35,792 bases of DNA from Candidatus Krumholzibacteriota bacterium (GCA_024275485.1 JAJRZA010000007.1:1-35792), one strand, 5' to 3'; shown: positions 1 through 35,792, numbered from the stretch's first letter. Notes: a model not told the origin generated them from the letters alone. Translations and numbers: made by a program.

Positions 1-144
1 ATGGGTGAGGTTCGTGCGTGGCGGTCAGCCACTAATGAACGTGGTCCATGGTGGAACTCCGGGGCCTCGCACATGAATCAAGCTTTACCCAGAAGGTTCT
101 TTGATAATCTTGGTCTCGTAAATCTGCAAAATGAGTTGCGATGA
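1..144 (+). CDS. ltrA: Group II intron reverse transcriptase/maturase, C-terminal fragment
   Basis: Reading frame 1 is open from the window edge to a TGA at 142-144 and gives 47 residues containing RGPWWNSGASHMNQALP and a closing FFDNLGLVNLQNEL. From memory of the family, a WW-N-GASHMN block followed by a LGLVSL-like end is typical of the extreme C-terminus of bacterial group II intron-encoded proteins (LtrA-type: reverse transcriptase, maturase). The reverse transcriptase and X domains would lie upstream, outside the window. The first codon happens to be ATG but is very unlikely to be the true start. The reading is supported by the sequence that follows directly, which folds like the 3' end of the intron ribozyme. 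Whether the full protein is intact cannot be judged here. Confidence 0.72.
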   Translation: MGEVRAWRSATNERGPWWNSGASHMNQALPRRFFDNLGLVNLQNELR

Positions 145-235
145 CTTCAATGTGTAACTTGAACCGCCGTGATACGTGATCCGTTTGTCCGGTGGTGTGG
201 GAGGGTGAGGTTGCAAAGCCTCACCCTACCCGATG
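145..235 (+). ncRNA. Group II intron ribozyme 3' end (domain V/VI)
   Basis: Just after the maturase stop, GAACCGCCG at 161-169 can pair with CGGTGG at 190-195, leaving a distal part whose pairing is weak (ACG with CGT). This is the expected place and form of catalytic domain V. It is followed by a second hairpin, GGGTGAGG (203-210) with CCTCACCC (219-226) around an 8-nt loop, fitting domain VI. The intron should end at about 229-235. The assignment is by pattern and position. The exact 3' splice point and the intron class are not proven; the CGC-like triad suggests class C. Confidence 0.6.
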
Positions 236-287
236 CTGAAAGCCTACGTTTTGACCCTGAATTAGGCCCGTGCCCCGAGAGGAATGG

Positions 288-1712
288 ATGATGACCGAAA
301 ACAGCGGGCAGGATGCCCCCAGGGAAAAAGCCAGAAGGAGACGAGCGCCTGACCTGAACACTGTCTACACCATCAACGAGGATGGTTCGCGTAATTTTCT
401 GCAAGTTGCCGACGTCAAGGGAAGATGGCATCTGCGGCGCAACATTACATATACCGTATTACTGGTTGCTTTCATGGTTATCCCCTGGATGAGCATGGGC
501 GGCAAGCCGATGCTCTTGATGGACATTCCCGGCCGCAGCGCCCACGTCTTCGGCGGCACCTTTACCAATCAGGACTTCCACCTGGTTTTTTTCCTGCTCA
601 TCGGCGCCGGTTTGAGCATCTTCGTGATGACCTCGCTCTTTGGTCGCATCTGGTGTGGGTTTCTCTGCCCGCAGACCGTGTTCATGGAAGGTGTCTTCCG
701 TCCCATTGAACGCCTGATCGAAGGTGATCGTATTGCCCGCATACGACGCAACAAGGGAGCCGCCACCTTCGACAAGACCGGACGCAAATTCCTCAAGCAC
801 ACCCTGTTTGTTTTCTTCTCCTGGTTGTTCTCCGTCATGTTCATGGCCTATTTTATTCCCGTTCGCGAACTGGTCGCCATAGTGCCTTTTTTTGCCGGGC
901 ACTCCTCGGCCCTGGTTTGGAGTCTGTTCTGGACAGGCATGCTGTACTTCGACTACAGCTGGTTCCGCGAACAAACCTGCCTGATAATTTGCCCCTACGG
1001 CCGCCTGCAATCGACGCTGGTGGATTACGATACGGTGATCATCGGCTACGACAAGATACGCGGCGAGCCCAGGGAAAAGGGAATCGACGCGGGCGGCGAC
1101 TGCATTGATTGCAGACGTTGCATCGACGTTTGTCCCACCGGCATCGATATCCGCAATGGCCTGCAGCTGGAGTGCATCGGTTGCACCAACTGCATCGATG
1201 CCTGTGACGACATCATGAACAAAATCGGCAAACCGGAAGGCCTGGTTCGTTTCGACTCTTCCCGCGGATTCGAAACCGGCAACAGCCAGATCTTCCGTCC
1301 CCGCTTTTGGATCTATGCCGTCATCCTGCTGGCCATGGCCGCTCTGTTCATTCAGCGCGCCGGCAGCCGCGAGTCGTTCCAAATTACGACCATGCGCAGT
1401 CAAGGTATGCCCTACACCATCGACGCGGGCAACATCCGCAACCTGTACACCATGCACCTGCAAAACAAGACCGACGAAAACAAGGTGTACTTCATCACGG
1501 CCGCCGATGACGCCCTGGCCGGATATGAGGGCGTCACCTACATCATTCCCCAGCCGCGCGTTGCCTTGCCGCCGTTGGGAGACCAGCAATTGACGCTGTT
1601 TGCCATCATGCCCAAAGCAAGCTATTCTCTGTCCGAAGATTTCCACTTTGCCATCACCGATTCGGCGACCGGAGTGGTGCAGACAACAAAAGTTCGCTTC
1701 AGGGGACCGTGA
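288..1712 (+). CDS. ccoG: Cytochrome c oxidase accessory protein CcoG (FixG/RdxA)
   Basis: CcoG is a membrane-bound iron-sulfur protein needed to assemble cbb3-type cytochrome oxidase; in the literature it is linked to copper reduction. The predicted 474-residue protein has several membrane segments in its first half and the family motif CGFLCPQ (Cys at about 123 and 127), then CLIICPYGR. Two 4Fe-4S clusters are marked by CIDCRRCIDVCP (Cys 272, 275, 278, 282) and CIGCTNCIDAC (296, 299, 302, 306). A membrane segment near residue 345 precedes a C-terminal Ig-like domain, as in full-length family members. The start is set at ATG 288 (or 291), because an AGAGG site lies at 278-282; a GTG at 270 is in frame but lacks such a site. 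The usual partners ccoNOP and ccoI are not in the window. The gene follows an intron end directly, and its stop overlaps the start region of a small membrane protein. Confidence 0.95.
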   Translation: MMTENSGQDAPREKARRRRAPDLNTVYTINEDGSRNFLQVADVKGRWHLRRNITYTVLLVAFMVIPWMSMGGKPMLLMDIPGRSAHVFGGTFTNQDFHLVFFLLIGAGLSIFVMTSLFGRIWCGFLCPQTVFMEGVFRPIERLIEGDRIARIRRNKGAATFDKTGRKFLKHTLFVFFSWLFSVMFMAYFIPVRELVAIVPFFAGHSSALVWSLFWTGMLYFDYSWFREQTCLIICPYGRLQSTLVDYDTVIIGYDKIRGEPREKGIDAGGDCIDCRRCIDVCPTGIDIRNGLQLECIGCTNCIDACDDIMNKIGKPEGLVRFDSSRGFETGNSQIFRPRFWIYAVILLAMAALFIQRAGSRESFQITTMRSQGMPYTIDAGNIRNLYTMHLQNKTDENKVYFITAADDALAGYEGVTYIIPQPRVALPPLGDQQLTLFAIMPKASYSLSEDFHFAITDSATGVVQTTKVRFRGP

Positions 1713-1717
1713 TATCG

Positions 1718-1903
1718 ATGAAAAATTGGCTGTACGATCGTCCGTGGATCTGGGTTGTGGTTTTGCTGACGCTGCTGGTTGGTGGTGGTATGTTTGTGCT
1801 GGTTTTGGCTGAGATGAACAAGCCTACCATTGTGAAGGAGAAGCGTGTCAAAACAGTGATGGTTTTGCCCGTGCAGCATGATGAACCAAAAGAGAATCCG
1901 TAG
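1718..1903 (+). CDS. Small single-pass membrane protein downstream of CcoG
   Basis: This is a 61-residue protein with a charged N-terminus (MKNWLYDRPW), one strongly hydrophobic helix at about residues 10-31, and a basic then acidic tail. An in-frame GTG at 1709 overlaps the ccoG stop (TGA 1710-1712). ATG 1718 is preferred because an AGGGGA site at 1701-1706 is too close to the GTG, although it is rather far from the ATG. The tight coupling suggests co-expression with ccoG. In many genomes ccoH (FixH), a single-helix protein, follows ccoG, but CcoH is much longer and no residue-level similarity can be claimed. The function is unknown; a role in cbb3 oxidase assembly is inference from position only. 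A terminator follows 36 bases later. Confidence 0.65.
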   Translation: MKNWLYDRPWIWVVVLLTLLVGGGMFVLVLAEMNKPTIVKEKRVKTVMVLPVQHDEPKENP

Positions 1904-1939
1904 AACTGCTACCCGGCATTAGACACTTAGTGGCTGGCA

Positions 1940-1965
1940 AAAACATCCCCCCGGGGGGATGTTTT
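1940..1965 (+). terminator. Loop-less palindromic terminator after ccoG unit
   Basis: AAAACATCCCCCC (1940-1952) is followed directly by its exact reverse complement (1953-1965), ending in TTTT. In RNA the central C/G bases would form the loop of a strong hairpin with a short U tract. It lies 36 bases after the last stop of the ccoG unit. The A/T flanks make it usable in both directions. Confidence 0.65.
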
Positions 1966-2305
1966 ATGAGAACCATCATCCAGAAAGGCAGACCTGATTT
2001 TCAGGTTTAAATGAACCTAAACCACGACCGAAAGTTAAATGTCAACCTTCAGCAGACATTGACGCAAACAGCAAGAGATCTTGAGACGGAGCCGCATTCG
2101 CTGGTGATTTGTCAATAATCAGCAGATGATCCATTGTGTGAAAATTGCAAATCACTTGGCAGATTAAAGTCCAGAACTATCCTTCGTTGCGGACTAACTA
2201 ATCAACCAATCAACCAATCAACTAATCAACTAATAAGTCGAAGTTGACAGAAGACGGTCTTTTGATCGGGGCGCACTGTCTCTTCCCCTCGTTAAGAGCA
2301 ACCCA
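1966..2305. other. Intergenic region without a recognised gene
   Basis: There is no open frame with protein-like composition between the ccoG terminator and the next lipoprotein. The only clear structure is the octamer repeat at 2199-2230. No convincing promoter was found. Confidence 0.5.
2199..2230. repeat. Octamer tandem repeat (TAATCAAC/CAATCAAC)
   Basis: Four back-to-back 8-base units read TAATCAAC, CAATCAAC, CAATCAAC, TAATCAAC, with decayed copies on both sides (GACTAAC before, TAATAAGT after). The period is 8, not a multiple of 3, and no reading frame uses it. It lies about 75 bases upstream of a lipoprotein start and is a simple-sequence tract that could vary by slippage. Confidence 0.85.
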
Positions 2306-2902
2306 ATGAAACTGAACCGCAAAACAATTTTTGCCCTGATGATGGTGGCCATGGTCTCCTTCACGGGATGCAGTGATGATGACGATGACCCAACCACACC
2401 CCCGCCACCCGAAGATCCCGTTGTCAAAACCATTGTCATCTCGCCTGAATCCGCAGATTTCACCGCCCCCGGCGATGATCTTCAATTCGAAGCCGTGGCC
2501 TTCGATGCCACGGGTGCTGTAATTGACACGGTGTTCGTTTGGCAAAGCAGCCAGACCGATGTCGTCATCGTCGGGTCCGACGGTGTTGCAACCTCGGTGG
2601 GGGTTGGAACCGCGGAGATCTATACCACAGCCGGAAGCGTCACAGACACCGCCTCGGTGACGGTCAACCTCACCAGCGGCCCGTTGATCGAGTGGATTGC
2701 CGCCGGAAATGGCGATTGGCAAAATCCGGATAACTGGAGTGGCTTCACGGTGCCTGGCGAAGGCGACGTTGCAGCCATCACCGTTTCAGGAACCTATACC
2801 GTATCATTGACGGGGGATGTCATGGTCGAGGGCCTCGTTCTTGGCAACGACACAGGAGTCCAGACACTGGAGACCGGCACTCACCCCAATCCTGTTGATT
2901 GA
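2306..2902 (+). CDS. Lipoprotein with Ig-like (BIG2-type) domain, probably truncated
   Basis: The 198-residue product begins with a lipoprotein signal (MKLNRKTIFALMMVAMVSF, lipobox FTGC, Cys 22), then an acidic and proline-rich spacer (SDDDDD, TTPPPPE). Residues about 40-125 look like a bacterial Ig-like BIG2 domain (VISPESADFTAPGDDLQFEA ... GVATSVGVGTAEI). From residue 130 a second module starts with GDWQNPDNWSG and VPGEGDVAAITVSGTYTVSL, which resembles the repeated beta modules of large surface proteins. The module breaks off after QTLETGTH and the frame ends four codons later, where a longer beta structure would be expected. The protein was probably shortened by a deletion or frameshift. 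It is likely anchored in the outer membrane or periplasm; its role is unknown. Confidence 0.7.
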   Translation: MKLNRKTIFALMMVAMVSFTGCSDDDDDPTTPPPPEDPVVKTIVISPESADFTAPGDDLQFEAVAFDATGAVIDTVFVWQSSQTDVVIVGSDGVATSVGVGTAEIYTTAGSVTDTASVTVNLTSGPLIEWIAAGNGDWQNPDNWSGFTVPGEGDVAAITVSGTYTVSLTGDVMVEGLVLGNDTGVQTLETGTHPNPVD

Positions 2903-3084
2903 TTCGGACAACCCCGTCAAAGATGTCTTCCGTCCCCTGATTTTTACTGAGACAGGATTCCTGGGCTGGAGGGAGCTTTGCTCAGCTGGTCAGACCTGAT
3001 AGATCGGGAATACCCGTTCACGATTGAAGAGCTGGAGACACGGTGAGATGTCCCCAGGATACGGGCGTGTCGCGATGGGGCCAT

Positions 3085-4932
3085 TTATGAGTTGGCGGCC
3101 TTCTGATTGAGGGCCTGGGCCACCATCCCTTCCGAGGATGGTTCCATTTTGGACCCGGTGCCCAACGGATGGAAATGCCGCGTCTGGTCGAATCCACCCA
3201 CCAAAAGCGTGCTGAGATCCAGCTTTGAATTCAAACCAATGGATGCCGGGACATTCCACTTGCGCTTGAAAATCTCCCATTGGATTTCCAGATGCATCAT
3301 GCGCTCCTGGGTGATGATGGCACTTGGGTCGGCAATTTGATGGTGCACATAACAACCGCGGGCGATCAAACAATCGTATCCCGCCATGTGGGCGCGCATG
3401 CTGTAATCGTTGAATTCATAGAAACCGCCGTCGAAACGACTATCCAGACCGCCGATACGGGCCAACAGCTCCCGCTTGATCAGCAGACAGAACCCGCCCA
3501 GGCGCGTGGTCTTGTTCTGGTTGCCGACGTGTTTCATCTTTTGCCGGGAGGCAAATTGTTTCAGGCCGTCGAGAGTTTCCACGTCGTAGTCCACAGCCGG
3601 CACCTGTTGCATGCCGTTCATGCGGTTGGTCACCGGGCCCACCAAACCGGCCTGGGGGTTCATTTCCGCCGTGGCCATGAGTGTTTCCAGCCAACCGGTG
3701 GTCACCACCACCTGACGGTCGAGCATCACCACATACCGGCCTTGGCACATACCGAAAGCCTGGTTGGTCATTTGCACTTCGGTGGTCTCATCGCCACCCA
3801 CGACCACTTGGCAATGACTGTGCCGACGCGCCACCTCGCCGAGGTATTGTTTCATTTCCAGATCGGTTCCGGAATCCAGCAGTATCAGTTCATGGCAGGG
3901 ATCGGTGTTTTCCAGCAGGGCCGTCACGCAGCGGCGGGTTGCTGCCAGATCTGCCATGGTTGGAATGATGACGGATGCTTCCGGCTTGTTTCGTTGCCCA
4001 TCGGGATCAACTGTCCCTCGAGCCCGGGTTGTCTGGAAATTGATGGTGGGTTCCACATAGGGTTTGATGGCCCCACGTTCGGCGGGTACAGTCCCCCTGG
4101 ACTCCTGCACCAGAAAATCAGGACGCACCCGATCCTGCCACGCTCGGCCCAGGACAGCCATATCACCCTCGTGATCGGCGAAGGGGTATTCGGCATCCTG
4201 CCCACCGTTGCGCAACCGCGTCATGATGGATTCCGGTTGGTACACACAGGACCAACCGCGGTGCCCCAGGCGCAAACAAAGGTCCACACCCGCCGGGTCC
4301 CCTTCATGATCAGGACGATGCAGAATGTGCTGTCGGCCTACACGTGCGGAGAAACCGCCTACGGCAAAGAAGGAAGTGGCTCGCACCATGACTGCTTCGC
4401 CGGCCAAAGCCTGAACCATCATGGGGCGCTCGGCAGGGGGATGATTGCCCGGCCGTCCGGCGTGAATGGAGCGTGTGCTCAAACGCGGCCCAGCCGTCTC
4501 GGTGGCGGACCATTGCAACAAAGCCAATCCCGCATGGTCAAGGGTGCCGTCGGGTAGCAATATACGACCGGCTATGGCAGCCAGTCGTGGGTCTTTTTCC
4601 AGGGATCGCAGCAGGGATTCCCACCAATGGGGAGCTACCAGCAGGCCCGGATCAACAAACATCAAATGACGCCCAAAAGCCGCATGGGCGCCCAGGTTGC
4701 GAGCAACCGTTCGACCTTTTTCTTCCCCCGAAAAGATAGCCCTGATGGTGCCCTTTTCAGCCTGTCCTGTCAGGAATTGACCAGTGCCGTCGGTGGAACC
4801 GCAATCCACGACTATGATTTCGAAATTCACTTCTGGCGGCTGATCCAGCAAGGACAACAACGATAACTTTAAAGCGCCCAACTGGTTGCGCGAGGTCAGG
4901 ATGATTGAAAGGACAGTGTCAGGGACACTCAT
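3085..4932 (-). CDS. Tandem two-domain family 2 glycosyltransferase
   Basis: The 615-residue protein carries two GT-A (GT2) domains. The first, residues 1 to about 260, starts with LSIILTSRNQLGALKLSLLS and has IIVVDCGSTDGT, the nucleotide-sugar binding edge. The second, about 320 to 580, starts with ASVIIPTMADLAATRRCV and has LILLDSGTDLEM, GLVGPVTN and GGFCLLIKREL. Such proteins usually add sugars to lipopolysaccharide, capsule or glycoprotein on the cytoplasmic face. Where GT2 enzymes have a DXD-type metal site, the first domain reads FVDPGL and the second MLDRQV, so the second acidic residue is missing in both. No signal peptide is seen. The start ATG 4932 has a GGGAGG site a few bases upstream. 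The gene is divergent from the beta-helix gene and stands alone. Confidence 0.85.
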   Translation of the reverse strand: MSVPDTVLSIILTSRNQLGALKLSLLSLLDQPPEVNFEIIVVDCGSTDGTGQFLTGQAEKGTIRAIFSGEEKGRTVARNLGAHAAFGRHLMFVDPGLLVAPHWWESLLRSLEKDPRLAAIAGRILLPDGTLDHAGLALLQWSATETAGPRLSTRSIHAGRPGNHPPAERPMMVQALAGEAVMVRATSFFAVGGFSARVGRQHILHRPDHEGDPAGVDLCLRLGHRGWSCVYQPESIMTRLRNGGQDAEYPFADHEGDMAVLGRAWQDRVRPDFLVQESRGTVPAERGAIKPYVEPTINFQTTRARGTVDPDGQRNKPEASVIIPTMADLAATRRCVTALLENTDPCHELILLDSGTDLEMKQYLGEVARRHSHCQVVVGGDETTEVQMTNQAFGMCQGRYVVMLDRQVVVTTGWLETLMATAEMNPQAGLVGPVTNRMNGMQQVPAVDYDVETLDGLKQFASRQKMKHVGNQNKTTRLGGFCLLIKRELLARIGGLDSRFDGGFYEFNDYSMRAHMAGYDCLIARGCYVHHQIADPSAIITQERMMHLEIQWEIFKRKWNVPASIGLNSKLDLSTLLVGGFDQTRHFHPLGTGSKMEPSSEGMVAQALNQKAANS

Positions 4933-5034
4933 GAGACCCTCCCCGGGGTTTACAAATTGTTGATTCGTATTACTTCAGGTAATAGATTGCAAATAACGTT
5001 CCGGAATTGGGGTGGATAGAATTGGGGCCGAAAA

Positions 5035-5064
5035 TTGACTTCCACTCCATGATTATGATATAAT
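5035..5064 (+). promoter_or_regulatory. Sigma70-type promoter for the beta-helix protein gene
   Basis: TTGACT at 5035-5040 and a perfect TATAAT at 5059-5064 are separated by 18 bases. Transcription would start near 5071, only about 14 bases before ATG 5085 and 44 before GTG 5115. It is among the best promoter matches in the window. Confidence 0.7.
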
Positions 5065-5084
5065 AAAGTCTCCTTTTGCATCAC

Positions 5085-6578
5085 ATGAGCACCCAAAAAC
5101 AATTCGGAGTCGCCGTGAAATTCCTTGCTACGCTTCTGCTGTTGATTCTCCCCGGTTTGGCACAGTCTCAAAGCTTTGTTGGGGGCGACCAATTTGGCGT
5201 CTGGGATTCCACCAATTCTCCATACCTGGTTATCAGTGATATCGTTGTACCTTCTGGTCAAACCCTCACCATTGAACCTGGTGTGGTGATCAACTTCCAA
5301 AACCATTATCAGTTTATCGTCAACGGCAACCTGCAGGCCATGGGAGCGGAAAACGACACGATCCGCTTCACCACCAGCAACCCGGCCACCGGCTGGGGCG
5401 GCATCCGGATTTCCTCTCCTGATATCTGCCGGCTTTCCTATTGCCGCATTGAGTTCGGAAAATCCAGCGGCGACTACCCCGACATGCACGGTGGCGGCCT
5501 CGCTCTTCTCAGTTCCGACGCCATCATCGCCAACTGTGTTTTCGCCGACAACGACGCCACGGCAGACGACATGGGCATGGGAGGTGCGGTTTATGCCTTC
5601 AACACCGGCAGCCCCAGCCAAACCCTCACTCGTTTCACCGATTGCCGCTTCATCCGCAACCACTGCTACGGCGAAGGCGGTGCGGTGAAATTTACATCCG
5701 ACTACAACACTGAATTCCTGAATTGTGAATTTGTGGAAAACACCTGCAACTACGGTGGAGGTGCCATCTCCGGTTATTACGCCACCGGCACCAAAATGAT
5801 CAATTGCCTGTTTGCAGACAACTACACCATGTATGCCAGCGGTGGCGCGGTGCACACTCTTGGCGGCGGCAACGTCCTGTTTTTCGTCAACTGCACCCTG
5901 ACCAACAACTCCGCGGTCACCGGTGATGGTGGCGCCGTCAACCTGGCCTACACCACTGCCTACTTTGTGAACACCATCGTCTACCAGAACAACGGCATGT
6001 TCAGCGACGATGTGCACCTCGACTGGGGTTCCTACGCCGATGTTTATTACTGCAACATGCCCCTGCCCGCCGGAGCCGTCGGCGACAACAACATCAACAC
6101 CGATCCCCAGTTCGTGGATGCAGACAATGGCGACTACCGACTTGTTGAAACATCTGCCAGCGTTGATACCGGCACCGACTACATCGAGCTCGACGGTCAC
6201 ATCCTGGTCGATTTGGACCCGAGTGAATACTGCGGCGGTGCCCCGGACATGGGTGCTTTTGAATTCTGCAACACCTCCGGCGTTTCCGATCAAGCCTTAA
6301 CTGCCTTCAAGATGAATCAGAACTATCCCAACCCATTCACCACCAGCACCGCCATCAGCTACAGCTTGTCAGCGGATTCATATGTTTCGGCGAAGATTTA
6401 CAATGTGCGGGGGCACGAGATCAAAACCCTGATCCAGGCCAACCGGGCTGCCGGCATCAATTTTGTTTCCTGGAATGGCCGGAACAATGAAGGCCATCGG
6501 GTGAGCCAAGGAGTGTATTTTCTGCGGTTGCGGGCTGGGGATGAAGTCAGCAGTGTGAGGATGGTTTTGGCCAACTAG
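5085..6578 (+). CDS. Secreted right-handed beta-helix protein with sorting domain
   Basis: The protein has a Sec signal peptide (KFLATLLLLILPGLAQSQS) and then about 370 residues of repeating short beta strands with GGA/GGG turns (MHGGGLAL, GMGGAVYA, GEGGAVKF, YGGGAISG, ASGGAVHT, GDGGAVNL). This is the pattern of a parallel beta-helix of the pectate lyase/PbH1 type. The last 85 residues form a FlgD-like sorting domain (NQNYPNPF ... GVYFLRLRAG ... VRMVLAN). It is probably exported and fixed to the cell surface; no catalytic residues for polysaccharide cleavage can be named. The start is uncertain. ATG 5085 lacks a clear ribosome site, while GTG 5115 has CGGAG five bases upstream and would begin the signal peptide as M-K-F-L. 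A strong promoter precedes both. Confidence 0.85.
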   Translation: MSTQKQFGVAVKFLATLLLLILPGLAQSQSFVGGDQFGVWDSTNSPYLVISDIVVPSGQTLTIEPGVVINFQNHYQFIVNGNLQAMGAENDTIRFTTSNPATGWGGIRISSPDICRLSYCRIEFGKSSGDYPDMHGGGLALLSSDAIIANCVFADNDATADDMGMGGAVYAFNTGSPSQTLTRFTDCRFIRNHCYGEGGAVKFTSDYNTEFLNCEFVENTCNYGGGAISGYYATGTKMINCLFADNYTMYASGGAVHTLGGGNVLFFVNCTLTNNSAVTGDGGAVNLAYTTAYFVNTIVYQNNGMFSDDVHLDWGSYADVYYCNMPLPAGAVGDNNINTDPQFVDADNGDYRLVETSASVDTGTDYIELDGHILVDLDPSEYCGGAPDMGAFEFCNTSGVSDQALTAFKMNQNYPNPFTTSTAISYSLSADSYVSAKIYNVRGHEIKTLIQANRAAGINFVSWNGRNNEGHRVSQGVYFLRLRAGDEVSSVRMVLAN

Positions 6579-6601
6579 CAGATTGTTGAATAAAGAACCC
6601 C

Positions 6602-7057
6602 TCAAACAGGACCATCCATTTTCCACCTCCTGATGTCCAAATAATACAACTTATCCCCATTCTCATATTGCTCTTCAATCAATGGAATCACATCCCCGAC
6701 CGCAGGCACCGGCGGGGGTAGAAACAATCGCACCTGAACACTGTCCGGAGTTGAAACCACCACCCTGGACTGCCTCCCACCAGTTCCATGGGGCTGCAAG
6801 CCATCGGCTTCCACGGTAATAACGGTTCCGGTAACCGGCTGCCGGCCGACCATGGGGTTGCAACGCAGCCACAGCATGGCAACAATGGCCACCAGCAACG
6901 CCGCCACTGCTCCCATGGCCCGCATATTTCGATAACTTGCTGCCCAAAGGTTCCAGATGTTCATGTTTTTCAGAATAGGGTGTCGTCGAGCAATTGGCAC
7001 CTGAAATTTTTTGCAGTCGAAAAATTCGCCCTGAACGGAATGTGCCATTCTGTCCAT
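6602..7057 (-). CDS. Hypothetical membrane-anchored protein
   Basis: The frame gives up to 151 residues. A membrane segment (MGAVAALLVAIVAMLWL) is followed by about 80 residues of beta-rich sequence (VTGTVITVEADGLQPHG, SRVVVSTPDSVQVRLFLP, VGDVIPLIEEQYENGDKLYY), which reads like a small OB- or barrel-type domain outside the membrane. No family is recognised. The start is not certain: ATG 7057 gives the longest form, and ATG 6964 (MNIWNLW) would put the helix nearer the N-terminus. Neither has a convincing ribosome site. It lies tail-to-tail with the beta-helix gene, about 23 bases apart. Confidence 0.55.
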   Translation of the reverse strand: MDRMAHSVQGEFFDCKKFQVPIARRHPILKNMNIWNLWAASYRNMRAMGAVAALLVAIVAMLWLRCNPMVGRQPVTGTVITVEADGLQPHGTGGRQSRVVVSTPDSVQVRLFLPPPVPAVGDVIPLIEEQYENGDKLYYLDIRRWKMDGPV

Positions 7058-7094
7058 GGCGATCTAATTCGCAGGTACTGATTTTCCCGGAGGC

Positions 7095-7172
7095 TCATCG
7101 CACCAACACCATCTTCCCGGTCTCAGAAAAATCCCCCACGGTGAGTCGATAGAAATAAGCACCCGAAGCCGG
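7095..7172 (-). pseudogene. Relic of a C-terminal sorting domain
   Basis: On the minus strand, from 7172 to a TGA at 7095-7097, the frame reads PASGAYFYRLTVGDF and then SETGKMVLVR before the stop. This is the classic end of FCB-type secreted proteins (compare GVYFLRLRAGDE at the end of the beta-helix protein). The frame is closed two codons upstream by a TGA inside a short direct repeat, and nothing before it resembles the rest of such a protein. It is best explained as the leftover 3' end of a deleted secreted-protein gene, now stranded behind tyrA. Confidence 0.7.
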
Positions 7173-7173
7173 C

Positions 7174-7204
7174 TTTCAACATCGGGATACTTTCAACATC
7201 GGGA
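7174..7204. repeat. 14-base direct repeat across the tyrA stop codon
   Basis: TTTCAACATCGGGA occurs at 7174-7187 and again at 7191-7204, a period of 17. The tyrA stop codon lies in the copy at 7191-7204, and the sorting-domain relic begins right after the other. The repeat probably marks the edge of a deletion or duplication. Confidence 0.85.
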
Positions 7205-8032
7205 GTTGCCGCCCTTTCGGATCTCCTGCACCATTTTCTCAAAACTTGCAGAATCAGACCTATCGGACCAACGCCCCAAATCCTCAAGGGCCTCTACCAA
7301 CGAATCGCGCACCGATCGTGCATGGGGATTCTCTTTTTGAATCGCCGCATAGGTGGCAGGGTCTCCATCAGTGATGATCTTGATCAAATCGGAAACCGGT
7401 CCGGACACCGGTGTAGCCAAGGCTTCCAGGGTTTCATTCGGCACTCCCGATCGTGCAGCAGCCCTTCCCATGGCCAGCAGGATGGCATGCACGCCGGCCT
7501 GCATCACTGCCGAAGCCCGATCATGATCTTCCGTGTCCATGGGCACAACTTTACAGCCCCAGGTTTTGATCATGGTCAAAAAATCCGCAGCGAGGGCACC
7601 CTCCTTGACCGGAATCACAGCCATGGTCAGGCCGGAAAATTCACCCCGGGGAGCGAACATGGGGTGCAAACTGAGATACTCCCCCGCGAAACCGGCCACC
7701 GCCGCCCGCTGAGTCACTTCTGTTTTGATGGAAAGAATGTCCAGGCAAAGGGAATCGGCTGCCAGCAGCCCGGCTGCATGGTCCAACCACCACAAGGCCG
7801 CCTTGGTTGGAACACAAAGCAAAACCAGGGAGGATTGGCTCAGCCACAAATCCGCCTCGGTGCTCGAAGAACTTTCAGGCACCAGGGCAAATTTGTCACC
7901 GGTTGGTGAATCATCAACCCCGCCGACCAGATCAATACCATGGATGGCCCAGCCATCAACGCGCAATTTTTCGGCAAACATTCGCCCAAAACCGCCATTC
8001 GCCCCAACAATGGTCGCCTTTTTCATTTTCAT
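7193..8032 (-). CDS. tyrA: Prephenate dehydrogenase (tyrosine biosynthesis)
   Basis: TyrA oxidatively decarboxylates prephenate to 4-hydroxyphenylpyruvate with NAD(P). The 279-residue protein opens with a Rossmann fold (KKATIVGANGGFGRMFAEKL, glycines at about 10-15). It has LVLLCVPTKAALWWL in the second strand region and the family signature LSLHPMFAP near residue 140; the helical C-terminal domain follows (QAGVHAILLAMGRA). There is no fused chorismate mutase and no C-terminal ACT domain, so chorismate mutase activity must come from elsewhere, most simply from the divergent fusion gene. ATG 8032 has AGGA six bases upstream. The last few residues (RKGGNSRC) run into a direct repeat and may not be the ancestral end. 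Arogenate as substrate cannot be excluded. Confidence 0.88.
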   Translation of the reverse strand: MKMKKATIVGANGGFGRMFAEKLRVDGWAIHGIDLVGGVDDSPTGDKFALVPESSSSTEADLWLSQSSLVLLCVPTKAALWWLDHAAGLLAADSLCLDILSIKTEVTQRAAVAGFAGEYLSLHPMFAPRGEFSGLTMAVIPVKEGALAADFLTMIKTWGCKVVPMDTEDHDRASAVMQAGVHAILLAMGRAAARSGVPNETLEALATPVSGPVSDLIKIITDGDPATYAAIQKENPHARSVRDSLVEALEDLGRWSDRSDSASFEKMVQEIRKGGNSRC

Positions 8033-8142
8033 CGTTTATCCTCTCCCAATCGCATCCTTGGACTGATTTGTCTTCAGTATACACCACCCGGCCCGAAACT
8101 GAACAAAGACCCTGAAATCGGTCCCTGTTTTTGAGGATGATC

Positions 8143-10164
8143 ATGAAAAAAATCGATGCCGCCCGACAAAATCTGGACCGACTGGACTCCCAGCTGCTGG
8201 ACATCCTGGCCAAACGCATCGAGATAGTGCGGGAAATTGGTGAGATCAAAGCCAACCAGGGCCTTCAGGTGCTGGATGTGCAACGCGAGCGCGCCCTGCT
8301 GACCAGCATTCTGGAGAAAGCCGAAAAGCGTCATTTGAGCCAACATTTCGTGGCCCAGATTTTCCGGCAAATGATCCGCTACGGACGCAACACCCAGGAG
8401 TCGATCCTCACTCCCCTGACCCATGAATCACCCGTGGTGCAATACCAGGGCACGCGCGGGGCATTCAGTTGGCTGGCCGCCCGCAAGTATTTTTCCGTCA
8501 GGCACACTGACTTCCGCATGGCTGGATCGCACACCTATCAGGAAGCCATCGATGCGGTCAGCAGTGGAACATCCGCCTACGCGGTGCTGCCCCTGGAAAA
8601 CAGTCTGGCCGGATCATTTCACGAGGTGATCGACTTGGTGGCCAAGAGTCCGTGCAGCATTGTGGGCGAAGAAATCATCCCCATCGACTTGTGCCTGGTG
8701 GCTTTGCCCGGGGCTCAGGTCAGCGACCTGGAAGTCATCTACAGTCACCCGGTTGTTCTGCAGCAATGCGCCCGTTTCCTGGGCACTCTCGACGGTGTTC
8801 AAACCACCGCCCACGAAGACACGGCGGCAGCGGCGGCCAAGGTTCAGGCAGACGGCCTCAAAAGCCAGGGCGCCATTGCCTCGCGCCACGCGGCGGAACT
8901 GTGCGACCTGGCCATTCTCAAGGAAGACATTTCCGGTGTCGGGTCCGACATAACACGTTTCGCCATCATTGCCGCCCAGCCGATTTCCGTGGACAACCAT
9001 TTGCCGGCAAAAACCAGCATCGTAGTGAACCTGCCCAACGAAGCGGGTGTGCTCGCAAGTATTGTCAACGCCTTCGGGCAACGTGGCATCAACATGGGAA
9101 AACTCGAATCCAGGCCCAGCGCCGACGGTTCAAGCCTGACCCGGTTCTATATCGAGTTGGACGGCAACGCCGAGAACCCGGTCCTGAAGGAAGCCGTGGA
9201 TTCCGTGCGCCAAATAGCACGCAGCCTACGGGTCCTTGGCTGCTATGTGGATCGGGCCAGACTGGAAAGCGAGTCGGATGATCTGCTGGGCAGGGCAGTG
9301 GACCCGGATCCCGATCCTTCGGCCGTTGAGCTCCATGTATTGCCGGGCAAGACTCCGGCCAGAAAACCCGGGCCCAAAAAACCCACCTTCAAATTCGATT
9401 CCCAACCCAGCGGAGAGCGCTCCATCGTGCAAGTGGGCCAAGCTGCTTTTGGGGACGGAAATTTCCATGTCATCGCCGGTCCCTGTGCGGTGGAAAACCC
9501 CACCCAGCTGGACCTGGCGGCCAGGGATGCCCGCGATGCCGGTGCCGTCGTCCTGCGTGGCGGTGTGTTCAAACCCCGCACCTCACCCTACTCTTTTCAG
9601 GGTCTGGGCTGGGAAGGACTGCGCCTCTTGCGTGAAGCCGGCGACAAGTACGATCTGCCCATCGTCACCGAGGTGATGGCCACCGAGCAGGTGGGCCGGG
9701 TGGCCGAGTTGGCCGACATGCTGCAAATAGGGGCTCGCAATATGCAGAATTTTGATCTGCTGCGGGAAGTTGGCCGCACCGACCGGCCGATTCTGCTCAA
9801 ACGAGGACTGATGGCCAGCATTGATGAGTTGTTGATGGCCGCGGAATACATCATGTCCCAGGGAAATTTCCAGGTGGTCCTGTGCGAACGGGGAATTCGT
9901 ACTTTTGAGACGGCCACCCGCTCGACCCTGGATTTGTCGGCTGTACCTGTCTTGCAAGAGCGCACACACCTGCCCATTTGCGTGGATCCAAGCCACGCAG
10001 CCGGACGCAAGGCCCTTGTGGCCCCGTTGGCCCGGGGGGCCCGTGCCGTTGGCGCAGACAGCATCATGGTGGAAATCCATCCAGACCCCGCCAACGCCCT
10101 TTGCGATGGTCCTCAGGCACTGTCTGCCCTGGAGTTGGCGAATTTGATCGCCGAACTGAAATAG
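8143..10164 (+). CDS. Chorismate mutase / prephenate dehydratase / ACT / DAHP synthase fusion
   Basis: The single 673-residue chain carries four modules. Residues 1-86 are an AroQ-type chorismate mutase (ARQNLDRLDSQLLDILAKR). Residues 98-276 are prephenate dehydratase, with QGTRGAFSWLAA, LPLENSLAGSFHEVIDL, SHPVVLQQC and the catalytic TRF at about 271-273. Residues 290-370 are an ACT domain with the phenylalanine-binding ESRP at about 322-325. After a proline- and lysine-rich linker (about 375-425), residues 426-673 are a class I-beta DAHP synthase (HVIAGPCAVEN, GGVFKPRTSPYSF, LLKRG, CVDPSHAAG, VEIHPDP). It would make DAHP from PEP and erythrose 4-phosphate, turn chorismate into prephenate, and prephenate into phenylpyruvate. 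All domains look intact. ATG 8143 is chosen because TGAGGA lies five bases upstream. It is divergent from tyrA. Confidence 0.93.
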   Translation: MKKIDAARQNLDRLDSQLLDILAKRIEIVREIGEIKANQGLQVLDVQRERALLTSILEKAEKRHLSQHFVAQIFRQMIRYGRNTQESILTPLTHESPVVQYQGTRGAFSWLAARKYFSVRHTDFRMAGSHTYQEAIDAVSSGTSAYAVLPLENSLAGSFHEVIDLVAKSPCSIVGEEIIPIDLCLVALPGAQVSDLEVIYSHPVVLQQCARFLGTLDGVQTTAHEDTAAAAAKVQADGLKSQGAIASRHAAELCDLAILKEDISGVGSDITRFAIIAAQPISVDNHLPAKTSIVVNLPNEAGVLASIVNAFGQRGINMGKLESRPSADGSSLTRFYIELDGNAENPVLKEAVDSVRQIARSLRVLGCYVDRARLESESDDLLGRAVDPDPDPSAVELHVLPGKTPARKPGPKKPTFKFDSQPSGERSIVQVGQAAFGDGNFHVIAGPCAVENPTQLDLAARDARDAGAVVLRGGVFKPRTSPYSFQGLGWEGLRLLREAGDKYDLPIVTEVMATEQVGRVAELADMLQIGARNMQNFDLLREVGRTDRPILLKRGLMASIDELLMAAEYIMSQGNFQVVLCERGIRTFETATRSTLDLSAVPVLQERTHLPICVDPSHAAGRKALVAPLARGARAVGADSIMVEIHPDPANALCDGPQALSALELANLIAELK

Positions 10165-10188
10165 CCATCAGTCCTGGTACGGCTGTCT

Positions 10189-12873
10189 CTACTTGCCTCC
10201 CGCCGGCGAAACACCGTCGCAGCCACAGTTTCCATCATCGTCTATTTCGTTCATCGGCGGCGGATACTCGCAACAGCCGTTGCCGTCGAAATCCACGAAT
10301 GTCAAGCACGCGAAGGGATCCAGTCCATCGTTGTCCTCCACCGGATCGTTCATCAGTCCACCGAGAGGCCAGCCGTCGATGAAGGAGTTGCACTGCATGG
10401 TATTGCCCTCAATGTGCAGCGGTCCCTGCACGATGAAGATGTTACCCGCCAGCATCAGGTTGTCGTCTGCGTAGACCGTGCCGGTGCCGATAAACAGGCA
10501 ACCCGAGGCCTGGGAGGCGTTGAACGTATTGCCGGTGATGGTCGTGCTGCCGGTCATCTCGCCACTGGTCAAGGCGAATCCTGCGCCCGAGCCGCAGGTG
10601 ACGGTGTTGCCGGTGACGCTGGTCTGGCCGCTGATACCCAGACCGATGGCCACGGCCCCGCCGTTGGTGACGTTCATCTGGTTGTCCGAGATGGTGTTTG
10701 TACCCGTGCATTCGACCAGACCAAGGCCGGCTCCGGTGAAATTGTTGTCACTGACGGTGACCGCGGCGGAACAATCATTGATCGATACCGCCGCCCCGCC
10801 GCCACTTTGGGTAATCGTGCAGCCTTCGATGGTCACGGGCACGTCGACCTGGTTGATGTCCAGGTGGGCGCTGCCGCTGAAGGTCAAGGTCGCGCCATTG
10901 AAGACGATGGCGGCCGTGTCCACCTTGTGGAGCGGACTGCGCATTCCGGGAGGGGCGTTCCACCCCGGCAATTGCCGCTTGAGGTAGTCGTAATCGCCAA
11001 TTGCAATGGACTTGCCGCCGGAGAAGTTGGCCCCCTCACCGAACTCGATGAAGGCGAAGGCCGCCCGTGGGAAGTTCACTTGCAAGTCGTCGTCGAAGCT
11101 CACGCCGATGCCCTCGACCTTCACACCGGCCCGCCAGTCATCCACTTCTAGATAGGCCTTGCCGTGGAAAGTGGCGTCGAAGATCCGCAGGTTCAACACA
11201 TCCTTGTCGATGTGGGCCCGGAACTCGGCGTTCAAACTGCAATTTTCGCTCAGTTCGATCTTGGTTCGACCGCTGAAGCCGAAGCCCAGGTCACCGCCCA
11301 CGAACAGGTTGGAGAAGTACATGTTGACGTTGGTGTCCTCGAAGTTGTCGTAGAGGTCGACCGTGAAGGCATCGTCGATGTGGTCGTCGGTGGAGTTCCA
11401 CTCGAAGGCCAGTTCCTGGATTATCTGGACACCCGCCACCAGGATGCTGTTGGCCGTCTGGTCCAGCGAATCGATGCGGAAGGTGCCGAGGCCGACGTTG
11501 ATCTGCCCGTCACCCAGGTCATTGGTGCGCAGGACGAGTTCCAGTTCACCGGTTCCCTTGGCTCCGATGGCGGCCGAAGTAAACAGGTTGTTGCGCACAG
11601 TCCAGGTGGTGGCGCCGTCAACAGGGGAATCCACCTCGAAATCGGGATTCGAGTTGTGGTTTTCCACCACCAATTGGCTGTTCAATGCGAAGGCCGTGCG
11701 AACATAGAGGTTCTCCAGGTTGTTGGCGTCGAAGCGTAGGGTGGCGCCGCCGCTGAGGTAACCCTCGCCGGCTGCGGCGATACCCGTGCCGCTGTTGTTG
11801 ATCACGTTGTAGGAATAGGCGTTGGACACTCCGGCGTTGAAGTACCAGTCCAGGTTGCCGTCGAAGGCGTTGCCCTGGAAATTGGCACCACCGGCGGACC
11901 CTTTCTGCCTCTCGAGCCCCTTGTAGGCCGGGTCACCGGCGGGGAAGGGCGCACTCTTGAGGCCGCCGATGGCGACGACCGTGCCGGCGGGCAACGAATT
12001 GTTGCGGAGGTCCAGATTCTGGTTCGCGTTGATGAGCAGGCCACCGGCGTTGATCACGGTGAAGCCGTTCAGGGCGAAGGCACCCGCAGCCGAGACCACC
12101 AACGGATTGCTGCCGGGACCGGCCAATGCACAACTGTAGCCGTCGTCCATCACCAGTTGCAGGAAGAACGAAAAGCTGAGCGATTCTACCGTCTGGGTGG
12201 TGTTGGTCTGAATGATGATACGGCCGATATCTTCGTAGTCCAGGTTGGAATTCAGGTAGGCCAGAGCCTCGGCCAGGGTTGCGTATTGGGTCGAATCTCC
12301 CGGCGCAGGGTTGTCCAGCACATAGACAGCCGTGCTGTCGCTCAGGTCGTCGCCGCCGCCGCCCATGACTCCGTAGATGCTGAAATGAGTGACGCTGTCA
12401 CTGACGGTGTGGGCCAGGCTGTCCACCTCGCTGTTCGGGCTCACCAACCAGGTGTCGCCCGAAAGGTAGGCCAGCCGCAAATCCGCCTGGGCCTCACCCT
12501 TCATCAACTGGGCCGGGTCGTAGTCAATCAACAGCGCCACCGGCAAAGTGAACTGGGTGGAATCCGGGCCGCACTCGTAGACCGTGCCGGCCATGGGACC
12601 GACCGGAAAGCTGGCCATCGGTTCGATGGTTATGTCGGTGTCCACAACCAGGGCGCCGGACGGGATGACGACGCTGACGTTTCCGTCTTCCGAGGTGGCC
12701 GTACCGCCGGCAATCCCGATGGTATTGCCGTCACCGTCGTTATCCCCTGGATCTGGCGCCATGCCACCATCGTCGTCGCCACCGCAGCCAACAACCAGCA
12801 GGGCCACAACCAGGGTTGTCAGGACCAGAATCGATATGGGATGGATATTTCTTGGGGATGAATTGGAATTCAT
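10189..12873 (-). CDS. Large lipoprotein with ZU5-like and beta-helix regions
   Basis: The 894-residue protein starts with a lipoprotein signal ending LLVVGC (Cys 30) and an acidic, glycine-rich spacer (GGDDDGGMAPDPGDNDGDG). Residues about 52-175 (GGTATSEDGNVSVVIPSGAL ... TITIEP-like strands ... VTHFSIYGVM) resemble a ZU5-type domain as found in bacterial surface proteins. The rest, to about 850, is made of short beta turns with N-rich rungs (LDLRNNSLPAG, VSDNNFTGAG, ITGNTFNASQ), the pattern of a right-handed beta-helix. The end is cysteine-rich (DFDGNGCCEYP, DDDGNCGCDG) and recalls a calcium-binding or metal-binding tail. It has no FlgD-like sorting domain, consistent with lipid anchoring. 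ATG 12873 has AAGGGA seven bases upstream. The function is unknown; adhesion or substrate binding is possible. Confidence 0.8.
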   Translation of the reverse strand: MNSNSSPRNIHPISILVLTTLVVALLVVGCGGDDDGGMAPDPGDNDGDGNTIGIAGGTATSEDGNVSVVIPSGALVVDTDITIEPMASFPVGPMAGTVYECGPDSTQFTLPVALLIDYDPAQLMKGEAQADLRLAYLSGDTWLVSPNSEVDSLAHTVSDSVTHFSIYGVMGGGGDDLSDSTAVYVLDNPAPGDSTQYATLAEALAYLNSNLDYEDIGRIIIQTNTTQTVESLSFSFFLQLVMDDGYSCALAGPGSNPLVVSAAGAFALNGFTVINAGGLLINANQNLDLRNNSLPAGTVVAIGGLKSAPFPAGDPAYKGLERQKGSAGGANFQGNAFDGNLDWYFNAGVSNAYSYNVINNSGTGIAAAGEGYLSGGATLRFDANNLENLYVRTAFALNSQLVVENHNSNPDFEVDSPVDGATTWTVRNNLFTSAAIGAKGTGELELVLRTNDLGDGQINVGLGTFRIDSLDQTANSILVAGVQIIQELAFEWNSTDDHIDDAFTVDLYDNFEDTNVNMYFSNLFVGGDLGFGFSGRTKIELSENCSLNAEFRAHIDKDVLNLRIFDATFHGKAYLEVDDWRAGVKVEGIGVSFDDDLQVNFPRAAFAFIEFGEGANFSGGKSIAIGDYDYLKRQLPGWNAPPGMRSPLHKVDTAAIVFNGATLTFSGSAHLDINQVDVPVTIEGCTITQSGGGAAVSINDCSAAVTVSDNNFTGAGLGLVECTGTNTISDNQMNVTNGGAVAIGLGISGQTSVTGNTVTCGSGAGFALTSGEMTGSTTITGNTFNASQASGCLFIGTGTVYADDNLMLAGNIFIVQGPLHIEGNTMQCNSFIDGWPLGGLMNDPVEDNDGLDPFACLTFVDFDGNGCCEYPPPMNEIDDDGNCGCDGVSPAGGK

Positions 12874-13008
12874 GACCAGTCCCTTCGACAGGGGAGATCT
12901 ACTTGGGCAAAATGAGCGGGGTATCGCGTAAAAAATATTACAAGGTTAGTTTTCCAGCCGCAACGTTCCCCCCACATTTGGCCCTGACGATGATTTCATT
13001 GTACACCA

Positions 13009-14556
13009 TCAGGGAACGATAGTCACCCTTTGGGCCTGTTGACGATTTCCAGCCACCACCCGCACCAAATAAACCCCACCTGCAAGATGGTCGGGAAATT
13101 GCAGATAGTGGATTTGACCAGAGGCCAGATCCCGTCCCATGATGCCCACCCGATGCCCGCGCAGATCAAACAAGTCAACCGTGGCCGGAGGCAAACCATC
13201 CGGCAATTCCAAACGAATCGCTTGCCCGGAACCCAGCGCCAGGCCGGTCTGCAACCAACTCGATTCTCCGGCCGGCCCAACACCACTCAATGGTGATTCC
13301 AAGGCAAAGTCCAGCCGAACCCAGCCGTTGGCCACCGTAACGAGCCTGCTCTGGGATTCAAATCCTTCGCAACTGGCCGACACCCTGAAGGTACCATTGG
13401 TGGTGAGACGGTGGTACATGCCATGACCGGCTTCGGTCAGCCGGGGGCCGATCCCGGGTTGATGCATTTCATGGATAATAACCTCCGCCACCAAGGGCTC
13501 GCCATTGGCAAGGTTGGTCACCGAACCCCGCACACCCGGCCCTTCAAGCACACGATCAACCAGGGCCTCACTGCCCCTGGCCACCCTGGCGCCTATGGTG
13601 TCTACCATGGCGCCGGACCACCAGCAATGGTCGGCAATCTCCATGATGAAGGCCAGGGTTCCCGTCTCGCCATACACCCAGCACTGTTCCTTGGGAAGAG
13701 TGCTGTACGCGTAAATTTCGTTGTAGGGACTGCCATCCTCATTGATGGTCGCGGCAGCCCAAAGCTCGGCCACATCTTCAGCAACAGCGCTGTCCGGTCC
13801 CATGCCTCCGCCGCTGGTATCGAGCCAGGGCCAGAAAATGTAGTTGCGCCAGGAGATGGTAACAGGAGAGTGGTAGTCAACCACCACCACCGGTCGCTCC
13901 CGCAGGACAAAATGCCGGATGGCCGCGATTTCCGGTTCGCTGAAAGGGTACGGGCCTTTGTATTTCTGCGAAGCCGGGTCATCTTCGTCGTAGTCATCCC
14001 AGTTCCAGTCCCAGTTGCGATTCAAATCGACGCCGTCCCCGGGAAAATCAATCAGCTCATTGTGGTTGTTGTCGCGCATGGTTTTGCGCCATTCCAACCA
14101 ATTCACACCGCCGCTGAAATTGTGAAGATGGCCGTCAACATTGAGGATGGGCACATAGAACAATTCGAGGCTGTCCACCCGGGCGGTGACCGCTGGATCG
14201 ATGCCATAACCCTGGAGAAGGTTCTCGATGGTTTTCATGATGGCCGTGGTGCCGTTGGGTTCATTGGCATGCAGGGCACCGTGGAAAAGCAGGCGGGGAT
14301 CTTCATTTTCACCGGGGATCTGGTTGCAGATGCAGGCCATGGGGATGTCCGCCCGATCACCGCTGCGACCCAGGGTGGACTGGTGGAAAATATCCGGATA
14401 TTGGGTTTCCCAGGTGTCGAACTGGGCCAGAACCTGGTCGAGACGCCAGTAATTGGGGTCGGGTTGGTCGGCCTGCAGGAAAGTGGGAAAAATCAAGACC
14501 TGGAAAACTACTACCGTTAAAACGAGAAGCAAAATACGAAGGTCATGTTCTGACAA
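13009..14556 (-). CDS. Secreted M14 zinc carboxypeptidase with sorting domain
   Basis: This is a 515-residue exported metallopeptidase. A hydrophobic signal segment (RILLLVLTVVVFQVLIF) precedes the peptidase domain. All M14 active-site residues can be read: zinc ligands in GALHANE (His 96, Glu 99) and DYHSP (His 229), substrate arginine in DLNRNW (Arg 180), and the catalytic glutamate in FIMEIAD (Glu 306). Residues about 340-415 form a carboxypeptidase regulatory-like beta domain (GPGVRGSVTNLANGEPL). The last 80 residues are a FlgD-like sorting domain (TVDLFDLRGHRVG ... GGVYLVRVVAG). It should remove C-terminal residues from peptides outside the cell or on its surface. It lies upstream of the beta-helix lipoprotein on the same strand, about 135 bases apart. 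Confidence 0.92.
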   Translation of the reverse strand: MSEHDLRILLLVLTVVVFQVLIFPTFLQADQPDPNYWRLDQVLAQFDTWETQYPDIFHQSTLGRSGDRADIPMACICNQIPGENEDPRLLFHGALHANEPNGTTAIMKTIENLLQGYGIDPAVTARVDSLELFYVPILNVDGHLHNFSGGVNWLEWRKTMRDNNHNELIDFPGDGVDLNRNWDWNWDDYDEDDPASQKYKGPYPFSEPEIAAIRHFVLRERPVVVVDYHSPVTISWRNYIFWPWLDTSGGGMGPDSAVAEDVAELWAAATINEDGSPYNEIYAYSTLPKEQCWVYGETGTLAFIMEIADHCWWSGAMVDTIGARVARGSEALVDRVLEGPGVRGSVTNLANGEPLVAEVIIHEMHQPGIGPRLTEAGHGMYHRLTTNGTFRVSASCEGFESQSRLVTVANGWVRLDFALESPLSGVGPAGESSWLQTGLALGSGQAIRLELPDGLPPATVDLFDLRGHRVGIMGRDLASGQIHYLQFPDHLAGGVYLVRVVAGNRQQAQRVTIVP

Positions 14557-14655
14557 AATTATTGCTCCCTGGACGATTTCGGGATGGTTCAGTCAGTAGG
14601 GCGAAATTGACAACCAACACCTGATTATAACACATCAATCCCATGTATATTAAAA

Positions 14656-14682
14656 AACCCGGGCAGCAGTGCTGTCCGGGTT
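14656..14682 (-). terminator. Rho-independent terminator of the subtilase operon
   Basis: Minus-strand RNA forms AACCCGGACAGC paired with GCTGCCCGGGTT (one G-U pair, 3-nt loop), followed by a run of six U in all. It lies 35 bases after the subtilase stop at 14717-14719. Confidence 0.85.
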
Positions 14683-14716
14683 CAATATTGAATTCAATAC
14701 CCTCTTGCGCCGGGCA

Positions 14717-17467
14717 TCACCTGGTCAAAACAACCTTCCGTGTAATCACCTGATCCGCACTGCGCAACTGCACGAAATAAACACCCGCCGGCAAAATACG
14801 GCCGTCATCGTCACGACCATCAAAGACCACCGTCTGGCGACCGCTCCCACCACCACCCCACCGGAAACTCCTGACCCGATGGCCTCGTACATCGATAACC
14901 GTGAGATCGAATGAACGCCCGCTGTCCCGGGAAAAACTAACCTGCATATCACCCCGTGCCGGATTGGGGCTGATGTGGAGGTAGCCGACAGGATTGATGG
15001 TGGATTCCTGAACTGCCAGAGGGGAACCCGTGGCATCGACCATCAACAGGCCGACATTCCTGGCTCGGCCCGGTTGATCCGCAGAGTGCTCAAAGGGGAT
15101 CAGCAACGAAACACCATCTGCCGGCATGGCGCCATCAAGGTCGTAGAGCAGAACCCGCAACCTGGTCCCGACCTTGCCGGCAACTACCTCAACATCCGCT
15201 TCACAAATCACATCTTCAGGACGCCAGACAGCTCCGTCCAGATCCAGAGCGAATTGACCCGCTGAAATACCTGCCCCGGTAATATTGACCGGCTGCCACC
15301 AGCGACCGTCCTGCCAGGTGGCCCGACCGATCTCGTAGGCGACGGGAACGAAGGTCGGGGCGGAATAACCCGGTACATCGCTTTCCAGAATGAAAGCCAC
15401 TATGCGTGCCAGGTCCGAAGCATTCAACAGACCATCACCGTTGGGTGAAGGATAAACATCGCCCTGGATACGGGCGTCGCCGTCCAGGGGATTACCGTCA
15501 GGATCGACGATGTGGTTCACCAGCAGGACCAAATCCAGCACAGTGGTTTGGCCATCACCATTGACATCGCCGGTAGGCGCCGGACCAGGGGTCGAAATAG
15601 CAGCCATGGCCGCCTGGGCATCAACTTTTCCCGCTCCAAAACGATTGTTCCAAACCGCTCCCGTGTACACATCGACCGCTGCGGTGGCACGCAGGGCATT
15701 CTTGATCTGTCCTGCACTCAGGGTGCCGTTTTTTTCCAACAGCAAAGCCGCCACGCCGCAAACAAAAGGGCTGGCCATGCTGGTGCCCTGGCTCAAAAAA
15801 TACTGGCCGCTGGGGTCCAACCAGGCATCGCCAGGATAGTTGGTGGTGTCGGAACTGTATGGCGCAAACATCCCCAGACCAGGGGCGCTGACATCTGGTT
15901 TTTCCCGGCTGTCCCGGGTTGGCCCGATAGAGCTGAATGGTGCATGGTCACCTATATCGACAGCACCCCAGGTTGATCCGTATACATGAGTAAACCCGTC
16001 CAGGGCGACCCAACTCTGCCTTGTTTTATGGGCCGCCACGGTGATTGCCTGCTCGGCTGTCCCCGGCATGCCCACGGAATAGGATTGATCGCTGTTGGGA
16101 AAACCAGCGGTCATGGTTGCAGTCCCTTTCCAAGCGTGGGCTGTGCCCGTACCCCCATTGATTGAGATGGTCCAGTCGCCCACACCAGGGGTCGGCCCGC
16201 TGCGGTCGTCGATCTGAATGAGGATTTGTTTGTCGCCGTTGGCTGGATTGACTCCGCCGGTGGCGTTGTCGATAATCACGGTTCCATGACCGGTGTCCTC
16301 ACCGAACAAAGCACCTGAATTCACTGGACCGGTGGTTTCTCCCCCATAGGTCACCGCCACTGTTGGGTTGGCTGCACCATCCACCCAAATGGTCAGGATG
16401 ACATAGTCGTTGTTGGTGCCCGAATTGGCATCATAAACAGATATGTTGAAAAGAAGATTCGTGGCGGATGCCGGTCCGCTGTCGTGCAGATTCAATTCTC
16501 CTTCATTGCCCGCCGCGATGCAGAACACCACTGCGGTGCCGGACAAACCATCAATGATCTGCTCCTGGGCGCTTGTTCCATCATGGGCTCCCATGTGCCC
16601 ACCCAGCGACATGTTGATGGCCATGGGTTGGTCCAGGGCAGCAGCCTTGCCCGCCAGATAGTTGATGGCATCGATGGTTTTGTCTTCGGGAAAACCATGC
16701 AGCTGGTCGTCAAAGGCCTTGGCGAAAATTATATCAGCCTCGGGGGCCACACCGCTGTATAGCCCACTCGAAGCCAAACCGTTGCCCGCGGCAATTCCCG
16801 TCACATGGGTCCCGTGCCCGCTGAGGTCCACTTCGGTCAAACTGCCGGCGTTGATTTGGATTTCGTTGTATTCGGTACCGTAGTTGAAACCCGTGGGCGG
16901 CGTCCCGGAAACATATTGGTCCCAGATGAATTTGATGCGGGTATCGCCACCGGAAGTTTGAAAATCCGCGTGATTCCAGTCAATTCCCGAATCGACCACT
17001 CCCACTAGAACACCGGCACCGGTGTAGGCGGGCTCACCATTCCAAACCTGGTCCACCTTGCCGTCAACAGCGGCCAGATCCATCAAGGGATGCAACAAGT
17101 GGGCAGCCTCCACATGGTCAATGTCCCCATCGGCCTCCAACAGGTGAAGCGATGACAAAGGCAAGCGGGCCGTGACAAAATCACCCGTGCGGGATCCAAC
17201 CACCAAACCGGGAATTTCCGCCAGATCGGCCCAACCTCCACCCATATGCAGGATCACTCCCACACGGGGATCATCGGCATTTTGCGAAGCATCGATGGCC
17301 AGGAATTTTTCATAGCTCAAACCTGGGCCAGTGTTGTTTTTTGCTTGCAACAGACCCTTCAAAAGTGGGTCCATGGTTGCTGATAAAGCCGATCCTGCTG
17401 CGGCAACAATGACCAGGATCAAAACCGTCATCCAGGTGGTTTTCCGTTGTTCATATCCGGCAAACAT
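14717..17467 (-). CDS. Secreted subtilisin-like protease with dockerin and sorting domain
   Basis: The product is a 916-residue S8 serine protease with a full catalytic set: Asp in VGVVDSGIDW (about 159), His in GHGTHVTGIAAG (about 218), oxyanion Asn in AAGNEG (about 321) and Ser in GTSMASPF (about 563). A signal segment (MTVLILVIVAAAGSALSA) and an inhibitor-like propeptide precede it, and a beta-rich insert of about 120 residues lies between Asn and Ser. Residues 633-697 form a dockerin: GDVNGDGQTTVLDLVLLVNHI, interrupted by a short linker, and then SPNGDGLLNASDLARIVAFI, two calcium-loop/helix units. A FlgD-like sorting domain ends the chain (GVYFVQLRSADQVITRKVVL). ATG 17467 is chosen because GGGAG lies six bases upstream; an in-frame TTG at 17479 is less likely. 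It is the last gene of a four-gene unit that begins with a cohesin-like protein. Confidence 0.93.
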   Translation of the reverse strand: MFAGYEQRKTTWMTVLILVIVAAAGSALSATMDPLLKGLLQAKNNTGPGLSYEKFLAIDASQNADDPRVGVILHMGGGWADLAEIPGLVVGSRTGDFVTARLPLSSLHLLEADGDIDHVEAAHLLHPLMDLAAVDGKVDQVWNGEPAYTGAGVLVGVVDSGIDWNHADFQTSGGDTRIKFIWDQYVSGTPPTGFNYGTEYNEIQINAGSLTEVDLSGHGTHVTGIAAGNGLASSGLYSGVAPEADIIFAKAFDDQLHGFPEDKTIDAINYLAGKAAALDQPMAINMSLGGHMGAHDGTSAQEQIIDGLSGTAVVFCIAAGNEGELNLHDSGPASATNLLFNISVYDANSGTNNDYVILTIWVDGAANPTVAVTYGGETTGPVNSGALFGEDTGHGTVIIDNATGGVNPANGDKQILIQIDDRSGPTPGVGDWTISINGGTGTAHAWKGTATMTAGFPNSDQSYSVGMPGTAEQAITVAAHKTRQSWVALDGFTHVYGSTWGAVDIGDHAPFSSIGPTRDSREKPDVSAPGLGMFAPYSSDTTNYPGDAWLDPSGQYFLSQGTSMASPFVCGVAALLLEKNGTLSAGQIKNALRATAAVDVYTGAVWNNRFGAGKVDAQAAMAAISTPGPAPTGDVNGDGQTTVLDLVLLVNHIVDPDGNPLDGDARIQGDVYPSPNGDGLLNASDLARIVAFILESDVPGYSAPTFVPVAYEIGRATWQDGRWWQPVNITGAGISAGQFALDLDGAVWRPEDVICEADVEVVAGKVGTRLRVLLYDLDGAMPADGVSLLIPFEHSADQPGRARNVGLLMVDATGSPLAVQESTINPVGYLHISPNPARGDMQVSFSRDSGRSFDLTVIDVRGHRVRSFRWGGGGSGRQTVVFDGRDDDGRILPAGVYFVQLRSADQVITRKVVLTR

Positions 17468-17515
17468 ATGCACTCCCAAGGCTATTGAAGGCCCAATGCT
17501 ATTGAGGGCCCAAGC

Positions 17516-18118
17516 CTAGTTCAGACCCTGCGCCGGGCGCTGAAGGTCGGGTTTGTCGAGCTGGCGCAGATCATTTCTGGCCAGAATGTCGAAGATCACT
17601 TGGCTGGTTGCGATGAAGGTGACGATGTTGCCGTTGACGCTGCCGATCACGGCTCCCGAATCAGTCAGGGATTGATTCAGATTGGCGGCGCCCTCGTCAA
17701 AAGTACCAATGACCGAATATTGGGTTTCCTGCCAATGGTTCGACGCCATCCCGCCCAGGATGTCGTTGCGCAACCTGGGATCGATTTTGGTCAAGACCTT
17801 GTCGTCACCCCAAAGCACCAAACCCGTAAGACCGTCAACCTTGGCCAGGGCGGGCACCATGTCCCGGCTCACCAGGGCAAGCCTGGTGGGCCCGAATCGA
17901 CCCAGCTCCCGTCCGTCAGGTCCCAGGTTGGGCAGTTTGCCAAGAACACCATCAGAATGCAGGGACAACAACAGTCCGGAGTCTTCAGGCAGGGCGCTCA
18001 ACCTTTGCAGGGATTGCTGATCTGCCAGGCCGGTCAGTTCCGCCGGCAACTGGTCTTTGCAGCCGTGGAAAACCATCACCGTTCCCAAAAGAAGTAAAAT
18101 CTTTGCTTTGCTACTCAT
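17516..18118 (-). CDS. Small lipoprotein in the cohesin/subtilase operon
   Basis: The product is 200 residues long with a lipoprotein signal (MSSKAKILLLLGTVMVFHGC, Cys 20). The body has alternating strand and helix character (SGLLLSLHSDGVLGKL, TRLALVSRDMVPALAKV, GLVLWGDDKVLTKIDP, IGSVNGNIVTFIATSQVIF). No family is recognised. The frame is open upstream to 18301, but that part is the shadow of the neighbouring gene; ATG 18118 has a GGGGAC site and the lipoprotein signal. It begins 10 bases after the TPR lipoprotein and ends 48 bases before the subtilase start, so it is probably co-transcribed with both. It could be an anchor, chaperone or protease inhibitor for the exported proteins, but the sequence itself does not show this. 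Confidence 0.75.
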   Translation of the reverse strand: MSSKAKILLLLGTVMVFHGCKDQLPAELTGLADQQSLQRLSALPEDSGLLLSLHSDGVLGKLPNLGPDGRELGRFGPTRLALVSRDMVPALAKVDGLTGLVLWGDDKVLTKIDPRLRNDILGGMASNHWQETQYSVIGTFDEGAANLNQSLTDSGAVIGSVNGNIVTFIATSQVIFDILARNDLRQLDKPDLQRPAQGLN

Positions 18119-18128
18119 CAACCGTCCC

Positions 18129-18803
18129 CTATCCCGAGTATTGTTCTGAAAGTTGGTGCAAATGAGCCAGCACCGCTGCCACGAAATTGGTGTAGGTGGT
18201 CCCGCCAACCACCCAGGTGGATGGCACGTTTTCATCAATCCCACTGTCGTCGATGACATCCGCCTGATCCAGGGCCAGCTGAAAATTACCGGGAACGGCA
18301 TGGGCGAAAGCCCGAATCAACCGCAGATCCTTGGTATCGAAGGATATTTGATGTTCGAAAACGAAAGCGGGGTCAGCACTCAAAACCAGGCCGGCATTGG
18401 TGATGGCGGAAGCCAGATAGTCCCCGCCGGAGCCCAACTGGGCGGCAGCCAGACCAGCCATGACATAATTCTCATTTTCACCGGCAGCCTGGGCCAGATC
18501 GAAATTCACAATGCTGGAGTTCACTCCGAAAACCGACGTTGCCAACAACAGCTGGGACCAGCCTCGGCCCGCCATGGCTTCGCCATAACCCGAATCCAGA
18601 GCCAAAGCGGAGCCAAAATCATCCAAGGCATCGTTGTAGTTTTCGCTTTCGAAGAATCCCCAGGCCCGGGCTGAAAATTCGGCTGCGGTGTCCGGTGTAT
18701 CGGGGATAACCGGGGTATCATCATCACCAGAACTGCAGCCGAACAATCCTACCAGGGAAAGCAGGCCGATCATCATGATCTGTCGGACATTTCTTGAAAT
18801 CAT
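18129..18803 (-). CDS. TPR-repeat lipoprotein
   Basis: The 224-residue protein has a lipoprotein signal (MMIGLLSLVGLFGC, Cys 23) and a D/P-rich spacer (DDDTPVIPDTPDT). Residues about 40-80 match a TPR unit (AWGFFESENYNDALDDFGSALALDSGYGEAMAGRGWS), and weaker helical pairs follow (AAGENENYVMAGLAAAQLG, YLASAITNAGLVLSADPAF). TPR lipoproteins usually act as scaffolds for protein complexes at the inner face of the outer membrane. The gene sits 11 bases after the cohesin-like gene and 10 before the next lipoprotein, which makes an operon very likely. No enzyme motif is seen. Confidence 0.82.
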   Translation of the reverse strand: MISRNVRQIMMIGLLSLVGLFGCSSGDDDTPVIPDTPDTAAEFSARAWGFFESENYNDALDDFGSALALDSGYGEAMAGRGWSQLLLATSVFGVNSSIVNFDLAQAAGENENYVMAGLAAAQLGSGGDYLASAITNAGLVLSADPAFVFEHQISFDTKDLRLIRAFAHAVPGNFQLALDQADVIDDSGIDENVPSTWVVGGTTYTNFVAAVLAHLHQLSEQYSG

Positions 18804-18814
18804 GGTCTACCTTC

Positions 18815-19570
18815 CTAAGGCAACGCCAGGGTGACCTGGGCGTTGCCAGTGCCATGGCTGTTGGTATCTGATGATGAGACAATCAGTGAGGTGGACGATT
18901 CTGGCGCGAAATATTGTCCTTCGAAAACACCGGAGGCCAAAGCGTGCATGGTCACTGCGGTGGTACCGGCATTGACCGTGGGAAGATCACCGGAGCCGCC
19001 GGTTACGGTTACCAGGATGCGGACGATTCGGGTTCGGCCGGGGTTTTTCAGCACCGCAATGGCCAAAGTAGGCGGATTCTGGGGTGCCAGGACCGTCAAC
19101 ACCCCGGAGGCGCCGCCTCCCGGCAATGAGCCACCAAAAGGGTCTGAAAGGATGATGTCTTGAAATACCAGGCTGGTGGTATCATCGACATTTCCAAGCA
19201 TGGTGAACATCAACTCCGCCAAAACCCCCTCGTCCGAAGTCAGGCTGTCCGAATCGGCAAAGTACAGCACCACTCGCAGATGCCCCGCCGCCACAACCCG
19301 TCCTTCGGCAGTCATGCCGGTGCCTCGCCCGGTCACTGCCAAACTGCTGAAGGCAGTCACCTGGCTATCAAAAATAATATCCGCCTGGATGCCTCCTATG
19401 GTGTCCTCATTGGCCAAGGACAAAGTCACCGTGGCCGTATTGCCGGCAGGGGCGGAGGCTGCGGAAAGACTCAGGGTATTGCCGACAATCTGCCCGCTGG
19501 CGGGAATTGCCACTGTCAAAAAGCCGACCAGAATCGGCAAAGTTGGTATAATCCGTGTTTTCAAGCGCAT
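18815..19570 (-). CDS. Secreted cohesin-like protein
   Basis: The 251-residue protein has a signal peptide (MRLKTRIIPTLPILVGFLTV ... ASGQ). Residues about 30-155 read as a cohesin-type beta sandwich: LSLSAASAPAGNTATVTLSL, GGIQADIIFDSQVTAFSSLA, GHLRVVLYFADSD, VLAELMFTMLGNVDDTTSLV, DIILSDPFG. This order of strands is the pattern of cohesin domains, which bind dockerins. The C-terminal 90 residues form a second beta domain (RTRIVRILVTVTGGSGDLP ... VFEGQYFAPESSTSLIVSSS). No sorting domain is present. ATG 19570 is chosen because AGGA lies six bases upstream and it starts the signal peptide cleanly. It is the first gene of a unit whose last gene encodes a dockerin-bearing protease. The cohesin call is by pattern and could be a related carbohydrate-binding-type sandwich. 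Confidence 0.72.
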   Translation of the reverse strand: MRLKTRIIPTLPILVGFLTVAIPASGQIVGNTLSLSAASAPAGNTATVTLSLANEDTIGGIQADIIFDSQVTAFSSLAVTGRGTGMTAEGRVVAAGHLRVVLYFADSDSLTSDEGVLAELMFTMLGNVDDTTSLVFQDIILSDPFGGSLPGGGASGVLTVLAPQNPPTLAIAVLKNPGRTRIVRILVTVTGGSGDLPTVNAGTTAVTMHALASGVFEGQYFAPESSTSLIVSSSDTNSHGTGNAQVTLALP

Positions 19571-19805
19571 TGTTATCCTGTCGGGTTCAGGTTTTCGAAA
19601 CCTGGGCATCCAGACCAAAATTCGGCTCCCAGGGGACACTACTTGAGCGGTTATCCCATGTCGTGTATTATCTAAACCATTGAATCACGCCCACTTCAGT
19701 GGGAGCGAAATCTGCCAGTCGGCCTGACCATGCCCCGAAAAATGGAAATTCGCAAGAAGATTGAGTTTCCGGCCGACCAGTTTTCTACATTTCCCTAGGA
19801 GTTCC

Positions 19806-20924
19806 ATGCTTTCGCTCATCGCCATCGCCAAAAACGAAGCAGCCGACATGGCCGCCTTCCTGGGCCACCACCAGGACCTCTTCGACGAACTCATCGTCAT
19901 CGATACCGGCAGCACCGACCAAACCGCCACCATCGCCGCCGACAACGGTGCCCTGGTCTTTCCCTTCACCTGGTGCGACGATTTTTCCGCCGCCCGAAAC
20001 TTCTCCCTGGAAAAAGCTACCAAAAAATGGGCCCTCTGCCTTGATATAGACGAAATCATCGCCCAAGCCGATTTTGACCGTCTGCGCAAACTGCTCCAGG
20101 ACAAACCCACCTGCTTCATGCTTCCCCAATGGAACTACTACGACGACGCTCGCCACCAGGAATGGCAACCAGTTCGTGGTCTGTATCCCTAACTTGAAAA
20201 AAATCACCCTGGTTTTTTTCTCGCCCACCAGTACAGGTTGTTTCCCACCGGCTGCGGCTTGAATTGGCAAGGCCGGGTGCATGAAGACCTTTCTCCATCC
20301 TTGAAAACCACTGATCTGCCCACCAAAATCCTGGATATCCCCGTCCATCATTATGGCTACGTAAAAAGCGAGGACCATAACCTGGATCGCAATGAACTGT
20401 ACGGTCGATTGGTTCGGAAAAAAATTGACGATGACCCCGACGATTGGAAGGCCAACCTGGAGCTTGCCTACATTCTGGTCCAGGAAGGCCGGGGTCGTAA
20501 AGCCATTCCGGTGCTGGAAAAGTTGAATGAAATTGGAGATAAAAGCCCGGTGCTGAGTCGCGCCCAGGCCATGTTGGCCAAACTGTATGTGGCGGATGAC
20601 CGGCCGGACGAAGCCATCGCCTTGCTGCATCAAACCGTCACTCAAAACCCGGGATGGCTCTTTGGCTGGACCGACCTGATCAAACTCCTGATCGACGGAC
20701 AACACTGGGAGCAGGCCGAATCGGCGTTCACCGTCACCCGCGATTTTTTCCCTGAAGAACCGCTGCTTATGAAACTGGAGTGCCAGCTCATGATCAAAAC
20801 ACGCCGCATCGTGGAAGCAATTCCCATGGCCCGGCGCATCAGCAAAATGGTTCCCGGGATGCAGGAATACGACCGCATTGCCGACCAATGCGAAGCCTTG
20901 GCCCGCAAGGAAGGGCTACTCTGA
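19806..20924 (+). pseudogene. Family 2 glycosyltransferase with TPR region, split by an in-frame TAA
   Basis: A single frame runs from ATG 19806 (AGGAG four bases upstream) to TGA 20924 and is interrupted only by TAA at 20190-20192. The first 128 codons give a WaaE-like GT2 domain: LSLIAIAKNEAADMAAFL, ELIVIDTGSTDQT, DDFSAARNFSLE and the metal motif LDIDE. Past the stop the same frame continues with LEKNHPGFFLAHQYRLFPTG and GRVHEDLSPS, as expected for this family, then TPR-like helices (ANLELAYILVQEGRGRKAIP, AMLAKLYVADDRPDEAIALL). The break falls in the middle of the catalytic domain, so the upstream piece alone should be inactive. A change of GAA to TAA would explain it. Recent nonsense mutation, readthrough or a sequence error are all possible. 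Confidence 0.85.
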
Positions 20925-20925
20925 G

Positions 20926-22416
20926 CTATTCGGTGTATCTGGCAGTTACTTCCTGAATACCCGCCGTGCAGGCAGCGCAGAACTTCTTCAGCCCCTTGGT
21001 GAACATGATGCAATCGAGCTGCGACCGGTACATCCCCTGCGAAACATAACCAGCACCCTCGAAAGCACCCACCTGTCCGAAGAATTCACTGTCTTGGAAC
21101 CACAAATCAACCTTTTCCTGATGCGACTTCGACCAGGCCTCGCCTGCGGCAATGGCCGCTGCGATTTCAGCATCGCCCGTATCTTTGTTCATCAATTCGG
21201 CGATGCGTTTGTTTTGCTCGACTCGACCACTCATGTACTCGGCATCCATGGCGTCGTACTCTGCCTTTTTCCAAGGCGTTGGCAGGGTGGTTCCGGCAGT
21301 GACCTGGTCGGCCCACTTGAGATCATCCGCATCAATCAGCGCGGTAATATTTCGCTCATGGGGTTCCCTGCCCGCCGGATAAAAATCGTTGTAGGAAGTG
21401 CTTGAGGAGTAATATTCATCCGCCAAACCGGCAAAACTGTGACCAAACTCGTGCAGAAATACAAATTCACTCCACTGGTTGTCGCTGGTGAAGGTGCAGA
21501 ACAGATTGTAGATGCCACCGCCGCCATAACGTTCGTGGTTGACCATGATGTACAAAACATCGTAGGGCGCATTGGCGGCCACATCGCGGATAACGCGGTT
21601 GTCTTCGGTCAGCATATAACGTTCGGACCCCAGTGAATCGAAGGTGCTGCCCAAGGCCGTGTTCAAGTGCACCCCACGGCTAGGTTCATCGCAACCACTC
21701 TGCTGCGAAGGCTTGAGCACGCCCCAGATGTTGAATTTGTCGGCCATGCTCTTGTAGGGCTCGTAACCCAGCATGAGATCGGCAAACCGCTGCACGTCTT
21801 TCCGGAATTTTCCTTCCTCGGCGGCCGTGTAGCCATCACCGAGAATGGCAACATCCACCTGCCCGTGAGGATCGCCGTGATAGGCCGCCTTCATCACGAT
21901 CACGTCATCATCGAGAGGGTCTTTTCGAATCAGATGCCAATCAGGATCGATCTTTACCCGATAGATTTCTTTCATGGTCATGTCGCGCTGGCGAACTTCC
22001 AGGGCAAACTCGATGGTCCGCCGAGGAAAAGGTATACGAGCTGATTCATGATAGGTCCGGCGAATTCCATCGGCAGCCGGCCCGGTGGTTTTCCATTCAC
22101 CGTAATAGCTGTCGAATCCCTTGGAATAAAGCAGATCACCATTTTGGGCGTCATAGACTTTCTGGTAATAGCGGCCCAGATCAAGATCATCCAGCAGGTG
22201 CAGCCGGCTACCCGACCAGATCCCCTGTCGCCATACCTGATCCAGTGAGATGATTTCCTCGTCCGAATTTCCAGTGTGGTAATAGTCGATGCGCAGGGTC
22301 TCATCGAGGAAATGATGGCTGAAAACCGGGTCGGCGGTGGCTGGACTTCCAAAAATCATGATCAGGCCAAGAATGAAGGTCAAACTCAGGGTTGGTGCCA
22401 TTTGGCGGGTTTCCAC
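20926..22416 (-). CDS. Secreted M64-family metallopeptidase (IgA peptidase-like)
   Basis: The 496-residue product has a signal peptide (MAPTLSLTFILGLIMIFGSPATA). An N-terminal beta domain (about 30-165) matches the layout of M64 peptidases. The catalytic domain starts near VDVAILGDGYTAAEEGKF and holds the zinc site HEFGHSFAGLADEY (His 322, Glu 323, His 326; Asp-Glu at 333-334). M64 members cleave proteins outside the cell; the IgA specificity of the founding member need not apply. The start is set at GTG 22416 because a perfect GAGGAG lies six bases upstream; ATG 22446 is in frame but has only a weak site. No sorting domain is present; cysteines near the end (FCAAC) may form a disulfide. It is convergent with the glycosyltransferase gene, with one base between the stops. 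Confidence 0.9.
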   Translation of the reverse strand: METRQMAPTLSLTFILGLIMIFGSPATADPVFSHHFLDETLRIDYYHTGNSDEEIISLDQVWRQGIWSGSRLHLLDDLDLGRYYQKVYDAQNGDLLYSKGFDSYYGEWKTTGPAADGIRRTYHESARIPFPRRTIEFALEVRQRDMTMKEIYRVKIDPDWHLIRKDPLDDDVIVMKAAYHGDPHGQVDVAILGDGYTAAEEGKFRKDVQRFADLMLGYEPYKSMADKFNIWGVLKPSQQSGCDEPSRGVHLNTALGSTFDSLGSERYMLTEDNRVIRDVAANAPYDVLYIMVNHERYGGGGIYNLFCTFTSDNQWSEFVFLHEFGHSFAGLADEYYSSSTSYNDFYPAGREPHERNITALIDADDLKWADQVTAGTTLPTPWKKAEYDAMDAEYMSGRVEQNKRIAELMNKDTGDAEIAAAIAAGEAWSKSHQEKVDLWFQDSEFFGQVGAFEGAGYVSQGMYRSQLDCIMFTKGLKKFCAACTAGIQEVTARYTE

Positions 22417-22545
22417 GAAGCGCTCCTCACGTTGGTTGATATTCATCTTCGATTAATAACCTACTCCGGGCTCCCAAGACAAGGTCATCTCCCCAATATC
22501 ATCCTCCTGGGGGGATGAAACATGAAAGACCACATTCAACAAAAC

Positions 22546-22571
22546 AGCCGCCGGTGAGATTTCCGGCGGCT
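22546..22571 (-). terminator. Rho-independent terminator of marR-yceI
   Basis: AGCCGCCGG (22546-22554) and CCGGCGGCT (22563-22571) form a 9-bp perfect stem with an 8-nt loop. In minus-strand RNA it is followed by UGUUUUGUUG. It lies 18 bases after the yceI stop at 22590. Confidence 0.85.
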
Positions 22572-22589
22572 ACCGAAGTATAGTGGATT

Positions 22590-23189
22590 TCAATTCTGCT
22601 TGACCCCTTCAATTTCCAAGGAGATCTTCACGTCGTTGCCGATCAGCAAGCCGCCGCCTTCCATGACCTTACCGTAGGTCAAGCCCCAGTCCTTGCGATC
22701 GATTTTACCCGTTGCCGAGAGACCAGCCCGTTCGTTGCCCCAGGGATCAGTCACGGTTCCGCCGACTTCCAGATCCAGGGTTACCGGCAGGGTGACTCCG
22801 TGCATGGTCAAAGTCCCCATCAGTTTGCCCTCTTCATCGTCTTCCATCTTCACACCCGTGGATTTGAAAACCATGGTGGGGAATTTTTCCGGGTCGAAGA
22901 AATCCGCGGTCAGCAGGTGTTCATCCCGTTTGGTATCACCGGTGGTCAAGGAACTGACATCGATGGTCACTTCCACACTCCAATCCTGCGGGTTGCCCGG
23001 TGAAAAATCAAAAGTGCCACTGAATTTGGTGAAAGTTCCCTTCACGTTGCTTATGGCCATGTGCTTGATCTTGAACCCCACTGAACTGTGAGTGTTGTCA
23101 ATATCGTAGGTTGCCGCCAAAGCAGGCAACGCCGCCGTAAGCAAAGCAGCCACCATCAGGACCTTCAGCGTATTGACGAATTGTTTCAT
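22590..23189 (-). CDS. yceI: YceI-family periplasmic lipid-binding protein
   Basis: The protein is 199 residues, the normal length for the family. A signal peptide (MKQFVNTLKVLMVAALLTAA) is followed by the family pattern: YDIDNTHSSVGFKIKHMAI, VKGTFTKFSGTFDF, VEVTIDVSSLTTGDTKRDEH, DFFDPEKFPTMVFKSTGV, LTMHGVTLPVTLDL, GLSATGKIDRKDWGL. YceI proteins are lipocalin-like barrels that hold an isoprenoid chain in the periplasm. Ligand and role here are unknown. AAGGAG lies upstream of ATG 23189. The start codon overlaps the stop of the upstream marR gene as ATGA, so the two are probably translationally coupled, and expression should follow the MarR-type repressor. Confidence 0.95.
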   Translation of the reverse strand: MKQFVNTLKVLMVAALLTAALPALAATYDIDNTHSSVGFKIKHMAISNVKGTFTKFSGTFDFSPGNPQDWSVEVTIDVSSLTTGDTKRDEHLLTADFFDPEKFPTMVFKSTGVKMEDDEEGKLMGTLTMHGVTLPVTLDLEVGGTVTDPWGNERAGLSATGKIDRKDWGLTYGKVMEGGGLLIGNDVKISLEIEGVKQN

Positions 23190-23668
23190 TGCTTTCTCCT
23201 TGGTTTTTTGGGGTTGCGGGCTTTGTCCAACAACCGGTTCAATTGCTTTTTCTCTTGTATTGTAAGGTGCCCGAGGCTCTGTTTGTCGAGCCCACTCATG
23301 GGTTCAGCCAACTCTTCCAGCAGGTTCATCCCTTTGTTATTGATGCTGGTCAGCACCACCCGCCGGTCTTCTTCCGATCGCACTCGTTTGACCAGCCCCA
23401 TCTTCAACAGCCGATCAATTCGGCGGGTAATATCTGAATCACGGGTGACCATGCGCTCCGCAATGCCTGAACAGGATAATCCATTCCCCTTTTGTCCGCG
23501 CAGAATGCGCAGGATGTTGTAGAGGGATAAACTCAAGCCGTGTTGTTTCAGGTATTTCAAAAACGGACCACCCAATTCGCTGGCGGTTCGCTGGAGATTC
23601 AGGTGGGTTTCCTGTTCCAGCGACTCAAAAGGCCGGGTCTGTCTAATATCGTGTTTCAGGTTGGACAT
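23186..23668 (-). CDS. MarR-family transcriptional regulator
   Basis: The 160-residue protein is of typical MarR size and binds DNA as a dimer. The winged helix spans about 50-120: LSLYNILRILRGQKGNGLS, SGIAERMVTRDSDITRRIDRL (recognition helix) and the wing VKRVRSEEDRRVVLTS with the conserved D-R-R. A helical dimerisation tail follows, and the end is basic (KARNPKKPRRKQ). The frame is open to 23764, but ATG 23668 is the best start; longer forms would run through the promoter. Upstream lies a promoter whose -35 is covered by a perfect palindrome, so self-repression is likely. It overlaps yceI by 4 bases (ATGA). Confidence 0.93.
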   Translation of the reverse strand: MSNLKHDIRQTRPFESLEQETHLNLQRTASELGGPFLKYLKQHGLSLSLYNILRILRGQKGNGLSCSGIAERMVTRDSDITRRIDRLLKMGLVKRVRSEEDRRVVLTSINNKGMNLLEELAEPMSGLDKQSLGHLTIQEKKQLNRLLDKARNPKKPRRKQ

Positions 23669-23710
23669 TTTCGTTCCCAATTTAGCAGATGATTTCTGTC
23701 CGGTTTTGAC

Positions 23711-23739
23711 AATATATGTTTGAACCTTATTTGTTGCAA
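23711..23739 (-). promoter_or_regulatory. Promoter of marR-yceI
   Basis: On the minus strand TTGCAA (23739-23734) and TATATT (23716-23711) are 17 bases apart. Transcription would start near 23704, about 36 bases before the marR ATG. Confidence 0.7.
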
Positions 23740-23742
23740 CAA
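23731..23742. promoter_or_regulatory. Candidate MarR operator (12-bp perfect palindrome)
   Basis: TTGTTGCAACAA is its own reverse complement and covers the -35 box of the marR promoter. Palindromes with TTG/CAA arms over the promoter are common for MarR-family operators. Binding here would block RNA polymerase and give autoregulation. Confidence 0.6.
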
Positions 23743-23758
23743 GCATTTTATGATGCTT
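23741..23758. promoter_or_regulatory. Second dyad next to the marR operator
   Basis: AAGCAT and ATGCTT (6-bp arms, 6-base gap) directly abut the palindrome on its upstream side. It may be a second regulator site. A role as a weak terminator for the gene ending at 23789 is less likely, as there is no U run. Confidence 0.35.
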
Positions 23759-23788
23759 TACCAATGGAGGAAGTTGCAGTCTTCCAGA

Positions 23789-24409
23789 TCAGGGACAGGC
23801 AGTCCCAATCCCGGCAGCAAGACGCCCAACATCGGCCAAATTGGTCACCCCATCGAAATACAAATCCGACCGAAAATGATAGGGTCCATAAAGGTTGGTC
23901 GAGAAGGCACCTACATCCATCAAATTGACAGTCCAATCCCCATTGATATCCGGACTGTTGAACTGGATGGGTAAGCCCTGCTCGGTCAACGGATTACCGT
24001 TGACGACAACCACGCAGGCGGCTTGGCTGTACCCTCCGGCGACCAAGGGGTTGCCCCAATAGGTCAGCCCATTTTCGTCCGTATTCTGATCAGCGGAACT
24101 GCCACCCATACAAGGAACCAGTCCACCATCGGCAGATTCCAACCACATATCCTCTTTCGGGAAATCAGGAATGGGATTTAAGAATTCGTCCTCGAAAAGG
24201 AGCGTGATGGTAGCATCGACAATCCCACCATCCGCATCCATGGCAAGGGTGAAATCGGATCCCCATCCATTGAGTTGGTTGAACAGGGTGATGGGTTCAG
24301 TGCCCTCATAAGCAGAAGAAACCACGAAGTGGAAGCCGGGAATATCCGCCGCTTGGAGGGAAAAACCGGCACAGGTTATCAAGATCAAAGTCAGCAACAT
24401 CGTTTTCAT
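23789..24409 (-). CDS. Secreted protein with dockerin-like C-terminus
   Basis: The 206-residue protein has a signal peptide (MKTMLLTLILITCAGFSLQA). Residues about 25-150 form a beta-rich domain of no recognised family (FHFVVSSAYEGTEPITLF, WGSDFTLAMDADGGIVDA, two cysteines at about 100 and 132). The last 55 residues hold two paired units, SPDINGDWTVNLMDVGAFST and RSDLYFDGVTNLADVGRLAA, ending GTACP. These look like the calcium-loop/helix repeats of dockerins, although the second loop is less regular. Such tails are frequent in secreted proteins of FCB-type candidate phyla. ATG 24409 has GGGGAG six bases upstream. No cohesin partner is known; the nearest cohesin-like gene is at 18815-19570. Confidence 0.75.
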   Translation of the reverse strand: MKTMLLTLILITCAGFSLQAADIPGFHFVVSSAYEGTEPITLFNQLNGWGSDFTLAMDADGGIVDATITLLFEDEFLNPIPDFPKEDMWLESADGGLVPCMGGSSADQNTDENGLTYWGNPLVAGGYSQAACVVVVNGNPLTEQGLPIQFNSPDINGDWTVNLMDVGAFSTNLYGPYHFRSDLYFDGVTNLADVGRLAAGIGTACP

Positions 24410-24547
24410 GAAATCTCCCCTTTTTTGAGTTATGGGGTCTTGAAAAAATCATCCTTTTACGTGGCCGAAGTCACTCCTTGAAAAGACGCAGGGACTTTGT
24501 TGAAAAGGTTACCCTGGTGGCAATTTGTCTATTCACTCGATGCCGAA

Positions 24548-24574
24548 GACCGATTGGTTGTGACCGATTGGTTG
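24548..24574. repeat. 13-bp direct repeat upstream of a secreted-protein gene
   Basis: GACCGATTGGTTG occurs at 24548-24560 and 24562-24574, a period of 14. It lies just upstream of a probable promoter and could be a two-site activator or repressor element. Confidence 0.85.
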
Positions 24575-24594
24575 CAGATTTTAGAGTGAAAACA

Positions 24595-24603
24595 TGCTAT
24601 CAT
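24595..24603 (+). promoter_or_regulatory. Possible extended -10 promoter
   Basis: TGCTATCAT fits an extended -10 (TGN plus TATCAT). The nearest -35-like hexamer, TTGCAG (24572-24577), is 20 bases away, which is long. It lies about 35 bases before ATG 24638. Confidence 0.4.
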
Positions 24604-24637
24604 AAGTATGGGCAAATAGCAAATCAGGGGGATACAC

Positions 24638-26173
24638 ATGAATCGCCTTCCATTGATCCTTTTGACCCTTGGGGTTTTGCTCCTGTGGGCCACCATCACC
24701 CTGGCGGTGTTGGTTCCCCTGCAGATCACCAACAGCGAGGCGGACTGCTCTTATCCGGCTCTGGCTTCATCCATCGACGAATTGACTGTTTTGGCCTACC
24801 TGATCTGCGGTGATCCGATTCCGGAGAATTTCGTGCAGGTTGTGACCATGAACTCCTATTTGACCGATTACATTTGGTGGACGGACCCGGTTATTCTCAA
24901 CACCGGTGGACCACCATCACTCTGCTGGAGTCGCACCGGATTCCATTGTGCCTTTGCCAGCGGGCCCGTCATCCTTGTTTACCACACCCTTGGTTCTGGT
25001 GAATGGGATCTTGAAGATTACGCGATCATTGAAACCAACGGACCTGTCCTGGGCATTGATTTGTATGGAGTGCCCACCGATGCCGCCGGACCGGATGTCT
25101 TCATGGCGGTGCACACGGCCACCGATCCTTACGATGGAGACCATCATGTGATGTACGCCTCCCACAACCAGTCTAATGGATGGTCGGAACTGACCTGGGT
25201 AGCCACGGAAACCGAGATGGCAACCCACCCCCAGATAACCTGGGACCTGGGCCCGGCTGGCCCATTACCAAAAATTTTCTATCTCGGCGGCGAACCGGGC
25301 GACCCACTCATGAAACACACAACCTATCATTTCGAAACCGGCTGGACCCCGCCAACCATCGTGCCCGGAGACGGCGTTTCCGCGCCCAGCCCCTTTGCCG
25401 GTGAATTCGATGTGATCACTCGGGGTTTTCTGGAAAGAAACATCCTCGGGTTGGGACCCCAGCCAACCTGCCCCTGTGGAACCATTCACCATCAAGCATA
25501 TGTGCCTGGTTTGGGATGGGAGGCCTCTGAGTCCATGACCTCGCACTATGGCGAATACGACTGGCCCAAATCACCGAACCTTGCCACGGATCCCGATGGT
25601 CGGGTGCACGCTTTCTGGTATCAGGTATCCTCTGCATCCAACCTGGAACCCTGGCTAAAGACTCGGGAATATTGGGTGCTGGAAGATGGCATCTGGACCG
25701 ACAAGGGAGATTTCCTTTACGAGGCCGGCAACGGCCGAAATTTTGGAGAGCAGGTGGCCCTGGCAGTCGACCCCACGCCTTTCCCGGTATTGGCCTGGAC
25801 TGAGCGCGATACTTTCGGTGGAGTCCCCCAGCCCTCCCAGGTGATCGTGGCCCGAGAGGCCTTTTGGGGTGATGCCCCGGATCCGGAAATCGTGCAACCA
25901 AAGTTGAAATTATCGGCTTGGCCCAATCCTTTCAATCCTGTGGTGAAACTGGCCTTTGATACCAACCGGACCGATGCCGTACAACTGGATGTTTTTGATG
26001 TGCGCGGCCGAAAAGTGGCCAACCTGATGGACATGGTCGTCGGCAGCGGGCGCACTGAAGTTTCCTGGGACGGAAAGAACGACGCCGAGCATTCACTGCC
26101 CAGTGGAGTTTATTTTGCGCGGTTGGTTTCGGGAATGGAAACAGCCTTCGTGAAATTGGTATTGGCCCAATAG
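24638..26173 (+). CDS. Secreted sorting-domain protein, possibly beta-propeller
   Basis: The 511-residue protein begins with a signal peptide (MNRLPLILLTLGVLLLWATI). The long central part has repeating blocks of the form S/P-x-L-A-x-D-x-D-G-R-x-H-A-F-W (NLATDPDGRVHAFWYQ) and VALAVDPTPFPVLAWTE. These are typical of secreted sialidase- or FG-GAP-like propellers of no defined activity. The last 85 residues are a FlgD-like sorting domain (LSAWPNPFNPVVKL, DVFDVRGRKVANL, GVYFARLVSGMETAFVKLVL). A GGGGG site precedes ATG 24638. No catalytic residues are evident. It lies six bases tail-to-tail with the MetA-like gene. Confidence 0.8.
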   Translation: MNRLPLILLTLGVLLLWATITLAVLVPLQITNSEADCSYPALASSIDELTVLAYLICGDPIPENFVQVVTMNSYLTDYIWWTDPVILNTGGPPSLCWSRTGFHCAFASGPVILVYHTLGSGEWDLEDYAIIETNGPVLGIDLYGVPTDAAGPDVFMAVHTATDPYDGDHHVMYASHNQSNGWSELTWVATETEMATHPQITWDLGPAGPLPKIFYLGGEPGDPLMKHTTYHFETGWTPPTIVPGDGVSAPSPFAGEFDVITRGFLERNILGLGPQPTCPCGTIHHQAYVPGLGWEASESMTSHYGEYDWPKSPNLATDPDGRVHAFWYQVSSASNLEPWLKTREYWVLEDGIWTDKGDFLYEAGNGRNFGEQVALAVDPTPFPVLAWTERDTFGGVPQPSQVIVAREAFWGDAPDPEIVQPKLKLSAWPNPFNPVVKLAFDTNRTDAVQLDVFDVRGRKVANLMDMVVGSGRTEVSWDGKNDAEHSLPSGVYFARLVSGMETAFVKLVLAQ

Positions 26174-26179
26174 GTCCAG

Positions 26180-27070
26180 CTATCCAGGATTTTCAGCCAA
26201 TGTAGCCAGCCAATTGGCAAAAACCTGCTTTGCTGCAGAATGCCATTGGCGGGTTAGAAAAGGTTCCACCTGGGCTTCCGGGAATTCGGGTGGAGCCATG
26301 CTTGCGCCCAGGGCTTCCTTCACAACCGACCGATGATCTTCCAAAACGGCAACCCCCACTGGATCCAATATGCCTACCGGCAGTGGCGGATAATCCTGCC
26401 GTCTGCCTTGGACAAACAACTCAACCTCCCTCTTGTACTCCTTCAGCAAACTCACCGCATCGTATTCGGGATGCCCCTGCATCAGGACCAGGCTGCTGTC
26501 CTGGTTGGCCGCCAGATGAACCCCGGCACTGGAACTGGCAATGATCAAATCCAGGCCGGCATCCCGGAATTGATCTCCGGCTATTTCGTTGAAACGCGAT
26601 TGGGGGACCGGCACGGCCTCAGGCAATCCAGCAGCCAAAGCATGATCCGGGTTGACAACCTGATGTTCAAAAACACCCCAGATTTTGCTGGCCAGGGCAC
26701 CCCGCCGCTGGTGGAACCGAAACTGCATCACCGCGTGGGAAGACAAGCAGGAACACAGGGTGGAGCGGGTATGCCCGTGAGCCCAGGCCATGGTTTTCTG
26801 GAGTGGTTTCCAGAAGGGTTGGATTTCCAGGCGCGGATCGCTGGCATTGGCGCCGGTGATGATGATGGCGTCGGGGTGCAGGGCCCGGATTTGATCCTCC
26901 GACTGATAGTTCTCGGTGATGTAAGCCGTGGCTTTCTGATTCCGGGGAATCTCGGGAAAGGTGAACCGGTGCAGGCGGATATTGCCCTTGCCCAGCAAAA
27001 GACGGGAGAACTGGCGGTCGGTGGCCTTGAGGGCCGCATCGGACATCATGTTCAACAGGGCGATGTTCAT
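26180..27070 (-). CDS. metA: Homoserine O-succinyltransferase/acetyltransferase (MetA-like)
   Basis: The enzyme transfers an acyl group to homoserine, the first step of methionine synthesis. The 296-residue protein begins MNIALLNMMSDAALKATDRQ, matching the family opening (LNLMP ... TE.Q). It has DAIIITGAN near residue 70, MAWAHGHTRSTLCSCLSSHA with the acyl-accepting cysteine near 109, KIWGVFEHQVV, PQSRFNEI, and MQGHPEYDA with the His and Glu of the active site near 200. The LCSCLSSHA block is a variant of the usual HICWGAQA. It is known to me from MetA-like enzymes of some Proteobacteria, so the acyl donor (succinyl- or acetyl-CoA) cannot be told. It is divergent from the DTW gene. Confidence 0.88.
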   Translation of the reverse strand: MNIALLNMMSDAALKATDRQFSRLLLGKGNIRLHRFTFPEIPRNQKATAYITENYQSEDQIRALHPDAIIITGANASDPRLEIQPFWKPLQKTMAWAHGHTRSTLCSCLSSHAVMQFRFHQRRGALASKIWGVFEHQVVNPDHALAAGLPEAVPVPQSRFNEIAGDQFRDAGLDLIIASSSAGVHLAANQDSSLVLMQGHPEYDAVSLLKEYKREVELFVQGRRQDYPPLPVGILDPVGVAVLEDHRSVVKEALGASMAPPEFPEAQVEPFLTRQWHSAAKQVFANWLATLAENPG

Positions 27071-27173
27071 GGATTAATCTTACCTTCTGGATTGGCATTT
27101 CCTTTGTCACATCTTAAGGTAACATGACCAGAAAAGACAAACTCCATTGTCTGATAACCCCACAGGAACAATC

Positions 27174-27869
27174 TTGAGACGACGAGCCGAACGATGCCCT
27201 GCCTGCCTGATTCCCAAGGCCTATTGCGTATGTCGGGTCACTCCTGTTGAGCACCTGAAAACCCGCATCACGGTGGTCATTCATTTTAGTGACATCACCC
27301 GCACCACCAACACCGGCAAATGGACACCAGTGGTCTTGTCCAACTGCGAGGTCCTTATCCGGGGCCAAAAAGAGTCCCCCCTGGACATGAGCCGGGCCAT
27401 TCAAACCGGCTATCATAATCTTCTGCTATTTCCATCGCCGGACAGCCGGGAGCTCAATCCGGCCTTCCTGGAATCGATTCGGAAACCAATCAACTTGATT
27501 GTCCCCGACGGAAACTGGAATCAGGCCTCAAAAATGGTCAGACGCGAAAAGCAACTGATTGCCCTGCCCCATGTGCACCTGAACATCGACAAGCCTTCCC
27601 GTTACAGGCTGCGGACCGCCGCCCATGATCATTGGATCTCCACCTTTGAGGCCATCAGCAGGGCGCTTGGGGTTGTGGAAAACCATGATCTTCAAAAACG
27701 AATGGAATATTTCTTTGACGTGGCGGTGGATCGTGTTCTTTTCCTGAAGGGTCAGATTGATCGCAAGAAGGTGACCGGCGGGATCAGCAGGGAGATGATT
27801 CATCAGCACCACATGGAGAATAATGATTTGGATTATATTGAGGCGTTGAAAAAGAAAGGGCCGGATTGA
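27174..27869 (+). CDS. DTW-domain tRNA-uridine aminocarboxypropyltransferase (TapT-like)
   Basis: DTW enzymes use S-adenosylmethionine to make acp3U in tRNA. The protein has the N-terminal metal-binding-like cysteines (CPACLIPKAYCVC), then HFSDITRTTNTGKW, NLLLFPSPDSREL, the family motif LIVPDGNWNQASKM (DGNW in place of DGTW) and ISTFEAISRAL. The start is uncertain. TTG 27174 is chosen because ACAGGA lies six bases upstream, giving 231 residues; TTG 27147 would add nine residues but has no site. It may be co-transcribed with the rhodanese gene that follows. Confidence 0.88.
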   Translation: MRRRAERCPACLIPKAYCVCRVTPVEHLKTRITVVIHFSDITRTTNTGKWTPVVLSNCEVLIRGQKESPLDMSRAIQTGYHNLLLFPSPDSRELNPAFLESIRKPINLIVPDGNWNQASKMVRREKQLIALPHVHLNIDKPSRYRLRTAAHDHWISTFEAISRALGVVENHDLQKRMEYFFDVAVDRVLFLKGQIDRKKVTGGISREMIHQHHMENNDLDYIEALKKKGPD

Positions 27870-27924
27870 TCCTTTCTGCAACCTCATCGTGGCGAACAAC
27901 ACCGCCGGAAACTATCATTCCCCT

Positions 27925-28449
27925 ATGAAGAACTCTCCATCCATTTCAGTATTGGCCGCTGTTCTCGTCTTGAACCTCATGGCTTTGCCTTGCCTTGGCG
28001 AAGAGGTTTCCGACGCCGAGCTACTTGCCAAAATCGAAACCATGTACCAGGACTACCGTCAGGATTTTCCCAACATTGGCGAAGTCACCGCCCAGAAACT
28101 CACCGAATGGATCAGCCTGCGGAATGTGGTTCTTGTGGATGTTCGTAAACCTGCCGAACGTGCGGTGTCCCAGCTTCCCAACTCCATCACGAAAAATGAC
28201 CTCGAGGCCAGTCTGGACTCATTTACCAACCGCCCCATCGTTGTCTATTGCACCATCGGTTACCGCAGTGGAAATTTCACCAAGGACCTGAAAAAGAAGG
28301 GCGTGAAGGCCTACAATCTTGAAGGTGGGATTCTAGCCTGGGTGCATCATGGGGGCACAGTGGAGCACGATGGCTCTCCGGTGCAAAAGGTTCATGTTTA
28401 CGGCAAGCGCTGGAGTTTGCTGCCGGTTGGGTTTGAGGCCGTTTGGTAG
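27925..28449 (+). CDS. Exported rhodanese-domain protein
   Basis: The protein of about 174 residues has a Sec signal peptide (KNSPSISVLAAVLVLNLMAL) and a single rhodanese domain: LTEWISLRNVVLVDVRKPAE, SLDSFTNRPIVVYC with the active cysteine, TIGYRSGNFTKDLKKKGV, and NLEGGILAWVHHGG. The catalytic loop is C-T-I-G-Y-R. It should handle sulfane sulfur or bind sulfur carriers in the periplasm. The frame is open to GTG 27889, but ATG 27925 starts the signal peptide; no strong ribosome site is seen for either. It lies 55 bases after the DTW gene and ends just before a long inverted repeat. Confidence 0.87.
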   Translation: MKNSPSISVLAAVLVLNLMALPCLGEEVSDAELLAKIETMYQDYRQDFPNIGEVTAQKLTEWISLRNVVLVDVRKPAERAVSQLPNSITKNDLEASLDSFTNRPIVVYCTIGYRSGNFTKDLKKKGVKAYNLEGGILAWVHHGGTVEHDGSPVQKVHVYGKRWSLLPVGFEAVW

Positions 28450-28470
28450 GTTTCATTCAGCTCCTTGTTG

Positions 28471-28570
28471 ACCCCAACTATGCAAAACCACGTTGAGGCG
28501 AAAGCTGTCAGGGTGCACCATGGCAGCAACTTAAGTGGTTTCGGTCAACGTGGTTTGGCATAGTTGGGGT
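28471..28570. repeat. 100-bp imperfect palindrome (26-bp arms)
   Basis: ACCCCAACTATGCAAAACCA and six more bases (28471-28496) are the reverse complement of 28545-28570 with one mismatch in 26. Inside, CGAAA (28499-28503) pairs with TTTCG, and GCTGTCA with TGGCAGC, so almost the whole 100 bases can fold into one long hairpin. No run of U follows on either strand, so it is not a plain terminator. It resembles REP- or MITE-like elements. Confidence 0.9.
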
Positions 28571-28691
28571 TGAGACGAATGATAATGGGATCCTGGGGAC
28601 ACCGGATATAGACGGTGGCATGATCATGATCAATATTGAAAAACTCGCCTTTGGCCAACTGGGCTCCATGTCTCCATTGACCTTGGATCAC
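28545..28691 (-). CDS. Possible 48-residue small ORF, or gene remnant
   Basis: From GTG 28691 to TGA 28545 the frame has protein-like composition (GAQLAKGEFFNIDHDHATVY, then IRCPQDPIIIRLNPNYAKPR). An AGGGA lies three bases before the GTG, too close to be ideal. The end of the frame lies in the right arm of the palindrome. It matches no family that I know and may be the tail of a lost gene. Confidence 0.25.
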   Translation of the reverse strand: MIQGQWRHGAQLAKGEFFNIDHDHATVYIRCPQDPIIIRLNPNYAKPR

Positions 28692-28883
28692 TCGTCCCTA
28701 AAGCTACGTTGAACAACTCGATGAGCGGGTTGTTCGATGGTGAGCCTGGCCGGCGAAAATACACCCTAGGCGACTTTGAAGACTATGCTAGAATAGATGC
28801 GAAACAGCCTGGGAAAGCCTGGTATATCACAGCATGGGGTAGCCGCCTAAAAAGATTACTCCAATGACACCAGGGATTCAAAT

Positions 28884-31148
28884 GTGCAAGGTGATTTCAT
28901 ATTGCTGACCTTCGTCAGAACATTACAGGTGATTTCTACTGCAGCCTCCTTCAGGTTAGCCATACAAAGTAGTTGTATTACTGGTATCAGGTTTTTGTTC
29001 GCTTGCCTCATGTTTTCCCTCCTGCCAAATAGTGCATTGGCGACCCCCGAAATCACCGTCACTGCCCATCAAACAACCCAAAACATCTCCCTCGACGGGC
29101 GCCTCGATGAAACAGCCTGGAAACAGGCCGGTCGCATCAACGATCTTACCCAACAGAACCCAAATCCCGGCCAGCCAACTCCCTACCGAACCGAGATACT
29201 CTTCCTCGTCGATCAAGGTGGAATCACCCTCGGTTTCATCTGTAACGATCCACAACCGGATGCCATTTCCGTGCACACCATGGCGCGGGACGGCAATCTC
29301 GATGGTGACGACAGCATCGCCTTCGTCCTCGATACTTTCGGCGACCGGCGACGAGGTTATTACTTCCAGATCAACGCCGCCGGTGCCCGGGTTGATGGCT
29401 TGATCACCGGCCCCGAAGATGTCTCTCTCGACTGGGACGGCATCTGGGACGCGGCCACTGCCCACACCGCCAGGGGATGGACTGCCGAAATCCATATCCC
29501 CGCCCAAACACTGCGTTTCCCCACTGGAGTCAATGGTTGGGGTTTGAACCTGGAACGTGTGGTAGCCAGGGACCGGCTCACCCTTCGCTGGGCCGACAGT
29601 TCACGCAACGCCATGCTTTCGGATCTGCGCCGGGCAGGCGGGTTAACCGGCGTCTCCATTCTCAAACAAGGCCTCGGCATTTCCATCAGCCCCTACGGCA
29701 TTGTCCATGCCGACAAGGACGAAAACACCCCCGACCGCACCACCACCGGCGACTTCGGCGGCGATGCAACCTGGAACCTCACTTCCGAGCTGAGCGCCGT
29801 TGTCACTTTCAACACCGACTTCGCTGAAACCGAAGTGGATGCACGTCAGATCAATCTCACCAGATTCCCACTCTTCTTCCCCGAGAAACGAGCCTTCTTT
29901 CTTGAAGGATCCGATCAATTCGATTTCGGTTCAGGATTGGGACGCGACTTTGTTCCTTTCTTTTCCCGACGAATTGGCCTGTACGATGGTGAGCAGGTTC
30001 CCCTGGATGTGGGTGGCAAAATCCTTGGCCGAAGCGGACGTTGGGGAATTGGCTTGCTGGGCGCGCGTACCGGATCATCGGAGGTCACCAACGAGGCCAA
30101 TCTCTATGTGGGCAGAATCACCTACGACGTGAACTCCAACCTGACCGTGGGAACCATCGCAACTGATGGTGATCCCGATGGAATATCCGACAACTCGCTA
30201 CTGGGCTTCGATGCCATCTGGCAAACTTCCACTCTGGGTGGCGACAAAAATTTCTCTGTTGGTTCCTGGGTTGCCGACAGCAAGGGTGATGTCCCTGATG
30301 GACGAAGTGACGGCTGGGGCCTGAAAATCGATTATCCCAACGATCTGTGGGACGTGGCCCTCATCTACAGGGAATTGGGTGACGGTCTGGATCCCGCCCT
30401 TGGCTTTTTACCTCGGCCAGGGACTCAATGGTTCAAAGGTGGGGTTTCCTACCAACCGCGACCATCCGGTGGGATGTTCGACTGGGTGCGACAATTTTTC
30501 TTCGAACTTTACTCAAGAGTCGTCAAGGATCTGGATGGGAAGACACAATCCTGGCGCATATTCACAGCCCCCTTCAATGCCGAAACAGAATCCGGGGAGC
30601 ACATTGAAGCCAACTATGTGCCTCAATATGAGTGGCTCTCTGAGCCCTTTGAAATATCAGATGGAGTGATCATTCCCAGTGGTGATTTTCGCTTTGACCG
30701 TTTTCGAATAGAGGTTGAGACTTCGCAACACCGGGCTGTTGTGATCAGTTCTTCGGTGTGGTTCGGTGAATTTTATACCGGCACCCTGACTCAGTGGGAA
30801 ACGGAAATTGGGTTTGCATCCGGAGATGGGCGTCTGCAATTGAGTCTGGCTGCGGAAAATGATTTTGCGGAGCTGCCGGAGGGGTCATTCATTCAACGAC
30901 TTTATCAGCTCAGGGTGGAGTATGCTTTTAATCCCAAACTTATACTGTCTACCGATACCCAGTACGATTCCGAGTCGAGGGATGTGGGTGTCAATGCCCG
31001 CTTTCGTTGGACTATTCAACCGGGAAATGATTTGTATATTGTTTGGTCTTCCGCTCTCAAGCGGCCATGGAGTCCGGATGACTGGGGGTTGCTGCATAAT
31101 ACCGAGGATCATCTGGCCGTTAAGTTGCAGTGGACTTTGCGGTATTGA
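28884..31148 (+). CDS. DUF5916 outer-membrane protein with CBM9-like domain
   Basis: The 754-residue protein has a late hydrophobic export signal (GIRFLFACLMFSLLPNSALA, about 35-53). Residues about 58-235 form a CBM9/DOMON-like sandwich (ISLDGRLDETAWKQAG, TEILFLVDQGGITLGFICND, DDSIAFVLDTFGDRRRGYYF, WTAEIHIPAQTL). The rest matches the DUF5916 region, which begins with FNTDFAETEVDARQINLTRF and has PLFFPEKRAFFLEGSDQFDF. Its many strands ending in aromatic residues, with a final WTLRY, suggest an outer-membrane beta barrel. The family is common in Bacteroidota and related phyla; the substrate is unknown. GTG 28884 has AGGGA seven bases upstream. ATG 29010 would cut off the signal. Confidence 0.88.
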   Translation: MQGDFILLTFVRTLQVISTAASFRLAIQSSCITGIRFLFACLMFSLLPNSALATPEITVTAHQTTQNISLDGRLDETAWKQAGRINDLTQQNPNPGQPTPYRTEILFLVDQGGITLGFICNDPQPDAISVHTMARDGNLDGDDSIAFVLDTFGDRRRGYYFQINAAGARVDGLITGPEDVSLDWDGIWDAATAHTARGWTAEIHIPAQTLRFPTGVNGWGLNLERVVARDRLTLRWADSSRNAMLSDLRRAGGLTGVSILKQGLGISISPYGIVHADKDENTPDRTTTGDFGGDATWNLTSELSAVVTFNTDFAETEVDARQINLTRFPLFFPEKRAFFLEGSDQFDFGSGLGRDFVPFFSRRIGLYDGEQVPLDVGGKILGRSGRWGIGLLGARTGSSEVTNEANLYVGRITYDVNSNLTVGTIATDGDPDGISDNSLLGFDAIWQTSTLGGDKNFSVGSWVADSKGDVPDGRSDGWGLKIDYPNDLWDVALIYRELGDGLDPALGFLPRPGTQWFKGGVSYQPRPSGGMFDWVRQFFFELYSRVVKDLDGKTQSWRIFTAPFNAETESGEHIEANYVPQYEWLSEPFEISDGVIIPSGDFRFDRFRIEVETSQHRAVVISSSVWFGEFYTGTLTQWETEIGFASGDGRLQLSLAAENDFAELPEGSFIQRLYQLRVEYAFNPKLILSTDTQYDSESRDVGVNARFRWTIQPGNDLYIVWSSALKRPWSPDDWGLLHNTEDHLAVKLQWTLRY

Positions 31149-31200
31149 TGAGAATGCTTTTGAAGAACATTCATTGACTGTATCCCGCCAAAATGAAAGC

Positions 31201-31228
31201 CCCCCGCTTCCACAAAGGAACCAGGGGG
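31201..31228 (-). terminator. Terminator of the nuo operon
   Basis: The minus-strand RNA pairs CCCCC ... TTCC with GGAA ... GGGGG around a 5-nt loop, with a small internal bulge, followed by GCUUUCAUUUU. It lies 28 bases after the nuoN stop (31257-31259). Confidence 0.65.
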
Positions 31229-31256
31229 TACAAACTCCAACTCAATATCCGCCAAA

Positions 31257-32777
31257 CTACATCCCAATAGCCAACAAAGAAACCGCTGTACTTGCCATCT
31301 CCGAAATCTCATTAAATAACAGCCCCAACCCAAGAGTTGGAATAGCCAGCGCCGCCAGCACCACATACTGCAACCAATGCAACTTCAGCGGCGACAGGTC
31401 CGCGCCTTCTTCAGGTTCCGTCAGGAACATGGCCTTGGCTACCTTGAAGTAATAATACAAGCCAACCACGGAATTCAACCCAGCCACAATCACCAGCCAG
31501 AACAGATCTCTATCCAAAGCAGCAGTGAACAGGTAGAATTTACCCACAAAGCCGGCAAACGGGGGAATTCCGGTCAAGGATCCCAGGAAAATCACCATCA
31601 TGGCACTAGCCCAGGGAGCCCTGAAACCAATCCCCACGTAGTCCCGCAAGTCTTCACTTTTGAGATGATTGTTGATGGCCGTCACATAGAAGAAGGCACC
31701 CAGGTTCATCAGCGTGTAGACCAGCAGATAGAACAGGATCGCAACCAAACCGCCACCAGACAGCAACACGAAGCCCATGAGCAAATAGCCCACATGGCCG
31801 ATGCTGGAGTAGGCGAGCATGCGCTTGACGTTGGTCTGGCGCAAAGCCACCAGGTTACCGTAAGTCATGGTTACAGCGGAAATCACACCGAGCAGCAACG
31901 GCCAGTTGATCTGGGAGATCAAAGGACTGCTGGCTGCGGCGTCGGGGCCTACGGCAAGGGTTGTGTAGAAGAAGCGAATCATCAGGGCGAAACCGGCGGC
32001 CTTGGGGCCAACGGAGAACAGTGCGCTGACGGGAGTCGGGGCTCCTTCATACACATCCGGACACCAGAAGTGGAACGGCACCGCGGCAATCTTGTAACTC
32101 ATGCCGGCAAAAACCAGAATCACGACCACCAGCAGGCTAAAGTTGTCCACCTGCCCGGCCATCAGGGCTGTTCGTATGCCGTCAAAGGTCATGCTGCCGG
32201 TCATGCCGTAAAGCAAGGACAGGCCGTAGAGCATGATGGCGCTGCTGACGGCGCCAAAGAGTACATACTTCAGGCTGGCTTCGGTGCTGCGCAAACTACC
32301 GCGCATGTAACCGGCCATGACGTAGCTGGTCAAGCCGACACCTTCCATGGACAGGAAGAGCATCAACAGGTCGCGGGCTTCGGCCATGACACACATGGCG
32401 ACTGTCATCATCACCGTCAGGGCAAAGAACTCGCCTTTGTTCTCTCGCTTGGCTCCCATGATTTCTTCGCTGGTCCAGGCAAACAAGACAGTAGCCAGGC
32501 CGGTGAAGATGAAGAGCAGGCGAAAGAACGCGGCCATGCCGTCGACAATGATCAGGTCGCCCATGATGGTATGGGCGGGTCCGCCCAAATCCTGGATGGT
32601 GTAATACCCGGCCAGCAGCAGACCAATCACCGAGATGGTGAACGGCACCGCGATGCGCCTACCACGCACCACCAAATCTCCGAGCAACGCAGCCAGGAAG
32701 GTCAGGCACAGGATGGCCTCGGGCAGCCAATGAGCCATGTCCGACCAGCTGGGAATGTTAAGATTTATCAGTTCCAT
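31257..32777 (-). CDS. nuoN: NADH-quinone oxidoreductase subunit N
   Basis: NuoN is an antiporter-like proton-pumping subunit in the membrane arm of complex I. The 506-residue protein has about 14 membrane segments. Family blocks include ARDLLMLFLSMEGVGLTSYV with the key glutamate in the ME pair, SLKYVLFGAVSSAIMLYGLS, YKIAAVPFHFWCPDVYEGAP, QTNVKRMLAYSSIGHVGYLL and TGIPPFAGFVGKFYLF. ATG 32777 is the start, with AGGAG upstream; the TTG just before it is less likely. It begins 27 bases after nuoM and is the last gene of the operon. Confidence 0.97.
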   Translation of the reverse strand: MELINLNIPSWSDMAHWLPEAILCLTFLAALLGDLVVRGRRIAVPFTISVIGLLLAGYYTIQDLGGPAHTIMGDLIIVDGMAAFFRLLFIFTGLATVLFAWTSEEIMGAKRENKGEFFALTVMMTVAMCVMAEARDLLMLFLSMEGVGLTSYVMAGYMRGSLRSTEASLKYVLFGAVSSAIMLYGLSLLYGMTGSMTFDGIRTALMAGQVDNFSLLVVVILVFAGMSYKIAAVPFHFWCPDVYEGAPTPVSALFSVGPKAAGFALMIRFFYTTLAVGPDAAASSPLISQINWPLLLGVISAVTMTYGNLVALRQTNVKRMLAYSSIGHVGYLLMGFVLLSGGGLVAILFYLLVYTLMNLGAFFYVTAINNHLKSEDLRDYVGIGFRAPWASAMMVIFLGSLTGIPPFAGFVGKFYLFTAALDRDLFWLVIVAGLNSVVGLYYYFKVAKAMFLTEPEEGADLSPLKLHWLQYVVLAALAIPTLGLGLLFNEISEMASTAVSLLAIGM

Positions 32778-32804
32778 CAAGGAACGCTCCTCTGCAAACG
32801 GGGC

Positions 32805-34328
32805 CTAGCCGGCCACCGCCTTGATCAGATGGGTCAATGACGTCTTCATCAGGTTCAACACTGGCATGGGGTACACACCCAGGACCAACACCAGAATGCC
32901 GATGGGCACCAAGGTGAACATTTCACGCGCGTTGATGTCGGGCAAGTCGTCGTATTTGTCGTTCTTGGGCCCCAGGAAAACCCGTTGCAGCATCCAGAGC
33001 ACATAAGCCGCACCGATGATCAGACCCAGGGCACTGATAATGGCGATGGTCTTGAAAGCCGCGAAGGTTCCGATGAAAATCATCGCTTCGCCCACAAACC
33101 CGCTCAGTCCCGGCAGCCCAAGGGCGGCAAACAAGCAGAAACTGAAGAAGCTGAAGTAGATGGGCATTTGCATACCCAGACCACCGAAGCCGTTGATGTC
33201 GCGGTGGTGGGCGCGGTCATAAATGACTCCCACACTGAGGAACATCATGGCGGTGATGGTGCCGTGGTTGAACATCTGCAGCACGGCGCCGTTGAGGGCC
33301 GCTTGGGCCGCGGGCATATCCAGCCCGACCTTGGCCGCGGCACCCATTCCCAGCAGTACAAAACCCATGTGCGACACTGAAGAATAGGCCACGAGTTTCT
33401 TCATATCCGATTGGGCCATGGCACAATAGGCACCGTATAGAATGTTGATGGCCCCCAGCACCACCATGGCGTAGGCAAACCACTGGGCCTGGTCAGGCAG
33501 GATGGGGTAGCTGATCCGCAGAAGACCGTAGGTACCCATCTTCAAAAGCACACCGGCCAGAATCACTGACACCGCCGTGGGCGCCTCCACATGAGCGTCG
33601 GGAAGCCAGGTATGGAAGGGGAAGATCGGAACCTTGATGGCAAACCCGATGAACAAGCCGAACCACAACCAATGCCGGATGTCCGTCTGCTGCAACCAAC
33701 CGCTGTGGTTGGCCTGGTCCATCATGTGCAGCATATTGAAGGTGTGCCCGCCGGTCACCGGGTCGGTGGTGTTCAGATAAAGGGCGATCATCGCCAGTAG
33801 CATCAGCACCGAGCCGGCCAAGGTGTACAGGAAGAACTTGATGGCGGCATACTCGCGACGCGGGCCACCCCAGACACCGATCAGGAAGTACATCGGCAGC
33901 AGCATCACTTCCCAGAACACGTAGAACAGGAAGAAATCCAGGGCGCAGAATACGCCCATCATACCAGCTTCCAAGATCAAAAAGAGAGCAAAATAGCCCT
34001 TCACCGACTTGTTGATCCCCCAGGAGGCGAAGATACACAGGAAGGAGAGGAACGCCGTCAGCAGTACCATGGGAACGGACAGGCCGTCGATTCCCAGGAA
34101 GTACTCGATGTTGAAACTCTTGATCCACGTGTAGTGTTCGACGAACTGCATTCCGGTGGCATCTCTATCAAAATTGATAAAAAGTTGCACAGCCAGGATT
34201 AGGGGTACGGCGGCGGCGGCCGCAGCCGTCGTCTTGATGATCTCCTTCTTTTCAGAAGGAATGAAAGCGATCACAGCCGCCCCGATGACCGGAAAAAAGG
34301 TCATCCAGGATAGAATGTGCTCACCCAT
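32805..34328 (-). CDS. nuoM: NADH-quinone oxidoreductase subunit M
   Basis: NuoM is the second antiporter-like subunit of complex I. The 507-residue protein has about 14 membrane segments and the family sequences YFLGIDGLSVPMVLLTAFLS, FWEVMLLPMYFLIGVWGG with the conserved glutamate, KVPIFPFHTWLPDAHVEAPT, SDMKKLVAYSSVSHMGFVLL and GLPGLSGFVGEAMIFIG. ATG 34328 has AGAGGAG eight bases upstream. It lies 41 bases after nuoL and 27 before nuoN, the classical L-M-N order. Confidence 0.97.
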   Translation of the reverse strand: MGEHILSWMTFFPVIGAAVIAFIPSEKKEIIKTTAAAAAAVPLILAVQLFINFDRDATGMQFVEHYTWIKSFNIEYFLGIDGLSVPMVLLTAFLSFLCIFASWGINKSVKGYFALFLILEAGMMGVFCALDFFLFYVFWEVMLLPMYFLIGVWGGPRREYAAIKFFLYTLAGSVLMLLAMIALYLNTTDPVTGGHTFNMLHMMDQANHSGWLQQTDIRHWLWFGLFIGFAIKVPIFPFHTWLPDAHVEAPTAVSVILAGVLLKMGTYGLLRISYPILPDQAQWFAYAMVVLGAINILYGAYCAMAQSDMKKLVAYSSVSHMGFVLLGMGAAAKVGLDMPAAQAALNGAVLQMFNHGTITAMMFLSVGVIYDRAHHRDINGFGGLGMQMPIYFSFFSFCLFAALGLPGLSGFVGEAMIFIGTFAAFKTIAIISALGLIIGAAYVLWMLQRVFLGPKNDKYDDLPDINAREMFTLVPIGILVLVLGVYPMPVLNLMKTSLTHLIKAVAG

Positions 34329-34369
34329 GCGTGGCGCTCCTCTCGGGGGTATTCACGATAAACCCACCC

Positions 34370-35792
34370 TTACAGGACATTGTAAACCAAAACCAGGACC
34401 AGAACCGAAGCGCTGACGTACACGAAGTATGTCTGCAACCGACCGGTCTGGATACGACGGAAACCTTCGCCAAAGCCATGAAAGACCGAAGCGAGACCAT
34501 TGACCGCGCCATCGACCACGTAATTGTCAATAGCACCGCTCACCGAGCTGACCATGCGGGTCAGGTGGCCGGTACCGTCGACAATGCCGTCAATGATGAT
34601 GCGATCGAAAGCGGCGCACACATCAGCCCACCACAAGGTGGCCCGATATACGGTTACCGCATAAAACTCATCAAAGAAATACTGTCCCTGAAGGACGGTG
34701 TAGAGACCCTTCATCTTCTCCTGGATGATGCTCGGGTTGATCTTCTTCTGGTGGTAGACCCACCAAGCGCTGCCAATGCCCAGAATAACCATGGCGATGG
34801 ACATGAACATGGCCCGCTGGTGGGCAACGTGGTGGACATCGTCCAAAGCATCATGACCGCCGCCATGAGCGCCTTCGCCGTGCACTGCAGCTACTTCACC
34901 ATGCGCTGCTTCAACGTGGCCGGCAGCTTCTGGATGATCAGACGCATGATCAGAATGTTCGGCCACCTCAAGATGATCGCCGGCACTTTCCAGGTGGAAC
35001 TCGGCGGCGATGGCGGGCATATCGTATTGGGCCACAAATTTCGAGAACCAGGCCTCGCTGACCACCTTTCCTGGAATACCCGCGGCAATGATGGCAAACA
35101 GAGCCAAAACCATCAGAGGGATGGTCATGTTCAGAGATGATTCGTGGGCGTGATCGAACTTTTCCTGGTCAGCAGGTTTGCCGAAGAAGGTCCGGAAAAC
35201 CAGACGGAACATATAGAACGGTGTCAAAACAGCGGCCAATATTCCCAGAATAAAGGGAATGTAGCTCATCCAGTTTCCGTTGATCATGCCATAGGCCAGG
35301 GCTGAACCCAAAATTCCGTCCTTGGAGTAGAACCCCGACAGGAACGGCACACCGGACAAGGCCAGGGTGCCGATCAGGAAAGTAACAAACGTGATGGGCA
35401 TTTTTTTGCGCAGGGCACCCATGTCGGTCATTTCCTGGCTGTGCACCGAATGGATCACCGAGCCGGCTCCCAGGAAGAGCAGACCCTTGAACATGGCGTG
35501 GGTTGTCAGGTGGAACATGGCGTTGGGCGAATCGCCCACACCCAGGGCCATAACCATGTAACCCAGTTGGCTCAGGGTGGAGAACGCGAGCACACGTTTG
35601 ATGTCTGTTTTCACCAGGGCAATGGCTGCGGCAAGGAAGGCCGTGATGGCACCCACATACATGATCACCATCATCGCTGTAATACCGAAAAGGGGAGCCA
35701 GGCGAGCCACCATGTACACACCGGCGGCAACCATGGTCGCGGCGTGAATCAGGGCCGACACCGGAGTGGGGCCTTCCATGGCGTCGGGCAAC
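34370..35792 (-). CDS. nuoL: NADH-quinone oxidoreductase subunit L, 5' part outside the window
   Basis: About 473 C-terminal residues of NuoL are present; the gene continues past the right edge. The visible part begins inside the proton-channel region ([20 protein letters not shown]), followed by [20 protein letters not shown] and [18 protein letters not shown], and ends with the long lateral helix and last membrane segment ([18 protein letters not shown]). Between two membrane segments, about 275-330 of the visible chain, there is an insert rich in His, Ala and Glu ([20 protein letters not shown]). Such linkers vary between species and should lie outside the membrane. The reading frame is intact. 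Confidence 0.96.

Follow-up and report, generated by a model that had tools for sequence, protein, structure and literature searches.

An operon of four genes in a genome of the Candidatus Krumholzibacteriota appears to encode a dedicated secreted-protease module, in which a cohesin with a single site would capture a dockerin-tagged subtilase, and a lipoprotein mimicking a subtilase propeptide would restrain it. We give this reading, in which both the binding and the inhibition are predicted, a probability of about 0.52. The window, i.e. the whole stretch of DNA that was analysed (35,792 nucleotides), is the entire contig C93 of a host genome of 3.98 Mb (96% complete), whose nearest named relatives are Candidatus Krumholzibacteriia MAGs. 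The features of the operon are given below, with the basis of each assignment in brackets.

18815-19570, minus strand: cohesin protein, 251 aa, with a Sec signal peptide, one cohesin domain and a C-terminal Ig-like domain (PF00963; PDB cohesins; alignment of eight relatives)
19088-19480, minus strand: cohesin domain, residues about 31-161 (PF00963 and profile against the PDB)
18818-19078, minus strand: conserved Ig-like C-terminal domain of the cohesin protein (alignment; retained in genome G012 despite the loss of the cohesin)
18129-18803, minus strand: TPR lipoprotein, 224 aa (lipobox LFGC in the sequence; TPR models in relatives; alignment)
17516-18118, minus strand: small lipoprotein, 200 aa, with an invariant Cys20 and two propeptide-like (I9-type) units (AF2 model; Foldseek)
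17549-17728, minus strand: C-terminal propeptide-like unit of the small lipoprotein, beta-alpha-beta-beta-alpha-beta, residues about 131-190 (model, Foldseek, profile comparison)
14717-17467, minus strand: subtilase, 916 aa, with signal peptide, propeptide, S8 catalytic domain, dockerin, cohesin-fold domain and T9SS-type tail (profiles, model, alignment)
17087-17266, minus strand: propeptide core of the subtilase, residues about 68-127 (aligns in register with the C-terminal unit of the small lipoprotein)
15581-17020, minus strand: S8 catalytic domain, Asp159/His218/Ser563 (PF00082; alignment)
15368-15571, minus strand: type I dockerin, residues 633-700, two calcium-loop repeats with a short insertion in the second (PF00404; alignment; PDB)
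14972-15355, minus strand: cohesin-fold domain within the subtilase, here called X, residues about 705-832 (Foldseek; profile comparison)
14720-14974, minus strand: FlgD-like, T9SS type A-type C-terminal tail of the subtilase (TIGR04183)
about 14651-14680, minus strand: intrinsic terminator 3' of the subtilase gene (hairpin and T-run in the sequence; hairpin fold computed)

The genes are transcribed from the minus strand in the order cohesin protein (18815-19570), TPR lipoprotein (18129-18803), small lipoprotein (17516-18118) and subtilase (14717-17467), with intergenic gaps of 11, 10 and 48 bases, and end at the terminator, exactly as the earlier note had described. The cohesin gene was sought first in 38 genomes and then in 80 genomes of the class, and was found in two genera and in one genome of a third. 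Conservation of the four-gene order had been proposed as a check: seven genomes from two genera keep the order (G000, G002, G003, G004, G005, G014 and G072), and in an eighth, G001, the cohesin, TPR and subtilase genes lie together and the small lipoprotein gene is on another contig, near a glycosyltransferase gene that has a relative beside the operon of the window. Because the order is kept in seven genomes and is only partly broken up in G001, the four genes are a real unit.

A gene for a secreted M14 peptidase lies downstream of the operon, which it also adjoins in G002 and G003, and a gene for an M64 peptidase lies upstream; no glycoside hydrolase gene is present within the operon, and a plasmid search with the cohesin protein as query returned zero matches. 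Since these two peptidase genes adjoin the operon, the target of the module is probably extracellular protein.

The first gene had been read as encoding a cohesin, and the profile searches bear this out. PF00963 matched residues 32-139 of the window protein with 33.4 bits (curated cut-off 24.1) and its relatives with up to 47.5. The single protein sequence gave only chance matches in a PDB search, so that an alignment profile was needed; with the profile, the solved cohesins 6kg8 and 2vn5 were matched across the whole domain (E 5e-4 to 1.5e-3). In the cohesin of C. thermocellum, Asp39 contacts the dockerin (PMC5772552); an assignment of the invariant Asp64 of the present cohesins to this position was dropped, because the PDB alignments, in our reading, place Gln62 opposite Asp39. 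The cohesin proteins of G005, G014 and G021 are 630-740 aa long, with a Big_7 Ig region ahead of the cohesin and, also before it, an N-terminal segment unmatched by Pfam. The Ig-like domain that follows the cohesin had gone unremarked in the earlier note. The sequence of the cohesin protein contains neither a lipobox nor a T9SS tail, and no anchor is visible in it.

Lipobox-type signals were recognized by eye in the sequences of the second and third genes. In the product of the second gene, TPR models were weak in the window protein and clear in its relatives (best E 4.8e-6). In G012, from which both the cohesin domain and the subtilase are gone, the TPR lipoprotein still lies beside the Ig-like domain of the cohesin protein; because this pair persists there, the TPR lipoprotein and the Ig-like domain probably make up the base that carries the cohesin.

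The protease expected as the cargo borne by the dockerin is a genuine subtilase. PF00082 scored 153.6 bits in the window protein, all eight orthologues retain Asp159, His218, Ser563 and the oxyanion Asn, and the best PDB relatives of the catalytic domain include CspB (4i0w_B). Residues 633-697, in which a two-unit dockerin had been proposed, fall where the profile search places one (PF00404, residues 633-693, 26.5 bits, cut-off 22.9), and the dockerin profile matched solved dockerins (E 2e-5), including the PDB entries 8x39/8x3a, labelled 'Serine protease', which presumably are the dDoc_0689 protease of C. thermocellum. Two F-hand repeats with DxNxDGxxxxxD loops are present; the first is canonical, and the second (NGDG..NASD) has an insertion in the window protein and none in G005 and G014. 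The dockerin helices (TVLD..LLVNHI and ADLARIV.FIL) are strongly conserved among the orthologues.

The small lipoprotein had been supposed to anchor or assemble the complex. The structural results point rather to a regulator of the propeptide type. The AF2 model has a mean pLDDT of 82.9, with values of at least 92 over residues 101-190, and its C-terminal unit has the strand-helix order of subtilase propeptides; the N-terminal unit is similar and shorter. The best Foldseek match in the PDB is the CspB propeptide (probability 1.00, TM 0.62 on the target), and the propeptides of BPN', subtilisin E and Tk-subtilisin are also matched. Among the 50 best PDB matches, those with a probability of at least 0.95 are exclusively subtilase propeptides or pro-subtilases (4i0w_A, 3whi_B, 3cnq_P, 3afg_A/B, 1spb_P and 2z58_B), with weak E-values of 0.01-0.3. 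This propeptide-like fold is a feature that the earlier note did not contain.

A resemblance between the C-terminal half of the small lipoprotein and the propeptide of the subtilase itself was seen by eye. In the profile comparison, the C-terminal unit aligned with this propeptide marginally and in register (P 0.0065-0.013, with 2 of 150 shuffles reaching the score), and an invariant Pro terminates both the propeptide core and the unit. The N-terminal unit gave no meaningful alignment length against the propeptide, so that the reading of two units rests on the order of strands and helices in the model. Pfam inhibitor and propeptide models matched none of the eight relatives of the small lipoprotein at E up to 10, for which reason the protein is called propeptide-like and is not filed as I9. 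The Pfam lipoprotein site model matches two of these eight relatives. The small lipoprotein is more likely to be a trans-acting inhibitor or chaperone than an anchor, and we put the chance of a propeptide-like regulator acting in trans at roughly two in three.

Another role for the same protein in the envelope, such as chaperoning or anchoring the cohesin protein, is unlikely but deserves serious attention, and would be compatible with the pairing of cohesin and dockerin and with the other readings discussed here. Ferredoxin-like folds are widespread, the Foldseek list includes ACT and RRM domains at lower probability, and the support from sequence for the likeness to propeptides is marginal. 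However, the small lipoprotein tracks the subtilase and not the cohesin: it is absent from G021 and G012, and present in G001 although detached. It occurs in exactly the eight genomes of the class that have the subtilase, a count of limited weight because it follows phylogeny and the genomes are not independent.

A cohesin-fold domain, X, and a T9SS-type tail follow the dockerin in the subtilase, neither of which is mentioned in the earlier note. The post-catalytic part, modelled from eight orthologues (mean pLDDT 79.6), has as its best Foldseek match the cohesin-FN3 pair of C. perfringens GH84C (2w1n, E 5.7e-8), and the cohesin-like module 2jh2 is matched as well (TMt 0.61-0.65). When the X region was compared with the cohesin of the operon by profile, none of 150 column shuffles reached the real score.

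A cohesin fold directly after a dockerin suggests that the two might pair with each other, forming either a rigid stalk within one chain or a homopolymer between chains, and that the separate cohesin would have another ligand. A dockerin, a cohesin-like domain and a tail recur in the class (L043:6017-8212, L045:6451-7827, L047:4198-7638), which makes X the main rival partner of the dockerin, and a dockerin also stands beside a cohesin-like domain in one ORF of G016. On the other hand, X, which keeps an invariant Gln, shows an invariant Ala at the position on strand 3 that is an invariant Asp in the separate cohesin. Moreover, pairing with X leaves unexplained why genomes with the dockerin subtilase keep a separate cohesin gene, and why the cohesin is lost in G012, which lacks that subtilase. 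On these grounds we regard such a pairing as improbable.

The tail scored 33.3 bits for TIGR04183 (cut-off 23). Tails of this type are generic in the host genome, where 149 candidates were noted at first look and all of the 30 that were scored matched; seven PorV-family proteins are above cut-off in the same genome. A search of it for SprA_N gave zero matches, and so did the control genomes, which makes this result uninformative. As the subtilase has its own tail for surface attachment or secretion, it need not depend on the cohesin as sole anchor. Of the surface-attached proteolytic complex suggested in the earlier note, the dedicated cohesin-dockerin pair and the protease cargo are retained.

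That this pair is dedicated and of low copy number agrees with the content of the host genome, which has one Pfam dockerin and two cohesins, one per protein. Of the 39 dockerins in the 38 relatives, 12 lie within 5 kb of a cohesin encoded by a separate ORF, whereas chance would give about 0.18; when orthologous operons are collapsed, at least five independent loci remain. All nine genomes with a cohesin domain of the operon type have a dockerin protein within about 5 kb. Two genomes of one genus, G012 and G021, lack the subtilase as well as the small lipoprotein. In G021 the cohesin is retained, and the convergent neighbour of its gene encodes a different dockerin protein (LamG/He_PIG-Doc-tail). 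In G012, where no dockerin lies nearby, an in-frame loss has removed the cohesin domain from the gene, which retains its N-terminal and Ig parts. This comparison rests on few genomes, and genes can be missing from draft assemblies.

These data bear on whether the cohesin and the dockerin are just ordinary spacers of secreted proteins, a beta-sandwich and calcium loops with no mutual binding. For many domains that resemble cohesins or dockerins outside cellulosomes no partner is known, and several genomes of the class carry just one of the two domains. However, cohesin genes adjoin dockerin genes far above chance and the dockerin helices are strongly conserved, and we hold unpaired spacers to be slightly less probable even than pairing of the dockerin with X. 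Membership of a large cellulosome-like complex of many enzymes is very improbable: relatives in the class do encode proteins with two cohesins near several dockerins (G030 C27), but the host genome has a single Pfam dockerin and its scaffolds carry one cohesin site each, so that a cellulosome is rejected on copy number, and the operon is devoid of glycoside hydrolases.

According to the module reading, the cohesin protein would bind the dockerin of the subtilase in a calcium-dependent manner, and its Ig-like domain, with the TPR lipoprotein, would set the site where the enzyme is held. The small lipoprotein, tethered to the outer membrane, may bind the catalytic domain as a second propeptide acting in trans, and would hold the protease in a folded, inactive state up to its exit from the envelope; the T9SS-type tail would export or anchor it. 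Among the points against this reading are these: X could be the partner of the dockerin, a cohesin protein with no visible anchor or T9SS tail has to meet an exported enzyme, and G021 retains the cohesin without the subtilase. More tentatively, and with the odds somewhat against it, we suggest that the module serves delivery and control rather than the crowding of enzymes, the membrane-tethered two-unit propeptide mimic restraining the subtilase in trans through the Gram-negative envelope and the dedicated one-site cohesin then receiving it.

The components are of known kinds. One of the closest systems is that of Ca. Stygibacter (Cloacimonadota), where a T9SS-anchored multi-cohesin scaffoldin of 3,755 aa serves several enzymes in a cellulosome-like arrangement (PMC8542988). 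Both cases involve a Gram-negative candidate phylum, dockerins on S8 peptidases (there also C25) and C-terminal surface attachment of the T9SS type (PMC8542988), whereas the present operon has one cohesin site, one dockerin subtilase and a propeptide-like lipoprotein. A subtilase bearing dockerin modules is also known from C. thermocellum, for whose S8 protease with the double dockerin dDoc_0689 attachment to the cell surface via a scaffoldin cohesin has been proposed (PMC12484212); that organism is Gram-positive with a full cellulosome, and its protease has no T9SS tail. C. perfringens GH84C (2w1n, 2jh2) has a cohesin fold followed by an FN3-like module, as in the subtilase tail, but is a glycoside hydrolase that itself bears the cohesin. 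The amylosome and the mucinolysome (PMC9112005, PMC12997984) are examples of cohesin-dockerin complexes that serve other purposes than cellulose degradation, some of which include peptidases with dockerins; unlike this operon they are multi-enzyme and Gram-positive.

Stand-alone propeptide-like inhibitors of subtilases include fungal POIA1 and other MEROPS I9 proteins. The inhibitor of Plasmodium SUB1 is a further example (PMC6993865). In all of these, as predicted here, a separate gene supplies a propeptide fold acting on a subtilase; the present protein differs in being a bacterial two-unit lipoprotein encoded in an operon with its presumed target. The literature search found no paper on this operon or on cohesins in Krumholzibacteriota. 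What is new is the combination of a one-to-one pairing within an operon, a second cohesin fold inside the enzyme and a lipoprotein that would mimic its propeptide.

Most of the known cohesin-dockerin pairs belong to multi-enzyme complexes acting on plant fibre. If the module reading is correct, a one-to-one pair built around a protease and encoded by an operon of an uncultured phylum would represent a simpler use of this interaction, and a propeptide mimic encoded by its own gene would bear on the question of how Gram-negative cells get an active subtilase across their envelope.

Peptidase genes stand on both flanks of the operon region (window coordinates), and a glycosyltransferase gene lies near the operon:

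13009-14556, minus strand: M14 peptidase, one flank
19761-20924, plus strand: glycosyltransferase family 2
20926-22446, minus strand: M64 peptidase (IgA peptidase family), other flank

The M14 gene also adjoins the operon in two relatives with the full gene order (G002 and G003). The glycosyltransferase, whose C-terminal part appears TPR-like by eye, matches its homologue in the relative G001 (L038:2987-4135, 61% identity) in length but contains one in-frame stop at 20190-20192. Elsewhere in the window, chorismate mutase, prephenate dehydratase, ACT and DAHP synthase domains are fused in a single 677-aa protein (8131-10164, plus strand), adjoined by a prephenate dehydrogenase gene (7193-8032).

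Another full-order relative, G004, carries at the start of a contig a fragment of a second, 49%-identical subtilase with the dockerin, cohesin-fold domain X and tail (L050:3-1526, G004:C666). Behind this fragment lie a lipoprotein-like gene of 529 aa and a gene for a short secreted protein.

Proteins with two cohesins, Big_2 and T9SS-type tails were observed at L043 (G030:C27), L042 (G029:C1024) and L046 (G014:C125). They adjoin dockerin proteins, some of which carry cohesin-like domains themselves; these loci are small scaffold clusters of class members, outside the window locus.

The window's own genome contains a second cohesin on another contig (L021, G000:C57):

2177-7654: 1826-aa DUF7948/SBBP/fn3 protein
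7658-8467: second cohesin, with FlgD/T9SS-type tail, immediately after

This second cohesin could be a surface receptor for the dockerin of the operon subtilase.
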